The notes beneath the pieces are model-generated. The model searched no databases. It saw nothing but the letters and a program-made list of their open reading frames with translations, and was not told the origin of the DNA. From Bosea sp. BIWAKO-01 (GTDB lineage Bacteria; Pseudomonadota; Alphaproteobacteria; Rhizobiales; Beijerinckiaceae), in NCBI RefSeq assembly GCF_001748145.1, contig NZ_BCQA01000001.1, positions 1,240,001 to 1,304,000 of the forward strand: a DNA stretch of 64,000 nucleotides, written 5' to 3'. This document shows positions 1 to 64,000 of the stretch, one piece after another (position 1 is the stretch's first letter; each line of letters opens with the position of its first letter). Made by a program: the position numbers and the translations under genes.

Positions 1-42
1 GGCGATGGGGCGGTCGAGGGTGGCGGCGGTCTGAGCGGACAT
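1..42 (-). CDS. 5' end of an unidentified gene (partial)
   Basis: An ATG at 42 on the minus strand opens a frame that runs off the left edge, giving only 14 residues (MSAQTAATLDRPIA). A weak GGGA Shine-Dalgarno lies 6 to 9 nt upstream. The gene is divergent from the LysR regulator at 174, the usual place for the target of such a regulator. Too little remains to name a family. Confidence 0.5.
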   Translation of the reverse strand, partial: MSAQTAATLDRPIA

Positions 43-62
43 GGCGTGTCCCGGCGGCTTCT

Positions 63-142
63 GTTGCAATGCAACCTGATTTAGATCATCGTGTTTTGGC
101 AATAAACACTCACTGAGCTCATTCATTATTTCCATATGGAAA
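63..142. promoter_or_regulatory. Two palindromes in the LysR divergent promoter region
   Basis: The 131-bp divergent region holds GTTGCA-A-TGCAAC (63-75), an interrupted dyad of the kind LysR regulators bind, and a perfect 14-bp palindrome TTTCCATATGGAAA (129-142) 31 nt before the lysR start. Either could be the autoregulatory site. Assignment to the adjacent regulator rests on position only. Confidence 0.4.
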
Positions 143-173
143 CAATCGAAGAAGCGACCTGCTAGAGAAAGCC

Positions 174-1109
174 ATGGACCAGCTCAGCGCCATGCGCGCC
201 TTTGTCCGCGTCGTCGAAGCCGGAACCTTCACCCGTGCCGCCGATCTGCTCGACATGCCCAAGCCGACGGTGACCAAGCAGATCCAGCAGCTTGAATCGC
301 ATCTCCACGCCAAACTGCTCAACCGCACCACACGGCGCGTGACGGTAACGATGGACGGGGCGGCCTATTACGAGCGTGCGCTCAGGGTCCTGAACGAAAT
401 CGACGAACTGGACGGCAGCATGGCCTCGTCACAGGCCCGGCCGAGCGGGCGTCTGCGCGTCGACGTCAGCGCGCCGCTGGCCATGCGCGTCATCATACCG
501 AACCTGCCGGAATTCCATGCGCGCTACCCCGACATCCAGCTCGATCTCGGCCTCAGCGACCGGCCTGCCGATCTGCTGGCGGAGAATCTCGATTGCGCCG
601 TCCGGGCCGGCGAGATCAGCGACCAGAGCCTGATCGCCCGGCGCATCGGCGAGATGTATCTCGTGACCTGCGCCTCCCCCTCCTATGTCCAGCGCCATGG
701 CGAACCCCAGCATCCAACCGACCTCGAGGGCGATCATTTCATCGTCGGCTATCGCTATGCCGGAACCAGTCGTACAGCCCCCTTCACCTATGCCGACGGC
801 AAGGAAAGCCACGAGATCAGGGGACGCTTCGTCGTATCGCTGAACGAAGGTGCGGGTTACGTAGCTGCTGCGGTGGCGGGGCTCGGCGTCGTTCAGGCAC
901 CCACCTTCATGGTGCAGGAGGATATCGCCGCCGGCCGGCTCGTGCCGCTGCTGACGAACTGGTGCTCGACTCCCAAGCCGCTGCACATCGTCTACCCACC
1001 GAACCGTCATCTCAGCAACAAGGTGCGTGTCTTCGTCGACTGGCTGGCCGAGCTCTTCGCCAAGGACGATCTGATCCAGCGGCGCTCCAGCCTGCCGCAC
1101 TGCGCCTAG
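174..1109 (+). CDS. LysR-family transcriptional regulator
   Basis: This 311-residue protein has the standard LysR plan. A winged helix-turn-helix occupies residues 1-60 (AADLLDMPKPTVTKQIQQLE, then LNRTTRRV at the wing). A linker helix follows, and a periplasmic-binding-like effector domain covers about 90-295. Length is normal for the family. It is transcribed away from an unidentified partial gene at the left edge, which is its most likely target. It converges on the FAD oxidase downstream, from which a hairpin separates it. The effector cannot be deduced. Confidence 0.9.
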   Translation: MDQLSAMRAFVRVVEAGTFTRAADLLDMPKPTVTKQIQQLESHLHAKLLNRTTRRVTVTMDGAAYYERALRVLNEIDELDGSMASSQARPSGRLRVDVSAPLAMRVIIPNLPEFHARYPDIQLDLGLSDRPADLLAENLDCAVRAGEISDQSLIARRIGEMYLVTCASPSYVQRHGEPQHPTDLEGDHFIVGYRYAGTSRTAPFTYADGKESHEIRGRFVVSLNEGAGYVAAAVAGLGVVQAPTFMVQEDIAAGRLVPLLTNWCSTPKPLHIVYPPNRHLSNKVRVFVDWLAELFAKDDLIQRRSSLPHCA

Positions 1110-1182
1110 GACGCAAGGCACCGCTCCCGGACGCCGGCCCAGCCCCAGCGGAGAGCATCATTGAGCCATTGAGACGCACCAA

Positions 1183-1217
1183 GCCGCAGGGACACGATAC
1201 GTGTCGATCCCTGCGGC
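1183..1217. terminator. Hairpin between convergent lysR and FAD oxidase
   Basis: GCCGCAGGG (1183-1191) pairs perfectly with CCCTGCGGC (1209-1217). An inner GACACG/CGTGTC pairing extends it as an alternative. It sits between two convergent genes, so it may end both transcripts, but neither side has a good T tract. Confidence 0.45.
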
Positions 1218-1266
1218 CTGGCACGCCATCCCACCTCGCGCCCCAAGACTGTTCAGGCGACCGGGC

Positions 1267-2706
1267 TCATGCTGCCTGCGAGCTCGCCGTCGGCTTCACA
1301 TTCTGGTTCATGCGAAACAGGTTCGTCGGGTCGTAGCGCCGCTTCAGCTCGGCAAGGCGATGGTAGCTGCCGCCGTAGGCCGCCTGAACGCGGTCCATCT
1401 CGTCTGCCGGCATGAAGTTGATATAGGCCGTTCCGGCTGAATACGGCCTGGCGGCATCGAAGAGCGCGCGCGCCCAGCCGATACAGGCCTGGTCCATGCC
1501 CTGTTCGCGCCAGCGCGCGTGAACATTCATGACGAAATGGGAGCTGCGCTGCGGAAAGGCGGTCGCATCCGCCGCAACGCGGCCGGCCGCTCCACCGACA
1601 TGGCCGATGAAGATCTCGCATTCCGGCCCAGGCAGGCGACGCACCGCGCCAACCAGGATCCTGATCGTCGCGTCGGAGAGTTCGGTGAAGTCGTGGCTCT
1701 TCCAGTAGTTGCGGGCACCGGGAGTGAGCAACGGGTCGAAGGCCTGTTGCCACGCCGCGAAAGGTGCAGGTCCCACCACGTCGGCGATCGGCTTTCCGAT
1801 GGAGCGCAGCCTGGCGGTCGCTTTCTGGCCTTCGGCGATGTCGCCGCAGTAGCACATCGCGAGGACCAGAACTTCCTTGCCATGCCACTCGGCCGGCAGG
1901 AACGGCAGAGGCGGCGCTTGCCGCATCACGACCCAACAGGTCAGCTCATCGGGCGCCACTTCAAGCGCCTGACGATATTCCTTCAGAACCGTCTCGGCAT
2001 CATCGAACGGATGCACGACCAGGCCTGCCAGGACCTCCGGGCCCAGCTTGTGAAGCCGAAATTCGAAGGAGGTAACCACCCCGAAATTTCCGCCGCCGCC
2101 ACGCAGTGCCCAGAACAGGTCGGGATTTTCCGACTGGCTTGCGCGCCTGAGTTCGCCATCGGCCGTCACCACCTCGACCGAGAGAAGATTGTCCACGGTC
2201 AGACCGAACTTCCTCGTGATCCAGCCAAAGCCCCCACCCAGCGTCAGCCCAGCGATGCCCGTCGTCGAATTGATGCCCGTCGGCACCGCCAGACCGAAGG
2301 CCTGCGTTTCCTTGTCGACATCTGCAAGGATTGCGCCCGGCTCGACCCAGGCGCGCTGCGATGCTGCGTCGACTCGGACCGATTTCATCGATGACAGGTC
2401 GATCATCAGGCCGCCGTCGCAGACGGCGTTTCCGGCAATGCCATGCCCGCCGCCACGCACCGAGACGAGCAGCCCGTTGTCCCGCGCAAATCGCACGGCA
2501 CTGACGACATCGGCAGCCACCGCACAGCGTATGATCAGGCCGGGCCGGCGATCGACCATCCCATTCCAGATCGCGCGCGCATCATCATAGGCTGCATCCG
2601 TCTCGTCGAGCAGGCTTCCCTGAAGCTGCGCGGCGAACGCCTCGATGGCCGAGGCGCTGATCGTCTTCTTTCCGGCTGCCAGTGTGGTGAGGCTGTGGGC
2701 TCGCAT
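1267..2706 (-). CDS. FAD-linked oxidase, berberine-bridge-enzyme type
   Basis: The 479-residue protein has an N-terminal FAD-binding-4 (VAO/PCMH) fold and a C-terminal BBE segment. RGGGHG at about 84-89 carries the histidine that in this family is covalently attached to the flavin 8-alpha carbon. LGGGFG at about 156-161 is the second flavin loop, and it lacks the cysteine found in bicovalent members, so only one link is expected. YDPTNLFRMNQN near 455-466 is the BBE signature. Such enzymes oxidise alcohols, sugars or alkaloid-like substrates with oxygen; the substrate here is unknown. No signal peptide is evident. A CRP-like dyad lies 76-91 bp upstream. Confidence 0.85.
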   Translation of the reverse strand: MRAHSLTTLAAGKKTISASAIEAFAAQLQGSLLDETDAAYDDARAIWNGMVDRRPGLIIRCAVAADVVSAVRFARDNGLLVSVRGGGHGIAGNAVCDGGLMIDLSSMKSVRVDAASQRAWVEPGAILADVDKETQAFGLAVPTGINSTTGIAGLTLGGGFGWITRKFGLTVDNLLSVEVVTADGELRRASQSENPDLFWALRGGGGNFGVVTSFEFRLHKLGPEVLAGLVVHPFDDAETVLKEYRQALEVAPDELTCWVVMRQAPPLPFLPAEWHGKEVLVLAMCYCGDIAEGQKATARLRSIGKPIADVVGPAPFAAWQQAFDPLLTPGARNYWKSHDFTELSDATIRILVGAVRRLPGPECEIFIGHVGGAAGRVAADATAFPQRSSHFVMNVHARWREQGMDQACIGWARALFDAARPYSAGTAYINFMPADEMDRVQAAYGGSYHRLAELKRRYDPTNLFRMNQNVKPTASSQAA

Positions 2707-2781
2707 GGTCGCTCCTCCCGAATGGGTGATGAACGCTTAGCCCCCGCCGGGAGAGTTCTGCGCCGGCGCCCGGCCGCATTC

Positions 2782-2797
2782 AGTGATCCAGATCACA
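2782..2797. promoter_or_regulatory. CRP/FNR-like dyad upstream of the FAD oxidase
   Basis: AGTGATCCAGATCACA is an almost perfect dyad. On the minus strand it reads TGTGA-N6-TCAC, matching the CRP half-sites. It overlaps the last codons of the TetR gene and lies 76-91 bp upstream of the FAD oxidase start, a plausible activator position. Which CRP/FNR-family protein would bind is unknown. Confidence 0.4.
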
Positions 2798-3527
2798 GAG
2801 GCCCGGGCTTCGACACCTCACCCGATGGACTCTTGAAATGGCGATCGTCCTCCCGCGCATCAAGCTCCGCCGCCACCGCAGCGATGCCGCCAAAGGCGAA
2901 ACGCTGGAAATGGGCGACCATCTCGTCGACGGCGCCGCGATCCGATGCCAGGTCGGGAAAGATCTGCGCGAGGACCTGGCGGTTGCCGACGAGCATCACC
3001 ACGAAGGGCGCAATGACCGTGAGACAGCACCGGGCAACGACGGGGTGATCATGCGGCACTCCCAGGATTTCGCCGACGATCCCGGTGACGATGCGCTTCT
3101 TCGGGAGAATCTCCCGATCCCTCAGCACGGCGAAGGCGGGTGACGGAGCCAGCACCTCACGGCTCAGGACCCGCAAGGACCAGCTCGAGGAAGCCGGCCC
3201 CATGATCGTGCGGACGACGAGACCGATCAGGGTGCGAAGCTTGTCCTCCGGAGCCTCCGGCGCCTGTGCCAGCTTGAGCAGCCGATCATAGGTCAGCAGG
3301 CGGCGATGCGCCTCGACCAGTACCTCGGCATAGAGCCCGTCGATGCCGCCATAATAGTAATTCACGGCCGCAGAATTACTGCCCGCCCGCTCGGCGATCT
3401 CCTTGCCCGTGGCGCGATCAAAGCCCTTTTCCGCAAAGACCTCTCCGGCCGCATCGAGTATCTGAGCCTTGGTGGCCGCACCATCCTCGCGGCGGCCGGG
3501 CTGTTTTCGAGGAGTCGCTCGTTTCAT
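2793..3527 (-). CDS. cecR: TetR-family repressor, CecR (YbiH)-like
   Basis: The 244-residue protein begins with a basic stretch and then a TetR helix-turn-helix (about 18-65; GKEIAERAGSNSAAVNYYYG). It has the long C-terminal domain of the CerR/DUF1956 subgroup. It is divergent from a four-gene exporter operon whose order matches E. coli ybhGFSR, and E. coli CecR (YbiH) is encoded next to and controls that operon. By analogy it should repress ybhG-ybhR and respond to a drug-like ligand. The intergenic palindrome at 3567-3578 is the candidate operator. The family is clear; orthology is inferred from context. Confidence 0.8.
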   Translation of the reverse strand: MKRATPRKQPGRREDGAATKAQILDAAGEVFAEKGFDRATGKEIAERAGSNSAAVNYYYGGIDGLYAEVLVEAHRRLLTYDRLLKLAQAPEAPEDKLRTLIGLVVRTIMGPASSSWSLRVLSREVLAPSPAFAVLRDREILPKKRIVTGIVGEILGVPHDHPVVARCCLTVIAPFVVMLVGNRQVLAQIFPDLASDRGAVDEMVAHFQRFAFGGIAAVAAELDAREDDRHFKSPSGEVSKPGPL

Positions 3528-3566
3528 GAACGGAGCTTAACGCCCATCAAGAAATTTTGAAAGATG

Positions 3567-3578
3567 GAATTTAAATTC
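3567..3578. promoter_or_regulatory. Candidate CecR operator
   Basis: GAATTTAAATTC is a perfect 12-bp palindrome in the 90-bp region between the divergent TetR gene and ybhG. It lies 4 bp upstream of the ybhG -35 hexamer. Position suggests the repressor site. Only one copy is seen. Confidence 0.45.
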
Positions 3579-3582
3579 TAAT

Positions 3583-3610
3583 TTGACATGCTGCGCGACG
3601 CGCCTATCCT
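3583..3610 (+). promoter_or_regulatory. Sigma-70-type promoter of ybhG
   Basis: TTGACA (3583-3588), a 16-bp spacer and TATCCT (3605-3610) make a good housekeeping promoter. The predicted start point falls at about 3616-3618, on or next to the ATG at 3618, so the transcript would be leaderless or nearly so. Confidence 0.5.
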
Positions 3611-3617
3611 TTAGGGC

Positions 3618-4652
3618 ATGAGCAAGGCACCCCGCATACTGGCTGTCATCGCCCTCGTCGGGGCGGCTGGCGCCTGGTGGTATGGCCACCGTCCCGCCGA
3701 GACGACCGAGTTGGTCCTCTACGGCAATGTCGACCTCAGGCAGGCCTCGCTGGCCTTCAATGGCAGCGAACGCATCGCGGCGATCCTTGTCGAAGAGGGC
3801 AATGTCGTTCGCAGCGGGCAGGTCCTCGCGAAACTGGATACGAGCCGACTGCAACCGCAGATCGACCAGATGGAAGCGACAGTCGGAGCCCAGAAGGCCG
3901 CACTCGATCGGTTGCGCAACGGTAGCCGCCCCGAGGAAATCGCCCAGGCCCGCGCCAACCTGGAATCGGCCAGGGCGGATTTGGTCAACGCCGCTGCGCA
4001 ATATGAGCGGCGGCGCGCCTTGTCCGCGAATGTCGTCAGCCAGCAGGATCTCGATGCCGCCAAGGCGCTTGCCGAGACCTCCAAGGCAAAACTCGATGTC
4101 GCAAAGAGTGCGCTCGACCTCACTCTCGCCGGCCCACGCTCGGAGGACATCGCGCAGGCTGACGCCCAGCTACGGGGCAGCCAGGCGCAGCTTGCGCTCG
4201 CCCGGCGCCAATTGGTCGATGCGCAGCTGCTTGCTCCCTTCGATGGCGTGGTTCGCTCGCGGCTGATGGAACCCGGCGAGATGGCCTCGCCCAGCCGCCC
4301 GGTGCTTTCCCTGGCGATGACCGGCACGAAATGGGTGCGGACCTATGTGGCTGAGCCGAAGCTCGGGCAGGTTCGTTCCGGCATGCGGATGCAGGTCACC
4401 ACGGACAGCTTTCCGAACCAGCCGCTCGAAGGCTGGATCGGCTTCATCTCACCCGTTGCCGAGTTCACGCCGAAGACCGTGCAGACCGAGGACCTGCGCA
4501 CCAGCCTCGTCTACGAAATGCGTGTCTTCGTCGAGGACCCCCAGGACAGGTTGCGTCTTGGCATGCCGGCCACCGTCAGGCTGCTGCCGGGCACTGAGGC
4601 TGCAGTCGCCAACCGCGCTGCCGCGCCCGAGACCGGGAAGGCCGAGCCATGA
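3618..4652 (+). CDS. ybhG: HlyD/membrane-fusion adaptor, YbhG-like
   Basis: The 344-residue periplasmic adaptor has one N-terminal membrane segment (about 5-22). A split biotinyl-lipoyl domain lies at about 32-75 and 200-215. An alpha-helical hairpin spans about 75-190, and a beta-barrel domain follows. Length and order match E. coli YbhG. It links the inner-membrane ABC-2 pump to the outer membrane. It is first in an operon and overlaps ybhF by ATGA. No in-frame ATG lies just downstream, so 3618 is the likely start even though the promoter -10 almost touches it. Confidence 0.85.
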   Translation: MSKAPRILAVIALVGAAGAWWYGHRPAETTELVLYGNVDLRQASLAFNGSERIAAILVEEGNVVRSGQVLAKLDTSRLQPQIDQMEATVGAQKAALDRLRNGSRPEEIAQARANLESARADLVNAAAQYERRRALSANVVSQQDLDAAKALAETSKAKLDVAKSALDLTLAGPRSEDIAQADAQLRGSQAQLALARRQLVDAQLLAPFDGVVRSRLMEPGEMASPSRPVLSLAMTGTKWVRTYVAEPKLGQVRSGMRMQVTTDSFPNQPLEGWIGFISPVAEFTPKTVQTEDLRTSLVYEMRVFVEDPQDRLRLGMPATVRLLPGTEAAVANRAAAPETGKAEP

Positions 4653-6421
4653 CCCCGGCCGCGCCCGCCTCACCCGTCACGGCGCGGACCCTCCACAAGA
4701 CGTTCCGCCGTGCGACCGGCGAAACCGTCAAGGCGCTCGACGATGTCTCCTTCGAGGCCGGGGGCGGCACGCTGACCGCCCTCGTCGGCCCCGACGGTGC
4801 CGGCAAGACAACATTGCTGCGCCTGATAGCCGGGTTGATGAAACCCGATGAGGGTATGCTCGAGGTTCTCGGCATTGTCGTTGCGGACGATCCCCAGGCC
4901 GTCCAGGACCGCATCGGCTACATGCCGCAGAAATTCGGGCTCTATGAGGATCTGAGCGTCCAGGAAAACCTCGATCTCTATGCCGATCTGCACGGCGTCA
5001 GCGCCGACCAGCGCAAGCAGATCTATCCTCGCCTCTTCGAGATGACCCAGCTCGGACGCTTTCGCGAGCGGCTGGCCGGAAAGCTGTCCGGCGGCATGAA
5101 GCAGAAGCTGGGGCTCGCCTGCACCCTCGTCCGCGCTCCCGAACTGCTGGTGCTGGACGAGCCGACTGTCGGCGTCGACCCACTGTCGCGGCGTGAACTT
5201 TGGGCGATCGTACTCAAGCTGGTGCACGAGGACGGTCTCACCGTGATCGTCAGCACCTCCTATCTCGACGAGGCCGAGCTCTGCGACCATGCCGTCGTCA
5301 TGCATGCCGGCAAGATGCTGGCGCAGGGCACGCCGAGCGAGATCACAGCGAAGGCTGAAGGCCGCACCTTCATCATCGAGACGCCCGAGGGAATGCCGGC
5401 ACGTTCGCTGCAGGCACGGTTGTTTCAGCAGGACGGCGTCATCGATGCCGTGCCCGAAGCCGGGCAAGTGCGCGTCGTGCTTGCCGCTCCGAGCGGAACC
5501 GGCGCCCTGCCCCTCGGCGACGGCACGCTTCGGCATCGCCGCGTGCCGCCGCGTTTCGAGGACGGCTTCATGGTGCTGTTTGCCGCCGTCGCGGAGCGCA
5601 CACGCACCAGTGCCGTGACGCTCGGCCAGCCCACCTCCCCGGGTTCCGGCGCCATGGCGGTCGAGGTCCAGGACCTCGTCCGCACCTTCGGCGATTTCAC
5701 CGCTGTCGATCATGTCAGCTTCCAGGTGCGAAGCGGCGAAATCTACGGGCTTCTCGGCCCCAATGGCGCCGGCAAGAGCACAACGTTCCGGATGCTCTGC
5801 GGGCTGCTGCCGGCCTCGCACGGCACGCTGCGTGTCGCCGGCGCGGATTTGCGGACATCGCGCGCGGAAGCACGGCGCAGGCTTGGCTATGTCGCCCAGA
5901 AATTCTCACTCTACGGCCAGCTGAGCGTCGACGAGAATCTCGATTTCTTCGCCAGCGCCTATGGGCTGCGTGGCCGGCGCAAGGCCGACAGGATCGCCTG
6001 GGCGAAGCAGCAATTCGAGCTCGACAGCTTCTCCCGGCTGCCGAGCGGGCAATTGCCCGGCGGCTTCAAGCAGCGCCTCGCGATGGGGACCGCCCTGCTG
6101 CACGAGCCGGACATCCTCTTTCTCGATGAGGCGACAAGTGGCGCCGATCCGATTGCGCGACGCGAGTTCTGGGGGCGGATCACCGCGCTCTCCGAGCAGG
6201 GCGTCACCGTGATCGTGACCACGCATTTCATGGAGGAAGCAGAGTATTGCGACCGGATCATCATCCTCGATGCCGGGCGCAGCCTGGCGGAGGGCACACC
6301 GGCCGAGATCAGGGCCCATGCCACGGCCCAGGACGGACGCCAGCCAACGATGGAAGATGCCTTCATCGCCATTATCGAGAGATCGCGTGACGGGCCTGCC
6401 GAGCAGAGGCCAGCAGCATGA
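4649..6421 (+). CDS. ybhF: ABC exporter ATPase with two nucleotide-binding domains, YbhF-like
   Basis: Two ABC ATPase domains are fused in 590 residues. Domain 1 has Walker A GPDGAGKTT (47-55), signature LSGGM (146-150) and Walker B LLVLDEP (166-172). Domain 2 has Walker A GPNGAGKST (370-378), a degenerate signature LPGGFKQR (469-476) and Walker B LFLDEA (about 490-495). E. coli YbhF also has an Asp in its first Walker A and a non-canonical second signature. The protein powers the YbhS/YbhR permease pair. It overlaps both neighbours by ATGA, so translation is probably coupled. Confidence 0.88.
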   Translation: MTPAAPASPVTARTLHKTFRRATGETVKALDDVSFEAGGGTLTALVGPDGAGKTTLLRLIAGLMKPDEGMLEVLGIVVADDPQAVQDRIGYMPQKFGLYEDLSVQENLDLYADLHGVSADQRKQIYPRLFEMTQLGRFRERLAGKLSGGMKQKLGLACTLVRAPELLVLDEPTVGVDPLSRRELWAIVLKLVHEDGLTVIVSTSYLDEAELCDHAVVMHAGKMLAQGTPSEITAKAEGRTFIIETPEGMPARSLQARLFQQDGVIDAVPEAGQVRVVLAAPSGTGALPLGDGTLRHRRVPPRFEDGFMVLFAAVAERTRTSAVTLGQPTSPGSGAMAVEVQDLVRTFGDFTAVDHVSFQVRSGEIYGLLGPNGAGKSTTFRMLCGLLPASHGTLRVAGADLRTSRAEARRRLGYVAQKFSLYGQLSVDENLDFFASAYGLRGRRKADRIAWAKQQFELDSFSRLPSGQLPGGFKQRLAMGTALLHEPDILFLDEATSGADPIARREFWGRITALSEQGVTVIVTTHFMEEAEYCDRIIILDAGRSLAEGTPAEIRAHATAQDGRQPTMEDAFIAIIERSRDGPAEQRPAA

Positions 6422-7563
6422 CCGCGGCAACTCCACAAACCGGCGGAATGGCAAGGCTACGCCGCATCGTGGCGCTGATCCGAAAGGAAGGCTGGCAGGT
6501 CGTGCGCGATCCGAGCAGCATCGCGATCGGCGTGATCATGCCGATGCTGCTGCTCGTGCTCTTCGGCTACGGGCTTTCCTTCGACGTCAAGAACGTACCG
6601 GTCGCGATCGTGATGGAGGACATCTCGGCCGAGGCGCGCGGCGTGGCGTCGAGCTTCGAACTCTCCGACTATTTCAACGCGGTGCAGGTCAAGACCATGG
6701 CCGAGGCCGAGCGGATGATGCTCGAGAAGCGCGTCAACGCCATCGTCCGTATCCCGCCCGATTTCGCGCGCCGGATGGAGCAGGGCACAGCCGAGATCCA
6801 GGTGCTCGTCCATGGCACCGACGCCAATACCGCCCGCATCTCGCTCGGCTACGCTCAGGGAGCGGTTGCGACCTGGATGGCGCGCGAGGCCGCGATGGGC
6901 CGCATCATCGCCGGTCCGCCAGTTTCGATCGAGAGCCGGCTTTGGTTCAACGACGCCAATAACAGCAGCTACTTCCTGGTTCCCGGCCTGATCGTGCTCG
7001 TGATGACGCTGATCGGTGCGCTGCTCACCGCGCTTGTCGTCGCACGAGAATGGGAGCGCGGAACCTTCGAGGCGCTGTTCGTCACGCCGGTACGCCCCGG
7101 CGAAATCCTGCTCGGCAAGACCGTGCCCTATTTCATCCTCGGCATGATCGGGCTCGCTCTGTCTATCCTCGGCGCCAAGCTGCTCTTCGGCGTGCCGATC
7201 CGGGGTTCGCTCTGGCTGCTGGTTGCCGCATCGATGCTCTATCTGATCGTCGCGCTCGGCATCGGCTTGCTGATCTCCTCGCTGACCAGGAGCCAGTTCG
7301 TCGCGAGCCAGATCACAATCATCGCCACCTTTCTCCCGGCGATGATGCTGTCCGGCTTCATGTTCGACATCCGCAGCATGCCGGCAGCCATCCAGGTGAT
7401 CACGCATATCTTCCCGGCGCGCTATTTCGTCAGCGTGCTGCAGACCCTGTTCCTCGCCGGGGACATCTGGCCGGTGATCCTGCCGAATGCAGCGGTGCTG
7501 GCCGTCATGGCCGCGGTGCTGATCGCGCTTGCGATCCGCGCGACGCGCAAGACCATCGGGTGA
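6418..7563 (+). CDS. ybhS: ABC-2 permease, YbhS-like
   Basis: The 381-residue inner-membrane protein has one N-terminal transmembrane helix (about 35-53). A large extracytoplasmic domain (about 54-185) follows, then five C-terminal helices. ATGA overlap with ybhF and a homologous permease directly downstream point to a YbhS/YbhR heterodimer. In E. coli the system exports cations and drugs; the substrate here is inferred. Confidence 0.85.
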   Translation: MTAATPQTGGMARLRRIVALIRKEGWQVVRDPSSIAIGVIMPMLLLVLFGYGLSFDVKNVPVAIVMEDISAEARGVASSFELSDYFNAVQVKTMAEAERMMLEKRVNAIVRIPPDFARRMEQGTAEIQVLVHGTDANTARISLGYAQGAVATWMAREAAMGRIIAGPPVSIESRLWFNDANNSSYFLVPGLIVLVMTLIGALLTALVVAREWERGTFEALFVTPVRPGEILLGKTVPYFILGMIGLALSILGAKLLFGVPIRGSLWLLVAASMLYLIVALGIGLLISSLTRSQFVASQITIIATFLPAMMLSGFMFDIRSMPAAIQVITHIFPARYFVSVLQTLFLAGDIWPVILPNAAVLAVMAAVLIALAIRATRKTIG

Positions 7564-7570
7564 GGTGGCC

Positions 7571-8689
7571 ATGCTCGACACGCTGCTGCGCATTCTCGCT
7601 CTGATCCGCAAGGAACTGCTCGCGATCCTGAAGGATCCGAAGAGCCGCATCTCCCTGATCGCCCCGCCCGTTCTGCAGTGCCTGATCTTCGGTTATGCCG
7701 CGACCTATGACCTCAACAATGTGCCCTATGCGCTGCTCGACCACGACCGCAGCGCAGTCTCGCGGGCGCTGATCGCGCGCCTGGACGGTTCCGGCACCTT
7801 CACGCGCGTCGCCACGCTCGACGTCGAGCGCCAGATCGCCGACATCATCAACGACCAGCGCGCCTTGCTGGTGATCACCATTCCCGACGATTTCGAGCGC
7901 GGTCTGCAGGCCGGGGCGGCGCCCGCCGTGCAAGTCATCGCCGACGGGCGTAATTCCAACACTGCGGGCACCGCGCAAGCCTATGTCAGCCAGATCGTCA
8001 CCGGCTTCGCAGCCGACTGGCAGAATTCACAGGGCCAGCCCGGCCCACCCGTTCGGATGACCACACGGGCCTGGTACAACCCCACCCTCGAGACGCGCTG
8101 GTACATGGTTCCGGCCCTGATCGGCACAATCACCATGATGATGACGATGATGCTGACCGCGATGTCGGTGGCGCGCGAGCGCGAGGAAGGCACGTTCGAT
8201 CAACTGCTGGTGACGCCGTTCCGGCCCTCGGAGATCATGGTCGGCAAGGCCGTCCCCGCCATGATGATCGGGCTCACCCAGTCGACGCTGATCCTGCTGG
8301 TGGCGCAGCTCTGGTTCCAGATCCCGTTCTCCGGCAGTTTCGCTATGCTCTATCTCGGCCTCTTCCTGTTCCTCGCGGCATCGGTCGGGATCGGCCTCTT
8401 CATCTCGTCCATCGCGAGTAATATGCAGCAGGCGATGATCGGCTCCTTCGTCCTGCTGATGCCCTTCATGCTGCTCTCGGGCCTGACGGCGCCGATCGGC
8501 AACATGCCCGAGATCCTGCAGTACTTCACCCTGATCAATCCGCTGCGCTACGCCATCAGCATCACGCATCAGATCTATCTGGAGGGCGCCGGAATCAGGC
8601 AGCTCTTGCCGGAGATGCTGGCGCTCGTCGCCATTGCCGCCGTGACACTGCCCTTCGCCGCCTGGATGTTCAGGAACCGGCTCGTCTGA
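7571..8689 (+). CDS. ybhR: ABC-2 permease, YbhR-like
   Basis: The 372-residue partner of the preceding permease has the same plan of one helix, a periplasmic domain and five helices. I chose the ATG at 7571 because GAGGTGG stands directly before it and the protein then begins MLDTLLRILALIRKEL, aligning with its paralogue. An in-frame start at 7529 would add 14 arginine-rich residues overlapping ybhS and is unlikely. It is last in the exporter operon; a REP-like palindrome and a hairpin follow. Confidence 0.85.
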   Translation: MLDTLLRILALIRKELLAILKDPKSRISLIAPPVLQCLIFGYAATYDLNNVPYALLDHDRSAVSRALIARLDGSGTFTRVATLDVERQIADIINDQRALLVITIPDDFERGLQAGAAPAVQVIADGRNSNTAGTAQAYVSQIVTGFAADWQNSQGQPGPPVRMTTRAWYNPTLETRWYMVPALIGTITMMMTMMLTAMSVAREREEGTFDQLLVTPFRPSEIMVGKAVPAMMIGLTQSTLILLVAQLWFQIPFSGSFAMLYLGLFLFLAASVGIGLFISSIASNMQQAMIGSFVLLMPFMLLSGLTAPIGNMPEILQYFTLINPLRYAISITHQIYLEGAGIRQLLPEMLALVAIAAVTLPFAAWMFRNRLV

Positions 8690-8704
8690 GCCGATGGCGC
8701 CAAG

Positions 8705-8749
8705 GCATCCGCCCGGAAAGTGGATCGCGGTTTTCGGGGACGCCGATGC
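8705..8749 (-). repeat. Dispersed REP-like palindrome, copy 1
   Basis: Read on the minus strand this 45-nt element starts GCATCGGCGTCCCCGAAAAC and ends CGGGCGGATGC. The copy at 55993-56038 matches along its whole length with a few substitutions: GCATCGGC, CCCGAAA, CCGC, TCCACTTT, GGG and GATGC are shared. The ends pair (GCATC/GATGC), so it folds. It looks like the intergenic palindromes abundant in Rhizobiales genomes. Confidence 0.65.
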
Positions 8750-8764
8750 AATCGGAGAAGATCG

Positions 8765-8801
8765 GATCCTCGCGCCGGATATGATGTCCGGTCGGAGGAT
8801 C
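8765..8801. terminator. Hairpin between ybhR and nagA
   Basis: GATCCTC (8765-8771) pairs with GAGGATC (8795-8801), and inside it CCGGA (8775-8779) pairs with TCCGG (8787-8791). It abuts the nagA stop codon and lies between convergent operons, so it may end both. No T tract is visible. Confidence 0.45.
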
Positions 8802-9916
8802 TAGCCGCCGGTGCGCAGCACGGAGAACTCCGCTCGCCGCCCCGGCGCGATCCGGCCATGGCTGGTGGACAGGCCGAGAAAGGCTGCCGGCGTTGCGCTC
8901 GCCATCGCCAGGGCCTGCTCAAGCGTGGCGCCACCGTGCCGATATGCATTGAGAACCGCGGCATTCATGTCGAGATGGGCGCCGGCGAGGCGGCCCTCCG
9001 CATTGACGAGCCGGCCGCCGCTGACATGGATCGTCTCGCCGAAGAGTTCGAAGGCATCCCTGTCGGCGCCGATCGTCGCCATCGCGTCGGTGACCAGCAT
9101 CATCCTGTCCGGCCCGATCGCGCGGAACGCGGCCTGGAAGGATGGCCAGGCGACGTGATGTCCGTCCGCGATGATTCCGGTGGTGAGCCCCATACCCGAC
9201 ATCACCGAACCGACCACGCCCGGCTCGCGCGAGCCGAGCTGCGACATGGCGTTGAACAAATGGGTGGCACCGCTCATACCCTCGGCATGGGCCGCCGCCA
9301 TCTCAGCCGCGCTCGCGTTGGAATGGCCCACACAGACCTTGACGCCACGCGCGACCAGCGCGCGGATGAAGCCGGACGGCACGCATTCCGGTGCGAGCGT
9401 CACCAATGTCACGCCGGCAGAGCCGAGCGACGCCAGCAGGTCGACATCCTCCGGCTCCGGCCGCAGGAGATTGGCGACCAGATGCGCGCCACGACGCTCG
9501 GGGTTGATGAAGGGGCCCTCGATGTGAAGGCCGAGAACGCCCGGCACAGCTCGTGCCATCGCTTCGCGTGCGGCTTCGATCGCCTTCGCAATATCTGCCC
9601 TGCTGGCGCTGATCAGGGTTGGCAGGAGGAACCGCGTGCCGAAGCGGGCATGGGCAGCGCTGATCGCAGCTATGCCGTCGCAGCTCAACGTATCGTTCAG
9701 CATGACGCCGCCACCGCCATTGACCTGAACATCGATGAAGCCCGGCGCGAGCACGGCATCGTCCGGCAGTTCCTCGATCACGCAGTCCGGCTGCGCGCTT
9801 GACGGCAGCATCTCGGTGACGATCCCATCCTCGGCGATGACGAGGCGATCCGGCCAGATCCGCTCGCCATCGAACAGGCGCCGCGCGCGCCAGCCCTGCC
9901 GCCGCGCTGCCATCAC
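8801..9916 (-). CDS. nagA: N-acetylglucosamine-6-phosphate deacetylase
   Basis: The 371-residue amidohydrolase removes acetate from GlcNAc-6-P to give glucosamine-6-P. Diagnostic sites are PGFIDVQVNG (58-67), the metal-ligand glutamate in HIEGPF (about E133), GHSN (His about 198), THLFNAM (His about 219) and the catalytic aspartate in VTDAM (about D277). It is last in the murQ-gntR-SIS-nagA operon and its start overlaps the SIS stop by ATGA. It receives GlcNAc-6-P from MurQ and from the sugar kinase at 19302. The start is fixed by the overlap. Confidence 0.93.
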   Translation of the reverse strand: MMAARRQGWRARRLFDGERIWPDRLVIAEDGIVTEMLPSSAQPDCVIEELPDDAVLAPGFIDVQVNGGGGVMLNDTLSCDGIAAISAAHARFGTRFLLPTLISASRADIAKAIEAAREAMARAVPGVLGLHIEGPFINPERRGAHLVANLLRPEPEDVDLLASLGSAGVTLVTLAPECVPSGFIRALVARGVKVCVGHSNASAAEMAAAHAEGMSGATHLFNAMSQLGSREPGVVGSVMSGMGLTTGIIADGHHVAWPSFQAAFRAIGPDRMMLVTDAMATIGADRDAFELFGETIHVSGGRLVNAEGRLAGAHLDMNAAVLNAYRHGGATLEQALAMASATPAAFLGLSTSHGRIAPGRRAEFSVLRTGG

Positions 9917-10944
9917 AGTGTCTCCGTGACCTTGACCAGCCCCGGAGGGCGGTCGACATCGCGACCAAGCCGCACCGCCTCGGCTTCCAGCGCGCGATAA
10001 ACAGGCGCCAGCAGCGCGATCGCGTCGAGCGCCGGGTCGCCCGCTGCCAGTCCCGGGAGGGTCGGCCGCAGCCCGCTTCCCGAGAAGATCGACGCCCCCT
10101 CGCGACGGAGCGTCGCCAGAGCCTCCTCAATGCTGTCCGAAACCTCACCGCCGGCATTGAGGCCGAGGATTGGATGCTCGCTCCGGATCGCCGCCTTGGG
10201 ACCGTGCAGGACTTCTGCGGAGCTGAACGCCAGCACGGGTACGCCCAGGACTTCGGCTGCCTTGAGCGCGGCCTCGCGCGCCGGACCCAGCGTCAGACCG
10301 CGCCCGATCACGAAACCCGCCGGTGCGTCGGAGAGCTGGCGCGCCCAGGCAGACCAGTCGAGTGTGAGCGCCTGGGAAAGACGTTCGGGAGCCGACTGCG
10401 CAGATGTCGCGAGTGCGGCGTCCCTGCTCAGCCGCGCGACCAGCAGCATGCCGGCCAGCATCGTGTTCACGACGGTCTTGGTTGCGGCCACGGCGAGCTC
10501 GGGACCTGCCGCGATCGGGATGACATGGCGGCAGGCCCGCGCGGCAGGGGAATCGGGATCATTGACGATGGCGACCGTTTGCGCCCCGGCCACTGTCGCC
10601 TGCTGGGCCGCCGCCACGAGATCGGGGCTGCGGCCGGACTGCGAGATCAGGATATAGAGCGCCTCCTTGAGACGCGGGCTCGCGCCATAGCGCGTCACCA
10701 CCGATGGGGCCGCAGCAGCAGAGCTCAAGCCCAGGCGGGTCTCGATGAGATAGCGCAGATGCGTGCCTGCATGGCCGGAACTGCCGCGGCCACTGACGAC
10801 GACATGGCTGACGCGGGGCATCTGCAACGCCTCGACGACGCGCGCAATCTCGCCTTGCCCCTCCTGCAGAAGCCGCGCCGCGGCCTCGGGGATTTCTGCG
10901 ATCTCGGCCGACATGCGGGAGCGGGTTCGATCCTGCGGTGTCAC
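9913..10944 (-). CDS. SIS-domain sugar isomerase/deaminase, NagB-II (GlmS C-domain) type
   Basis: Two SIS domains (about 30-170 and 190-330) match the isomerase half of GlmS without its glutaminase domain. Visible are SGRGSSG (phosphosugar loop), SQSGRSPD and the C-terminal PPGLVKVTETL typical of this group. Proteins of this form act as glucosamine-6-phosphate deaminases (NagB-II) or related aldose-ketose isomerases. Next to nagA, deamination of GlcN-6-P to fructose-6-P is the natural role. ATGA overlaps join it to the regulator upstream and nagA downstream. A second in-frame ATG 10 codons in is possible. Confidence 0.85.
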   Translation of the reverse strand: MTPQDRTRSRMSAEIAEIPEAAARLLQEGQGEIARVVEALQMPRVSHVVVSGRGSSGHAGTHLRYLIETRLGLSSAAAAPSVVTRYGASPRLKEALYILISQSGRSPDLVAAAQQATVAGAQTVAIVNDPDSPAARACRHVIPIAAGPELAVAATKTVVNTMLAGMLLVARLSRDAALATSAQSAPERLSQALTLDWSAWARQLSDAPAGFVIGRGLTLGPAREAALKAAEVLGVPVLAFSSAEVLHGPKAAIRSEHPILGLNAGGEVSDSIEEALATLRREGASIFSGSGLRPTLPGLAAGDPALDAIALLAPVYRALEAEAVRLGRDVDRPPGLVKVTETL

Positions 10945-11774
10945 GATTGCGGCCCCATCGCTTCGCCCTTCAAGGTCGCGACAAAATCATAGCGATCGCC
11001 GCGATAGGCCGAGAGCGTGAACTCGACCGGCTTGCCATTGCCGAGAAACGCGCGGCGTTCGATCCTGAGCAGTGCGCTGCCCGCCGGAATACCGAGATGC
11101 TTCGCCTCGTCCGCCGTCGCGAGACCGGCATGGATGCGCTGCACGCCATGGGCTGGCGCTGCGCCCCTCTGGGCGAGCGCAGCATAGAGCGAGGTCTCGA
11201 TCAGATCCGGTGACGGCAGGATGGTGGCCGGCACGACGGCGCATTCGATCGCCAGCGGCTCGCCATCGGCTGTCCTGACCCGCATCAACCGGACGACCGT
11301 GTCGCTCGGCCCGAGACCGAGCGCCATCGACTCCTGGGGCTTCGGCCGCGCCAGCTCCTTCGACAGCCAGATCGAACCCGGCCGGCCGCCGCGGTTCTCG
11401 ATATCGGTCGAGAAACTCGCCAGGACCGAGAGCGGCTGCTCCATGCGCGAGGCGACGAAGGTGCCCGAGCCATGCCGTCGCGACAACGCGCCGCTGCGAA
11501 TGAGCTCGTCAATGGCATTGCGCACGGTGACCCGGGCATAACCGGTCAGCTGGGCGAGATCGCGCTCGGAGGGAACGGCATCGCCGGGAAGGAAGACCTC
11601 GGTCTCGATCAGCCGGGACAAAGCGCCGGCGAGCCTGAGATAGCGTGGCGTCGGGTCGTCTCCGGCGAGCGCCTGAAGGATCGCCTGCTGCTTGGCCGGC
11701 ATCGCTTCGGGTACAGCCTCGGACACGCCCTCGCGCGGACGCCGCGGACCGCGTCCGGGTGAGGTTTCGCTCAC
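10941..11774 (-). CDS. GntR/HutC-family regulator of the amino-sugar operon
   Basis: The 277-residue protein has a winged helix DNA-binding domain (about 35-100; PSERDLAQLTGYARVTVRNA) and a C-terminal UTRA ligand domain, as in NagR/DasR-type regulators that sense GlcN-6-P or GlcNAc-6-P. I chose the GTG at 11774 because it overlaps the murQ stop (GTGA) and removes a non-homologous arginine-rich extension. Its gene lies inside the operon it probably controls. The direct repeats at 12717 and 14208 are its likely sites. Confidence 0.87.
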   Translation of the reverse strand: MSETSPGRGPRRPREGVSEAVPEAMPAKQQAILQALAGDDPTPRYLRLAGALSRLIETEVFLPGDAVPSERDLAQLTGYARVTVRNAIDELIRSGALSRRHGSGTFVASRMEQPLSVLASFSTDIENRGGRPGSIWLSKELARPKPQESMALGLGPSDTVVRLMRVRTADGEPLAIECAVVPATILPSPDLIETSLYAALAQRGAAPAHGVQRIHAGLATADEAKHLGIPAGSALLRIERRAFLGNGKPVEFTLSAYRGDRYDFVATLKGEAMGPQS

Positions 11775-12697
11775 GGTGCCGCCCTGGGAGGCGCCTTGGC
11801 CGGCTCGTTCGTTCCGACACCGAGATCGAACAGGGCCAGGCGCAGATTGCCGTGATGGCGCGCGAGCAAGGTCTCGGCAAAGGCAGCCTCGGCGCCGCTT
11901 GCAAGCAGCACCGCGCGCTTCACATCGCCGCCAGCGCGGTCGAGGTGGCGGGCGGCGGCCTCCATGCCGCATCCGGTGATCATGTCGACCATCTGCGCGG
12001 CCCGCAGCCGGAGCTTGGCATTGGTCGCGCGCATATGAACCATCAAGCCGCGATAAACCCGGCCAAGACGAATCATCAGCAGCGTCGAGAACAGGTTGAG
12101 CACGATCTTCTGGGCGGTGCCGGCCTTCATCCGGGTCGAGCCCGCAACGACCTCTTCTCCGGTTTCGGTGAGGATGCCGAGATCGGCCGTGCGCAGCAGC
12201 GCCGAGCCGCGGTTGTTGGCGACGCCGATGGTCAGCGCGCCGCGGGCCTTGGCCTCGCCGATGGCAGCGAGCGTGTAGGGCGTGCGGCCGCTGGCAGCGA
12301 GACCGATCACGACGTCGTTCGGCCCGACATCGGTGCGGCGCATCGCGCCCGCGCCGTCATCGACCGAATCCTCGGCATTCTCGACGGCGTGGAGGATCGC
12401 CTCATCGCCGCCAGCGATGGCGAAGGCCAGTCGCTCTTCCGGCCAGTCGAAGGTCGGGGTCAGCTCAGCGCCGTCCTGTACGCCGATGCGGCCCGAGGTG
12501 CCGGCGCCCGCATAGATCAGGCGTCCACCGGCCTCGAGGCGCGGCACAGCCGCGGCAACGGCTTCCGCGATCGCCGGCAGGGACGAGGCAATGGTGGCGA
12601 CAGCTGCTAGCTGGCCTTCGTAAAGCGCCTTGAGGATGTCGAGGTCGCCCCAGGCATCAAGTTCTCGAAAGCGCGCGCTGACATCTTCAGTCGCCAT
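11771..12697 (-). CDS. murQ: N-acetylmuramic acid-6-phosphate etherase
   Basis: This 308-residue SIS protein cleaves the lactyl ether of MurNAc-6-P to give GlcNAc-6-P and D-lactate. GAGTSGRIG (near residue 60), the following AELTPTF with the catalytic-type glutamate, and GSTRMKAGTAQK (near 200) are family hallmarks. Length is close to E. coli MurQ (298). The ATG at 12697 has GAGGGG upstream; a GTG further up would run into the operator. It heads the operon and takes MurNAc-6-P made by AnmK, encoded just upstream. Confidence 0.93.
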   Translation of the reverse strand: MATEDVSARFRELDAWGDLDILKALYEGQLAAVATIASSLPAIAEAVAAAVPRLEAGGRLIYAGAGTSGRIGVQDGAELTPTFDWPEERLAFAIAGGDEAILHAVENAEDSVDDGAGAMRRTDVGPNDVVIGLAASGRTPYTLAAIGEAKARGALTIGVANNRGSALLRTADLGILTETGEEVVAGSTRMKAGTAQKIVLNLFSTLLMIRLGRVYRGLMVHMRATNAKLRLRAAQMVDMITGCGMEAAARHLDRAGGDVKRAVLLASGAEAAFAETLLARHHGNLRLALFDLGVGTNEPAKAPPRAAP

Positions 12698-12716
12698 GGA
12701 TATCCCCTCGTGACCA

Positions 12717-12732
12717 GACCAAAATAAGTCCA
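12717..12732. promoter_or_regulatory. Candidate GntR operator at the murQ promoter
   Basis: On the minus strand the site reads TGGAC-TTATTT-TGGTC, two half-sites 11 bp apart (one helical turn), followed by a further TGGTCA (12711-12716). The same arrangement occurs at 14208-14223. It covers the murQ -10 hexamer, so bound protein should repress. TGGTC half-sites resemble those of NagR/DasR-type regulators, but here they are direct repeats. Confidence 0.6.
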
Positions 12733-12749
12733 CTTTAGCCCAGTAGCAA
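12721..12749 (-). promoter_or_regulatory. Predicted murQ promoter
   Basis: TTGCTA (12744-12749), a 17-bp spacer and TATTTT (12721-12726) form a moderate sigma-70-type promoter about 24 nt upstream of the murQ ATG. The candidate operator overlaps the -10. Confidence 0.45.
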
Positions 12750-13027
12750 GCGAGGAACCGACAGGGAAGAGATGTTTCGACCGGAAGCCACGCTTCCTCT
12801 GCAAGTGCACCTCGTTTTGTCCGTTGGCGAACCGGTCATGCCGGCCCGGCTCTCACCGCACGAAGGCAAGGCAAGCCAGCGGATCGCGCTGCCACTGCCA
12901 GAGCATCTGGGGCGACGCAGATCGATCGCGCCCTCTCGGACAGCGGACGCAACGCAACCAACCGCTTTGGGGAAGGCGTCCTTGCGGCGGGCAGATCGCC
13001 CCCAAAAGTGCGCCGCGCGTGTAAAAA
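12750..13027. other. Intergenic region between anmK and murQ
   Basis: No credible gene is seen in these 278 bp. Short plus-strand frames here have no Shine-Dalgarno and no recognisable product. The segment carries whatever ends the anmK transcript and upstream promoter DNA for murQ, but I find no strong hairpin with a T tract. Confidence 0.4.
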
Positions 13028-14131
13028 TTAGTTCGGCAGATTGAGCCGACCGCCCGTCAGCGGCTCCGGCACGCCGGTCGTGCCGGGCAGGCTGAGCGGC
13101 AGGCCCTTGACCGAGCGGATCGCGAGGTAACCGAAGGTCTGTGCCTCGATGACATCGCCAGCCCAGCCAGCAGCCTCGACGGGCTCGACCGGCACGCCGA
13201 GGCGCTCATGCAGCCTCGCCATGAAGTGGCTGTTCAGGCGGCCGCCGCCCGTGACCAGCCAGCGCCTCGGCACCTTCGGGACAAGACGCAGCGCGGCGAC
13301 CACGCTTTCCACCGTGAAGGCCGCAAGCGTCGCGGCGCCATCGGCATCGGAGAGAGCCTCCACGACCTTGGCACGCCGATGAAAATCATTGCGATCCAGC
13401 GATTTCGGTGCCGGGCGATCGAAGAACGGGTTCGTCATGAAGTCAGCCACGAGATCCTCGCGCACCTGTCCACTCGCCGCCAGCGCCCCGCCAGCATCGT
13501 ATTCACGGCCCAACCGCCGCAAGACGAAATCGTCAAGGATCGCGCTGGCCGGACCGGTGTCGAACGCGATGACATCGTCGCCGTCGATATAGGTGACATT
13601 GCCGACGCCACCGAGGTTCAGCACCATCACGGGCTGCTCCAGCCCCTGCGCCAGCGCACGGTGATAAAGCGGCGCGAAGGGGGCCCCCTCGCCGCCGGCC
13701 GCGACGTCAGCGTAGCGGAAACGGTCGACGGTCGGGACGCCAAGCGCTCTTGCAACAGCCGGCCCGTCAATGAGCTGGCGGGTGAAGCGGATTTCCGGCC
13801 GGTGATAGACGGTCTGGCCATGCAGGCCGACGAGGTCGATGCCCTGCGGATCAAGCGCCTGTTCGGCCATGAAGCGCCTGACCGCATCGAGATGGGCGGC
13901 TGTCACCGCCGCCTCCAGCTCGAGCAACGGTTCCTTGACCGCTCGTTCGGCCTCGGCAATCAGAGCCTGAAGTTCACGTCGCGTCTCTGCCGGATAAGGG
14001 TAGGAAGCGCCGGCGCCGAAGCGGAGCGTCTCGCGGCCATCGCTCTCGACAATGGAAACGTCGATCGCGTCCATCGACGTGCCGCTGATCACACCGATCG
14101 CGGTCAGTGTCTGCTTGGCCAGATCGCGCAT
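13028..14131 (-). CDS. anmK: Anhydro-N-acetylmuramic acid kinase
   Basis: The 367-residue kinase opens the 1,6-anhydro ring of recycled MurNAc with ATP, giving MurNAc-6-P for MurQ. IGVISGTSMDAID begins about residue 10, as in E. coli AnmK (369 residues). NLGGVGNVTYI, DTGPASAILD and TGGGRLNSHFM are the other conserved blocks. I chose the ATG at 14131 by length; an in-frame ATG 7 codons earlier is possible. The gene is divergent from the muropeptide-type importer, and a candidate GntR operator lies between them. Confidence 0.92.
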   Translation of the reverse strand: MRDLAKQTLTAIGVISGTSMDAIDVSIVESDGRETLRFGAGASYPYPAETRRELQALIAEAERAVKEPLLELEAAVTAAHLDAVRRFMAEQALDPQGIDLVGLHGQTVYHRPEIRFTRQLIDGPAVARALGVPTVDRFRYADVAAGGEGAPFAPLYHRALAQGLEQPVMVLNLGGVGNVTYIDGDDVIAFDTGPASAILDDFVLRRLGREYDAGGALAASGQVREDLVADFMTNPFFDRPAPKSLDRNDFHRRAKVVEALSDADGAATLAAFTVESVVAALRLVPKVPRRWLVTGGGRLNSHFMARLHERLGVPVEPVEAAGWAGDVIEAQTFGYLAIRSVKGLPLSLPGTTGVPEPLTGGRLNLPN

Positions 14132-14207
14132 CTTCCGTTCCCTAATGCCCATGGCAAGCTTCAAGGCTTGCACTGGCTCTAGGCGATCGGCTAAGCGTTG
14201 TCCAGAT

Positions 14208-14223
14208 TGGTCCTTAAGTGGTC
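14208..14223. promoter_or_regulatory. Candidate GntR operator in the anmK/importer divergent region
   Basis: TGGTC-CTTAAG-TGGTC repeats the half-site at 11-bp spacing, exactly as at 12717-12732. The two sites agree as TGGWCYTWWKKTGGTC. Position between divergent anmK and the importer operon suggests that one regulator governs both arms of the island. Confidence 0.6.
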
Positions 14224-14284
14224 CATATGCGAAACTGATCGCACGAGCGCCCAAGAATGCGCCGTCTGCCAGGAGGGATGGGCC

Positions 14285-15814
14285 ATGTATCGCGCCATGA
14301 AGCAGGGTTCGGGACTACGCCGCGCGTTGCGCAGCAGCATCGCTGCCACGGCCTTCGCGTTGATCGCCGGTGCTGCGTCCGCCCAGGTGCTCGAGGTCGC
14401 CGTCGAGGCTTCGCCCGCAGGGCTCGATCCCCATATCGTGACGGCCTTCGCCTCGTCGCAGCTCGTGCTCGGCCCGATCTATGAAGGACTGACCGCGCTC
14501 GACAAGGACCTCAACATCATCCCCGGCCTGGCCCAGTCCTGGACCGCGTCCGCCGACGGCAAGACCGTGACCTTCAAGCTCCGCTCCGGCGTGACCTTCC
14601 ATGACGGCAAGCCGATGGAAGCGGAAGACTCCGCCTCGTCCTTGCGGCGGGTGCTCTCCAAGGATGTCGGCTCGCCGCTCGCCAGCCGCCTTGGAGCGCT
14701 GGAAAGCGCAACCGCCGTCGATGCGACCACGCTCGAGCTCAAGCTCAAGGAGCCGTCGGCCCCGCTGCTCGCTTCATTGACCGGCATCGCGATCGTCCCA
14801 CGCGGGCTCGAGGGCAACAAGGACGCGCTGCAGCGCGCGCCGATGGGTACCGGCCCGTTCAAGTTCGAGGAGTGGCAGCCGAACGGCTTCATCCGCCTCG
14901 CCAAGCATGCCGGCTACTGGAATGCGGCCGAGGTGAAGCTTGCGGGCGTCAAGTTCAACTTCGTTCCCGAAGCGGCCACGCGCCAGGTCGGCATCGGCAA
15001 TGGCCAGTTCGCGCTGCTGCCGCATATCGATGCAGCCACCGCGCTCCAGCTCAAGGGCAAGCCCAGTGTGGCGATCCGCGAGACGATGGAGCTCGCCTAC
15101 ACGCTGATCGGCATGAATGTCTCGAAGCCGCCCTTCGACAATCCGAAGTTGCGGGAGGCGCTGAACTACGCCCTGAACCGCAAGGAGATCATCGACGCTG
15201 CGCTGTTCGGCAGCGGTGCACCGGCCGCACCGCTGCCCCCCGTGCTGAAGGACTGGGCGGTCGATGTGAAGGACCTGCCCTGCTACACACATGATCCGGC
15301 CAAGGCTCAGGCCCTGCTCAAGGAAGCCGGCATCGCCACGCCGGTCTCGGTCAGCATGACGATCCTGCCGCGGCAGGACATCCGCGACATCGCCCAGGTC
15401 GTGCAGCAGCAGCTCGGCAAGGCCGGCTTCAAGGTCGAGCTGAAGAACCCCGAGCTCGGGCAGTTCGTGCAGGACTGGCGCAACTCGAACTTCGACCTCT
15501 TCGCCTCGACCAATGCCGGCAGCATCGAGCCGGACGATTATTTCTACCGCGCCTTCCGCACGGGCGGATCGACCAACGTCTTCAAGTACAGCAACCCCGA
15601 GCTCGACGCGCTGCTCGACAAGGGCCGCGCGACGCTCGACAAGCCTGCGCGGCAGGCGGCCTATCGCGACGCACAAAAGATTCTCGGGTGCTCGGGCCCC
15701 GCGGCTCATATCGCCTATCCCACACTGTTCAGCGCCGTGCGCGGCAACCTGCAGGGCTATGACATCTACGCCAACCGCTCGCTGGTCTCGCTCGGCCGCG
15801 CCAGCCTGCGCTGA
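14285..15814 (+). CDS. Periplasmic peptide/muropeptide-type ABC binding protein (SBP family 5)
   Basis: The 509-residue DppA/OppA-class protein has a Sec signal peptide (1-33, cleaved after AASA). AGGAGGGA seven bases before the ATG at 14285 fixes the start. The family binds peptides, and some members bind murein peptides. Placement beside anmK, murQ and nagA suggests a wall-derived ligand such as anhydro-muropeptide; this is inference. It heads a six-gene plus-strand operon, and the DppB-like permease starts 17 bp later. Confidence 0.85.
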   Translation: MYRAMKQGSGLRRALRSSIAATAFALIAGAASAQVLEVAVEASPAGLDPHIVTAFASSQLVLGPIYEGLTALDKDLNIIPGLAQSWTASADGKTVTFKLRSGVTFHDGKPMEAEDSASSLRRVLSKDVGSPLASRLGALESATAVDATTLELKLKEPSAPLLASLTGIAIVPRGLEGNKDALQRAPMGTGPFKFEEWQPNGFIRLAKHAGYWNAAEVKLAGVKFNFVPEAATRQVGIGNGQFALLPHIDAATALQLKGKPSVAIRETMELAYTLIGMNVSKPPFDNPKLREALNYALNRKEIIDAALFGSGAPAAPLPPVLKDWAVDVKDLPCYTHDPAKAQALLKEAGIATPVSVSMTILPRQDIRDIAQVVQQQLGKAGFKVELKNPELGQFVQDWRNSNFDLFASTNAGSIEPDDYFYRAFRTGGSTNVFKYSNPELDALLDKGRATLDKPARQAAYRDAQKILGCSGPAAHIAYPTLFSAVRGNLQGYDIYANRSLVSLGRASLR

Positions 15815-15831
15815 TCCGGCACGGTCGAGGC

Positions 15832-16782
15832 ATGCTCCGCCATCTGCTCCAGCGCGGCCTCGACCTCGCGATCGTGCTCTTCGGGATCTCCGTGATCGTC
15901 TTCATGATGATCCGGCTGATCCCGGGCGATGCGGTCGCGATCATGCTCGGCGCCAATACCGAGGTGACGCCGGAGCGCGTTGCAGCGATGCGCAGCGAGC
16001 TCGGGCTCGACCGACCATTGATCGAGCAATATCTGAGCTGGCTCGGGCGAGCGCTTCACGGCGATTTCGGCACGTCGATCTGGACCGGCCGGCCCGTGCT
16101 CCAGGAGATCACGGCCCAGATCTGGCCGACCCTGCAGCTCACAGTGCTGGCCTTGGTGATTGGCGCCGGCCTCGCCGTGCCCCTCGGTTGCCTGATGGCT
16201 CACTGGCGGGGCGGGCGGGCTGATCTCGTCCTGCGTATCGGCGCGATCGCGGGGCTCACCATCCCGTCCTTCTGGCTCGGCATCGTCATGCTGATCACGG
16301 TGGCAAGCCTGGCCCCGAGCTTCGCCTCGCTCGGCTATGTCCCGTTCAGCGAGGACCCGCTCGGCAATCTGCAGCGCCTGCTGCTGCCGGCGATCGCGCT
16401 GGCGCTGCCGATCCTTGCCAATCTGTCGCGCCTTGTCCGGACCGCGATGCTCGACGCGCTCAGCCAGGACTATATCCGCACCGCCCGCGCCAAGGGGCTT
16501 TCGGAGACCGCGGTGCTCTACCGACATGCGCTCCGCAACGCGCTCATTCCATTCGTCACCAGCGTCGGCATCATGACGGGCTATCTGCTTGGCGGCGCGA
16601 TCGTGGTGGAGCAGGTCTTCTCAATTCCGGGCCTCGGGCGGCTGATCCTCGGCGCCATCGCCGAACGGAACTACCCGCTGGTCCAGGCCACCATCCTCAT
16701 CGTCACCGTCGGCTTCGTGCTGGTGAACGCCCTGGTCGATCTCGCCTATGCGCTGATCGACCCAAGGCTCAGGACTGCGTGA
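15832..16782 (+). CDS. DppB-type ABC permease
   Basis: The 316-residue inner-membrane protein has about six helices. The EAA loop motif RTARAKGLSETAVLYRHALR contacts the ATPase. It forms the importer channel with the next gene, which it overlaps by ATGA. Family assignment is secure; the ligand is inferred from context. Confidence 0.87.
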   Translation: MLRHLLQRGLDLAIVLFGISVIVFMMIRLIPGDAVAIMLGANTEVTPERVAAMRSELGLDRPLIEQYLSWLGRALHGDFGTSIWTGRPVLQEITAQIWPTLQLTVLALVIGAGLAVPLGCLMAHWRGGRADLVLRIGAIAGLTIPSFWLGIVMLITVASLAPSFASLGYVPFSEDPLGNLQRLLLPAIALALPILANLSRLVRTAMLDALSQDYIRTARAKGLSETAVLYRHALRNALIPFVTSVGIMTGYLLGGAIVVEQVFSIPGLGRLILGAIAERNYPLVQATILIVTVGFVLVNALVDLAYALIDPRLRTA

Positions 16783-17600
16783 TGAGCCAGAGCCGCCGTA
16801 TCGCCATCGCAGCGGGCATCATCGTCACCCTGCAGATCGTGCTGGCGCTCGCCGCCCCGCTGGTTGCTCCCTATGATCCGCTCGCTCAGGATATCGTCGC
16901 ACGCCTGAAGGGGCCGAGCCTCGCGCATTGGCTGGGCACCGATCATCTCGGCCGCGATATCCTGGCCCGCATCCTCTACGGCTACCGCACCGCCCTCATC
17001 GCCTGCGGCATCGCTGTCGGCCTTGCGCTGATCGTCGGGGGTGGCCTCGGCCTGCTCGCCGCCTTCTATCGCGGCTGGTGCGAGCGCATCGTGATGCGGC
17101 TGATGGATATTCTCTTCGCCTTTCCCGTGATGTTGCTCGCCATCGGCATCATCGCCATGCTCGGGCCGCGAACGGAAAGCGCCGCCATCGCGATTGCCGT
17201 CGTCTATGTGCCGATCTTCGCGCGGCTGATCCGTGGCCCGGCCCTCGTTCTGGTCGAGAGCGACTTCGTCGCCGGCATCCGCTCGATCGGCGCTTCGGAC
17301 CTGCGCATCATGCTGCGCCATATCCTCCCCAATCTGGCCTCCGTGATCCTGGTCCAGACCTCGTTGCTGCTGTCGGCCGCCATCCTGGTCGAGGCCTCAC
17401 TCTCCTTCCTCGGCCTCGGCACCCAGCCGCCCACCCCCTCCCTCGGGCTGATGCTGGCGGAAGGGCGCAATTTCGTGCTGCTCTCGCCCTGGAACGCGAT
17501 CTTCGCCGGGCTCGGCATCCTCTTCCTCTCGCTCGGCTTCAGCCTGCTCGGCGACGCGCTGCGCGACGAACTCGATCCCCGCCTGCGGGGCCGGTCGTGA
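16779..17600 (+). CDS. DppC-type ABC permease
   Basis: The 273-residue second permease has an N-terminal helix, the conserved GTDHLGRDILARILYG block and an EAA loop (SIGASDLRIMLRHILPN). It overlaps the upstream permease by ATGA and the downstream acetyltransferase by GTGA. No DppD/DppF ATPase gene follows, so the pair must borrow ATPases encoded elsewhere. Confidence 0.87.
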   Translation: MMSQSRRIAIAAGIIVTLQIVLALAAPLVAPYDPLAQDIVARLKGPSLAHWLGTDHLGRDILARILYGYRTALIACGIAVGLALIVGGGLGLLAAFYRGWCERIVMRLMDILFAFPVMLLAIGIIAMLGPRTESAAIAIAVVYVPIFARLIRGPALVLVESDFVAGIRSIGASDLRIMLRHILPNLASVILVQTSLLLSAAILVEASLSFLGLGTQPPTPSLGLMLAEGRNFVLLSPWNAIFAGLGILFLSLGFSLLGDALRDELDPRLRGRS

Positions 17601-18046
17601 TCATCCGCAAGGCAGAGCCAGCCGATATCGCTCCGGCGGCAGCCATTCTTGCGCAAGCCTATCAGACCGGCTTCCGCCCCATCATCGGCGATGCGGCGTC
17701 GGCCTATGACGTCGCGCATTTCGAGGCCCGGTTCGAGCGGGACCTGGAGCATCTCACCGTCCTGGACGATGGCGGCGTCAGAGGCGTTCTGCTGCTGCTC
17801 GACGGACATGTCATCATGCTCTTCGTGGCCGAGACTGGCTGCGGCCATGGTGCAGCCCTGCTCTCCCATGCCGAGGCGAATGGCGCCCGCTCGCTCGAGG
17901 TATTCGCGGCGAATACGGGGGCGCGACGCTTCTATGAGCGGGCCGGCTGGCACAGAGCCCGCGAGTACTGTCGCGATTTCGCCGGCGCCGAGCACCGCTT
18001 CCTGCGCTATGAGAAGTCACCGGAACACGCGCAAGAGGGCGCCTGA
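17597..18046 (+). CDS. GNAT-family N-acetyltransferase in the recycling operon
   Basis: This 149-residue single-domain GNAT starts at a GTG that overlaps the permease stop (GTGA) and ends in TGATG shared with murA. The acetyl-CoA loop is degenerate (CGHGAALL); motif [14 protein letters not shown] is clear. Tight coupling between a wall-fragment importer and MurA suggests it acetylates an amino sugar or a peptide amine from peptidoglycan, but the substrate cannot be read from sequence. Rim-type or drug acetylation are alternatives. Confidence 0.8.
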
Positions 18047-19305
18047 TGGACAAGCTCCTGATCCGCGGTGGCCAGCGGCTGTCCGGAACCGTCGATATCC
18101 GCGGCGCCAAGAACGCCGCCTTGCCCGCCTTTGCGGCCGCGCTGCTCTCCGACAGGCCGCTGACCCTGCGCAACCTGCCGGATGTTGTCGATATCAGGAC
18201 GATGCAGGCCCTGCTGGAGGGGTATGGTGTCATCTTCTCCGGCCGTGCGGCCGATGCGCTGACGCTCAGCGCCAGCGAAGCCGCGCCGCGGGAGGCGAGC
18301 TATGACATCGTGCGCAAGATGCGCGCGACCATCCTGGTGCTGGGGCCGCTCATCGCCCGCTTCGGCCATGCCCGCGTCTCCCTGCCCGGCGGCTGCGCGA
18401 TCGGCGCACGCCCGGTCGACCTTCACCTGAAGGCGCTCGAGGCCCTCGGCGCCGACATCAGCGTCGCTGGCGGCTATATCGAGGCGAGTGCTCCCGCCGG
18501 TCTGCGCGGCGCGCGTATCGTCTTCCCCTTCTCCTCGGTCGGAGCCACCGAAACCGCCCTGCTGGCGGCGAGCCTCGCCAGCGGTGAAACCGAGATCGTC
18601 AACGCGGCTAAGGAGCCGGAAGTCCTCGACCTCGCCCGCTGCCTCGTCGCAATGGGCGTAAGGATCGAGGGCATCGGCAGCCATCGCCTGCAAGTCCAGG
18701 GCGCCCAGAGCTTCAGGCCGGCGACACATGAGATCGTTGCCGATCGCATCGAGGCGGGCACCTACGCGGTTGCTGCCGCGATCACCGGCGGCGAACTCGA
18801 ACTGGTCGGTGCGCGGCTCGAACATCTCGCGGCGGTGGGCGAAGCGCTCGAAGCCGCCGGCGTCAGGCTCTGGCCGACCGATCGCGGGCTGATGGTGTCG
18901 CGGCCAGGCCGGCTCACCGGCATCGACATCATGACCCAGGCCTATCCTGGGTTCTCGACGGATCTGCAGGCGCAGTTCATGGCGCTGATGAGCGTGGCGG
19001 ACGGCACCTCACTGATCCGCGAAACGGTATTCGAGAACCGCTTCATGCATGTTCCGGAGCTGGTCAGGCTCGGGGCCGACATCACGCTGAAGGGGACCAG
19101 CGCCATGGTGCGCGGCGTCGAAACACTCAAGGCGGCGCCGGTCATGGCGACCGACTTGCGCGCATCGGTCAGCCTGGTGCTCGCGGGGCTCGTCGCCGAG
19201 GGCGAGACTGTGGTCAGCCGCATCTACCATCTCGACCGGGGGTATGAGGCGCTCGACCGCAAGCTCCGGCGCTGCGGCGCCGATATCGAACGGATCGGCG
19301 CATGA
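18046..19305 (+). CDS. murA: UDP-N-acetylglucosamine 1-carboxyvinyltransferase (MurA)
   Basis: The 419-residue EPSP-synthase-fold enzyme transfers enolpyruvate from PEP to UDP-GlcNAc, the first committed step of peptidoglycan synthesis. All key sites are present: GAKNAALP with the Lys-Asn pair near 22-23, the fosfomycin-target cysteine in [14 protein letters not shown], the aspartate in GFSTDLQAQ, and the arginines in [14 protein letters not shown] and YHLDRGYE. It therefore looks active. Its place inside a recycling and uptake operon, not with division or housekeeping genes, suggests a second, inducible MurA; whether another copy exists cannot be judged here. It overlaps the kinase by ATGA. 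Confidence 0.9.
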
Positions 19306-20183
19306 GTGCCGCAACCGATCTGTATCTTGGGGTCGATGGCGGCGGCACCGGCTGCCGCTGCCGGCTGGAGACCGCTCAGGGCGAGGTGCTCGGCTCGGGC
19401 ATCGCGGGGCCGGCCTCTCTCCGTCTCGGTCTGGACGCCTCGCTCGCCGCGGTGATGCAGGCAGCGCGCGGTGCGATGAGCGAGGCTGGCCTCGGCGAAG
19501 ATCAGTTCAGTCGGGTCCGAGCCGGAATCTGCCTCGCCGGTATCGGCCGCAAGGGCATGCAGGAGGAACTCGCAGGCTGGGCGAGCCCCTTCGCCAGGAC
19601 TGTCTTCGAGAGCGATGGGCTCGCCGCCTGCCTGGGCGCCCATTCCGGTGAGGACGGCGGCATCATCATCATCGGCACCGGCTCGATCGGCCTCGCCCGC
19701 GTCGCCGGACGCGAGATCCGCATTGGCGGCTACGGTTTTCCGGTTGGCGATGAGGGCAGCGGCGCCGATCTCGGCCTTGCCGCCATTCGCGTCTCGCTGC
19801 GCGCCCATGACGGCCGGGAGCCGCAAACGCGCTTCACGACGGACGTCCTGGCCAGGTTCCAGGGCGATCCGTTCGAGGTCATCGCCTGGATGGACAAGGC
19901 CCATGCCACGGACTACGCGACGCTCGCGCCCCTTGTGCTGCGCCATGCCGATCTCGGCGACTCGCACGCACGCGCCATCATGCAGAATGGTGCGGCCTTG
20001 ATCGACGCCATGGTGCGCACCCTGTTCGAGCGCGAGGTGCCGCGCGTCGCGCTGATCGGCGGCCTGTCCTCTGCGATGGAGGCCTGGCTTGCGCCTGATG
20101 TCAGGCGCAGGCTCTCCACCGTCAGAGGCGATGCGATCGCGGGAGCGCTATCGCTGGTGCGGGGGCATCACGCTGCGGGCTGA
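19302..20183 (+). CDS. BadF/BadG-family ATPase, probable N-acetylglucosamine kinase
   Basis: The 293-residue ASKHA-fold protein has the phosphate-1 loop [12 protein letters not shown] near residue 10, GTGSIGLA near 125 and [10 protein letters not shown] near 145, as in GlcNAc kinases of the BadF group. It would make GlcNAc-6-P for NagA from GlcNAc released by wall turnover. It is last in the importer-murA operon. Its end overlaps the convergent DUF1330 gene by 16 bp, so no terminator separates them. Confidence 0.83.
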
Positions 20184-20476
20184 GGCCCGTCATAGCCGCC
20201 GATGATGACGAGATCGGACTTACCCGCCTGCGCCAGATGCTTGACCGCCTCCTGGTATTCAGGTGACTCGTAGCAGGCGCGCGCCGTTGCCTCGTCCTTG
20301 AACTCGATCACGACGTTGTGCTGGCGCCCTTCGCCGCGCGCGAGTTTGTACTCGCCGCCACGCACCAGGAACTTCGCGCCGAATTTTGCGAAGGCGATGG
20401 CATTCAGGGTGCGATACCTGGCGTATGCCTCCTGATCCTCAACGTCGACGCGGGCGACCCAATATCCCTTCGCCAC
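20168..20476 (-). CDS. DUF1330 small protein, copy 2
   Basis: The 102-residue ferredoxin-like fold protein begins at a GTG three bases after the preceding DUF1330 stop, so the two are translated together. It shares the plan of its neighbour (KGYWVARVDV, then RGGEYKLARGEGR and VIEFKDEATARACYESPEY). Members often form dimers; a biochemical role is not established. Its 3' end runs into the sugar-kinase gene on the other strand. Confidence 0.8.
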   Translation of the reverse strand: MAKGYWVARVDVEDQEAYARYRTLNAIAFAKFGAKFLVRGGEYKLARGEGRQHNVVIEFKDEATARACYESPEYQEAVKHLAQAGKSDLVIIGGYDGPQPAA

Positions 20477-20479
20477 GGC

Positions 20480-20767
20480 TCAGAGCCCTTCCACGACAAC
20501 GAGATCGATCTCACCGGCGCCTTCGCGCTCCTTGCGGGCCGCGGCATATTCCGGCGAATTCGCATAGGCCTTGGCCGTCTCGAAATCCTTGAACTCGATG
20601 ACGACGTTGCGGGCCCGGCCCTCGCCCTCGGCCACCGTCATCTGGCCGCCGCGCACTATCGGCGTACCGCCATACTGCTTGATCACCTCGGAGGCCTTGG
20701 CGGCATAGACCGCCCAGAGCGTCGCGTTGGAAACCATGGCGCGACCGATGACATATCCCTTGGGCAT
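20480..20767 (-). CDS. DUF1330 small protein, copy 1
   Basis: The 95-residue paralogue of the gene downstream has the same layout: KGYVIGRAMV at the start, RGGQMTVAEGEGRARNVVIEF in the middle and a C-terminal strand. The pair is a tandem duplication that has diverged considerably. It lies 41 bp after pyrF and may be cotranscribed with it. Function unknown. Confidence 0.8.
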   Translation of the reverse strand: MPKGYVIGRAMVSNATLWAVYAAKASEVIKQYGGTPIVRGGQMTVAEGEGRARNVVIEFKDFETAKAYANSPEYAAARKEREGAGEIDLVVVEGL

Positions 20768-20808
20768 TTCCAGCTTCCGTTCTTGGGTTGAAACCTGATC
20801 CGACCAGA

Positions 20809-21516
20809 CTACGAAGCCGCGGCGATCTCGTCCATGATCGCGGCAGCCGCCGCACGCGGGTCAGCCGCGCGGATAATGGGGCGCCCGACCACGAGATGGT
20901 CGGCCCCGACGCGGATCGCCTCGCTGGGCGTCAGGGTCCGTTTCTGGTCGCCGGCGGCACTTCCCGCGGGGCGAATGCCGGGCGTCACGATGACCATGTC
21001 CGGGCCAATAATGTCGCGCACGATTTCGGTCTCGGCAGCCGAGCAGACGATACCGTCGATCCCCGCGCTGCGGGCCTGCTGGGCACGCAGGCGCACGAGA
21101 TCGCGCACGGCGAGGCCGTAGCCGGCATCACGCAGATCGCCGTCATCGTAGGAGGTGAGCGCGGTGACGGCGAGCAGCTTCAGATCGGAGTCGGCCCGCC
21201 CCTCGACCGCGCCGCGCATGGTCTGCGGATAGGCGTGCACGGTGAGGAAGGTGACGCCGAGCTTGGTCAAGGAATCGACGCCCTCGGTGACGGTGTTGCC
21301 GATGTCATGCAGCTTGAGGTCCAGGAAGACCTTCTTGCCCTCAGAAATCAGCTGACGGGACAGGTCGAGCCCGCCGGCAAAGGCGAGCCGGTAGCCGATC
21401 TTGTAGAAGGTCGCCCCATCGCCCAGTTCGGAGACGATGCGGTAGGCGTCCCAGATCGTCGGCACGTCGAGCGCCACGATCATACGGTCGCGGAGATCGT
21501 TGATCTTGGCGGTCAT
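20809..21516 (-). CDS. pyrF: Orotidine 5'-phosphate decarboxylase
   Basis: This 235-residue TIM barrel performs the last step of UMP synthesis. The catalytic block [11 protein letters not shown] starts at about residue 66 with the Asp-Lys-Asp charge network. TPGIRPAGS, with the phosphate-gripping loop, lies near 180. Length is normal. The start overlaps the stop of the histidine phosphatase gene by ATGA. Confidence 0.94.
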
Positions 21517-22100
21517 GGCGTGGCGAACTCCTCAATCGATTGCCAGCCGTGCTGCACGATTCGCGTCGCGCCGTCGAATGCGAAGACATTGCCACCGCCT
21601 GCCGGCTGATCGCGCAGGCGCTTGATGGGCCAGCCGTGCAAGGCGCAGAGCAGCAAGGTGCCGACTCCGCCATGGCCGACGAGCAGAATGTCGCCATCCC
21701 CCGCCGCGGCCAGCACGGCCTCCGTTTCCCGTACGATCCGCGACTGCGCATCGATTGCGCGTTCCCAGCCGCGTACGCTCAGCTCGGGATTGGCGAAGAA
21801 CTCGTCCGCCACCTTCTCGAACTCCTGCGGCGGCAGGAAACCTGTCGCCGACCGGTCGTTCTCGTGCATGGCCTCGCGGATCTCGACGGGCAGGCCGAGC
21901 TGCTCCGCGACGCATTCCGCCGTCTCGATCGCCTTGCGCTCGGCCGAGGAGACGATGAGCCTGGTTCCGACGAGCTTAGGTGCAATCGCGAAGGCCAGAG
22001 CCCGTGCCCGGCCGACATCCGACAGCCCCCAATCGGGCACGGGCACGTCTGGATCAATCTTGACCTGGGGATGGGTGAGATAACGGACGATACTCATCAC
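21513..22100 (-). CDS. Histidine-phosphatase-superfamily protein
   Basis: The 195-residue protein has the phosphoglycerate-mutase fold. The N-terminal phosphohistidine motif is atypical: the usual RHG is replaced by RYLTHP, with the histidine four residues after the arginine. The second catalytic histidine is in [10 protein letters not shown] near 150. This N-terminal variant may define a subfamily; activity should be tested. It is coupled to pyrF by ATGA. The substrate is unknown. Confidence 0.75.
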
Positions 22101-22122
22101 ATCGGGCCTTCGTTCATGGATG

Positions 22123-22881
22123 TCACTTCAACGCCAGCACAAACATGATCGCAATCAGTGCAATCAGCAGGTTCATCATCCAGCGATTGAGTACGGTCAG
22201 CTGGCGCAGCTTGCGGAACTCGATGCCGTCCTCCGGATCTTCATCCGGCGTCTCGGCGGCATTCGCTGCGGGCACCGGATGCGGCGCTTCCTCCCTGCGC
22301 CCCCGCTGAGACCAGCTCAGGCTCTGCACCAGCCCCTTGGCACTGCCGCTCGTGCGGCCGTCCGCCTCGATGCCGAGATACCAGGTCACGGCGCCGCCGG
22401 CCGGCGGATCGCGATCGGCATCGCTGATCCAGAGATTGGTCGCCGCCGAGATCGAGACGGTATCAACCAGACCGGCCTGCAGGTCGCGCTTCAATTCGGC
22501 ATAGACCGGTGCGGAGACGAAGAGATCGGCTGAGAAAGCACCGGCATGGGGGGCATCGGCTTCACCGTCAAAGCCGAGCCTGAGCAGCATCTTGCCTTCA
22601 CCGGTATCGGGAAGGGCGCGGATGCTCAGCACGACGTGCTGAGCCCGGTCCTCGAAACCGGCGCGCGCCAGCCAATCATGCCCAAGGGCGCCGAAGCCGC
22701 GAAGGCTGGCAACGGAATTGAGCGAACCATTCTGGCTGGCATAGCCTGAGATCACATCGAGCGGCCCTGCTTCGAGCAGGAGCTGCCGGGCCGGACTCTG
22801 GATGAAGGCGTTACGCACGCCCTCGATCGTCAATCGGCCGTCCGCAATCGTAACGGCTCGTGTCGTCGCGCCCGGTCTCAT
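22123..22881 (-). CDS. Orphan protein with C-terminal membrane anchor
   Basis: I do not recognise this 252-residue protein. The first 170 residues look like beta-rich soluble sequence with no signal peptide. A low-complexity linker (about 190-215, Pro/Ala/Glu-rich) follows. The end is one hydrophobic helix (MMNLLIALIAIMFVLALK), which would make it tail-anchored facing the cytoplasm. It sits between the FrnE-like gene and the histidine phosphatase, all on the same strand. Confidence 0.65.
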   Translation of the reverse strand: MRPGATTRAVTIADGRLTIEGVRNAFIQSPARQLLLEAGPLDVISGYASQNGSLNSVASLRGFGALGHDWLARAGFEDRAQHVVLSIRALPDTGEGKMLLRLGFDGEADAPHAGAFSADLFVSAPVYAELKRDLQAGLVDTVSISAATNLWISDADRDPPAGGAVTWYLGIEADGRTSGSAKGLVQSLSWSQRGRREEAPHPVPAANAAETPDEDPEDGIEFRKLRQLTVLNRWMMNLLIALIAIMFVLALK

Positions 22882-22951
22882 CTCGACTCTGCCCCCCGCC
22901 GGCCCCTTCTAGACCAGCGCGGAGGCAAACGAAATGCGGAGATATTCTCGC

Positions 22952-23596
22952 TCACGCCGTCTCTTGGGCAAGCTGGGCAAAAACCTTGGTCCAGACATCC
23001 GGAGTCTGCGCGCCCGAAACCGCCAGCTTGCCGTCGACGATGAAGAAGGGCACGCCGGTCACTCCGACCTTCTGGGCGTGGGCCTCGAGGCCGATGATCG
23101 TCTCACGCAATTCATCATTGGTGAGTTCGTCGCGCGCGGCATTCTCCTCGAAACCGAGTTCGGTCGCGATCGCCACCAGCGTCTCCAGATCGCCGATATC
23201 ACGCCCGTCCTGGAAATAGGCCTTGAACAGGGCCGCCTTCATCTCGGTGCCGCGCTGCACGGTGGATGCGGCTGCGATCAACATATGGGCCATACGGGTA
23301 TTGGGCGTGCGTGCGACCTTCGACCAGTTGAAGGTCACGCCACTTTCGAGCGCCGCTTCCGAGAGCCGGATCTCGATTTCCTTGCGCTTGCCGGGCCCGA
23401 ATTTGGCATCGAGATAGCTCGCCCGGTCCGCACCTTCCGCAGGCATGTCGGGATTGAGCTCATAGGGCAGCCAGGTGACTGCGACGCGGTCGGTCAGGCC
23501 GTGATTCGCCAGCGCCGCCTCCAGCCGTGCCTTGCCGATGAAGCACCACGGGCAGACCACATCCGACACGATGGCGATGGGCATTTTCTCTTGCAT
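22952..23596 (-). CDS. DsbA-family oxidoreductase, FrnE-like
   Basis: The 214-residue thioredoxin-fold protein has CPWC at residues 15-18 after SDVV. There is no signal peptide, so it is cytoplasmic like FrnE/YwbO proteins. I chose the ATG at 23596 because AAGGAGCG precedes it; a far longer frame upstream is a shadow of epmB. FrnE relatives act as disulfide isomerases in stress or in glutathione-linked isomerisation. No partner gene is evident. Confidence 0.85.
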   Translation of the reverse strand: MQEKMPIAIVSDVVCPWCFIGKARLEAALANHGLTDRVAVTWLPYELNPDMPAEGADRASYLDAKFGPGKRKEIEIRLSEAALESGVTFNWSKVARTPNTRMAHMLIAAASTVQRGTEMKAALFKAYFQDGRDIGDLETLVAIATELGFEENAARDELTNDELRETIIGLEAHAQKVGVTGVPFFIVDGKLAVSGAQTPDVWTKVFAQLAQETA

Positions 23597-23628
23597 GATC
23601 GCTCCTTGGCGATGCGCCGCGCTGGTAC

Positions 23629-24681
23629 TCAAACTGGCGGGTAGGAATGCTGCGTACCGAAACGGTCTTCCGCCTGCGCCTCGGCGCCCGGCATCTCGCA
23701 GCTCGAAAGGAAGGACGGGCCGACCGGTATCTTGCCGGCCCCTCCGGGGATGTCGAGGATATAGGTCGGCTGGCACAGGCCCGAAAGATGGCCTCGCAGG
23801 CTTTTGACGAGCGCCTGCCCCTGCGCCAGCGACAGCCGGAAATGCGAGGTGCCCGGCGCGAGATCCGGATGGTGCAGATAATAGGGCTTCACCCGGTTCT
23901 CGACGAAGGCACGCATGAGCGCAGCCAGGGTCTCGACATCCGCGTTGATGCCCTTGAGCAGCACGCTCTGGCTGAGCAGGACATGGCCAGCATCGGCGAG
24001 GCGCGCGATCGCGGCACAGGCCGCCGGCGTGAACTCGCGCGGATGGTTGGCGTGAATGGCGATGTAGTTCGCCTTGCCCGGCACGCGCAGGGCGCGGGCG
24101 TAATCGGCCGTGATCCGCTCGGGATCGACCACCGGCACCCGCGTGTGCCAGCGCGTCACCTTGATATGCGGGATCGCCGCCAGCCGCTTCGCGACATCGC
24201 GCACACGGCGCGCGGACAGGATGAACGGATCGCCACCCGTCATGATGACTTCCCAGATCTCCGGTCGGGAGGCGAGATAGGCCAGCGCCGCGTCGAGCTT
24301 CTCGCCGGCGAGCGAGGTGCCCCCCGGCCCGACCATCTCGCGCCGAAAGCAGAAGCGGCAATAGACCGGGCAGGCATGGACGAGCTTCAGCAGCGCGCGA
24401 TCGGGATAGCGATGGACCACGCCCTCGATCGGCGAATGCGCATCATCCCCGATCGGATCGGCCATTTCCTGCGGCAAGGTCAGCAGTTCCGCCGCATCGG
24501 GGATGAACTGGCGCGCGATCGGGTCGGCCGCGTCGGAGGGATCGATCAATGCCGCCATCGCGGGCGTGACGGAGACGGCGTAGCGCTCGGCAACCGCATC
24601 GAGCGCCTCGCGCCGCGCCGGCGCGACAAGTCCCTGCGCCATCAGCGCGTCGATGCTGCGCAGTGGGGTATGGGCGGTCAT
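23629..24681 (-). CDS. epmB: EF-P (R)-beta-lysine aminomutase EpmB (KamA-type radical SAM)
   Basis: The 350-residue lysine-2,3-aminomutase homologue has the radical-SAM cluster CPVYCRFC (Cys 104, 108, 111) and a C-terminal PLP lysine in GGAGKIP. It is shorter than catabolic KamA, as EpmB is. It converts alpha-lysine to beta-lysine for EpmA. Adjacency to epmA (TGATG overlap), with efp divergent just beyond, makes the assignment strong. Confidence 0.9.
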   Translation of the reverse strand: MTAHTPLRSIDALMAQGLVAPARREALDAVAERYAVSVTPAMAALIDPSDAADPIARQFIPDAAELLTLPQEMADPIGDDAHSPIEGVVHRYPDRALLKLVHACPVYCRFCFRREMVGPGGTSLAGEKLDAALAYLASRPEIWEVIMTGGDPFILSARRVRDVAKRLAAIPHIKVTRWHTRVPVVDPERITADYARALRVPGKANYIAIHANHPREFTPAACAAIARLADAGHVLLSQSVLLKGINADVETLAALMRAFVENRVKPYYLHHPDLAPGTSHFRLSLAQGQALVKSLRGHLSGLCQPTYILDIPGGAGKIPVGPSFLSSCEMPGAEAQAEDRFGTQHSYPPV

Positions 24682-25742
24682 CAGCCTGTCCTGCCCGGTT
24701 CGGCTACCGGCGTCCAGAGCACGTCCTCGATCCGACGCGCACCGGTGCAGAGCATCACCAGCCGGTCGAAGCCGAGCGCGATGCCGGAGGCCGGAGGCAT
24801 CGCCTCCAGCGCTGCGAGGAAATCCTCATCAAGCGGGTAGCGTTCGCCATAGATGCGCTGCTTCTCGTCCATGTCCGCCTCGAACCGCCGACGCTGTTCG
24901 GCCGGGTCCGTCAGTTCCCCGAAGGCATTCGCAAGCTCGACGCCGCAGGCATAGAGCTCGAAACGCTCGGCCACACGCGGATCTCCCGGCTTCGGCCGCG
25001 CCAGGGCCGCCTCCGAGATCGGGTATTCGCAAAGGATGGTGGCGCAACCGCGACCAAGATGCGGCTCGATCTTCTCCGAGAGAACGCGGCTGAAAATGTC
25101 AGACCAGCTGTCGTCCCCGGCAAGCCGGATATTGGCGGCACGCGCAGCTGTGGCAAGAGCCTCTCGATCCGTCGCCCCGTTATCCGCGACGGTCGCGAGC
25201 AGGTCGATGCCGGCATGTCGGACAAAGGCATCATGCAGGGTCAGGCGCTCGGGTTCCGCGAAGGGGTTGGCGACCAGGCCCCGCCAGTTCAGCTGACTTG
25301 CGCCAGCGGTGCGGGCCGCCTCGGCCAGCAGAGCCGCGGCATCGGCCATCAGCGCATCGTAGTCCTCGCCGGCGCGGTACCATTCCAGCATGGTGAATTC
25401 AGGATGGTGCAGTGCAGTGCGCTCCCGATTGCGGAACACCCGGGCGAAATCGAAGATTCGGCCTTCACCCGCTGCCAGCAGCTTCTTGGCCGCGAATTCC
25501 GGGGAGGTATGCAGGTAGTAGGGGTGCACGCCCGCCGCATCGTCGATCAGTGCGGTCGCGAAGCCGTGCAGATGCGTCTCATTGCCCGGCGAGACCTGCA
25601 GGATCGCCGCCTCGACCTCGATGAAGTCGCGCGCCTCGAACCAGCGCCTCAGCGCTGCCTTGATGCGTCCGCGCGCCAGCAATGCGGGCCGGCGGTCGGC
25701 ATGAATGTCCCGCCGCCACCAGGGCGGATGTCCCTCGACCAT
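24681..25742 (-). CDS. epmA: EF-P lysine ligase EpmA (GenX/PoxA)
   Basis: The 353-residue class II lysyl-tRNA synthetase-like catalytic domain has no anticodon-binding domain. Motif 2 is FRNRERTALHHPEFTMLEWY and motif 3 is GIALGFDRLVM. It attaches beta-lysine to the EF-P lysine. I chose the ATG at 25742 (GAGG upstream) because the sequence then starts shortly before the conserved RIKAALRRWF helix, as in E. coli EpmA; a start at 25847 would overlap the efp leader. Confidence 0.9.
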   Translation of the reverse strand: MVEGHPPWWRRDIHADRRPALLARGRIKAALRRWFEARDFIEVEAAILQVSPGNETHLHGFATALIDDAAGVHPYYLHTSPEFAAKKLLAAGEGRIFDFARVFRNRERTALHHPEFTMLEWYRAGEDYDALMADAAALLAEAARTAGASQLNWRGLVANPFAEPERLTLHDAFVRHAGIDLLATVADNGATDREALATAARAANIRLAGDDSWSDIFSRVLSEKIEPHLGRGCATILCEYPISEAALARPKPGDPRVAERFELYACGVELANAFGELTDPAEQRRRFEADMDEKQRIYGERYPLDEDFLAALEAMPPASGIALGFDRLVMLCTGARRIEDVLWTPVAEPGRTG

Positions 25743-25857
25743 CGAACCTCGGTTAAGAATCTCTGCAAGCTTCCGTTTCGCCCGCGAATGCGGTAGTTCC
25801 GCGGCGACGAAATCCGCATAGCGCGCGCGCTCGATGCGCACCAGCAAGGAAACTCAC

Positions 25858-26427
25858 GTGGTCAAGGTCATCGCCAGCTCCGTTCGCAAGGGCAACGTTC
25901 TCGAACTCGACGGGCATCTCTGCTCCGTCATCTCGGCTGAGAGCTTCTTTCCCGGCAAGGGCACCCCGACGACGCAGATCGACATGCGCCGCATCTCCGA
26001 CGGCGTGAAGATGACGCAGCGCTACAAGACGACCGAGCAGGTCGAGCGCGCCTATGTCGAAGACCGGGATTTCACCTATCTCTACCAGGACGGCGAACAG
26101 TACGTCTTCATGAACCCCGAGACCTTCGACCAGATCCATGTCGACAACGCCGTCGTCGGCGACACGGCGCCTTATCTGCAGGAAGGCATGAAGGTCTCGC
26201 TCTCGGTCTTCGAGGACAAGGCTGTCGCAATCGAGCTGCCGCAGCGCGTCACGGTCGAGGTTGCCGAGACCGAGCCGGTGACCAAGGGTCAGACCGCCTC
26301 CTCCTCCTACAAGCCCGCGATCCTGACCAACGGCGTGCGCACCGCGGTGCCGCCCCACATCGGCCCCGGCACTCGCATCGTCGTGATGACGGCTGACGGC
26401 TCCTATGTCGAGCGCGCCAAGGACTGA
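25858..26427 (+). CDS. efp: Translation elongation factor P
   Basis: The 189-residue three-domain protein relieves ribosome stalling at polyproline. The modified-loop lysine is at residue 33 (FPGKGTP), consistent with the EpmA/EpmB pathway encoded next door. The GTG at 25858 is preceded by AAGGA at a 7-nt spacing. It is divergent from epmA and followed by a strong terminator. No epmC hydroxylase gene lies nearby. Confidence 0.95.
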
Positions 26428-26476
26428 TGCAGTCCTGCCCCTGTCATCGACGGGCCAGCAGTATTATCGATAGTGG

Positions 26477-26506
26477 AACGGGCCCTTCCGGGCCCGTTTC
26501 GTTTTT
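26477..26506 (+). terminator. Rho-independent terminator of efp
   Basis: AACGGGCCC (26477-26485), loop TTCC, and GGGCCCGTT (26490-26498) are followed by TCG and five Ts. It ends efp and lies 16 bp before the next gene. Confidence 0.85.
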
Positions 26507-26521
26507 GAGGGATCCTGCATC

Positions 26522-27040
26522 ATGCCGATTTCCGTTCATGCCGCCGCCTTCGCGGGCATTATCCAGACCCTGAAGGCGCTGAACGCCATTCTCGACAAGG
26601 CTGTGGCGCAGGCGGAAGCCCGCAAGATCCAGCCCGAGGTCGTGCTCACCAGCCGACTGGCGCCGGACATGCTGCCCTTCACCCGACAGATCCAGCTCAC
26701 CTGCGACTTCGCCAAGAATGCTGCGGCGCGCGTGAGCGCCGGCGAGAACCCGAAATTCCCGGATGAGGAAAAGACCTTCCCGGAACTGAAGGAGCGGATC
26801 GCCAAGACGCTCGCCTTCGTGCAGAGCATCGACGATACCGCGCTCGAGACCGGAATCGGCAAGGACGTCACCTTCCCGCGCGGTCCGCAGCAGACTGTCA
26901 CGATGACGGCCGAGGCCTATCTGACCCGCTTTGCCGTGCCCAATTTCTATTTCCACGCCACCACCGCCTACGCGATCCTGCGCGAGAACGGATTTGACAT
27001 CGGCAAGCGCGACTTCCTCGCCGACGTCTTCGAGGCGTAA
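26522..27040 (+). CDS. DUF1993-family protein
   Basis: The 172-residue helical protein resembles the DUF1993 group (DinB-like four-helix proteins). Blocks such as SRLAPDMLPFTRQIQ and FYFHATTAYAILRENG agree. There is no signal peptide or membrane segment. TTGAGGGATCC before the ATG supplies a Shine-Dalgarno. Function unknown. The GNAT gene follows closely. Confidence 0.75.
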   Translation: MPISVHAAAFAGIIQTLKALNAILDKAVAQAEARKIQPEVVLTSRLAPDMLPFTRQIQLTCDFAKNAAARVSAGENPKFPDEEKTFPELKERIAKTLAFVQSIDDTALETGIGKDVTFPRGPQQTVTMTAEAYLTRFAVPNFYFHATTAYAILRENGFDIGKRDFLADVFEA

Positions 27041-27047
27041 CGCCTGC

Positions 27048-27533
27048 ATGGGCGCGGATGTCTCGATGGAATCGGGCGACCAGGCCATTATCGGGCACGC
27101 GGCGGCATCGGACGCCGCCGCCATCGCCGATCTCTACATCGCCGCCCGGGCTGATGCCTTGCCCTGGCTGCACCGGGTCCATAGCGATGAGGCAGTGCGC
27201 GACTGGATCATCCATGATCGCCTGGCGCGCGGCGAGAACTGGGTTGCCCGGTTGGGCGACGAGGTCGTCGGCTTCATGGCGCTCGACGGCGACGATCTCG
27301 ATCAACTCTATCTGAAGCCCGGTCACTATCGGCAAGGCTTCGGCTCACAACTCCTCGCCAAGGCCAAGGAGCGCAGCCCGCAGCGGCTGCATCTCTTCTG
27401 CTTCCAGCGCAATGCGCGCGCCCGCACCTTCTACGAGAAGCACGGCTTCAAGATCGTCGACATGAACGCTGGGAGCCGAAATGTCGAAGGAGAGCCGGAC
27501 ATTCTTTATGAATGGCGGCCGAGTGCTGCGTAA
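27048..27533 (+). CDS. GNAT-family N-acetyltransferase
   Basis: A 161-residue GNAT protein with YRQGFGSQLLAKAKE as the acetyl-CoA loop and NARARTFYEKHGF as motif B. The start is uncertain; the ATG at 27066 is an alternative. It is probably cotranscribed with the DUF1993 gene 7 bp upstream. The acceptor is unknown. Confidence 0.8.
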   Translation: MGADVSMESGDQAIIGHAAASDAAAIADLYIAARADALPWLHRVHSDEAVRDWIIHDRLARGENWVARLGDEVVGFMALDGDDLDQLYLKPGHYRQGFGSQLLAKAKERSPQRLHLFCFQRNARARTFYEKHGFKIVDMNAGSRNVEGEPDILYEWRPSAA

Positions 27534-27685
27534 GCCCTTGAAATCGGCTGAGGCCCACCCCATTTGAGGATCACGGCGATGTCGAGGGCGTTCCACTGCC
27601 CTCCATCCCCGTTGAAGACGGCCATGAGCCGAACGTGTGACGCCGGATGTACGCGCGCCCGTTCTGGACATGGCCGTTGGCGTTT

Positions 27686-27705
27686 CCGGGGCCCGAGGGC
27701 CCCGG
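27686..27705. terminator. GC-rich hairpin between convergent GNAT and LysE genes
   Basis: CCGGGGCCC and GGGCCCCGG pair perfectly around a GA centre (effectively a 4-nt loop). Placement 10 bp after the lysE-type stop and between convergent genes suggests termination. There is no T tract. Confidence 0.4.
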
Positions 27706-27715
27706 GACCCAGGTT

Positions 27716-28327
27716 TCAGCGATCCGCCACGGCAAGCTTTGCACCGAGCGCAACAAAGGCGCCGGCAAAGATGCGCCGCATCCAGGTCATCACCTGCGGC
27801 CGCGAGATGACGTGGCTGCGGACAGACGCTGCGAACAACCCATAGACGACGAAGACCACGAAGGTGAGCAGCATGAACACGCCGCTCAGCGCGAGCATTT
27901 CCGGCATGGGATTGATCGCATCCGCGCTGACGAACTGCGGGAGGAACGCGAAGAAGAAGATCGAAAGTTTGGGATTGAGCAGGTTGACCAGAACCGCGTC
28001 GATTGTCACGCGCAGTGCAGAGCGCGTGTCGACCTTCTGCTCGACCTGCAGCGCGCCGCGCTCCTGAAGCGTGTTCCAGGCCATGTAGAGCAAGTAGGCC
28101 ACGCCGAGATATTTGAAGATCTGGAAGGCGAGCGCGCTCGTGTGCAGAAGCGCCGCCAGTCCCATGATCGCCGCGAGCATGTGGGGCACGATGCCGAGCG
28201 TGCACCCGAAGGCCGCGACGATGCTTGCACGCGCGCCGCGCGAGAGGCCGGCGGCCACGGTGTAGATCATGCCTGTGCCCGGCGAGGCGACGATGATGAG
28301 GGAAGTGATCAGGAATTCGAGGCTCAT
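27716..28327 (-). CDS. LysE/RhtB-family amino-acid exporter
   Basis: The 203-residue protein has about six hydrophobic segments. The N-terminal signature SPGTGMIYTVAAGLSRGAR is typical of RhtB/LysE efflux proteins. It probably exports an amino acid or derivative; the substrate is unknown. It stands alone between convergent and codirectional neighbours. Confidence 0.87.
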   Translation of the reverse strand: MSLEFLITSLIIVASPGTGMIYTVAAGLSRGARASIVAAFGCTLGIVPHMLAAIMGLAALLHTSALAFQIFKYLGVAYLLYMAWNTLQERGALQVEQKVDTRSALRVTIDAVLVNLLNPKLSIFFFAFLPQFVSADAINPMPEMLALSGVFMLLTFVVFVVYGLFAASVRSHVISRPQVMTWMRRIFAGAFVALGAKLAVADR

Positions 28328-28439
28328 GGCGGCGCTCCGTGATGTGCCGCCAAGGTAGTGGGCCGCGCCCTTACGTCAACCGCCGATAGGCATGGCTTCC
28401 ACAACCTGTACGAGCACGAAACGCGGAGCGTCGGTGCCT

Positions 28440-29096
28440 TCAATCCTGCAGGAACGGGTTGTTCTGACGTTCCTCGCCGAGCGTGCTCGCCGGCCCGTGC
28501 CCCGGCAGGAACTGGACCTCGTCGCCCAGCGGCAGGAGCTTCGCCTTGATGCCGGCAATCAGCGTCTCATGGCTGCCATAGGGAAAATCGGTGCGCCCTA
28601 CCGAGCCTGCGAACACCGTATCGCCCGCAAGCAGGAAATGCGCGTCCTTCTGGAAGAAGGTGACATGGCCGGGCGTATGGCCGGGCACATGCTGCACCGA
28701 AAAGGCGACATCGCCGATCGACACCGTCTCGCCCTCGGCAAGCCAGCGTGTCGGCGTAACCGGACGGATGCCGCGCATCTCGAAGCGCAGTCCCGAAGCC
28801 GGCAGGTCGTCGAGCAGGAACTTGTCGGCCTCGTGCGGACCAATGACCGGCACAGCGAGCGCATCGGCAAGATCGGCCGCACCGCCGGCATGGTCGATAT
28901 GGCCATGGGTCAGCCAGATCGCGACCGGCTTGACGCCGAGTTCCTTCAGCGCGTCCTGAATGCGGTCGACGTCGCCACCGGGATCAACCACCGCTGCATC
29001 CTTGGTGCGGGTGCACCAGATGATCGAGCAATTCTGCTGGAACGGCGTCACCGGCACGACGGCGACATTGAGGGGGGTGGCAGCCTGCTCGGTCAT
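28440..29096 (-). CDS. gloC: Type II glyoxalase / MBL hydrolase GloC (YcbL)
   Basis: The 218-residue metallo-beta-lactamase-fold protein has THGHIDHAGG (63-71), VPGHTPGHV, the bridging-Asp region LAGDTVFAGSVGRTDFP and FLPGHGPASTLGEER near the end. It aligns almost throughout with E. coli YcbL/GloC, which hydrolyses S-lactoylglutathione. It lacks the C-terminal HAGH domain of GloB. It is a single gene upstream of a stretch with no clear operon partner. Confidence 0.87.
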   Translation of the reverse strand: MTEQAATPLNVAVVPVTPFQQNCSIIWCTRTKDAAVVDPGGDVDRIQDALKELGVKPVAIWLTHGHIDHAGGAADLADALAVPVIGPHEADKFLLDDLPASGLRFEMRGIRPVTPTRWLAEGETVSIGDVAFSVQHVPGHTPGHVTFFQKDAHFLLAGDTVFAGSVGRTDFPYGSHETLIAGIKAKLLPLGDEVQFLPGHGPASTLGEERQNNPFLQD

Positions 29097-29132
29097 GCGA
29101 TCCTTGCCTTTCCGTAAGGGGTGGGCACCTGC

Positions 29133-29467
29133 TCAGCGCGCCTTGCAGCGATTGGCGAGAAGCACCCGGTATTCGGAGATGGAGGTGTCCATCTGCGCGA
29201 CATTCTCCTCGCGCTGCCGTCCGGTCTGGCAGGTTGCGAAGACGGAGCGCGCGCCCTGAAGATAGGTGACGTGCTCGCGCCAGACGCGGCATTGCGTGGC
29301 CTGGTCCGCTGTGCCGGCAGATTGCAGGCGGGTGAGTTCACGGCGCATGCCGGCCTCGTTCTGGAAGAGATCCCGCTGGCAGTCGGCCGGCGCGCCAGCC
29401 CTCCCCTGCGCCAGGACGGGAGGCGCCGCGAGAACAAGGATCAGGGCAAGGCCAGCAGAAAGCCGCA

Positions 29468-29471
<4 letters not shown>
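29133..29471 (-). CDS. Small secreted hypothetical protein
   Basis: The 112-residue protein starts with a clear Sec signal peptide ([22 protein letters not shown]). The mature part of about 90 residues is helical and holds four cysteines, enough for two disulfides. Its start overlaps the fumarase stop by ATGA, so it is translationally coupled to a cytoplasmic TCA enzyme, an odd pairing. I know no family for it. Confidence 0.7.
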
Positions 29472-31084
<1,613 letters not shown>

Positions 31085-31199
31085 GAGGAACTGGCTCCGA
31101 AACAGGATGCGCCGCGGCTACAGCATGCGGCGCCGGTCATGCCGGCGTCATAGCGGCTTGCGCCCTCCAGTCCAAGCCCAGGCTTGAACGGTTCCAGTG

Positions 31200-31661
31200 T
31201 CAGGCAGCCTTCGCGGCGGTCTCCGCCAGGATCGCATAGATGGCGGCCGGGTCATGGGCACGCCGGACCTGCTCCAGCACCGCCTGATTGCGCAGAACGC
31301 GCGCGACGCGGGCAAGCGCCTTCAGATGATCAGCCCCCGCCCCTTCCGGCGCGATCAGCACGAAAATGATATCGACGGGCTGGCCGTCCAGCGCCTCGAA
31401 ATCAATCGGCTTCTCGGCGCGGGCGAACAGCCCGACGAGCCGGTCGATTCCCGGCATGCGCCCGTGGGGGATCGCGATGCCGTCGCCAATTCCGGTCGAG
31501 CCAAGGCGTTCTCGCTGCAGCAAGGCCTCGAAAAGCTCGCGCTCAGGCAGTCCAGTGAGCACGGAGGCGTGCTGGGACAGTTCCTGCAGCGCCTGCTTCT
31601 TGCCATTGGCCCGCAGCGGGGAGACCACGGCTGCGGGCGACAGAAGATCAGTAAGGGTCAT
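31200..31661 (-). CDS. ptsN: Nitrogen-PTS EIIA (PtsN)
   Basis: The 153-residue EIIA-Ntr has its phosphorylated histidine in GIAIPHGRM (about H66). It belongs to the regulatory PtsP-NPr-PtsN relay that controls potassium, phosphate and carbon-nitrogen balance. The rpoN-hpf-ptsN order is the classic proteobacterial one. The start is either 31661 or the ATG at 31673. Confidence 0.92.
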   Translation of the reverse strand: MTLTDLLSPAAVVSPLRANGKKQALQELSQHASVLTGLPERELFEALLQRERLGSTGIGDGIAIPHGRMPGIDRLVGLFARAEKPIDFEALDGQPVDIIFVLIAPEGAGADHLKALARVARVLRNQAVLEQVRRAHDPAAIYAILAETAAKAA

Positions 31662-31746
31662 GCGCCAGTCCATGCATGTCCCGTGCCGGATTCTCACCCA
31701 GCGCCACGGGTCAGGGGTGATAACCGGGGCTACCGCCTGCCGGGGC

Positions 31747-32334
31747 TCAAGACAGCGAGGCCGGCGGGTCAATCCAGCCGATGTTGCCATCGCGGCGGCG
31801 GTATACGACGTTCATCCGCCCATTGCCAGCATGGCGGAAAATCACGACGGGCGCACCAGTAAGATCAAGCTCGGCAACTGCGTCACTAACGGTCAATTCG
31901 TGGAAGGATTTGGTCGATTCCGCCACGATAACAGGGTTATCGCCGCCAGAAACGGTCTCCGCCTCCTCCATTTCATCGTCGGGAGCCGCAATCACATAGC
32001 TGGGGATTTCCACCCCGGAGGCACGACCATTCATGGCAGACGAACGATCTTTCAACCGTCGCTTGTACCGACGCAACCGCTTCTCGATGCGCTCCGCCAT
32101 CTTGTCGAGACTCGCATACGGATCATGCGCCGTAGCGGAGGCTTCGAGAGTGATGCCGGAGGAGAGATGCAAGACCCCGTCCGTCCGGAAGGCGGTGCCA
32201 TCCTTGTCGACGGTGACATGTCCCTGATATCCGCCTTCGTAATACTTGCTGAGGGCGGCGGCCACGCGCTCCTCGGCTTGGCCACGCAGGGCCTCGCCGA
32301 CATCGAGATTCTTGCCGGAGATTCGCAAGCTCAT
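31747..32334 (-). CDS. hpf: Ribosome hibernation-promoting factor, long form
   Basis: This 195-residue protein has an N-terminal S30AE/HPF domain (about 1-100) and a C-terminal dimerisation domain (about 135-190; VIFRHAGNGRMNVVYRRRDG). The long form is the one that makes 100S dimers. It lies between rpoN and ptsN on the same strand. Confidence 0.93.
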   Translation of the reverse strand: MSLRISGKNLDVGEALRGQAEERVAAALSKYYEGGYQGHVTVDKDGTAFRTDGVLHLSSGITLEASATAHDPYASLDKMAERIEKRLRRYKRRLKDRSSAMNGRASGVEIPSYVIAAPDDEMEEAETVSGGDNPVIVAESTKSFHELTVSDAVAELDLTGAPVVIFRHAGNGRMNVVYRRRDGNIGWIDPPASLS

Positions 32335-32500
32335 GGAGTGCTTCCCCTTCTTGTCGCCATGATCAGTGATCGATCATCTCACTGAGGTAAGGACGGGGAG
32401 TCGCCATTGTCAATGAGCGCTGCGGAATAGTCGGCGCCAGCCGATGGTAGCGAAAGGCATCCTCCCCGAATCCCTCGGGCGGGGAAAAAGCCGAGCGGGC

Positions 32501-34030
32501 TCAGCGGCCTCCCAGCGCCATCGCCACCTTCTCGCGCCGACGCTCCATGGAGGAGGGAATGCGCAGGGACTCGCGGTATTTCGCCACGGTGCGCCGGGCG
32601 ATATCGATGCCGCCCTCCTTCAGCCGGGCGACGATCGCATCGTCGGACAGCACCTCCGAGGGGGCTTCGTCGTCGATCATCTGCTTGATGCGGAAGCGAA
32701 CGGCCTCGGCGGAATGCGCCTCGCCATAACCGGTCGCTGCGATCGCCGCCGAGAAGAAATATTTCATCTCGAACACACCGCGCGAACAGATCAGATATTT
32801 GTTCGAGGTGACGCGCGAGACTGTCGATTCGTGCATGCCGATAGCATCCGCGACCGTCTTCAGGTTCAGCGGCCGCAGATGCTCGACGCCATGCGCGAAG
32901 AAGCCGTCCTGCTGGCGCACGATCTCGCTTGCGACCTTGAGGATCGTGCGGGCGCGCTGCTCGAGGCTACGCGTCAACCAGTTCGCCGTCTGCAGGCATT
33001 CGGCGATGAAGGCCTTGTCGAGGTCGTTCCGCGCCGCCCGGGAGACGCGGGCGTGATAGGTCTGGTTGATCAGCACGCGCGGCAGGGTGTCCGGATTGAG
33101 ATCGACCAGCCAGGAACCGTCCGGTGCCGGCCTGATGAAGACATCCGGAACGACGGTCTCGGCCGCCGAGCCGCCGAAACCCCGTCCCGGCTTGGGGTCA
33201 AGCCTGCGGATTTCCGCGACCATGTCGGCGATATCCTCATCGTCGACGCCGCAGATGCGCTTGAGCGCCGAGAAATCACGTTTGGCGACAAGATGGAGGT
33301 TGGCGACCAGAGCCTGCATGGCCGGATCGAAGCGGTCGCGCTCCCGCAGCTGGATCGACAGGCATTCGCGAACATCGCGCGCCCCGACACCGGAGGGGTC
33401 GAAGCCCTGGATGACGCCAAGCACGCGCTCGACCTTGTCCGCGCTTACACCGAGCCGCTCCGCAATCTCCGGCACCGACTCGCCGAGATAGCCGGAATCA
33501 TCGACCGCATCGATGAGGTGGCTGCCGATCAGTCGCTCCGCAGGATCGGTCATCGCGAGATCGAGCTGTGCACTGAGGTGATCGCGCAGGGACAGTTCCG
33601 AGGTCAGGCTGGACTCGAAGCCTTCCGACCCGTCCTCGAACGAACCACCGGAGCCGCCATAGGCGCCCCCGGTGATCGGCAGGCTGTCGGCCCCCTTCGT
33701 GTCGAGGCGGGCGATTGTCGGCTGTTCACCCTGAAAGACGTTGTCGAGCCCGGTGCCGAGCCGACCTTCCATGCCGTCCTGGGTGTTCAGGCTCTCGGCA
33801 CGCGCAAAACTCTCGGGATCGGCCGCCAACGGGCTATCGCCGCCGTTGAGCTGTATTGGAGCCTCAGACGCGTCGTCGCGCTCAAGCAGCGGATTCCGCT
33901 CCAGCTCACCCTCGACAAAGTTCTGAAGTTCGAGATGCGAGAGTTGCAGGAGCTTGATCGCCTGCAGCAGCTGCGGCGTCATCACCAGGGACTGTCCCTG
34001 GCGCAGCTCCATGCGCGGCATCATCGCCAT
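32501..34030 (-). CDS. rpoN: RNA polymerase sigma-54 factor
   Basis: The 509-residue protein has a glutamine- and leucine-rich N-terminal activator-interacting region (RQGQSLVMTPQLLQAIKLLQ), an acidic linker, a core-binding domain and the C-terminal RpoN box ARRTVAKYRE. It directs nitrogen and other regulons from -24/-12 promoters. It stands between lptB and hpf as usual. A perfect 8-bp inverted repeat lies about 85-105 bp upstream of its start. Confidence 0.96.
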   Translation of the reverse strand: MAMMPRMELRQGQSLVMTPQLLQAIKLLQLSHLELQNFVEGELERNPLLERDDASEAPIQLNGGDSPLAADPESFARAESLNTQDGMEGRLGTGLDNVFQGEQPTIARLDTKGADSLPITGGAYGGSGGSFEDGSEGFESSLTSELSLRDHLSAQLDLAMTDPAERLIGSHLIDAVDDSGYLGESVPEIAERLGVSADKVERVLGVIQGFDPSGVGARDVRECLSIQLRERDRFDPAMQALVANLHLVAKRDFSALKRICGVDDEDIADMVAEIRRLDPKPGRGFGGSAAETVVPDVFIRPAPDGSWLVDLNPDTLPRVLINQTYHARVSRAARNDLDKAFIAECLQTANWLTRSLEQRARTILKVASEIVRQQDGFFAHGVEHLRPLNLKTVADAIGMHESTVSRVTSNKYLICSRGVFEMKYFFSAAIAATGYGEAHSAEAVRFRIKQMIDDEAPSEVLSDDAIVARLKEGGIDIARRTVAKYRESLRIPSSMERRREKVAMALGGR

Positions 34031-34113
34031 TGCGCTCTTGACCTCTCATCCATTTCGGCATGTTTCTTGCCTTCGGAATGGAGCCTAGCCGCGCAACGCG
34101 GGCGCGTCAAAGC

Positions 34114-34136
34114 CTCTGCACGCGCTTTGTGCAGAG
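34114..34136. promoter_or_regulatory. Inverted repeat in the lptB-rpoN intergenic region
   Basis: CTCTGCAC (34114-34121) and GTGCAGAG (34129-34136) pair perfectly around a 7-nt centre. The region is AT-richer than its surroundings and also has TGCAGTGCAGCA nearby. It could be an operator at the rpoN promoter or a leader hairpin. There is no T tract, so a terminator for lptB is less likely. Confidence 0.4.
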
Positions 34137-34195
34137 AAATTAATGCAGTGCAGCATTCTGCCGAGATTAAGGCAGCGGCATCACGGCCGGCTGGA

Positions 34196-35092
34196 TCAGA
34201 GCTTGAAATCCTCGCCGAGATAGACACGGCGGACGTCCGGATTGGCGATGATCTCGGCCGGAGAGCCCTCGGTGAGCACGCGGCCAGAATGGATGATGTA
34301 GGCGCGATCGACGAGGCCGAGCGTCTCACGGACATTGTGGTCGGTGATCAGCACGCCGATGCCACGATCCGTCAGCTGACGCACCAGCGCCTGAATGTCT
34401 CCGACGGCGATCGGGTCGATGCCGGCGAAGGGCTCGTCGAGCAGGATGAAGGACGGCCGCCCGGCCAAGGCGCGGGCAATCTCGCAACGGCGGCGCTCGC
34501 CGCCCGACAACGCGATGGAAGGAGCCTTGCGCAGGCGAGAGATCGTGAACTCTTCCAGAAGCGTATCGAGCTGACGCTCACGGCTCTTGCGGTTCGGCTC
34601 CACGACTTCAAGGACGGCCCGGATGTTGTCCTCGACAGTGAGGCCGCGAAAAATCGAGGCTTCCTGCGGCAGGTAGCCAATTCCGAGCCTCGCGCGCTGA
34701 TACATCGGCAAGCCGGTGATATCGTTGCCTTCCAGCGAAATGACCCCGAGATCGGCGGGCACCAGACCAGTGACCATGTAGAAGATCGTGGTCTTGCCGG
34801 CGCCGTTTGGACCGAGCAGGCCCACCGCTTCGCCCTGCCGGACGTAGAGACTCGCCTCGCTCACCACCGTGCGGCCGCCATAGCTCTTGCGCAGGCCGCT
34901 GACAGCGAGAATGCCCGGTCCGCCGATCGATGCGGCAGATGATGCCGCCGGCTCAGCCTCGCTGTCCCGCGCCTTTGCGCCGAACAGTCCGCGCAAGCGC
35001 CCGAACATGCCGGGGCTTTGCTCGCTCCGGGGTGCCGTAGCCTGAGCGGGCAGGGTCGAACTGTCGGATTGCGGCATGGAATGGACTGTCAC
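34196..35092 (-). CDS. lptB: LPS export ABC ATPase LptB
   Basis: The 298-residue protein is an ABC ATPase preceded by about 55 extra residues rich in Ser, Ala and Pro. Walker A GPNGAGKTT, signature LSGGERRR and Walker B FILLDEPFAGIDPIAV match LptB closely. It powers LPS extraction with LptF/G (not in the window). The N-terminal extension is not in E. coli LptB and may be disordered. It follows lptC-lptA. Confidence 0.93.
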   Translation of the reverse strand: MTVHSMPQSDSSTLPAQATAPRSEQSPGMFGRLRGLFGAKARDSEAEPAASSAASIGGPGILAVSGLRKSYGGRTVVSEASLYVRQGEAVGLLGPNGAGKTTIFYMVTGLVPADLGVISLEGNDITGLPMYQRARLGIGYLPQEASIFRGLTVEDNIRAVLEVVEPNRKSRERQLDTLLEEFTISRLRKAPSIALSGGERRRCEIARALAGRPSFILLDEPFAGIDPIAVGDIQALVRQLTDRGIGVLITDHNVRETLGLVDRAYIIHSGRVLTEGSPAEIIANPDVRRVYLGEDFKL

Positions 35093-35152
35093 TGAGAGCA
35101 GGGCTCGCTGATCTGAAAGGCAGTCGGCCCGGCATGGGCCGGGCCGGAGCGG

Positions 35153-35944
35153 CTAGTTGGTCGGCGGGCTCGCCGGGCGAGCGGGGGCCGCGGCGCCGGG
35201 CTTGGGCGGAGTGGTCTTGCCAGCGTCCTTGCCGGCCTCGCCGGAATTCGGAACGAAGAAGCCCTGCACGCGCCCCTTGTTGTTCTCGATATTGGCGACG
35301 CCGGTCTCCGTGTCATAGACCAGCCGCTCGCCACGGGTGATGTTCGGCCCGTCATTCAGAGCGACATTCCCGGTCATGATGACCTTGTTGTTGGCGCGGT
35401 CGAACACCGCCTTGTCCGAGGTCGCAGCCTGCGTCTTCGAGACCACGGTCACCGGACCATCGCACTCGATACGCTTGATGCTGCTATCATTGGATTGCGG
35501 CGCGCCCCCCGCTGCGGCTGGCGCCGGCGTTGCAGGACGCGATGCTCCTGGCACGGTCCCAGCGCCCCGCCCCTCGTAAAACACGGTCATGACCGAGCAC
35601 CGCACCGTGGTCTCGCCCTGAACCGCCACCACATTGCCGGTGAAGACCGCGCGATTTTCCTTGTCGAGCACATCGAGCTTGTCAGCATCGATCTTGATCG
35701 GCTCCTTGCTGTCGCCGCCAAGGCCACCAAGAGGCGAATTCGCGCCACCGCGAGCCGGCTTGGCCTTTCCAGCCGCAGGCGTTGTCGCCTGAGCAACCTT
35801 GGAGGCATCGGAACGTGGCTGCGGGGCCTGGGCGACCGCCTCGGCGACGCATGAAAGGCTTAGCGCTGCCGCAAGTAGCCATACCGGCTGCCAGCCCTTC
35901 GACATCGCAGGATTCACTGATGCAGGTTCGAATGCGGACCGCAT
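35153..35944 (-). CDS. lptA: LPS transport periplasmic protein LptA
   Basis: The 263-residue protein has an N-terminal membrane/signal segment, then an OstA/LptA beta-jellyroll domain (about 75-215; IDADKLDVLDKENRAVFTGN and RGERLVYDTETG). Low-complexity Ala/Pro stretches flank the domain. It bridges LPS across the periplasm. I chose the ATG at 35944, just after the lptC stop; a later ATG at 35905 is possible. Confidence 0.88.
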   Translation of the reverse strand: MRSAFEPASVNPAMSKGWQPVWLLAAALSLSCVAEAVAQAPQPRSDASKVAQATTPAAGKAKPARGGANSPLGGLGGDSKEPIKIDADKLDVLDKENRAVFTGNVVAVQGETTVRCSVMTVFYEGRGAGTVPGASRPATPAPAAAGGAPQSNDSSIKRIECDGPVTVVSKTQAATSDKAVFDRANNKVIMTGNVALNDGPNITRGERLVYDTETGVANIENNKGRVQGFFVPNSGEAGKDAGKTTPPKPGAAAPARPASPPTN

Positions 35945-35945
35945 A

Positions 35946-36758
35946 TCACTGTCTCGTCCCAGTTGCAGGGGCATTGCCCGGAGAACCACCGTCGACCGCT
36001 GCCGGTTCCCGGTTCGGCGCGGCAGGCGCCTTGACCGGTCCTAGCAGTTCCGGAGCCGGCGTGCTGCCTTCCCGTTCAGGCCCGGCGAGGGCGCGAGCCG
36101 GTGCATTCTCTATCACGACTCGGACACGGCCGTCGAAGACGATCAGCGCGCCATTGTCCTTCACGTCCAAGGTATCGCCCTCGACGGTGGTCGAACCGAG
36201 CAGAACCTTGACCGGCTCCCGCGATACGACGGTCCCCGCCTTGAAATCGATATCGGCGCTGCGCATCCGCATATCATAGCCGGACTCGGTACGGACCTTC
36301 ACGTCATCGACCAGTTTCAGCTTCTCCTTCTGGGAGTTGAACAGGCCGGTGCGGGCGTTGACCGTGACCCAGCCCTCCTGCTGCATCTGAATCCTGGCCG
36401 TCATTGTCGACAGCTCGATTTCGGTTGGATTGCGAATGTCCTGCAGCGCTTCGAGCGCCGTCACCTCATAGGGCCGGTTATCCTTGCGATAGCCCGAGAG
36501 GCGCGGCGACTCCATCTTGACCTTGCCGCCCGAAATGCCGACGGAACCGATCGACACGCCGGAGACGCCAGACAATGGATGCAGGAACGGCGTCACGATC
36601 AGGCCGAGCACGGCCACGACCGCACCGATGGGGATCGCGCGGCGGAGGAAGCGGACGAGCATGGTGTGCCGCTGCGCTGCCTTGAATGCAGCGCGACGTC
36701 GACTCGCACGTTTCGATTCGGGGGCGGTCCAGTCGCCCGTTGTCATCGCCACAGTCAT
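35946..36758 (-). CDS. lptC: LPS export protein LptC
   Basis: This 270-residue bitopic protein has a basic cytoplasmic tail, one helix (about 40-58) and a periplasmic LptC jellyroll domain (about 70-225). A proline-rich C-terminal tail extends it beyond the E. coli length (191). It hands LPS from LptBFG to LptA. It is the first gene of the lptC-lptA-lptB-rpoN run. Confidence 0.88.
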   Translation of the reverse strand: MTVAMTTGDWTAPESKRASRRRAAFKAAQRHTMLVRFLRRAIPIGAVVAVLGLIVTPFLHPLSGVSGVSIGSVGISGGKVKMESPRLSGYRKDNRPYEVTALEALQDIRNPTEIELSTMTARIQMQQEGWVTVNARTGLFNSQKEKLKLVDDVKVRTESGYDMRMRSADIDFKAGTVVSREPVKVLLGSTTVEGDTLDVKDNGALIVFDGRVRVVIENAPARALAGPEREGSTPAPELLGPVKAPAAPNREPAAVDGGSPGNAPATGTRQ

Positions 36759-36870
36759 GCCCCGCGCAATGGCAGTCGCTAACGGCCTTTTTGTGTCAGC
36801 CGGCGAACGACCTGCGGGCCCCTACGCGCTTCGTTCGCGTGGAGACTGACGCAAGAAGACTTAGAATTTG

Positions 36871-37485
36871 TCAAGCGTGAGCGAAGATGTCGTTCTCGGC
36901 CCAGCCGGCAAGATCGAGCTCCGCGCGGAAGGGAAGGAAACTGAAACAGGCTTCGGCGAGATGCGAGCGCCCCTCGCGCGCCAGCATGGCCTCGAGCTTC
37001 TCGCGCAGGGCGTGGAGATGCAGCACGTCCGAAGCCGCATAGGCCAACTGCGCCTCCGACAGCGTATCGGCGCCCCAATCCGAGGATTGCTGCTGCTTCG
37101 ACAAGTCGATGCCGAGCAGTTCCCTGACCAGGTCCTTCAAGCCGTGCCGGTCGGTATAAGTGCGCACCAGCTTCGAGGCGATCTTGGTGCAGTAGACCGG
37201 GCCGGTGGTGACGCCGAAGGCGTTCTTCAGAACGGCAACATCGAACCGCGCGAAATGGAACAGCTTCAGCACGGAAGGGTCCGACAGGAGTCGGATCAGG
37301 TTCGCAGGTGCAGGGCCGTCCCGAAGGATCTGGACCACATCGGCAGAGCCATCGCCGCGCGAAAGCTGGACCACGCAGAGCCGGTCGCGATGCGGGTTGA
37401 GACCAAGCGTCTCGGTGTCGATCGCAACGACGGAGCCCGGCAGGAAATCATCCGGCAGATCACCGCGATGCAGACGGATGGTCAT
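36871..37485 (-). CDS. rnd: RNase D-like 3'-5' exonuclease (single domain)
   Basis: The 204-residue DEDDy exonuclease has AIDTETLGL (DxE), HFARFDVAVL and YAASDVLHLH, the last giving the Tyr and Asp. It lacks the HRDC domains of E. coli RNase D, as is common for the short alphaproteobacterial form. It probably trims structured RNA 3' ends. It lies upstream of, and on the same strand as, lptC. Confidence 0.88.
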   Translation of the reverse strand: MTIRLHRGDLPDDFLPGSVVAIDTETLGLNPHRDRLCVVQLSRGDGSADVVQILRDGPAPANLIRLLSDPSVLKLFHFARFDVAVLKNAFGVTTGPVYCTKIASKLVRTYTDRHGLKDLVRELLGIDLSKQQQSSDWGADTLSEAQLAYAASDVLHLHALREKLEAMLAREGRSHLAEACFSFLPFRAELDLAGWAENDIFAHA

Positions 37486-37673
37486 GACAAGAACCTCACT
37501 GGGTCAAAACACGCGGGACAAGGCCCCTGCCGCAGCTAGCGGGCGCCGAGCCCACGTTCAAGCCCTTTCTGCGCGCCGGGACTGCCGCTGGGCCATGGCG
37601 TTAACGCATTCTTCACCCTGTGCTTCAGGGCTGAGGGCCGGCGTGAGACAGTCTGCGAAACGGAATCATCGCC

Positions 37674-38099
37674 TTGCCGCTTCTCCCCCTCCTGACCGGC
37701 TTCGAGGGCCGCATCGGACGCGCCGCCTTCTGGTCGGGCACGGCCCTGGTTGCTCTCGCGCTCGTCCTCGCCGACATCGGCAGCGCTCGTCTTGGCGCGG
37801 AGCATGGCCCCCAGATCACGGCCTTTGCCGGGGCCTTCGCCCTGTTTCCCTGGTCGGCGCTTGCCGCCAAGCGCGGCCGGGACCGCGGACGGCCGTGGTT
37901 TTACGGGCCGACGCTGGTCATCGCGATCGTCCTGTCCGGACTTGGCCCCGGTTATCTCGAAGGAGCAGGGGCCAAAACACTCGGCACTTTCTCCCTGCTG
38001 CTCTGGCTCGTTGCGCTGATCGATCTCGGTCTGCTGCCGGGCTGCATTGCGCCCGTGTCCGTTGCAGAGACGGGGGCTGGTGCTAAACCAGCAGAATGA
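37674..38099 (+). CDS. DUF805-type membrane protein
   Basis: The 141-residue protein has GRIGRAAFW near residue 12, the hallmark of DUF805, and about three or four helices. The only usable start is a TTG, so the true start is uncertain. Its stop overlaps the dapE start by ATGA, implying coupled translation with a lysine and wall-precursor enzyme. Function unknown. Confidence 0.7.
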   Translation: MPLLPLLTGFEGRIGRAAFWSGTALVALALVLADIGSARLGAEHGPQITAFAGAFALFPWSALAAKRGRDRGRPWFYGPTLVIAIVLSGLGPGYLEGAGAKTLGTFSLLLWLVALIDLGLLPGCIAPVSVAETGAGAKPAE

Positions 38100-39298
38100 A
38101 GCCGCTCCCTCCCCCGCTCCCCTTCGATCCGCTCGATCCCGTGGCCCTGACTCAGGCGCTGGTGCGATGCCCATCCGTGACACCGGCCGAGGGGGGAGCA
38201 CTCGCCCTGCTCGACTCCGTTCTCAGCACAGCCGGATACTCGGTCGATCGGCCCGTATTCAGCGACCCTGATACGCCGGATGTCGAAAATCTCTATGCCC
38301 GGATCGGTACTGAAGGTCCCGTTCTGGTCATAGCCGGCCATACCGATGTCGTTCCCCCGGGCGACCTCGGGCAATGGTCGCGCGACCCGTTCTCCGGCCA
38401 GGTCGAAGACGGTGTCCTGCATGGACGCGGTGCCTGCGACATGAAGGGCGGGCTCGCCTCGATGATCTCGGCTGCGCTGCGCTTCCGCCGCGATTATCCG
38501 GATGCGCCGGGCTCGATCGCCTTTCTCGTCACGGGGGACGAGGAATCGGTTGCCGTCAACGGCACCGTCAAGCTGCTGGATTGGGCGAAGGCGCGCGGCG
38601 AACGCTTTGACCATTGCCTGCTCGGCGAGCCGACCAACCCGGCAACCATGAGCGACATGATCAAGATCGGCCGCCGCGGCTCGCTGACCGGCCGGCTGGT
38701 GGTTCACGGCAAGCAAGGCCATGTCGGCTATCCGCATCTCGCAGACAATCCGATCCGCGGCATGGTGCGCCTGCTGGCAGCGCTCGATGCGACGCCACTC
38801 GATACCGGCACGGCCTATTTCGATCCGAGCAATCTCGAGGTGACCACTCTGGATGTCGGCAATCCCGCGACGAATGTCGTTCCAGGCCAGGCAAAGGCTG
38901 TCTTCAACATCCGGTTTAACGATATCTGGACGCCAGAGAGCCTCGCCGCCGAACTCGACCGGCGGCTGCGGGACGCTGCCGGCAACCAGGTGCGCTACGA
39001 GCTCGAAGTCCAGCCGACGAATGCGGTCGCTTTCCTGACCGAGCCGGGGCCGTTCGTTGCCCTGGTCGCCGATGCGGTGGAAGCCGAGACCGGCAAACGC
39101 CCGGCACTCTCGACGACGGGCGGCACCTCAGATGCCCGCTTCATCAAGAGCCATTGCCCGGTCGTCGAGTTCGGCGTGGTCGGCCAGACGATGCACCAGA
39201 TCGACGAACGCGTCGCGGTCTCTGACCTGCTCTGCCTGGAACGGATCACGCACCGCCTGCTCGAAAGCTACTTTGCTGCAACGCAACACGGCGCTTGA
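38096..39298 (+). CDS. dapE: Succinyl-diaminopimelate desuccinylase
   Basis: The 400-residue M20 zinc enzyme releases succinate to form LL-diaminopimelate for lysine and peptidoglycan. IAGHTDVVPPGD, GRGACDMKGGLA and GDEESVAVNG hold the metal and general-base residues, and the dimerisation lid follows. It is slightly longer than E. coli DapE (375). It is coupled to the DUF805 gene upstream. A large nested inverted repeat begins 8 bp after its stop. Confidence 0.94.
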   Translation: MKPLPPPLPFDPLDPVALTQALVRCPSVTPAEGGALALLDSVLSTAGYSVDRPVFSDPDTPDVENLYARIGTEGPVLVIAGHTDVVPPGDLGQWSRDPFSGQVEDGVLHGRGACDMKGGLASMISAALRFRRDYPDAPGSIAFLVTGDEESVAVNGTVKLLDWAKARGERFDHCLLGEPTNPATMSDMIKIGRRGSLTGRLVVHGKQGHVGYPHLADNPIRGMVRLLAALDATPLDTGTAYFDPSNLEVTTLDVGNPATNVVPGQAKAVFNIRFNDIWTPESLAAELDRRLRDAAGNQVRYELEVQPTNAVAFLTEPGPFVALVADAVEAETGKRPALSTTGGTSDARFIKSHCPVVEFGVVGQTMHQIDERVAVSDLLCLERITHRLLESYFAATQHGA

Positions 39299-39305
39299 CC
39301 CCAAG

Positions 39306-39356
39306 CCGGATACGCCGTTTACTGCATTAGACGAAAGTCTAATGCCACGTATCCGG
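39306..39356 (+). promoter_or_regulatory. Nested double inverted repeat upstream of an orphan membrane gene
   Basis: Outer arms CCGGATACG (39306-39314) and CGTATCCGG (39348-39356) enclose inner arms GCATTAGAC (39324-39332) and GTCTAATGC (39337-39345) around GAAA. Both 9-bp pairings are perfect. The outer right arm runs into the GGAG Shine-Dalgarno (39355-39358) of the gene at 39368, so as RNA it would hide the ribosome site. As DNA the inner TTAGAC-GAAA-GTCTAA is like a TetR operator, and it sits at the start point expected from a possible promoter (TTGACC 39295-39300, 17 bp, TTTACT 39318-39323). Confidence 0.65.
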
Positions 39357-39367
39357 AGTACCCGGCC

Positions 39368-39955
39368 ATGGCTCTTGCTGCCGATGACGTGCTGCGCTCG
39401 CTACGCGGTTCATGGCGCCTGATGACCGACGGCGCCGAGGCGCTGAAGGAACTCGATCTCAGCCGCGACGGGTTCTGGCGTTCCTTTGCCGCGCTCGTGC
39501 TCACCTTGCCAGCGCTGGTCGCGATCCTGGCGGCCGAACGGCAGATTGCCGGGCTGTCGAATGCCGGGAACATGTTCGATTCCCCCGCCCTCATTGCCCG
39601 GGTGCTGGGCGCCCAGTGCCTGGCGGTCATCGCAGTACCGGCGCTGCTGATCGGACTCGCCCCGAACCTGGCCCATTCGCCGCGACTGACCAGTTTCGTC
39701 ATCGCCTGGAACTGGGCCGGCATCGTCTCGGCCAGCCTGATGGCGGTACCCGCCACTGTCTTTGCAATCGGCTGGTCGACCCCCGCCATCGCGACGCTGC
39801 AGGCGATCGCTTTCGCGGTGATCGTGCTGCGCCTTCGCTATTGCGTGGCGCGTGCCGCCTTCGGCGCGCAAAGCCACGTCGCGCCGGCCATCCTGCTGGC
39901 GAGCGTGATCGCCGACTACTCGATCATCCACACCTTCGGCCTGGCGGGCTTCTGA
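39368..39955 (+). CDS. Orphan polytopic membrane protein
   Basis: The 195-residue protein has a short amphipathic N-terminus (about 1-35) and four or five hydrophobic segments. I recognise no domain; the arrangement resembles small Yip1-like membrane proteins but no signature is certain. The ATG at 39368 has GGAG nine bases upstream inside the nested repeat. It converges on truA 7 bp later. Regulation through the repeat is its most notable feature. Confidence 0.7.
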   Translation: MALAADDVLRSLRGSWRLMTDGAEALKELDLSRDGFWRSFAALVLTLPALVAILAAERQIAGLSNAGNMFDSPALIARVLGAQCLAVIAVPALLIGLAPNLAHSPRLTSFVIAWNWAGIVSASLMAVPATVFAIGWSTPAIATLQAIAFAVIVLRLRYCVARAAFGAQSHVAPAILLASVIADYSIIHTFGLAGF

Positions 39956-39962
39956 GCCCGGC

Positions 39963-40700
39963 TCAGTAATCGACGCCGGCGAGATAGAGCCCGCACGAAG
40001 GAGCAAGCGCCGCACATTGCGAACGGTCGCGCGCGGCCAGCACCTTGCCGACCTTGTTTTCAGGCCAGCGCCCCGCCCCCACCATCTTCAGACAGCCGAC
40101 CATCGAGCGGACCTGATGATGCAGGAAGGAGCGGGCATGGGCGTAGATCACGATCTCCGAACCCTCGCGCGTCACATCGAGCCGGTCGAGCGTCCGAACA
40201 GGCCCGTTCGCCTGACATTCGGCGGCCCGAAATGTCGTGAAATCGTGGTGGCCGACGAGCGCCTTCGCAGCATGGTCCATGGCTTCATGATCAAGCCTGA
40301 AGGGGACATGCCAGAGTCGGTCCCGATCGAGCGCCGGCGGTGCGCGCCGGTCGAGCATGCGGTAGATGTAATAGCGGCGCCTGGCCGAGATGCGCGCATC
40401 AAATTCGTCGGACACCGCCTCGGCGCTCAGGACCGCGACCGGAAGATGCTTCAGGCGGGCATTGCTCGCATCACGCACGACATCGGTGCGCCACTCCTTG
40501 TCCAGGTCGACATGGGCGACCTGATGCGTCGCATGGACGCCGGCATCGGTGCGCCCGGCGCAGTGCAGGCGGACGGCATGACCACAAAAGGCCTCGACCG
40601 CTTCCTCGACGCTCTGCTGAACGGACGGGCCGTTGAGCTGACGCTGCCAGCCCGAGAACGGCGTTCCATCATACTCGATGACGAGCTTGTACCGGGGCAT
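39963..40700 (-). CDS. truA: tRNA pseudouridine(38-40) synthase
   Basis: The 245-residue enzyme isomerises uridines in the anticodon arm. The catalytic aspartate is in CAGRTDAGVHATHQVAH. YKLVIEYDGTPFSGWQ begins at residue 4, so the ATG at 40700 is the correct start. It follows fmt on the same strand. Confidence 0.94.
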   Translation of the reverse strand: MPRYKLVIEYDGTPFSGWQRQLNGPSVQQSVEEAVEAFCGHAVRLHCAGRTDAGVHATHQVAHVDLDKEWRTDVVRDASNARLKHLPVAVLSAEAVSDEFDARISARRRYYIYRMLDRRAPPALDRDRLWHVPFRLDHEAMDHAAKALVGHHDFTTFRAAECQANGPVRTLDRLDVTREGSEIVIYAHARSFLHHQVRSMVGCLKMVGAGRWPENKVGKVLAARDRSQCAALAPSCGLYLAGVDY

Positions 40701-40755
40701 CAGATCATGATGCCGAAAACTGGGAATTGGACTTTTGGCGACATCATCGGGCGCC

Positions 40756-41685
40756 CTAGATCCGATGGCCGGGATCGAGGCGCGCCCCACGCAGGAATTC
40801 GCTCCCGCTCATGGGCGCTCGGCCGGCGCGCTGAACCTGAAGCAGCCTGACAGCCCCCTCGGCGCAGGCGATCGTGCCCTCACCATCCAGCAGCGTGCCC
40901 GGCTCGGCAGCGCCGCCAGCCAGTGTCGTACGCAGGATCTTGAGCCTCTCCGGCCCCTTTCCGAGATCGACCTCGGCAAAGGCGCCTGGAAAGGGCGAGA
41001 GCCCGCGCACGAGGTCATGGACCTGCTGCGCTGGCCGCGCCCAGTCCAGCTTCGCCTCGGCATTGGCGATCTTGGCAGCGTAGGTCACCCCCTCAACGGG
41101 TTGCGGGGTGAATTGCAGCCCGCCACGCCCGAGCGCGGCCAGGGCGCGCACCATCAAGTCGGCGCCGAGCGAAGCCAGCCGATCATGCAGTTCGCCGGCC
41201 GTCATATCGGGACCGATCGCAAGTTTCTCGACCATGCCGACCGGGCCGGTATCCAGCCCCGCCTCCATCTTCATGACGCAGATGCCGCTCTCGGCATCGC
41301 CCGCCATGATGGCCCGCTGGATCGGGGCAGCGCCGCGCCAGCGCGGGAGAAGCGACGCGTGCAGGTTGAGGCAGCCCAGGTCCGGCAGATCAAGGATCGC
41401 CTGCGGCAGGATCATGCCATAGGCGACGACCACCGCGACGTCGGCCTGGTGCGAGGCGATCACCTCGGCAGCTTCGTCGGTCTTCAACGTCTTCGGCGTG
41501 AACACCGGGATGCCGAAGCGCTCGGCGGCGCGATGCACCGGGGACGGCTTCAGATCGAGACCACGACCGGCCTGCGCCGGGGCGCGGGTGTAGCAACTCA
41601 CAACCTCGTGGCCCTGGCCGATGATCTCGGTCAGGGTCGGCACGGCGAAATCCGGCGTGCCCATGAAGATGACGCGCAAACTCAT
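40756..41685 (-). CDS. fmt: Methionyl-tRNA formyltransferase
   Basis: The 309-residue enzyme formylates initiator Met-tRNA from 10-formyl-[18 protein letters not shown] holds the HxSLLPxxRG signature, and an OB-like C-terminal domain follows. It sits between def and truA, and def-fmt adjacency is typical. A 35-bp gap separates it from def. Confidence 0.95.
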
Positions 41686-41720
41686 GCGAACAGCGCCGCT
41701 TTCTGATCGATAAGGATCAT

Positions 41721-42239
41721 TCAGGCCGCGCTGTCGCGACGCGCCGCCTTGGCGAAGCGCTTGGTGACACGCTCGCGCTTCAGCCGCGACAGGTGATCGA
41801 TGAAGAGCACGCCATTGAGATGGTCGATCTCGTGCTGCAGGCAGGTGGCGAGCAGGCCGTCCGCCTCGATCTCCTGCACCTTGCTGTCGAGATCGAGATA
41901 GCGAACCTTCACCCGCGCCGGACGCTCGACCTCCTCGTAATATTCGGGGATCGAAAGGCAGCCTTCCTCATGGATGTTCAGCTCCTTGGAAGACCAGGTG
42001 ATCTCCGGATTGATGAAGGTCATCGGCGCCTTCTCCTCCTCCGGCTTGGCGAGATCGATCGTCAGCAGACGCAGCGGCACGCCGATCTGGATCGCGGCCA
42101 GGCCGATGCCGGGCGCGTCATACATGGTCTCGAGCATGTCGGCGGCGAGCGCCTTGATCTCGGGCGTGACGGCCTCGACAGGTTTCGAGACCTGGCGCAG
42201 AACTGAATCGGGCAGGATGACGAGAGGGCGAATGGCCAT
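41721..42239 (-). CDS. def: Peptide deformylase
   Basis: The 172-residue metalloenzyme removes the formyl group from nascent chains. All three motifs are present: [16 protein letters not shown] (metal cysteine) and QHEIDH (metal histidines). It is first of the def-fmt-truA run and divergent from rmuC. Confidence 0.96.
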
Positions 42240-42355
42240 AGGGCGCTCGAACCGGTTTTTCTTGCTGACGCCGCGGACATAAGCACTTGTTGGCGGGTGG
42301 TCAAACCGTTCCGCTTTCGTTCGGCATGTGCACGCGAATCGGCTACTCTGCGGTC

Positions 42356-43540
42356 ATGAACGGAATTGCCTTCACACTGCTCGAGCGGCCGGTCACCTGG
42401 AGCGAGGCCGCGCTTGCCTTCGCCGGTAGCAGCCTGTTTCTGCTTGTGCTCGTCGCGCTGTCGCTCTGGCGCAGTTCACGCGGGCGGGCGATCGAAGCCG
42501 TCGTCGCCGCCGAACGCGCCCGCGAGATGGACGACAAGGTCGCCGAGATGAACCGCATGCAGGCCGAGCTGACGGGCCGGATGCAGACGATGGCCGAGAT
42601 TCTCTCGACGCGGCAGGCCGACCTCGCCCGCCTTGTTGCCGAGCGGATGGACGGTCTGCGCCAGCAGGTCGGCTCCGGGCTCGAGCAGAACGTCAGGCAG
42701 ACCACGGAGAGTCTCGGCAAGCTGCAGGAACGGCTTGCGGTCATCGACGCCGCCCAGAAGAACCTGACCGACCTGACCAGCGAAGTGGTAACCCTCAAGG
42801 ACGTGCTCTCCAACAAGCAGGCACGTGGCGCCTATGGCCAGGGCCGGATGGAGGCGATCATCCGCGACGGGCTGCCGGCCGCCTTCTTCTCCTTCCAGCC
42901 GACGCTCTCGAACCGCAACCGGCCGGACTGCCTCGTCACCCTGCCGGGAGACGGGCGTGGCCTCGTCATCGACGCCAAGTTCCCGCTGGAGAGCTTCACC
43001 ATGCTGCGCGAGGCGCGTGGCGACGAGGCGAAGAAGGCAGCAGGCGTGCGCGTGCGCAGCGATGTCGGCCAGCACGTCAAGGATATCGCCGAGCGCTATT
43101 TCGTGCCCGGCGAAACGCAGGACATGGCCCTGCTCTTCGTGCCGTCCGAATCGATCTATGCCGACCTGCACGAGCATTTCGACGACGTGATCCAGAAGGC
43201 CCATCGCGCCCGCATCACGGTCGTGTCGCCATCCCTGCTCGCCCTGGCGATCCAGCTGATGCAGTCGCTCATTCGCGATGCCCGCATGCGCGAGGAGGCT
43301 CGCGTCATCCAGACCGAGGTCGGCAGGCTGCTGACCGATGTCCGCCGGCTCGGCGAACGGGCCGAAAAGCTCGACCAGCATTTCCGCCAGGCGCAGGAGG
43401 ATGTCGCCGGCATCCGCACCTCGGCCGGCAAGATCACCAGCCGCGGAGACAAGATCGGCGCGCTCGAATTCGATGAACCGGCGAAGAGCGAGCCGACGCT
43501 GCCCTTCGCCAAGGGGCTGGAGCTGAAGGCTGCCGAGTGA
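42356..43540 (+). CDS. rmuC: RmuC-family DNA recombination protein
   Basis: This 394-residue protein has an N-terminal membrane helix (about 18-38), a coiled coil (about 40-155) and the RmuC nuclease-like domain (about 165-345; LVIDAKFPLE and MALLFVPSE). RmuC limits inversions at short repeats. I chose the ATG at 42356; earlier frames lack a Shine-Dalgarno. Its stop directly abuts the OsmC gene stop on the other strand. Confidence 0.88.
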   Translation: MNGIAFTLLERPVTWSEAALAFAGSSLFLLVLVALSLWRSSRGRAIEAVVAAERAREMDDKVAEMNRMQAELTGRMQTMAEILSTRQADLARLVAERMDGLRQQVGSGLEQNVRQTTESLGKLQERLAVIDAAQKNLTDLTSEVVTLKDVLSNKQARGAYGQGRMEAIIRDGLPAAFFSFQPTLSNRNRPDCLVTLPGDGRGLVIDAKFPLESFTMLREARGDEAKKAAGVRVRSDVGQHVKDIAERYFVPGETQDMALLFVPSESIYADLHEHFDDVIQKAHRARITVVSPSLLALAIQLMQSLIRDARMREEARVIQTEVGRLLTDVRRLGERAEKLDQHFRQAQEDVAGIRTSAGKITSRGDKIGALEFDEPAKSEPTLPFAKGLELKAAE

Positions 43541-44050
43541 TCAGCCGCGGTTGAGCACGGCCGAAAGCTCCGGCTTGACGTTCAGCGTCTGGAAGACGAC
43601 GCAGTAGCGCTCGGTCAGCTTGAGCAGAGTGTCGAGCTTGTCCTGTGGGGCGTCGCTCTCGACGTCGAAGGACAGGCGGATCGCCTTGAAGCCGACGGGC
43701 GCATCCTTGACGACGCCGAGCGTGCCTCGGAAATCGAGATCGCCCTCGGCCCTGACAGTTCCCTTCTTCAGTTCGATTTCAAGGGCGGTCGCGACCGCCT
43801 TCAGCGTCACGCCGGCGCAGGCGACCAGCGCCTCGAGCAGCATGTCGCCGGAGCAGAGCTCGGCACCGGTTCCGCCGGTCGCCGGGTGCAGCCCGGCCAG
43901 GGCGATCGCGCGGCCGGTCTCGACCTTGCAGGCGATATGCTGGTCGTCGAGTTCTCCACGGGCCTTCAGCGTGATTACCGCAGCGTCAGGCGCCTCGCGG
44001 TATTTGTCCTTGAGCGGAGCCTGGAGGGCGCGAAGCGCGGTGACGTCCAT
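43541..44050 (-). CDS. OsmC-family protein
   Basis: A 169-residue OsmC/Ohr-fold protein. The central cysteines appear in ELCSGDMLLEALVACAG and YCVVFQTL, the usual pair for peroxide reduction. The ATG at 44050 is preferred over an upstream TTG. It lies downstream of the ssu-type operon on the same strand, 97 bp away, and could be read from it. A peroxidase role is inferred from the fold. Confidence 0.82.
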   Translation of the reverse strand: MDVTALRALQAPLKDKYREAPDAAVITLKARGELDDQHIACKVETGRAIALAGLHPATGGTGAELCSGDMLLEALVACAGVTLKAVATALEIELKKGTVRAEGDLDFRGTLGVVKDAPVGFKAIRLSFDVESDAPQDKLDTLLKLTERYCVVFQTLNVKPELSAVLNRG

Positions 44051-44147
44051 GGTTCTCAACCTTCTTCAGACGAGCGGCGATGTGCTGCCGTGATAAGCTT
44101 GTCGCCGACGCGGGGCCAGTCCCAACCCGGCATCGGCGTCTCGCGCC

Positions 44148-44930
44148 TCACCACCACATGCCTGCGGTCTCGGCGGCCTTGTGCTGATGCGGCTCTCCGT
44201 CCGTGAGGGAACGATCGAGAGTGCGCAGGACCTCGCGCTTGCTCGCCTCGAAGGCTGGAGAGAGCCTGTCGCGCGGACGGGCGAGAGGATTGTCGAATTC
44301 ATCGAAGATGCGGCCAGGGTTCGGCTGCATGACGATGATGCGATCGGCCAATGTCACCGCCTCCTCGACATCGTGAGTGACCATGACGACAGTCGGCCGA
44401 CTTTCCTCCCAGAGCGCCAGCAGATGGCCGTGCAGGCTTGCCCGCGTCGTAGCGTCGAGCGCCGAGAAGGGCTCGTCCATCAGAAGCAGCTTTGGCCGTG
44501 TCACCAGGGCGCGCGCAATGGCGACGCGCTGCTGCTGCCCGCCCGACAGTTCGCGCGGCCAGCGCTTCTCGTAGCCGGCGAGCCCAACACGCACGAGCGC
44601 ATTCGCGACCAGTCCCTCGCGTGCGAAGGGCGTCAGATGCGACAGGCCGAAGGAGACATTCTCGGAGACACTGAGCCAGGGGAAGAGGCGTGGCTCCTGA
44701 AAGATCACGCCAACATCGGCGCGTGGCGCCAGGATCGCCTCGCCGTCGAGGCTGACGCGGCCGGCGCTTGGTTGGTCCAGCCCGGCGACGAGCCGCAGCA
44801 AGGTGGTCTTGCCGCAGCCGGAGCCGCCGACAAGCGCGAGGATCTCGCCGGCGGCCACGGTGGCGGTGACGGCAGACAGTGCCTGTGTGCCGTCGGCATA
44901 GGTTTTGGAGAGGCTGTCGAAGCTCAGCAT
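44148..44930 (-). CDS. ssuB: Sulfonate/nitrate-type ABC ATPase
   Basis: The 260-residue ATPase has Walker A GGSGCGKTT, FQEPRLFPWLSV at the Q-loop, signature LSGGQQQR and Walker B LLLMDEPFSALDA. This pattern is that of SsuB/TauB/NrtD. It energises the SsuC-type permease. The ATG at 44930 follows AAAGG. It is last of the riboswitch-controlled operon. Confidence 0.87.
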   Translation of the reverse strand: MLSFDSLSKTYADGTQALSAVTATVAAGEILALVGGSGCGKTTLLRLVAGLDQPSAGRVSLDGEAILAPRADVGVIFQEPRLFPWLSVSENVSFGLSHLTPFAREGLVANALVRVGLAGYEKRWPRELSGGQQQRVAIARALVTRPKLLLMDEPFSALDATTRASLHGHLLALWEESRPTVVMVTHDVEEAVTLADRIIVMQPNPGRIFDEFDNPLARPRDRLSPAFEASKREVLRTLDRSLTDGEPHQHKAAETAGMWW

Positions 44931-44942
44931 CAAGGATGCCTT

Positions 44943-45770
44943 TCAGAGCTTGTCGCGACCCAGATCCTGCCAGGCGAGGAAGGGCCGCGTGATGGCGAGA
45001 AGCAGGCCATCCGCCAGTTTGCCGAGCACGGCGAAGGCGATGATGGCCGCGATGATGGTGTCGGGACGGCCAAGCTGCTGGCCGTCCACGAGCAGATAAC
45101 CAAGGCCCTCGCTCGCTCCCATGATCTCGGCCGCAACCACGAACATGAAACCAAGGCCGAGGCCCGAGCGCAGAGCGGTGAACCAGGCGGGCAGAATCGC
45201 CGGCAGCAGCACCCGCCGCACCATGGCGAAGCGGCCGAGCCGGAAGACGCGCCCAACCTCGATGATCTTGCGGTCGGTCGAGAGGATCGCCGCCGCCACG
45301 CCGAGATAGACGGGAAAGAACACGCCGACGGCGATCAGCGCGACCTTCGATGCTTCGAAAATGCCAAACCAGAGGATGAAGAGCGGCACCCAGGCAATTG
45401 AGGGGATCGCTCGCAGAGCCTGCAAGGTCGGATCGAGCACGCTGCGCGCCAGAGGCAGGGCGCCCGTCAGCGCGCCGAGCAGCGTGCCGACAGCCGCTCC
45501 CAGCCCGAAGCCGGCGGCAACACGCCAGAGCGTGGCCGATGCATGGGTCAGGAGCTCGCCCGAGACGGCGAGTTGCCAGAGTGTCTTGCCGACCACGCTC
45601 GGTGGCGGCATCAGACGGCCGTTGGCCAAGCCGGCACCAACCAGGAACTCCCAGAGAGCAGCCAGAAGAAGCGGCAGCAGCAGGCCAGCCAAACCGAGGC
45701 TGCGGGGTTTCCGGAGGACATCCGGTTGCACCCTACCCTCGGCAGCCGTATCGAGTCCCAGCGTGCTCAT
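44943..45770 (-). CDS. ssuC: Sulfonate/nitrate-type ABC permease
   Basis: A 275-residue permease with about six helices and the MetI-like fold of SsuC/TauC. The coupling motif is GRVFRLGRFAMVRRVLLPAILP. It is 12 bp from the ATPase gene and 29 bp from the binding-protein gene. Confidence 0.87.
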   Translation of the reverse strand: MSTLGLDTAAEGRVQPDVLRKPRSLGLAGLLLPLLLAALWEFLVGAGLANGRLMPPPSVVGKTLWQLAVSGELLTHASATLWRVAAGFGLGAAVGTLLGALTGALPLARSVLDPTLQALRAIPSIAWVPLFILWFGIFEASKVALIAVGVFFPVYLGVAAAILSTDRKIIEVGRVFRLGRFAMVRRVLLPAILPAWFTALRSGLGLGFMFVVAAEIMGASEGLGYLLVDGQQLGRPDTIIAAIIAFAVLGKLADGLLLAITRPFLAWQDLGRDKL

Positions 45771-45799
45771 CGTTCCGGCTTGCGTCTGCTCGTCCGGAC

Positions 45800-46783
45800 T
45801 CAGTTGCTGGCGGCAGCGAAGCGACGATCGAGCAGGTTGTCGACGACCGCCTTGATGTCGGTCGTCGCCGGCAGGACGCCTGCTTCCTTGAGTGCGAGGC
45901 CAGCAGCAAGGATGGTGTCGGCCTGGGCCTGCCCGATCGCGGAATGGGTCAGTTCGGTGCGGGTAAGCTGGCGCTCGATGACCGCGTCGGAGAGCTTGGT
46001 ATAGTCGACGAGCACCTTCTTCAGCTCAGCCCGGTTGGCCAGCGCATAGGCGCGGGCCTCCTCGTAGGCGGCCAGCACCTTACGGACCAGTGCCGGATGC
46101 TCATTGGCGAAGGCCTCGCGGACATTCAGGATGCCCCAGGTGTTGTCCTCGGCCTTCCGGTGGAACAGCTTTGCACCGCTCTCGATCTCGGCGGCAGCCA
46201 TCAGGGGGTCGAGCCCGGCCCAGGCATCGACATCGCCGCGCTCAAGCGCGAGGCGACCATCGGCATGCTGAAGCAGCACGAGCTTGACGTCCTTCTCGGT
46301 CAGCTTGGCCTCGGCGAGTGCCCGCACCAGGAAGATATGCGGATCGGTGCCGCGGGTGACGGCGACGCGCTTGCCCTTGAGATCGGCAACCCTCGTGATC
46401 TCGCTCTTGGCCCCTGTGACCAGCGCGGTCCATTCAGGCCGCGAATAGACATAGATCGACTTGATGGGGTTGCCATTGATCTTGCCGATCAAGGCGGCCG
46501 CGCCGGCCGTCGAACCGAAATCGATCGAGCCGGCGTTGAGGAATTCGAGCGCCTTGTTCGATCCGGCGGATTGCACCCAGCGCACCGTGATGCCCTCGGG
46601 AGCGAGTGCCTTCTCCAGCGTGCCACGCTCCTTCAGCACCAGGCTGACGGGGTTGTAGGTGGCGTAATCGATACGGATTTCTTTCGGCGCCTGGGCATTG
46701 GCGCTGAGTGCGCCCAGGCCTGCACCGGCCGCGGCAAGCCCGGCGAGCACAAGACGGCGGCTGACTGCCTTGATGACGTTCAT
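45800..46783 (-). CDS. ssuA: Sulfonate/aliphatic-sulfur ABC binding protein
   Basis: The 327-residue SsuA/TauA-family periplasmic protein has a signal peptide with SRRLVLAG near the start (possibly Tat). IDYATYNPVSLVLKERG and SAGSNKALEFLNAGSIDFG match the aliphatic-sulfonate group. A SAM-II riboswitch precedes it, so the ligand probably feeds sulfur or methionine metabolism. The ATG at 46783 has GGGGATCG upstream, which lies in the switch hairpin. Confidence 0.86.
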   Translation of the reverse strand: MNVIKAVSRRLVLAGLAAAGAGLGALSANAQAPKEIRIDYATYNPVSLVLKERGTLEKALAPEGITVRWVQSAGSNKALEFLNAGSIDFGSTAGAAALIGKINGNPIKSIYVYSRPEWTALVTGAKSEITRVADLKGKRVAVTRGTDPHIFLVRALAEAKLTEKDVKLVLLQHADGRLALERGDVDAWAGLDPLMAAAEIESGAKLFHRKAEDNTWGILNVREAFANEHPALVRKVLAAYEEARAYALANRAELKKVLVDYTKLSDAVIERQLTRTELTHSAIGQAQADTILAAGLALKEAGVLPATTDIKAVVDNLLDRRFAAASN

Positions 46784-46786
46784 TGT

Positions 46787-46817
46787 CGATCCCCATTTCG
46801 GTGACGCGAAGGGATCG
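46787..46817 (-). promoter_or_regulatory. Shine-Dalgarno-sequestering hairpin of ssuA
   Basis: On the minus strand CGATCCC (46811-46817) is perfectly complementary to GGGATCG inside 46787-46794, which is the ssuA Shine-Dalgarno. It lies between the SAM-II aptamer and the ATG and would block ribosome entry. It is the likely expression platform of the riboswitch. Confidence 0.6.
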
Positions 46818-46840
46818 GGAGAGGTCGAGCCTGTCCTACC

Positions 46841-46897
46841 CCACGCTTTAGCTGCACTTGTTTCGCGCCCGCAAGCTGGTGGCTCAAATCGGCGCGT
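46841..46897 (-). ncRNA. SAM-II (SAM_alpha) riboswitch aptamer
   Basis: Read on the minus strand, stem P1 is CGCGCC with GGCGCG, enclosing GATTTGAGCC. Then come AAACAAG and GCAGCTAAAGC, and the 3' end is GTGGGG. These match the SAM-II consensus (P1 stem, GAUUU, AAA, AGCUAAA). The P1 loop CCAC and AGCTTGC can pair with the downstream GTGG and GCAGCT, giving the expected H-type pseudoknot. It starts at the predicted transcription start and lies 57 nt before ssuA. SAM binding should lower expression. Confidence 0.85.
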
Positions 46898-46903
46898 GTC
46901 CTC

Positions 46904-46932
46904 TTTCTAGGTCCGATCGTTCTGTTTGTCAA
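46904..46932 (-). promoter_or_regulatory. Promoter of the ssu riboswitch transcript
   Basis: TTGACA (46927-46932), a 17-bp spacer and TAGAAA (46904-46909) predict a start at about 46897, exactly the first base of the aptamer. A dyad GTTTGT-CAA-ACAAAC (46924-46938) covers the -35 and may be an extra protein site. Confidence 0.7.
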
Positions 46933-47061
46933 ACAAACTCGGGCGGTCTGTTAAATGATATATTGCACATTTTATTACGTGTAATTTCTGGTTTCTGGGA
47001 ATCCCGTCACCATGTTACGAGCGGCTTGGTTGGAAGCCGTCCTGCGCGATATCCGAAGGTC

Positions 47062-49881
47062 ATGCCGTCCGTGTCGATCAGCGCCGATGCCCCTTACTTT
47101 GCCCTCGCGGACGTGCTGGCGAACCCTGCCGCAGCCGTTGCCCGGCTGGCCGGCAAGATGCGCAAGGCATCGGCCGCCGATCTGCGGCAGGAACTGGTCG
47201 CCTGCCTGCGCCATACACTCGAGGAAGGCCACGCGTCCGCCAAGGAAATCCTGAGCGCGGAGCGCAATGGCCTCGCCTGTGCCCAGCGCCTGTCCGCGAT
47301 GATGGACGGCATCGTCGGCTGCCTGCATGTGGCGGCGAGCGAGCACTTCTACCCTGCCGTAAACCCGTCCTCCTCCGAGCGGATCGCGGTCGTCGCCGTC
47401 GGCGGCTATGGCCGCGGTACACTGGCGCCCGGATCGGATGTCGACCTGCTCTTCCTGTTCCCGCACAAGCAGACGGCCTGGGGCGAGAGCGTGGTCGAGG
47501 CAATGCTCTATCCGCTCTGGGACCTGAAGCTGAAGGTCGGCCATTCCGTGCGCTCGGTCGACGACTGCATCCGCGAAGCGCGTGCCGACATGACGATCCG
47601 CACCGCCTTGCTCGAAGCCCGCTTCCTCACCGGAGACCGGGCGCTCTTCGACGAGATGGTGCAGCGCTTCGACGGCGAAGTGGTCGAGGGCTCGGCCCCC
47701 GCCTTCACCGAGGCCAAGCTCGCCGAACGCGAAGCGCGCGTGCGCCGCGCCGGATCATCGCGCTATCTCGTCGAGCCCAACGTCAAGGACGGCAAAGGCG
47801 GCTTGCGCGACCTCAACACATTGTTCTGGATCGCCAAATACGCCTACCGCGTCCATGACGCCGATGAACTGGTCACGGCCGGGCTGTTCGACCGCAAGGA
47901 ACTGCTGATGTTCCAGCGCTCGGAGGAGTTCCTCTGGCGGGTGCGCTGCTGGATGCATTTCATCACAGGTCGGGCCGAGGAACGCCTCTCCTTCGATCTG
48001 CAGCGGCAGGTGGCGACGGCGATCGGCTATGCCGGTCGCAGCGGCCAGGCCCCGGTCGAGCGCTTCATGAAGGCCTATTTCCTGGTCGCGAAGGATGTCG
48101 GGGACCTGACCGCGATCGTCTGCGCTGCCCTGGAAGCGCGCCAGCAGAAGCCGCGGGCGAGCCTGTCGAGCCTGCTCGGCACCTTCACCAAGCGGCGGCA
48201 GGTGCGCGCGCTCGGCCACCCCGATTTCACGCTGAAAAGCCAGCGGCTCAACGTCGTTGACGGCGACGCCTTCAAGCGCGACCCCATCAACCTGCTCAGG
48301 CTCTATGAAATCGCCAGCCGGAACGACATTGCCATTCATCCCGATGCAAGCCGGCTGGTGACGCAGTCGCTCAAGCTGGTTACGTCGCATTTGCGCAACG
48401 ATCGCGAGGCGAACCGGATCTTTCTCGACATCCTGACGTCACGGCGCTCGCCGGAAGCCGTGCTGCGCCGCATGAACGAATCCGGGCTGCTCGGCCGTTT
48501 CGTGCCCGAATTCGGGCGCGTCGTCGCGATGATGCAGTTCAATATGTATCACCACTACACCGTCGACGAGCATCTGATCCGGTCGATCGGCGTTCTCTCC
48601 GAAATCGAGGCCGGCGCGCTCGAAGCCGAGCATCCGCTCTCGAACTCTATCTTCCCGACCATCACCAATCGTCGCGCGCTCTATGTCGCGCTGTTTCTGC
48701 ACGATATCGCCAAGGGCAAGCCGGAAGATCATTCGGAAGCCGGGAGCCGGATCGCGCGCAAGCTTTGTCCACGCTTCGGGCTCAGCGAGGCCCAGACCGA
48801 GACCGTCGCCTGGCTGGTCCAGCACCATCTCGACATGTCGACCGTCGCCCAGAGCCGCGACCTCGGCGACCCCAAGACGATCGAGAGCTTCGCGGCCACG
48901 GTGCAGACCCTCGAAAGGCTGAAGCTCCTCCTCATCCTGACGGTTGCCGATATCAAAGCGGTCGGGCCCGGTGTCTGGAACGGCTGGAAGGGCCAACTCC
49001 TGCGGACGCTCTACTACGAGACCGAAATCGTCCTGGCCGGCGGTCATTCCGGCATCGAGCGACGCGCGCGCGTCGAGCAGAAACAGGATGCGCTGAGGGC
49101 GGCGCTGGCCGACTGGAACGAGGAGGAACGCGAGGCCTATCTCGCGCGTCATTACCCGGCCTACTGGATCAAGGTCGACCTGCCGCGTCAGGAGAAGCAG
49201 GCGCGCTTCCTGCGCGGGGCCGAAGCGGAAGGACGCACCACGGCAACCCTGGTCGAGACCGACCAGTTCCGCGGCATCACGGAGCTGACCATTCTGGCGC
49301 CCGACCATCCGCGCCTGCTCGCCATCGTCACCGGCGCCTGCGCCGCGGCCGGCGGCAACATCGTCGATGCCCAGATCTTCACGACCACCGACGGCCTCGT
49401 GCTCGACACGATCTTCATCTCGCGCGCTTTCGAGCGCGATGACGACGAGCTGCGCCGGGCCGGCCGCATTGCCGCCGCGATCGAACGGGCGCTGAAGGGC
49501 GAGATCAAGATCGCCGATCTGGTGGCGCAGCGCCGCGCGCCGCCGCCGCGCGGCGCCACCTTCCAGGTCGCGCCGGAGGTGATCATCGACAACGTGCTCT
49601 CGACCCGGCACACTGTTCTGGAGGTTTCCGGCCTCGACCGCCCGGGCCTGCTCTACGATCTCACCACCGCGATCGGGAAGCTCAACCTCAATATTGCCTC
49701 GGCCCATATCGCCACGTTCGGCGAGAAGGCCGTCGACGTTTTCTACGTGACCGACCTGACCAACGCCAAGATCACGGGCACGGCGCGGCAGCTCAGCATC
49801 CGCAAGGCACTGCTGGAGGTTTTCGCCTTTGACCACGAGAAGGCGCAGGGCGGAAAGACGCGCGTGCCCGCCCGCGCTTGA
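47062..49881 (+). CDS. glnD: Bifunctional PII uridylyltransferase/uridylyl-removing enzyme
   Basis: The 939-residue nitrogen sensor has a nucleotidyltransferase domain (GSDVDLL 124-130), a PII-UTase helical region, an HD hydrolase domain (LFLHDIAKGKPEDH about 544-557) and two ACT domains (about 738 and 850). It uridylylates PII proteins when glutamine is low. I chose the ATG at 47062 after GAAGG; a frame 68 codons longer has no homology-like sequence. It is divergent from the ssu operon. Confidence 0.94.
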   Translation: MPSVSISADAPYFALADVLANPAAAVARLAGKMRKASAADLRQELVACLRHTLEEGHASAKEILSAERNGLACAQRLSAMMDGIVGCLHVAASEHFYPAVNPSSSERIAVVAVGGYGRGTLAPGSDVDLLFLFPHKQTAWGESVVEAMLYPLWDLKLKVGHSVRSVDDCIREARADMTIRTALLEARFLTGDRALFDEMVQRFDGEVVEGSAPAFTEAKLAEREARVRRAGSSRYLVEPNVKDGKGGLRDLNTLFWIAKYAYRVHDADELVTAGLFDRKELLMFQRSEEFLWRVRCWMHFITGRAEERLSFDLQRQVATAIGYAGRSGQAPVERFMKAYFLVAKDVGDLTAIVCAALEARQQKPRASLSSLLGTFTKRRQVRALGHPDFTLKSQRLNVVDGDAFKRDPINLLRLYEIASRNDIAIHPDASRLVTQSLKLVTSHLRNDREANRIFLDILTSRRSPEAVLRRMNESGLLGRFVPEFGRVVAMMQFNMYHHYTVDEHLIRSIGVLSEIEAGALEAEHPLSNSIFPTITNRRALYVALFLHDIAKGKPEDHSEAGSRIARKLCPRFGLSEAQTETVAWLVQHHLDMSTVAQSRDLGDPKTIESFAATVQTLERLKLLLILTVADIKAVGPGVWNGWKGQLLRTLYYETEIVLAGGHSGIERRARVEQKQDALRAALADWNEEEREAYLARHYPAYWIKVDLPRQEKQARFLRGAEAEGRTTATLVETDQFRGITELTILAPDHPRLLAIVTGACAAAGGNIVDAQIFTTTDGLVLDTIFISRAFERDDDELRRAGRIAAAIERALKGEIKIADLVAQRRAPPPRGATFQVAPEVIIDNVLSTRHTVLEVSGLDRPGLLYDLTTAIGKLNLNIASAHIATFGEKAVDVFYVTDLTNAKITGTARQLSIRKALLEVFAFDHEKAQGGKTRVPARA

Positions 49882-49969
49882 TTTCGCCGACCACAAGGCC
49901 GATATCGGCCTCGAACGCTGTCGCGCTCCCGAGTGACGACCAGCCCCATGATTTGAATTGGATGAGGCG

Positions 49970-50590
49970 ATGACGCGGAACCCTGCGACCGACGAACCGA
50001 ACCCGGACATGGCCGCCCAGATGGCCGCCCAAGAGGCAAACGAGCCGGCCCCACTCGAGTCCGGGCTCGAAGCCCAGCTCGGGCAGGTCGAGGCCGAGCG
50101 CAACGACCTCAAGGACAAGCTGCTACGCACCCTGGCCGACATGGAGAACCTGCGTCGGCGCACCGAGCGAGAGATTGCCGACGCCAAGGCCTATGCGGTG
50201 ACGAGCTTTGCGCGAGACCTGCTCGGTTCGGCCGACAATCTACGCCGCGCGCTCGAGAGCCTGCCGGAGACCGCTCGCACCGAGGGCGAAGCGGCTCTGA
50301 AGGCGCTGGTCGAAGGTGTCGAGCTCACCGAACGCGAACTGCTGAAGACCCTGGAACGCCACGGCGTGCGCCGCATCGATCCCCATGGCGAGAAGTTCGA
50401 CCCACATCTGCACCAGGCCATGTTCGAGGCGCCCGACGCCGGCATCGCCAAGGGCCTTGTCTCGAAAGTCGTGCAGACCGGCTACAAGATCGGCGAGCGC
50501 GTGCTCCGGCCGGCCTTGGTCGGCGTCTCCGCCGGCGCTCCGAAGGCGCCTTCGGCCGAGGCCGGCGGCGACACCAATACAGGCCACTGA
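49970..50590 (+). CDS. grpE: Nucleotide exchange factor GrpE
   Basis: The 206-residue protein has a long N-terminal helix (about 25-100) and a C-terminal beta wing. Signatures are [16 protein letters not shown] and [10 protein letters not shown] followed by [18 protein letters not shown]. It drives ADP release from DnaK. The ATG at 49970 has a very close GAGG; a TTG at 49958 is possible. Confidence 0.94.
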
Positions 50591-50593
50591 ACC

Positions 50594-51214
50594 GTGCTGG
50601 AGGCTGCCGGCGTTGCCGTCTTCGCATTGACGGGAGCGTTGGTCGCGGTCCGCAAGGGGATGGATCCCTTCGGGTTCATCCTGCTTGCGACCGTTACCGG
50701 CGTCGGCGGCGGCACCTTGCGCGATCTCGTGCTCGACCGCGGCGTCGGCTGGGTGCAGGCGCCGTCGGACGTGATCGTCTGCACCATCGTCGCGCTTGCC
50801 GCCTGGGCAACCGCCTATTTTCGCCCCGGCATGCTTGATGGCTGGATGGGCAAGCGCATGCTCGTCTGGGCCGATGCCGCGGGGCTTGCCCTCTTCGCGG
50901 TCGTCGGCACGCAGAAGGCGCTGATGGCCGGCGTCCCGGTCCTCTCGGCGGTGGCGCTGGGAGCCGTGACCGCCTCTTTCGGCGGCATCCTGCGCGACAT
51001 CCTCGCCGGCGACAGGCCGATGGTGCTGTGGAGCCGGGATTTCTACGTTACGGCGGCAGCGACCGGCGCAACCATGACGGCGATCCTCTCCGGTCTCGGC
51101 GTCAGCCCGCTCCTGGTGATGCTGGGGGGCATAGCAGCCGGATTTGGCTTGCGCGCCGGCTCGATCCTGCTCGGCTGGTCGTTTCCGAGCCTGCCCGGCT
51201 CAGGCTCTGCCTGA
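50594..51214 (+). CDS. TRIC/UPF0126-type membrane protein (YadS/YicG family)
   Basis: The 206-residue protein has about seven helices in two homologous halves, each with a glycine-rich GVGGGTLRD or FGGILRD motif. It is like bacterial trimeric cation channels. The GTG start lies 3 bp after the grpE stop, so the two are cotranscribed. Ion specificity is inferred from the family. Confidence 0.85.
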   Translation: MLEAAGVAVFALTGALVAVRKGMDPFGFILLATVTGVGGGTLRDLVLDRGVGWVQAPSDVIVCTIVALAAWATAYFRPGMLDGWMGKRMLVWADAAGLALFAVVGTQKALMAGVPVLSAVALGAVTASFGGILRDILAGDRPMVLWSRDFYVTAAATGATMTAILSGLGVSPLLVMLGGIAAGFGLRAGSILLGWSFPSLPGSGSA

Positions 51215-51838
51215 TCAGCCGCCGGGCTTCGTCACACGCCGCAAGGTCAGATTGATCCGCCCCCCCTGCGGCAGCAGGGCTGACGAGCCCGCCAGAATCC
51301 TGTCGATGCCGTGATAGGCGAGGCGTGCCTCGCCACCGAAGAGCAATGCATCGCCCGAGGCAAGTTTCAGCGAGAGGGTCTTGCCGCCGCGTTCCGTGCC
51401 GCCGATCCTGAAGACCGCCGTGTCGCCGAGCGATAGCGACAGTACCGGCGCATCGAACTCCAGCTCGTCACGATCCTGGTGCAGGCCCATCTTCGCGCTC
51501 GCCTCGTAGAAATTGACCAGGCAGGCCTCGGGAGGGTGCGGGTAGCCGGCAAGCGCACGCCAGGCGTCGAGCAGCACGGCCGGCATCGGCGGCCAGGGCG
51601 CGCCTGTCTCGGGATGCTCGGGCTGGTAGCGATAGCCGGCCAGATCCGACACCCATCCCAGCGAGCCGCAATTGGTCATTCGCACGGAGAACGGCTTGCC
51701 CGTCTTCGGCATTCGCGGTGAGAAGAATGGCGCCTGCCGGGCAACTTCGCGCAGTTCGGCCAGTAGCGCCGCCTGCGCCTGGGGTGAAAGATAGCCCGGC
51801 CAATGAAACACGCCGGGAGCCACGGCAAGCCTGGTCAC
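51215..51838 (-). CDS. alkB: Alpha-ketoglutarate-dependent dioxygenase AlkB
   Basis: The 207-residue DNA repair enzyme removes N-alkyl lesions by oxidation. Iron ligands are visible as LHQDRDE (HxD) and YHGIDR. The RxxxxR 2-oxoglutarate motif is in GRINLTLRRV. The GTG at 51838, 10 bp after dapB, gives a length near E. coli AlkB (216). There is no strong Shine-Dalgarno, so the start is tentative. Confidence 0.9.
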   Translation of the reverse strand: MTRLAVAPGVFHWPGYLSPQAQAALLAELREVARQAPFFSPRMPKTGKPFSVRMTNCGSLGWVSDLAGYRYQPEHPETGAPWPPMPAVLLDAWRALAGYPHPPEACLVNFYEASAKMGLHQDRDELEFDAPVLSLSLGDTAVFRIGGTERGGKTLSLKLASGDALLFGGEARLAYHGIDRILAGSSALLPQGGRINLTLRRVTKPGG

Positions 51839-51848
51839 GAGCGCGCCG

Positions 51849-52664
51849 TCACAGCGTATCAAGGCCGAGGACGTCAGCCATCGAGTAGAGGCCGGGCTTG
51901 CGCGCCCTGCCCCAGAGCGCCGCCTTGACCGCGCCTTGCGCGAACAGGCCACGGTCCTCGGCGACATGCGCCAGTTCCAGCCGCTCGCCCGCACCAGCGA
52001 AGATGACCTTGTGGTCGCCCACGACGGTGCCGCCGCGCAGCGCAGCAAACCCGATCGCGCCCGGCGGGCGGACGCCGGTATGGCCATCGCGCGAGGCGAT
52101 GCGGGTCTCAGCGAGCGAGACGTCCCGTCCCTGTGCCGCGGCCTCGCCGAGCAGCACCGCCGTGCCCGATGGCGCATCGACCTTCATCCGGTGATGCATC
52201 TCAACGATCTCGATATCCCAGTCCGTACCCAGCGTGGCAGAAACCTTGCGGACCAGGGCTGCCAGCAGGTTCACGCCGAGGCTCATATTGCCGGAGCGGA
52301 TGATCGCAGCATGGCGTGCAGCCGCCTCGAGCCTGGCGAGATGGACCGGCCCCATGCCCGTGGTTCCCACGACATGGACGATGCGTGCCTGCGCGGCGAG
52401 GGCCGCAAAAGCGACCGTGGCCTCAGGTGCCGTGAAATCCAGCACCCCCTCGGCTTCGACGAAGGCCGGCAGCGCATCGTCGGTCACCGGCACGCCCAGT
52501 GCCGGCAAGCCCGCCAGAATGCCGGCATCCTGCCCCAGCGCTGCGGAGCCGGAACGCTCGATCGCGGCCGAAACGGTGCAGCCCTCGGCCTCGGTGATCG
52601 CCTTGATCAGCATTCGCCCCATGCGCCCGGCGGCGCCGACAACGACGAGACGCATGTCGCTCAT
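51849..52664 (-). CDS. dapB: 4-hydroxy-tetrahydrodipicolinate reductase
   Basis: The 271-residue enzyme of the DAP/lysine pathway has the nucleotide loop GAAGRMGRM near residue 10. [15 protein letters not shown] holds the catalytic His-His and Lys. AGGAGC seven bases before the ATG at 52664 fixes the start. It is cotranscribed with alkB, an unrelated repair gene. Confidence 0.95.
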
Positions 52665-52807
52665 GAGGGGAAGCTCCTGACCAGTCGGGGATGGTGACGC
52701 AGCGGCTATAGAGCATCGCCGCATCCCGCGAAACCACTCTGCCTACGTACCGCAGCAGAGGCGCTCCCCGGAAGATGGACAAGGCCGGCCTGCACGGCGC
52801 CGAAACG

Positions 52808-52836
52808 AAAAACGGCCGGGGAAGCTCCCCGGCCGT
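52808..52836 (-). terminator. Rho-independent terminator of the Tim44-domain gene
   Basis: A perfect 11-bp stem (ACGGCCGGGGA with TCCCCGGCCGT) has a 3-nt loop. On the minus strand it is followed by TTTT. It lies 26 bp downstream of the Tim44-domain gene stop. Confidence 0.85.
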
Positions 52837-52862
52837 CGATCCTTGCTATGATGCCTGTCGCG

Positions 52863-53855
52863 TCAGGCAGCCTGCTGGATGCCCGAGAGCTTCCAGTCAC
52901 CGCCGCGCGAGCGCACGAAGGTCCAGTGTTCCGTGACCTCCTGCGGGACGGTCGCGTTGCCCTCGACGATGCGACCGGTGGCGCGCTCGGTCAGCGCGTT
53001 GATCAGACTGAAGCGCATCGCAACGGTTGCGTACTCGAAATCGTCCTCGCGCCAGGCTTCCGAGAGATCGCCCTGCAGCAGCTTGACGTCGGAAACCCGG
53101 TCAACCAGGCCCTTGGCGGCGTTCTCGGCAATGTCATCAGCGAAATAGCCGGCCATCTCGGGCGTCAGCTTCTCGCGGAGGACCTGCTGGTTCTCATTCG
53201 AATAGGCCGTGTTCACTTCGCCGAGCAGCCGCTCGAAGCTGCTGAAATCCTCGCCTGCGAGCGTGATCTCGACCGGCTTGGACGCCGCGCGCGGCGCGCC
53301 GCCACCGAGGCCGCCCATCGCAGACATGCGCGGACTCGGCTGAGGCTGGGAAGCCTCACGCGACATCGGTCCGCCAGCGGTGGCGAGCTGCGGCTCGGAC
53401 CGGCGACGGAAGAAGCGCATCGCAAGGAAGATCAGGCCGCCAATCAGCGCGATCTGCAGCAGGAACCCGAAGATGCCGGCCAGCGAAGCCAGCCCGCTGA
53501 AGAAGCCCGAACCCGAAAGCATGCCGAACAGGCCCGCGCCGAGCAGGCCGGCGCCGACACCCATCATCAGGTTACGTGCCATGGACGGACGCGCCGCCTG
53601 TGCGGCAGCACCCGCCGCGCCAGCGGCCGGACCTGCCATAGACGGAGACGGCGCCGGAGCAGCGCTACGCTGGAAAGGCTGCGCGCCCGTCGGCGCTGTG
53701 TTCGTCGGGGCCGGAGCCGAATTGGTACGCGTGCCGCGGCTGCCGAAACCCTTGCCGCCGCCAGGACGAGCCTCGGCCAGCACGGGAACGAGCAAAAGCG
53801 CACCAGCGACCACGGCGACGACCCGGCCACGCCGAGCAAGTGAAATCAGTGACAT
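52863..53855 (-). CDS. Tim44-domain protein
   Basis: The 330-residue protein has an N-terminal signal or anchor, then a Gly/Ser/Ala/Pro-rich low-complexity stretch (about 30-100). One or two membrane helices follow (about 100-165), and a C-terminal Tim44-like domain covers about 195-325. Bacterial members are inner-membrane proteins of unclear role, related to the mitochondrial import motor. A hairpin overlaps its Shine-Dalgarno and a strong terminator ends it, so it is monocistronic. Confidence 0.8.
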   Translation of the reverse strand: MSLISLARRGRVVAVVAGALLLVPVLAEARPGGGKGFGSRGTRTNSAPAPTNTAPTGAQPFQRSAAPAPSPSMAGPAAGAAGAAAQAARPSMARNLMMGVGAGLLGAGLFGMLSGSGFFSGLASLAGIFGFLLQIALIGGLIFLAMRFFRRRSEPQLATAGGPMSREASQPQPSPRMSAMGGLGGGAPRAASKPVEITLAGEDFSSFERLLGEVNTAYSNENQQVLREKLTPEMAGYFADDIAENAAKGLVDRVSDVKLLQGDLSEAWREDDFEYATVAMRFSLINALTERATGRIVEGNATVPQEVTEHWTFVRSRGGDWKLSGIQQAA

Positions 53856-53862
53856 GGTTCCT

Positions 53863-53892
53863 CCCGGAGCCCCCTTTGGGCTCGCTGCCGGG
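53863..53892 (-). promoter_or_regulatory. Leader hairpin over the Tim44-gene ribosome site
   Basis: On the minus strand GAGCCC (53878-53883) pairs with GGGCTC (53867-53872). Outside it CCCG (53889-53892) pairs with CGGG (53863-53866), whose last bases belong to the GGGAGG Shine-Dalgarno. The fold could damp translation; a small GC-rich hairpin by chance is also possible. Confidence 0.35.
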
Positions 53893-54043
53893 AAATATGG
53901 CGCGCGCCCTGCCCTTGCGCAAGGTCGGGGTGGCCAAGCGCGTGAGCCAAAATAATAATCAATGTTTCATGTGAGGCCCGGAGCCGTGCTAAACTGGCTC
54001 ATTCGCCCAATCGCCCGTGCGCGGGCCGGCGAAGGAGTGTGCC

Positions 54044-54352
54044 ATGATCCGGATGTCACGGAGGCCGCGCCAGAAAGCATCGCACGCGCTGCGCTGCCTC
54101 GCCCTTGCCACGCTGCTCACACTTGCCCCGTTCGCAGCATCGAGAGCGGGGGAAGCAGCTGTAGCTCTTGACCCACCACGCCTCGCGCAGGCGCCCGAGC
54201 CGCTCTGCTTCTGCTGGAGCGACGGTCGGAAGATTGCGGAAGGGCTGACCGCCTGCATCAAGACGACGCAGGGGCGGCGGCTCGCCGAATGCGGCCGGGT
54301 CATCAACATGATGTCCTGGCGGGTCACGGATAACCCCTGCCCGGAAAGCTGA
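54044..54352 (+). CDS. Small secreted cysteine-containing protein
   Basis: The 102-residue protein has a signal peptide (about 1-35, ending FAASRAGEA). A mature region of about 65 residues follows, with five cysteines in PLCFCWSD, TACIK, ECGRV and NPCPES. GAAGGAG before the ATG at 54044 marks the start. I know no family. It is monocistronic, ended by the terminator at 54377. Confidence 0.7.
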   Translation: MIRMSRRPRQKASHALRCLALATLLTLAPFAASRAGEAAVALDPPRLAQAPEPLCFCWSDGRKIAEGLTACIKTTQGRRLAECGRVINMMSWRVTDNPCPES

Positions 54353-54376
54353 TCGGCCCATTCCGGCAAAAGAAAA

Positions 54377-54410
54377 ACGCCGCCGAACCCTTGTTCGACG
54401 GCGTCTTTTT
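54377..54410 (+). terminator. Rho-independent terminator
   Basis: ACGCCGCCGAAC pairs with GTTCGACGGCGT (one mismatch) around CCTT and is followed by CTTTTT. It ends the small secreted protein gene. Confidence 0.85.
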
Positions 54411-54451
54411 CAAACGCTCTTGTGGTCCATTCGACTTAAGACTGACGGCAG

Positions 54452-54535
54452 TCAGAACGCACCCAACACGATGGCGATCATGAACACAAAGGCCGCGCCC
54501 ATCGCCAACCGGTCGAGACTCAGCGTGAGGCTCAT
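54452..54535 (-). CDS. 27-residue membrane microprotein
   Basis: An ATG at 54535 with a perfect AGGAGG five bases upstream opens a 27-codon frame: MSLTLSLDRLAMG, then a hydrophobic stretch AAFVFMIAIVLGAF to TGA. The single helix would span the membrane. The strength of the ribosome site and the purely hydrophobic C-terminus favour a real gene. No family is known to me. Confidence 0.65.
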   Translation of the reverse strand: MSLTLSLDRLAMGAAFVFMIAIVLGAF

Positions 54536-54683
54536 CGCATCCTCCTTTGTCATTGACCTGTCACCGAAGCTAGCAGAACTGACGATGGCCGCAAGGGGGC
54601 TGCGCCGTGACGGCAGCGTGGCAGAACCTATTGTATCCCTAACAGTTCATTAAAGCATTGATTTGATTTGTGGACAAAGAAGA

Positions 54684-55928
54684 TCATCTCCTTGAGGCAA
54701 CAAGTCTTTCCAAGGCCTTCGCCACAGCAATGACGCGCTCATCCGCGCCGAAACGACCGATGATCTGAACCCCCACCGGCAATCCGCGAGGCCCCGTCGT
54801 CACTGGAATCGTCAGGCATGGCGTGCCGAGCAATGTCCACAATCGGTTGAAGCGGGAATCGCCGGTCGAGCCCAGCGTATCCGGCGCTTCGCCCGGCGCG
54901 GCATAGCTCAAGACGACGTCGACCCCGGCGAAGAGGTCACGGCAGGCATCACGCCCGCGGCGCGATAACGCACGGGCTTCGTCGTACTGCATCGGCGAAA
55001 CGGCTCCCGCCGCATCGAGATAGGCCGAGAGCTTGGGCGGAATCACGCCGCGATGGTTGCGATACTCCCAGGAGAGCGCCTGCGCGGCCTCGAAATCCTG
55101 CAGCGGGCCATGGGCGTGGAAGGCTTCAACCAGAGCCTGCGGCGTCGCGAGTTCGACCACGGTCGCTCCCGCCTTCGCGACAAGAGCGAGCGCCGCGGCC
55201 AGCGCGGCCTCGGAACCCGCCTCCGGCTCGCCGGCAAAGGGCTGGCGCGTCACGCCGATCCTCAAGCCCGCCAACCTCGCCGTGTCAGCGTCCAGCTCAG
55301 GCCGCCCCGTCAGGGCTGCGAGTGCAAAACCCAGATCGTCGGCGCTCGCTGCCATCAGCCCGGCGGTGTCGAGCGACCAGGAGAAGGGCTTGATGCCGAC
55401 GGTCGGCAGCAACGCATAGGACGGCTTGATACCTGCAACACCGCAATAGGACGAGGGGCGAATGACAGAGCCACCGGTCTGCGTGCCGATCGCCAAAGGA
55501 ATCATACCGGCCGCGACCGCCGCCGCCGAACCTGCCGACGACCCTCCCGGGCTCGCGGTAAGATCGTGTGGATTGCGCGTCGGCGCCGGGTCGAGGAAGG
55601 CAAAGGCGGTGGTGTGGGTCTTGCCCGCGATTGTCGCCCCGGCGGCCTTGAGCGCCATCACGATCGGCGCGTCGGCACGCGGTTGCCAGCCATCATAGAT
55701 CGGTGAGCCCATGCCGGTCGGCAGGTCGGCGGTGTCGATGATGTCCTTGACGCCACATGCGACCCCGGCGAGCGGGCCGGAGCCGGGCTGCAGCCGTTCG
55801 GACCGACTGGCGAAGGCGCGAATGTCCGGCTCCCTGGCAGCGATGCGCGTGGCGCAATCGGCCAGCGCGGCAGACGCGCTCACGGCGCCGCTGGAAACCT
55901 GATGGGCAATGGCGCGAACGGACAGCAT
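54684..55928 (-). CDS. Amidase-signature family protein
   Basis: The 414-residue Ser-Ser-Lys amidase has the catalytic lysine at about 61 (CGVKDIIDT), the cis-serine near 131 in PGGSSAGSAAA and the nucleophile near 154 in TQTGGSVIRPSS. It is the size of stand-alone amidases and lacks GatB/GatC neighbours, so it is unlikely to be GatA. The substrate is unknown. It is a single gene. Confidence 0.87.
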   Translation of the reverse strand: MLSVRAIAHQVSSGAVSASAALADCATRIAAREPDIRAFASRSERLQPGSGPLAGVACGVKDIIDTADLPTGMGSPIYDGWQPRADAPIVMALKAAGATIAGKTHTTAFAFLDPAPTRNPHDLTASPGGSSAGSAAAVAAGMIPLAIGTQTGGSVIRPSSYCGVAGIKPSYALLPTVGIKPFSWSLDTAGLMAASADDLGFALAALTGRPELDADTARLAGLRIGVTRQPFAGEPEAGSEAALAAALALVAKAGATVVELATPQALVEAFHAHGPLQDFEAAQALSWEYRNHRGVIPPKLSAYLDAAGAVSPMQYDEARALSRRGRDACRDLFAGVDVVLSYAAPGEAPDTLGSTGDSRFNRLWTLLGTPCLTIPVTTGPRGLPVGVQIIGRFGADERVIAVAKALERLVASRR

Positions 55929-55992
55929 GCGAGATCCTCGAAGGGCTGGCTTGGGTTGGATCGTCGGATCGATGATCCAATCACCTGTGTCT

Positions 55993-56038
55993 GCATCGGC
56001 TTTCCCGAAAGCCGCATTCCACTTTTAGGGGCCGATGC
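55993..56038 (+). repeat. Dispersed REP-like palindrome, copy 2
   Basis: The 46-nt element begins GCATCGGCTTTCCCGAAAGC and ends GGGGCCGATGC. It matches the minus-strand copy at 8705-8749. The ends GCATCGGC/GCCGATGC pair perfectly (8 bp), so it can fold into a long hairpin. It lies 64 bp upstream of the amidase start, between divergent genes. Confidence 0.65.
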
Positions 56039-56147
56039 TTAGAGCAGATGCTGGCACGATTTCAGCGCGCTGCGATACCGCCGGACATCCCCCTTGGCGC
56101 ATGGCGTCGATGCGCCGGATCACCTTAGGTCGGGCAGGACTGGCCCG

Positions 56148-56180
56148 CTAACCACTCGTTAACCGCCGCTCCAAAGTTAA
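56148..56180 (+). promoter_or_regulatory. CtrA-like box upstream of the extensin-like lipoprotein
   Basis: CTAACC-ACTCG-TTAACC (56148-56164) fits the CtrA consensus TTAA-N7-TTAA with one mismatch; a further TTAA lies at 56177-56180. It sits 70-102 bp before the ATG of a cell-envelope gene. CtrA is the alphaproteobacterial cell-cycle regulator. The rest of the 321-bp gap (55929-56249) holds the REP-like copy and no gene. Confidence 0.5.
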
Positions 56181-56249
56181 TCCGCCTGTGGCGTACAGGG
56201 CTCACTGGGTTGAGAAACCGTTCACCAAACGGGTCGCATTTGATCGGTC

Positions 56250-57380
56250 ATGCGACGCGTTCATCTCGCCCTCTTCGCGCTCGGCGTCATCGGCGCCACT
56301 GGCCTTGCCGGCTGCGGCAAGTTCCAGAAAGCACAGCGCGCCGCCTGGCGGGACCAGGCGGAAGCCGCCTGCATGGCCTCCCGTCAGGTCCCGCTCTCGT
56401 CCTATGTCAGCCTGCGCGAGAAGCCGATCGACGGGCCGGGCACCTGCGGCATGACCAGGCCGCTCCGTGTCTCCGCCTTCTCGGGTGGTTCGGTTCACCT
56501 CACCAGCAATGCCACGCTCGGGTGCCCCATCGTCGCCACCACCGACAAGTGGCTGGCCGAAGTGGTGCAGCCAGCGGCGCAGAACGTCCTCGGCGCCCAG
56601 GTGATCGAGCTCAGGGCAGGCTCCTATTCCTGTCGTGCGATGAACAACGGCACCGGCACCAGCCGCACATCCGAGCATGCCTTCGGCAATGCCGTCGACG
56701 TATTCTCCTTCCGGCTGAATGACGGGCGCAACATCACCGTCAAGGACGGCTGGCACGGCTCGCCCGAAGAGCAGGCCTTCCTGCGCGAAGTTTTCGTCGG
56801 CGCCTGCCAGCAGTTTTCGACCGTGCTCGGGCCGGGTGCGGACATGTTCCATTACGATCACTTCCACATCGATCTGGCGCGCCACGCCAAGGGCCGGCAG
56901 ATCTGCAAGCCGGTGATCAAGTACACCCCGAACTACAACCTGCCGCCGCCGGACCCGGCACGCACCTACACGACCGCGCAGAAGTCCATGCGCGACAACC
57001 TTCCGCCCATGGTGGCAGGTGGCTCAGGCAGCATGTTGCGGCAGCCCAGCGACGGCTTGCGCCCCCCCGGTGCGGTCTACAGTGGCTATCCCGTCGCAAA
57101 CCATCAGGGCGGCCAGAGCCTCGATGCGCAGCGACGCTACCTCGACGCGCAGCCGCTCAACCCGCCGCGCTACCGACCGGAAACGCCACCGAGCGCTGCC
57201 CAAGGCCCGCTGATGCTGCCAGGCTCGGTCCCCCCGACCGAAGAGTTGATCGTCGGTGATGACGAGGGCAACGGCGTCTTGGACATGCAGGGCGAGGAGC
57301 AGGCACAGCCTCAGATCTCGCCAGGCAACGATCCCTTTGCCTATGGCCGGGCGCCGACCGGCAGCGGCCGGCGCTACTGA
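56250..57380 (+). CDS. Extensin-like C-terminal-domain lipoprotein
   Basis: The 376-residue protein has a lipobox LAGC at 19-22, so Cys22 should be acylated. The extensin-like-C domain (about 35-215) carries HAFGNAVDVF and HYDHFHIDLA. These resemble the zinc-binding motifs of LAS/MepA murein peptidases (HxxxxxxD and HxH). The last 150 residues are Pro/Gln/Gly-rich and probably disordered. A role in wall remodelling is inferred. It converges on mepA, 8 bp away, which shares the enzyme class. Confidence 0.82.
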   Translation: MRRVHLALFALGVIGATGLAGCGKFQKAQRAAWRDQAEAACMASRQVPLSSYVSLREKPIDGPGTCGMTRPLRVSAFSGGSVHLTSNATLGCPIVATTDKWLAEVVQPAAQNVLGAQVIELRAGSYSCRAMNNGTGTSRTSEHAFGNAVDVFSFRLNDGRNITVKDGWHGSPEEQAFLREVFVGACQQFSTVLGPGADMFHYDHFHIDLARHAKGRQICKPVIKYTPNYNLPPPDPARTYTTAQKSMRDNLPPMVAGGSGSMLRQPSDGLRPPGAVYSGYPVANHQGGQSLDAQRRYLDAQPLNPPRYRPETPPSAAQGPLMLPGSVPPTEELIVGDDEGNGVLDMQGEEQAQPQISPGNDPFAYGRAPTGSGRRY

Positions 57381-57388
57381 GAGCAGCG

Positions 57389-58336
57389 TCAGCGCGAAAC
57401 CAGCACCTGCCGGCATTCAGCCGGCAGTGCATCGAGGGACATCGGCGGCTTCGGTTTGGGCTTCGGTCCCGGGCGCGGCTTGGGCGGATTGAAGATCGCC
57501 TTGTATTGCCGCTCGACCCAGCCGGTCAGTTCCGCGCCGCAGCCGTCGCCAAAATTCGGCGGCTCCTGGCCGGAGCACCCCTCCATTCCCGCCGGACAGC
57601 TCAGCCGGATATGGAAATGATAGTTATGGCCCCACATCGGCCTGACCTTCTCGAGCCATGAGCGATCCGCACCGGCCTCGCGGCACAATGCAACCTTGAG
57701 TGCGGGGTTGACGAAGATGCGCTCGACACGCGGTTCGGCAGCCACGGACTTGATCAGCTTGGTATGGGCGGGCGTCCAGTTCTTCGGGTCGACATCGCGC
57801 CAGTCGGCTCGCGCCATGTTCACCGCCGACATATTCTCGCGCGCGTCACTGTCGAGGCGCTGCTTCGGCATCGGCGTGAGCCAGACATCGGCATCGAGGC
57901 CGATCTGGTGCGAAGCATGGCCGGTCAGCATCGGGCCGCCGCGCGGCTGGGAGATGTCGCCAACCAGCAGGCCGGGCCAGCCGTTGATCCTGGGGACGTT
58001 GCGGGCGAGCGCCTCCAGATAGGAAATCAGCGCTGGGTGGCCCCAATTGCGGTTCCGGGCCAGCCGCATCACCTGCCAACTTTCGCCGTCGACCGGCATC
58101 GCCGTCGCACCGGCGAGACACCCCCTCGCATAGGAGCCGATGGCACGGGCCTGCATGCTGGCCGGCGTCGTCTTCTGCCCGAACAGGGCGCGCGCCGCCT
58201 CGGGAAAGGCCGCGATATTGGCAGCCCGGCGCTTGGCTTCCTCCTCCGCAGTCGATTGCGCATGCACGACCGGCGCAGTCAGCGCGGCCAGGAGCAAGAC
58301 GGAGAAGGCCAGGAGCGGACGATTCGGACGGTGCAT
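57389..58336 (-). CDS. mepA: Penicillin-insensitive murein endopeptidase MepA
   Basis: The 315-residue LAS-family metallopeptidase has a signal peptide (1-26, VVHAQ), GHASHQIGLDADVW (zinc His about 143, Asp about 150) and HNYHFHIRL near the end. It cleaves D-Ala-mDAP and mDAP-mDAP cross-links. A proline/lysine-rich linker and a short C-terminal tail extend it beyond E. coli MepA. The ATG at 58336 starts at the signal peptide. Confidence 0.9.
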   Translation of the reverse strand: MHRPNRPLLAFSVLLLAALTAPVVHAQSTAEEEAKRRAANIAAFPEAARALFGQKTTPASMQARAIGSYARGCLAGATAMPVDGESWQVMRLARNRNWGHPALISYLEALARNVPRINGWPGLLVGDISQPRGGPMLTGHASHQIGLDADVWLTPMPKQRLDSDARENMSAVNMARADWRDVDPKNWTPAHTKLIKSVAAEPRVERIFVNPALKVALCREAGADRSWLEKVRPMWGHNYHFHIRLSCPAGMEGCSGQEPPNFGDGCGAELTGWVERQYKAIFNPPKPRPGPKPKPKPPMSLDALPAECRQVLVSR

Positions 58337-58485
58337 TGCCCGAGAACGCCGGGTTTTCCGGACGAGGTCAAGCGAGAGAAGCGTCACAGGCGCCGGGCAT
58401 GGACAACGCCTACGGGAGGTTGCAGCCTTGGTCGCGCAGCGATCGGGCCCCCGCCCAGAACAAGATCGCGCGCCAAGGGGAGGAG

Positions 58486-59481
58486 ATGACGCTGATGACG
58501 GACGCCACGATCGACCGCCGCGCGCTGCTTGGAGGGCTTGGTGCAAGCCTGGCCTTGCCCGGTCAGGCGAGCTTCGCACAAGGCTCCTGGCCGCAGGGCC
58601 GAACCCTGAAACTCGTCGTGCCCTTCCCGCCAGCGGGTGCGACGGACGTGCTTGGGCGCCTCGTCGCCGACAAGCTGGGTCAGGCATGGGGCACAAATAT
58701 CGTCGTCGAGAACCGACCCGGTGCCGGTGGCAATATCGGCACCGATGTCGTCGCCAAGGCGGAGCCCAATGGCGACACCTTCCTGATCGTCTCCGTCGGC
58801 ATGGCGACGAACCAGTATCTCTACGCCAAGCTGAACTACGACCCGGCCAAGGATCTTGCCCCCATCACCATGGTCGCGCTGGTGCCGAACCTGCTGGTCG
58901 TCAACAAGGATCTCCCGGTCAAGGACACCGCCGAGCTCGTCGCCTATGCCAAGGCCAATCCCGGCAAGTTGACCTATGCCTCATCCGGCGTCGGGACCTC
59001 GGTCCATCTCTCCGGCGAATTGTTCCAGAAACTGACCGGCACCAAGATGGTCCACGTGCCCTATCGCGGAACCGCGCAAGCAACGCAGGACCTGATCGGC
59101 GGGCGGGTCGACCTGATCTTCGACAACATCACCCAGGCCCTCCCGCATGTCCGCTCGGGCTCGATCCGCGGCCTCGGCATCACCACGGCAAAGCGCTCGG
59201 CATCTGCTCCGGAATTCGCACCGATTGCCGAGGTCGTTCCGGGCTTCGATGTCTCCTCCTGGTTCGCGCTCTTCGCGCCGGCAAGGACACCGCAGGCCGT
59301 CATCGACAAGATCCACGCCGACACCAAGGCCGGGCTCGCCGATCCGGCGCTTCGTGCCAAGATGGACCTGCTGGCGGCAGAACCCGTCGGCAACACACCG
59401 GCAGAGCTCGGCGCGTTCCTTCAGGTCGAGATGAGGAAATGGGGCGACCTGATCCGAGAAGTCGGCGTCAAGGTCGAGTAA
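58486..59481 (+). CDS. Tripartite tricarboxylate transporter-type (Bug/TctC) binding protein
   Basis: The 331-residue periplasmic protein has a DRRALLGGLGASLALPG signal (possibly Tat). Bug-family hallmarks are VVPFPPAGATDVLGR, ENRPGAGGNIG and HVPYRGTAQATQDLIGG. Such proteins bind carboxylates for TctAB permeases, none of which is encoded here, so it is an orphan binding protein, as Bug proteins often are. AAGGGGAGG precedes the ATG; 58495 is an alternative start. Confidence 0.87.
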   Translation: MTLMTDATIDRRALLGGLGASLALPGQASFAQGSWPQGRTLKLVVPFPPAGATDVLGRLVADKLGQAWGTNIVVENRPGAGGNIGTDVVAKAEPNGDTFLIVSVGMATNQYLYAKLNYDPAKDLAPITMVALVPNLLVVNKDLPVKDTAELVAYAKANPGKLTYASSGVGTSVHLSGELFQKLTGTKMVHVPYRGTAQATQDLIGGRVDLIFDNITQALPHVRSGSIRGLGITTAKRSASAPEFAPIAEVVPGFDVSSWFALFAPARTPQAVIDKIHADTKAGLADPALRAKMDLLAAEPVGNTPAELGAFLQVEMRKWGDLIREVGVKVE

Positions 59482-59594
59482 ATCCTTCGCACGCCAGGCA
59501 TCGCCGGTTTGGAACCCTGAGCACCGGCGGGACGTTCTCCCCTCACAGACGGCGCGCCCCGGCGGCGCGCTTCACATGAGAAAGGGAGCGCGTC

Positions 59595-59768
59595 ATGTCC
59601 ACTCTTGTCATCGTATTGCTGGTCATCCTGCTGCTTGGCGGCGGCGGGTATTATGGCCATCGCAGCTACGGCAATGCCGGCCTCGGCGGTGTCGTCGGCG
59701 CCGTTCTGATGGTCGTGCTGGTGCTTTGGCTACTTGGTGCAATCGGAGGCGTGCCCGTCCGTGTCTGA
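59595..59768 (+). CDS. 57-residue DUF3309-type membrane protein
   Basis: A short frame begins MSTLVIVLLVILLLGGGGYY, followed by a small glycine-rich turn and a second hydrophobic stretch (about 32-50). This is the pattern of DUF3309 proteins common in Rhizobiales. AAAGGGAG precedes the ATG. It lies 113 bp downstream of the Bug-type gene and may be independent. Confidence 0.75.
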   Translation: MSTLVIVLLVILLLGGGGYYGHRSYGNAGLGGVVGAVLMVVLVLWLLGAIGGVPVRV

Positions 59769-59774
59769 CGGGCT

Positions 59775-60725
59775 TCAGCTGGAATTGGCGAGGTGCCAGA
59801 CCAGCATGGCCGCAGCCAGATCCTCGATCGCGGTGCCGACCGACTTGAACAGCGTGATCTCGCCATCCTCATTGGCCCCGGCGACCTCGCCGCGGCAGAG
59901 CTGAGCCAGCGTGCCGGCGACCTTGTCCGCCTCATAGGCACCGGCCTTGATCGCGACCGCAACGTCCCCGCCCTCCTTCAGGGCGGCCTCGGTATCGATG
60001 AAGACGCGCGCACGGTGCAGTGCCTCGTCATCGGCCTCGCGCATCGACAGATTGAAGGCGCCGACGAGGTCGAGATGGGCGTCGCGCTTCAGCCAGCGGC
60101 CCATGACAATGGGCTCTCGTGAAAGAGTCGCGCAGGAAATCAGGTCCGCCTGCCGTGCGTCGCCCTCCAGGTCGTCGCTGACGCGCACGGTGATCCCCTC
60201 CGCGGCCAGGGCTTCTACCACCGCCTCGCTTCCCTCGCGCCGGCGGCCCCAGATGGCGATATCCTCGAAATCGCGCACGGAGCTGTGCGCCTTGATCAGG
60301 AACGGCGCCAGGGCGCCCGACCCGACCATCAGCATGCGCTTGCCATGGGGATGCCCGAGCTTACGCGCGGCAAGCGCGGAAGCCGCAGCCGTCCGCCAGG
60401 CCGTGAGGCGCGCGCCATCAAGCGCGGCAAGCGGCGCGCCCGTCGAACCGTTCATGAGCAAGTATGTGCCCATCACGCTCGGCAGGCTCAGCGAGCCGTT
60501 CGACGGATAGACCGTGACGACCTTGGTGCCGAGGAAAGCCTCCGGCGCGGTCGGCCCGGTCCAGGCCGGCATCAGCAGAAGCGTGGCGTGATCGGCCGGC
60601 CGTTCGATCTCGTGGTGATGGCGCACAGGCGTGACGATGTCGCCGCGAAAGGCTCCGTCCAGCGCATCGATCAAGGCGGGGAAGGTGAGAAGGCGGTCGA
60701 TCTCCGCCGCTGGGATAACGCGCAT
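59775..60725 (-). CDS. Ornithine cyclodeaminase/mu-crystallin family protein
   Basis: The 316-residue Rossmann enzyme has GTKVVTVYPSN, LTAWRTAAASALAARKL and the nucleotide loop MLMVGSGALAPF. The family includes ornithine cyclodeaminase, alanine dehydrogenase and ketimine reductases, and the exact reaction is not determinable. I chose the ATG at 60725; the longer frame runs into the lapA-like gene. Confidence 0.85.
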   Translation of the reverse strand: MRVIPAAEIDRLLTFPALIDALDGAFRGDIVTPVRHHHEIERPADHATLLLMPAWTGPTAPEAFLGTKVVTVYPSNGSLSLPSVMGTYLLMNGSTGAPLAALDGARLTAWRTAAASALAARKLGHPHGKRMLMVGSGALAPFLIKAHSSVRDFEDIAIWGRRREGSEAVVEALAAEGITVRVSDDLEGDARQADLISCATLSREPIVMGRWLKRDAHLDLVGAFNLSMREADDEALHRARVFIDTEAALKEGGDVAVAIKAGAYEADKVAGTLAQLCRGEVAGANEDGEITLFKSVGTAIEDLAAAMLVWHLANSS

Positions 60726-60739
60726 CTGTCCTTCGTCAA

Positions 60740-61078
60740 TCAGCTGTTGCGGCTGGTCAAAGCCGGCAGGGCGGAATCGGGCACGGCGGCCCGCAATGAC
60801 TGCGCCTCGCTGCGCAGAGCCTCGGCCTCGCGACGATTGCGCCGAGCCGCCTTGCGATACTTGCCCTGAGCGATCCAAGAGGCGAGGCCGCCGATCAGGA
60901 CGCCGGCGGCAATCGCGGCGAGAACCACCGCGAAGAGCGGCAGATCAAAGGCCAGCGTCGGCGCGTCGCGGCTGAACGGATCGAGCGAGACGCGCACAGG
61001 AGCCCGGTTCGCGATCGAGAAGAGGACGATCGCCAAGGCGACCGGCACAAGGATCAGCGCCTTGAAGAAAGCTTTCAT
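60740..61078 (-). CDS. LapA-domain (LapA/YciS-type) inner-membrane protein
   Basis: A 112-residue protein with two hydrophobic helices (about 5-22 and 45-68) and a basic, coiled C-terminal tail. NRAPVRVSLDPF between the helices is the family mark. E. coli LapA works with LapB in LPS assembly control. It lies between ihfB and the cyclodeaminase on the same strand, and ihfB followed by lapA is a common order. Confidence 0.83.
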   Translation of the reverse strand: MKAFFKALILVPVALAIVLFSIANRAPVRVSLDPFSRDAPTLAFDLPLFAVVLAAIAAGVLIGGLASWIAQGKYRKAARRNRREAEALRSEAQSLRAAVPDSALPALTSRNS

Positions 61079-61127
61079 GGGTTTTTCCTCGCGTGCCGCA
61101 CGACCAGGCCCGACATCCGACCGGATG

Positions 61128-61412
61128 TCAGTGCTTGCCGTTCAGCCTCTGGCGAAGCTCCTTGCCGGTCTTGAAGACGGGCACGAACTTCTCTTCGACC
61201 TCGACCGCATCACCGGTGCGAGGATTGCGGCCGACCCTTGCGGCGCGGGCCTTGCGGGAGAATGCACCAAAGCCGCGCAGTTCGACACGGTCCCCTCGCC
61301 CCAGCGCCTTGACGACCTCGTCGAGGATAGCCGTGACGATGTTCTCGATATCGCGCTGGTAGAGGTGAGTGTTGCGCTCGGCGATGCGTTGAACGAGTTC
61401 AGATTTTATCAT
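61128..61412 (-). CDS. ihfB: Integration host factor beta subunit
   Basis: This 94-residue HU/IHF protein contains [20 protein letters not shown], the beta-arm with the intercalating proline. [10 protein letters not shown] is the usual IHF-beta start, so the ATG at 61412 is chosen. It pairs with IhfA to bend DNA. Confidence 0.93.
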
Positions 61413-61440
61413 GTGTCCAATATAACCGATTGTATCAACA

Positions 61441-62409
61441 TCACTTTTCGGCGACAGGCTGCCAGAGCGCCAAGGGCGCGTCAAGCCGAAGGCCAACCGG
61501 CTGATCGGCAGCCCGCGCAAGGATCACGGCCAGGGATTCCAGACCGGCTGCCCGGGCCATCGCCTCGCCGGCGCTCCATAGGCCAAACGAGGACGACTCG
61601 TTACGGCGGCGCCAATCACGCACCGGCAAATCCTTCGCGACATTCTTCTCGCGCTCGAGCCAGGCGATCGCCTCCGGCTCGCCGCCGATCTCGTCGACCA
61701 GCTTGAGGCCGACGGCCTGCCGGCCGGAATAGACGCGGCCGTCGGATACAACGGCAATCTCGGTCTCTCCGAGCTTGCGGCGATCCCCGACAAGGCGCTT
61801 GAACCAATCGTAATTGTCCTCGACCACGCGTTGCAGAGCGGCGCGCGCCTCAGGCGAGGTCGGCTCAAAGCCGTTCGGCGCCGCCTTCAGCGGGCTCGAT
61901 TTGATTTCCTCGACCTTGACCCCGACGGTGTCGAGCAGCCGGCCGACATTGGGAATCTGGAAGAGCACGCCGATCGAGCCGACGAGCGAGGTCTGGCGTG
62001 CAACGATGCGGTCCGCGCCCATCGCCGCGATATAGCCGCCCGAGGCGGCGAGCCCGTCAACGACCGCCACCATCGGCTTCTTGGCCGCCAGACTGCGCAG
62101 CGCGATGTGCAAAGCCTCGGAGCCGCTGGTGGTGCCGCCGGGGCTGTCGATCCGAACCACGACGGCGGACGCCCGACTGTCCTCGAGCGACTTGATGAGA
62201 TCGAGCGTACGCCTGTCCCCGGAGATGAAACCCGAAATGGTGACCCGGGCGATATGCGCACGGGAGGTCGAACCGGGTGCGTTGCCGCTCCAGGCCAGCC
62301 CCGCGACAACAGCCGCCGCGATGACGCCAAGTACGGCGAGCAGGCGCCAGAGCGTCAGCTTGCGCCGCAGGTTGCGGCGGTCGGCGAGCAGGTCTGCATC
62401 GGACGACAT
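61441..62409 (-). CDS. sppA: Signal peptide peptidase SppA (36K type)
   Basis: The 322-residue Ser/Lys protease has an N-terminal membrane helix (about 22-42). The catalytic serine is in [19 protein letters not shown] and the lysine in the region of [13 protein letters not shown]. The short form has one protease domain, half of E. coli SppA. AGGAGCG before the ATG fixes the start. It lies 28 bp upstream of ihfB. Confidence 0.9.
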
Positions 62410-62494
62410 GGGGTAAACGCTCCTGTGGTCACGGACGCTGGCTGGGCCCGTGATGTAGCCTCGCCGCAGCGGCGGGGCAAGGCGACGCTCGGCC

Positions 62495-63784
62495 TCAGGC
62501 GTCGAGCGTCGCTCTTTGCCGGTCGAGCGCCAACAGGGCAAGGCCGCTTGCGACAGACCGGAAGGCATCACCAATGTGAACACGTTCCGAACCGAAGCGA
62601 CGATCGAACAGGGCACGCACGGCCGGCACATGCGATGTTCCGCCGGTCATGAAGACGGCCTCGATCGCACCGGATTCGACCTTGGCTTCGACGAGGGCAC
62701 GATCGAGCGCCGCCTCGATGGACGCGACGTCCTCGGCAATCCAGCTTTCGAAATCCGTCCGGTGGATCGTCCCCTCGATGCTGACATCCATCTGGCGGAA
62801 GTTCAGCACGGTCTCGTCCTGCGACGACAGCGCAACCTTGGCTGCTGAGACGGCGCGATAGAGTTCATAGCCAAGATCGTATTCGATCACGGTCAGCAGA
62901 TCCTCGAGCTTGCCGGGCTCGACCGCGTCGCGGATCAGCGCCTTGAGCTCGGCCATGGTCTCGCGGCTCTTCATCAGCGAGAGCCGGTGCCATTGCGCGA
63001 AGGCCGCGTGGTAATGGGCTGGTATCGGCAGCAGCTTCTCGAAGGAACGATACTGCGAGCCCTTGCCGAGCCGGGGCGAGACGGCATGTTCGATGATGCG
63101 ATAGTCAAAGGTGTCACCGGCGACGCCGACACCGGCATGCGAGAGCGGGATCGCTTCCAGCCGCCCGGTCCCGCCAGGCTCGAAGCGCATCACGGAGAAG
63201 TCGCTCGTGCCGCCGCCGAAATCGGCTACCAGCATGGTCTGGGGCGTCTTCAGGTCGCGCGCATACCAATAGGCCGCGCCGAGCGGTTCATAGGCGAAAT
63301 CGACCTTGGGCATGCCAGCCTTCGCATAGGAGGCCGACAGGCGTTTCACGGCCAGTTCCTCGTCCGGACGCTCGCCGGCGAAGACCACGGGGCGCCCCGA
63401 GATCAGTGGCGTCTCCGAAAGATCGTCGAGCCCGGCACTGAGATCGGCGAGGAAGACGCCGATCAGGTCCTCGAGCCGATACAGTTTTCCGAACAGACGC
63501 GTCTCCTGGAAGGCGCGGCTGGACAGATGCGTCTTCAACGATTGCAGAAAGCGATGCTCGGTCGTCATGCCCAGCGCCATGTCGAGCGCGTCAGGTCCGC
63601 TGACATGAACGACACGGGCCTGCGGCGGCCGCCCCTCGCGCCAGAACATCAGCGCCGAGCGGTAGGCGTCGACGGCGCCCTGCTTCGTCGTAAAGCTGCG
63701 GGTCGAAACCGAACCATCCGGCCGTGCCAGGGCGACCACGCTGTTGGTGGTGCCGAAATCGATGCCGATCGCGATGTCGTTCAT
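62495..63784 (-). CDS. Hsp70-family protein, YegD-like
   Basis: The 429-residue protein consists of an Hsp70-type ATPase domain only. Phosphate loops are IGIDFGTTNSVVAL (near 6) and LVADFGGGTSDFSVM (near 190), and the adenosine motif is FMTGGTSHVPAVR (near 375). It has no substrate-binding domain, as in YegD. AAAGGAAGC before the ATG at 63784 marks the start. Its role is not established. Confidence 0.85.
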   Translation of the reverse strand: MNDIAIGIDFGTTNSVVALARPDGSVSTRSFTTKQGAVDAYRSALMFWREGRPPQARVVHVSGPDALDMALGMTTEHRFLQSLKTHLSSRAFQETRLFGKLYRLEDLIGVFLADLSAGLDDLSETPLISGRPVVFAGERPDEELAVKRLSASYAKAGMPKVDFAYEPLGAAYWYARDLKTPQTMLVADFGGGTSDFSVMRFEPGGTGRLEAIPLSHAGVGVAGDTFDYRIIEHAVSPRLGKGSQYRSFEKLLPIPAHYHAAFAQWHRLSLMKSRETMAELKALIRDAVEPGKLEDLLTVIEYDLGYELYRAVSAAKVALSSQDETVLNFRQMDVSIEGTIHRTDFESWIAEDVASIEAALDRALVEAKVESGAIEAVFMTGGTSHVPAVRALFDRRFGSERVHIGDAFRSVASGLALLALDRQRATLDA

Positions 63785-63808
63785 GCCGCTTCCTTTCGCC
63801 GAAACAAA

Positions 63809-63836
63809 AGCCCGCGCGGATTTCTCCGCGCGGGCT
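63809..63836 (-). terminator. Rho-independent terminator of rpsA
   Basis: AGCCCGCGCGGA and TCCGCGCGGGCT pair perfectly (12 bp) around a 4-nt loop. On the minus strand the stem is followed by TTTTG. It lies 36 bp after the rpsA stop. Confidence 0.88.
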
Positions 63837-63872
63837 GATGGATGTGTCAGGCCGCGAGGCGCGGCCCGAAGA

Positions 63873-64000
63873 TCACTTCTTCTCGGTGCTGGCCTTCTTG
63901 AGGGCCGCGCCGAGGATGTCGCCAAGCGAGGCGCCGGAGTCGGACGAACCGAACTGAGCGATCGCTTCCTTCTCTTCGGCCATTTCCAGCGCCTTGATCG
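63873..64000 (-). CDS. rpsA: 30S ribosomal protein S1, C-terminal end (partial)
   Basis: The final 41 codons run in from the right edge and end ...GASLGDILGAALKKASTEKK. The segment LGDILGAALK after an acidic linker is the standard C-terminus of alphaproteobacterial S1. The rest of the gene lies outside the window. Confidence 0.85.
   Translation of the reverse strand, partial: IKALEMAEEKEAIAQFGSSDSGASLGDILGAALKKASTEKK

Follow-up and report, generated by a model that had tools for sequence, protein, structure and literature searches.

Recycling of the E. coli type, by AnmK, MurQ, NagA and NagB, leads from anhydroMurNAc to fructose-6-P, and to our knowledge an ABC-type importer, a BadF kinase, a second MurA and a GntR regulon are not found together in its layout. 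The first committed step of wall synthesis is catalysed by MurA, normally the product of a housekeeping gene. Agrobacterium and Caulobacter recycle by the MurU shunt (AnmK, MupP, AmgK and MurU), with YejBEF-YepA as the Agrobacterium importer; the accessible parts of these papers describe Caulobacter as being without MurQ and contain no MurQ branch and no second MurA (PMC9790009, PMC13046382). In Caulobacter, the formation of UDP-MurNAc has been argued to be limiting, a constraint relieved by the MurU shunt (PMC13046382).

We analysed a 64-kb stretch of DNA, here called the window, from Bosea sp. BIWAKO-01. The host is described as a soil bacterium. Positions 8801-20183 of the window hold a two-armed gene set, with a left arm on the minus strand and a right arm on the plus strand (Table 1). 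Every gene named in the first-pass annotation was recovered at its coordinates and on its strand, and the three 4-nt overlaps reported among nagA, the SIS gene, gntR and murQ are real (9913-9916, 10941-10944 and 11771-11774). In the plus-strand arm, neighbours overlap by 1-4 nt from the first permease onward. With a deaminase of another family, the island would lead from anhydroMurNAc to fructose-6-P just as E. coli-type recycling does; it differs in that an ABC-type importer, a BadF kinase and a second MurA also belong to what is predicted to be a single GntR regulon.

Table 1. Genes and predicted operator-like repeats of the island (positions in the 64-kb window).
Feature	Position	Strand	Evidence
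nagA, GlcNAc-6-phosphate deacetylase	8801..9916	-	TIGR00221, 270 bits (cut-off 226)
SIS-domain protein, probable NagB-II type GlcN-6-P deaminase	9913..10944	-	best NCBIfam match NF046059
gntR, GntR-UTRA (HutC-type) regulator	10941..11774	-	PF00392 and PF07702
murQ, MurNAc-6-P etherase	11771..12697	-	NF003915, 351 bits (cut-off 168)
Operator-like direct repeat TGGAC-N6-TGGTC	12714..12735	-	centre 28 nt before murQ
anmK, anhydro-MurNAc kinase	13028..14131	-	NF007141, 455 bits (cut-off 352)
Operator-like direct repeat TGGTC-N6-TGGTC	14205..14226	+	between divergent anmK and importer operon
Family-5 (Dpp/Opp type) solute-binding protein	14285..15814	+	PF00496
ABC permease, DppB/NikB type	15832..16782	+	PF00528, PF19300
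ABC permease, DppC/NikC type	16779..17600	+	PF00528, PF12911
GNAT acetyltransferase of importer module	17597..18046	+	PF13673/PF13508, weak
murA2, second UDP-GlcNAc enolpyruvyl transferase	18046..19305	+	TIGR01072, 541 bits (cut-off 393)
BadF-type amino-sugar kinase (GlcNAc and/or MurNAc)	19302..20183	+	PF01869

The route to fructose-6-P had been called complete at first reading. AnmK, MurQ and NagA each score over the cut-off of a family model, whereas the SIS protein reaches 234 bits against the NagB-II model NF046059, below its cut-off of 430, and is therefore named NagB-II-like only. Against second models, NagA (NF008371, 279 bits, cut-off 483) and MurQ (the stricter TIGR00274, 273 bits, cut-off 302) stay below the threshold. 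The kinase finds its best match in the NagK model of the SO3507 type (NF046058), but at 264 bits it falls short of the cut-off of 370, so we call it BadF-type only. It shares a superfamily with MurK, a BadF MurNAc/GlcNAc kinase (8zo3; E 8.4e-17, aligned over residues 9-231), and is closer to 1zc6, a probable GlcNAc kinase (E 1.1e-42). Its homology suggests that the substrate may be GlcNAc and/or MurNAc; the right arm may salvage GlcNAc.

The right arm may also import wall fragments. The nearest solved relatives of its binding protein are DppA, YliB/GsiB and other family-5 structures. The island falls short of a full ABC importer, which needs one or more ATPases besides a binding protein and two permeases, and no ATPase of matching type was found there or in ten Bosea-type loci (L038-L047). 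A genome search for the ATPase gave top matches of 53-54%; five loci examined around top matches, out of 150 matches, each have importer genes of their own, which speaks against an orphan ATPase for the island importer at these five. The GNAT has a weak Pfam match (best E 1.5e-4, PF13673/PF13508) yet is conserved in relatives, and at E < 1e-27 it occurs, among 61 genomes, only in the same ten that carry MurA2 and MurQ. The idea that it re-acetylates de-N-acetylated anhydromuropeptides comes from MdaA of Agrobacterium (PMC10838918). In the host genome PF01522 has seven matches, and a motif script gave candidates at six loci, with no Cys-type motif.

The island murA is a second copy, 56% identical to the housekeeping murA that lies about 77 kb away. 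In a phylogenetic tree, 21 MurA2s group together in a single clade (100/100), separate from the housekeeping MurAs, which rules out a recent duplication of the housekeeping gene. Residues K22, N23, R91, C115, R120, D305, R331, D369, R371 and R397 (E. coli numbering), all of which we take to be catalytic or binding residues of MurA, are conserved in all 91 distinct full-length MurA2s that were chosen without a motif filter. Positions 160-161, which presumably contact UDP-GlcNAc, are K-V in E. coli and S/F-P/S in nearly all MurA2s; only four positions cleanly separate MurA2 from housekeeping MurA, all of them mild (V/I, V/L, T/S and L/V). Judged by these residues, MurA2 is very probably a working MurA. 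We also considered plasmid-borne MurAs of 50-58% identity as further cases and rejected them, as seven contexts (two from Ruegeria and one each from Sphingomonas, Qipengyuania, Xanthomonas, Pseudochrobactrum and Sinorhizobium) are without a recycling cassette; DUF2948 adjoins four of the seven, as it does the host's housekeeping murA. A search of the open-licence PMC literature found no description of this MurA2.

To follow the cassette in other genomes, we compared 80 loci chosen through the kinase among the relatives listed, with 338 further kinase relatives outside this set. Within these kinase-chosen loci, murA2 is present in 79 and lies directly upstream of the kinase in 78, murQ is present in 74 and anmK in 68, so the case of an absent right arm, which would have made the link between the arms accidental, was looked for and the arms were found to belong together. 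Two Nitratireductor and two Nitrospirillum loci, among the six of 80 in which murQ was not seen, keep the murA2-kinase pair intact, indicating that murA2 has its constant partner in the kinase and not in MurQ. A neighbourhood survey of MurA and GNAT had been proposed: the former stays beside the kinase, whereas the latter, found in 19 of the 80 loci listed and adjoining the second permease in all 19, goes with the importer module rather than standing on its own.

The linkage also appears at the level of genomes. Among 41 genomes of the genus, MurA2 (at least 67% identity) and true MurQ (E < 1e-99) occur in the same ten. Six of 150 genomes of the order have MurA2 and all six have MurQ, at a distance of about 1 kb in five and of 5.3 kb in the host; since 22 of the 28 MurQ-bearing genomes in this sample are without MurA2, MurA2 implies MurQ there and not the reverse. 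Two diverged versions of the cassette exist within one genus (MurA2 identity 91-93% and 67%), the cassette sits at different genomic sites, and many copies are on rhizobial megaplasmids, with one on a conjugative plasmid. Loci of Rhizobium and Mesorhizobium, which we found in the present analysis and not in a paper, share the murA2-kinase pair, murQ, importer and anmK with the island. They differ in the regulator, an RpiR protein replacing GntR in 57 of the 80 kinase-relative loci listed, and the R. tropici CIAT 899 locus (L029) has a fused ATPase and a PF00144 hydrolase, unlike the island, with no GNAT, nagA or SIS gene seen in its flanks. Since other genera, among rhizobia and related bacteria, share the arrangement, it is neither chance nor an accident of this genome. 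The first-pass annotation, whose interpretation is partly supported overall, had expected an unusual single unit; the arms are indeed linked, but the unit recurs in other genomes and most MurQ-bearing genomes of the order sample do without MurA2.

Control by one regulator, as had been suggested, gains support from an operator-like repeat shared by both arms. The regulator combines the GntR and UTRA domains of a GntR/HutC amino-sugar regulator (NagR/DasR-like). The pattern TGGWC-N6-TGGWC, drawn after the sites had been seen, has two matches in the 64 kb, one before each arm; two matches also arose in 3 of 100 shuffles. Both repeats are conserved in 11 distinct related loci (12 rows, with L047/L143 and L075/L141 as identical records). 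A matrix built without the window's own sites ranks 12714-12735 second and 14205-14226 third in the 64 kb, the first rank falling on an unrelated place at 3341. When each locus was left out in turn, the top match preceded a cassette gene by 22-84 nt in 16 of 19 loci, and these cases include murQ promoters absent from the training set; among the exceptions, L042 likewise ranks an unrelated place first and L144 has no match near a cassette gene. The motif also precedes murA2, importer and murQ operons in other loci. We consider it very likely that the two arms form one regulon, with this repeat as the predicted shared operator.

Outside the island, the host shares with the Agrobacterium and Caulobacter shunt an AmgK-like TsaE-APH fusion and a MurU-like gene. 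The latter scores 167 bits against a cut-off of 250, which no control genome passes, Caulobacter included, and its context fits (TsaE-APH with an NTP transferase). In the order sample, AmgK is present in 6/6 genomes with MurA2 and in 16/22 MurQ genomes without it, a difference that is not significant. The latter count rules out that MurA2 is present whenever MurQ meets AmgK; MurQ beside the bypass does not require MurA2.

Together, the gene content, the conserved linkage, the separate MurA clade with its intact active site and the predicted operator make it reasonably likely that the island is a salvage regulon which fragments switch on and which provides additional MurA capacity while MurNAc-6-P is being drained by MurQ. 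The GntR-UTRA protein would repress from two operators, one before murQ and one between anmK and the importer operon. Entry of fragments would yield an amino-sugar phosphate, which we infer to be GlcNAc-6-P, GlcN-6-P or MurNAc-6-P, and release the repressor. The binding protein, permeases, AnmK, kinase, MurQ, NagA and SIS deaminase would then be made, and GlcN-6-P and fructose-6-P would be their products from anhydroMurNAc and GlcNAc, with the catalytically intact second MurA produced simultaneously. The AmgK/MurU-like bypass would convert recycled MurNAc directly to UDP-MurNAc, and induced MurQ would divert MurNAc-6-P from it; extra MurA would therefore be co-induced to keep up UDP-MurNAc from salvage-fed UDP-GlcNAc. 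UDP-GlcNAc would flow through the island MurA, as proposed earlier. That MurA2 serves to compensate for the MurQ drain is the more tentative part of this account, somewhat less likely than not.

Close to the earlier proposal, the kinase and MurA2 could instead send salvaged GlcNAc through NagA, GlmM and GlmU to UDP-MurNAc, with MurQ as an optional feeder. The constancy of the murA2-kinase pair, also in loci without murQ, speaks for this anabolic return; we hold it unlikely, as the operon in the window also encodes NagA and the NagB-II-like deaminase, leading to fructose-6-P, and GlmM and GlmU lie outside the island. In Gram-positives, a second MurA is thought to back up the first, and an intact MurA in the regulon of a fragment-responsive regulator could likewise be a spare induced by damage-released fragments under wall stress. 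The remainder of the regulon is catabolic, however, and Cys115, the residue attacked by fosfomycin, is kept in every MurA2 compared, so that no change at this residue makes MurA2 drug-proof; such a backup role appears improbable. Patchy occurrence, two diverged versions, different sites and plasmid copies would suit a mobile cassette for feeding on other bacteria's wall debris, with murA2 as a passenger without special role, but a passenger would not stay intact, adjacent to the kinase and with the same operator in front, across the genera compared, which makes this reading more improbable still. That MurA2 has shifted to another substrate, for example a salvage intermediate, fits its old separate clade and the changed positions 160-161 and is the least probable, given the ten kept residues and the mildness of the four clean differences.

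Returning to a salvage regulon with added MurA capacity, we suggest, with some hesitation, that MurA2 may represent a long-separated MurA branch devoted to recycling. Fragments would induce it along with MurQ and the importer, and its kinetics would be tuned to the task, for example by weaker inhibition by UDP-MurNAc. Wall sugar would then pass into the common pool, and its rebuilding would start with a first enzyme of its own, in parallel with the MurU shunt. Synteny, co-occurrence and the predicted shared operator tie this distinct MurA branch to the presumed import and breakdown of wall fragments and raise the testable question of how MurNAc-6-P is shared between MurQ and the MurU bypass in one cell. 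If the proposal is true, some alphaproteobacteria would couple the supply of new wall precursors to the breakdown of the old wall within one regulon.

All genes and overlaps that the first-pass annotation listed for the island are present as described, in a minus-strand arm (nagA, a SIS gene, gntR, murQ, anmK) and a plus-strand arm encoding a binding protein, two permeases, GNAT, a second MurA (MurA2) and a BadF-type kinase. Using a kinase-alignment search with one genome per species, we found 418 relatives and examined the best 80. Among these best 80 of 418, a set biased toward murA-kinase loci because the query alignment consisted of kinases adjoining murA, murA2 is present in 79 and, in 78, immediately precedes the kinase in the same orientation, with aligned ends 0-63 nt apart. 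The same loci contain the binding protein (76/80), murQ (74/80), anmK (68/80), an RpiR regulator (57/80), GntR and GNAT (19/80 each), nagA (13/80) and the SIS gene (11/80), several of them ending at contig ends or at the flank limit. A PF00144 (beta-lactamase-fold) hydrolase occurs in 53 of these best 80 cassettes, including that of R. tropici CIAT 899. Two Nitrospirillum loci (L095, L114) carry murA2-kinase with anmK and have neither murQ nor the importer within the flank; a radical SAM gene separates the kinase from anmK in L095, where ThiF genes also adjoin. In two Nitratireductor loci (L063, L090), murA2-kinase is accompanied by RpiR and a two-ATPase Dpp-type importer, with murQ and anmK absent within ~10 kb.

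Coordinates of the island and related features (window positions unless another sequence is named)
Feature	Position	Location
HlyD/ABC/ABC-2 exporter set	3618-8689	left flank of island
Island	8801-20183	
Operator-like repeat	12714-12735	before murQ
Operator-like repeat	14205-14226	between anmK and importer operon
murA2	18046-19305	plus arm
Kinase	19302-20183	plus arm
Two tandem DUF1330 genes, then pyrF	20168-21516	right flank of island
TsaE-APH-family (AmgK-like) fusion, then MurU-like nucleotidyl transferase	C1:2128943-2131311	own genome (G000; in L137)
PF00144 hydrolase	17318-18358	R. tropici CIAT 899 (L029)
murA2-kinase with anmK	5658-11028	Nitrospirillum L095
murA2-kinase with anmK	8738-14086	Nitrospirillum L114
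murA2 in two frames	8755-10004	Chelatococcus CO-6 plasmid (L027)

Both arms very probably form one regulon under a shared predicted operator. The 64-kb window contains two matches to the pattern TGGWC-N6-TGGWC, one preceding murQ and the other between anmK and the importer (0.33 expected by chance), a count that is weak alone because 3 of 100 shuffles equal or exceed it. Both repeat stretches are near-invariant in 12 aligned rows representing 11 distinct loci, and the surrounding bases are variable. With a weight matrix trained on sites that precede murA2 and importer genes in other genera, the tested locus being left out, the window's two sites rank second and third over both strands; the first rank falls at position 3341, away from any cassette gene. 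In 16 of 19 loci, the best match falls 22-84 nt ahead of a cassette gene; the window and the Bosea-type locus L042 have such sites at ranks 2 and 3, and L144 has no matrix site before any cassette gene. The window's own is the sole murQ site in the training set, and murQ-preceding sites outside it were found in L027, L048, L050, L053, L059, L067, L075 and L148. The pattern occurs once in the 16 other GntR-type loci, where the motif is a looser variant, and has no match in a further 59 loci (57 of them with RpiR; 1.19 Mb).

Co-occurrence counts provide a test independent of kinase-based locus choice. In the genus sample, MurA2 (at least 67% identity) is found in 10 of 41 genomes and true MurQ (E <1e-99) in the same 10, which fall in two versions (six and four) and are therefore not ten independent events; two further genomes with MurQ matches of E ~1e-4 to 1e-3 were discarded as SIS-domain matches. 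In the order sample, MurQ is present in 28 of 150 genomes and MurA2 in six, all six having MurQ, at a distance of ~1 kb in five and 5.3 kb in our genome. The converse fails, as 22 of the 28 MurQ genomes do not have MurA2. The link proposed between the two arms is borne out as real and old.

The cassette is mobile as one unit. The kinase adjoins DUF1330-DUF1330-pyrF in its own genome (7.33 Mb, two contigs) and in L038/L039, the trio is unbroken in 30/30 loci fetched from the genus, and eight other cassette loci have no DUF1330 or pyrF genes adjoining the cassette. Island GC content is not distinctive, and the closest named kinase relatives among the best 80 of 418 are Bosea records (95%). Of 138 plasmid records with a MurA match, 17, listed as Rhizobium, Allorhizobium and Chelatococcus, reach 60% identity, and all five inspected contain kinase and murQ. 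On the R. oryzihabitans conjugative plasmid p5 (L030), murA2-kinase-murQ adjoins a Ugp-type sugar importer, and a Tn3-family transposase is nearby.

AnmK, MurQ and NagA, together with a NagB-II-like deaminase, form a known route from anhydroMurNAc to fructose-6-P. GlcNAc and MurNAc are both possible substrates of the kinase; among solved structures, a probable GlcNAc kinase is its nearest relative, and the MurNAc/GlcNAc kinase 8zo3 is more distant. Residues reported in PMC10465942 to govern MurNAc preference do not decide between these substrates for the island kinase. The binding protein is of Dpp/Opp type, compatible with peptides or muropeptides and proof of neither. Neither the island nor any of the ten Bosea-type loci L038-L047 encodes an ATPase, and other GntR-type loci have an ATPase pair adjoining the importer. 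The genome's best ATPase relatives show 53-54% identity, and 5/5 loci fetched for them have their own importer genes; the island permeases probably use an ATPase borrowed from elsewhere. GNAT directly follows the second permease in 19/19 loci and is therefore part of the importer module.

Why would a salvage regulon contain a MurA? The genome encodes an AmgK-like fusion and a MurU-like transferase, and the same bypass is used by Agrobacterium and Caulobacter (PMC9790009, PMC13046382); for Caulobacter, the latter paper argues that the shunt relieves a bottleneck at the step forming UDP-MurNAc. MurQ would divert MurNAc-6-P from this bypass, and a co-induced MurA would compensate for the loss, a role that we assign to MurA2 tentatively, as possible but short of probable. 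AmgK is present in 139 of 150 order genomes, including all six with MurA2, but 16 of the 22 genomes that have MurQ and lack MurA2 carry AmgK too, so MurA2 is no general requirement. The unseparated murA2-kinase pair in the murQ-less Nitratireductor and Nitrospirillum loci favours a tie to the kinase and argues against compensation. A dedicated anabolic path for MurA2 and kinase seems to us possible, somewhat less likely than compensation. An AmgK match is missing from 6 of 28 MurQ genomes versus 5 of 122 without MurQ; in some lineages, MurQ may replace the MurU bypass.

MurA2 belongs to a separate branch. The genome's one further MurA, ~77 kb away and 56% identical to MurA2, adjoins DUF2948, hisD and UPF0262, as does the housekeeping MurA of Sinorhizobium and Pseudochrobactrum. 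In a tree of 40 MurAs (21 MurA2, 17 housekeeping proteins, E. coli and Priestia), the 21 MurA2s lie together on one side of a branch with support 100/100. A survey of 96 loci, made with no motif filter, gave a MurA2-like match in 95 (all but L051) and 93 full-length proteins, 91 of them distinct. K22, N23, R91, C115, R120, D305, R331, D369, R371 and R397 (E. coli numbering), which we take to be catalytic or binding residues, are kept in 91/91. The MurA2s of L027 and L114 are cut or split over two frames; that of L027, which carries no gene annotation, reflects a frameshift or sequence error. We found no description of a salvage-regulon MurA branch in the open-licence literature. All parts of the system are known families; what is new is that a branch of MurA resides in salvage regulons.
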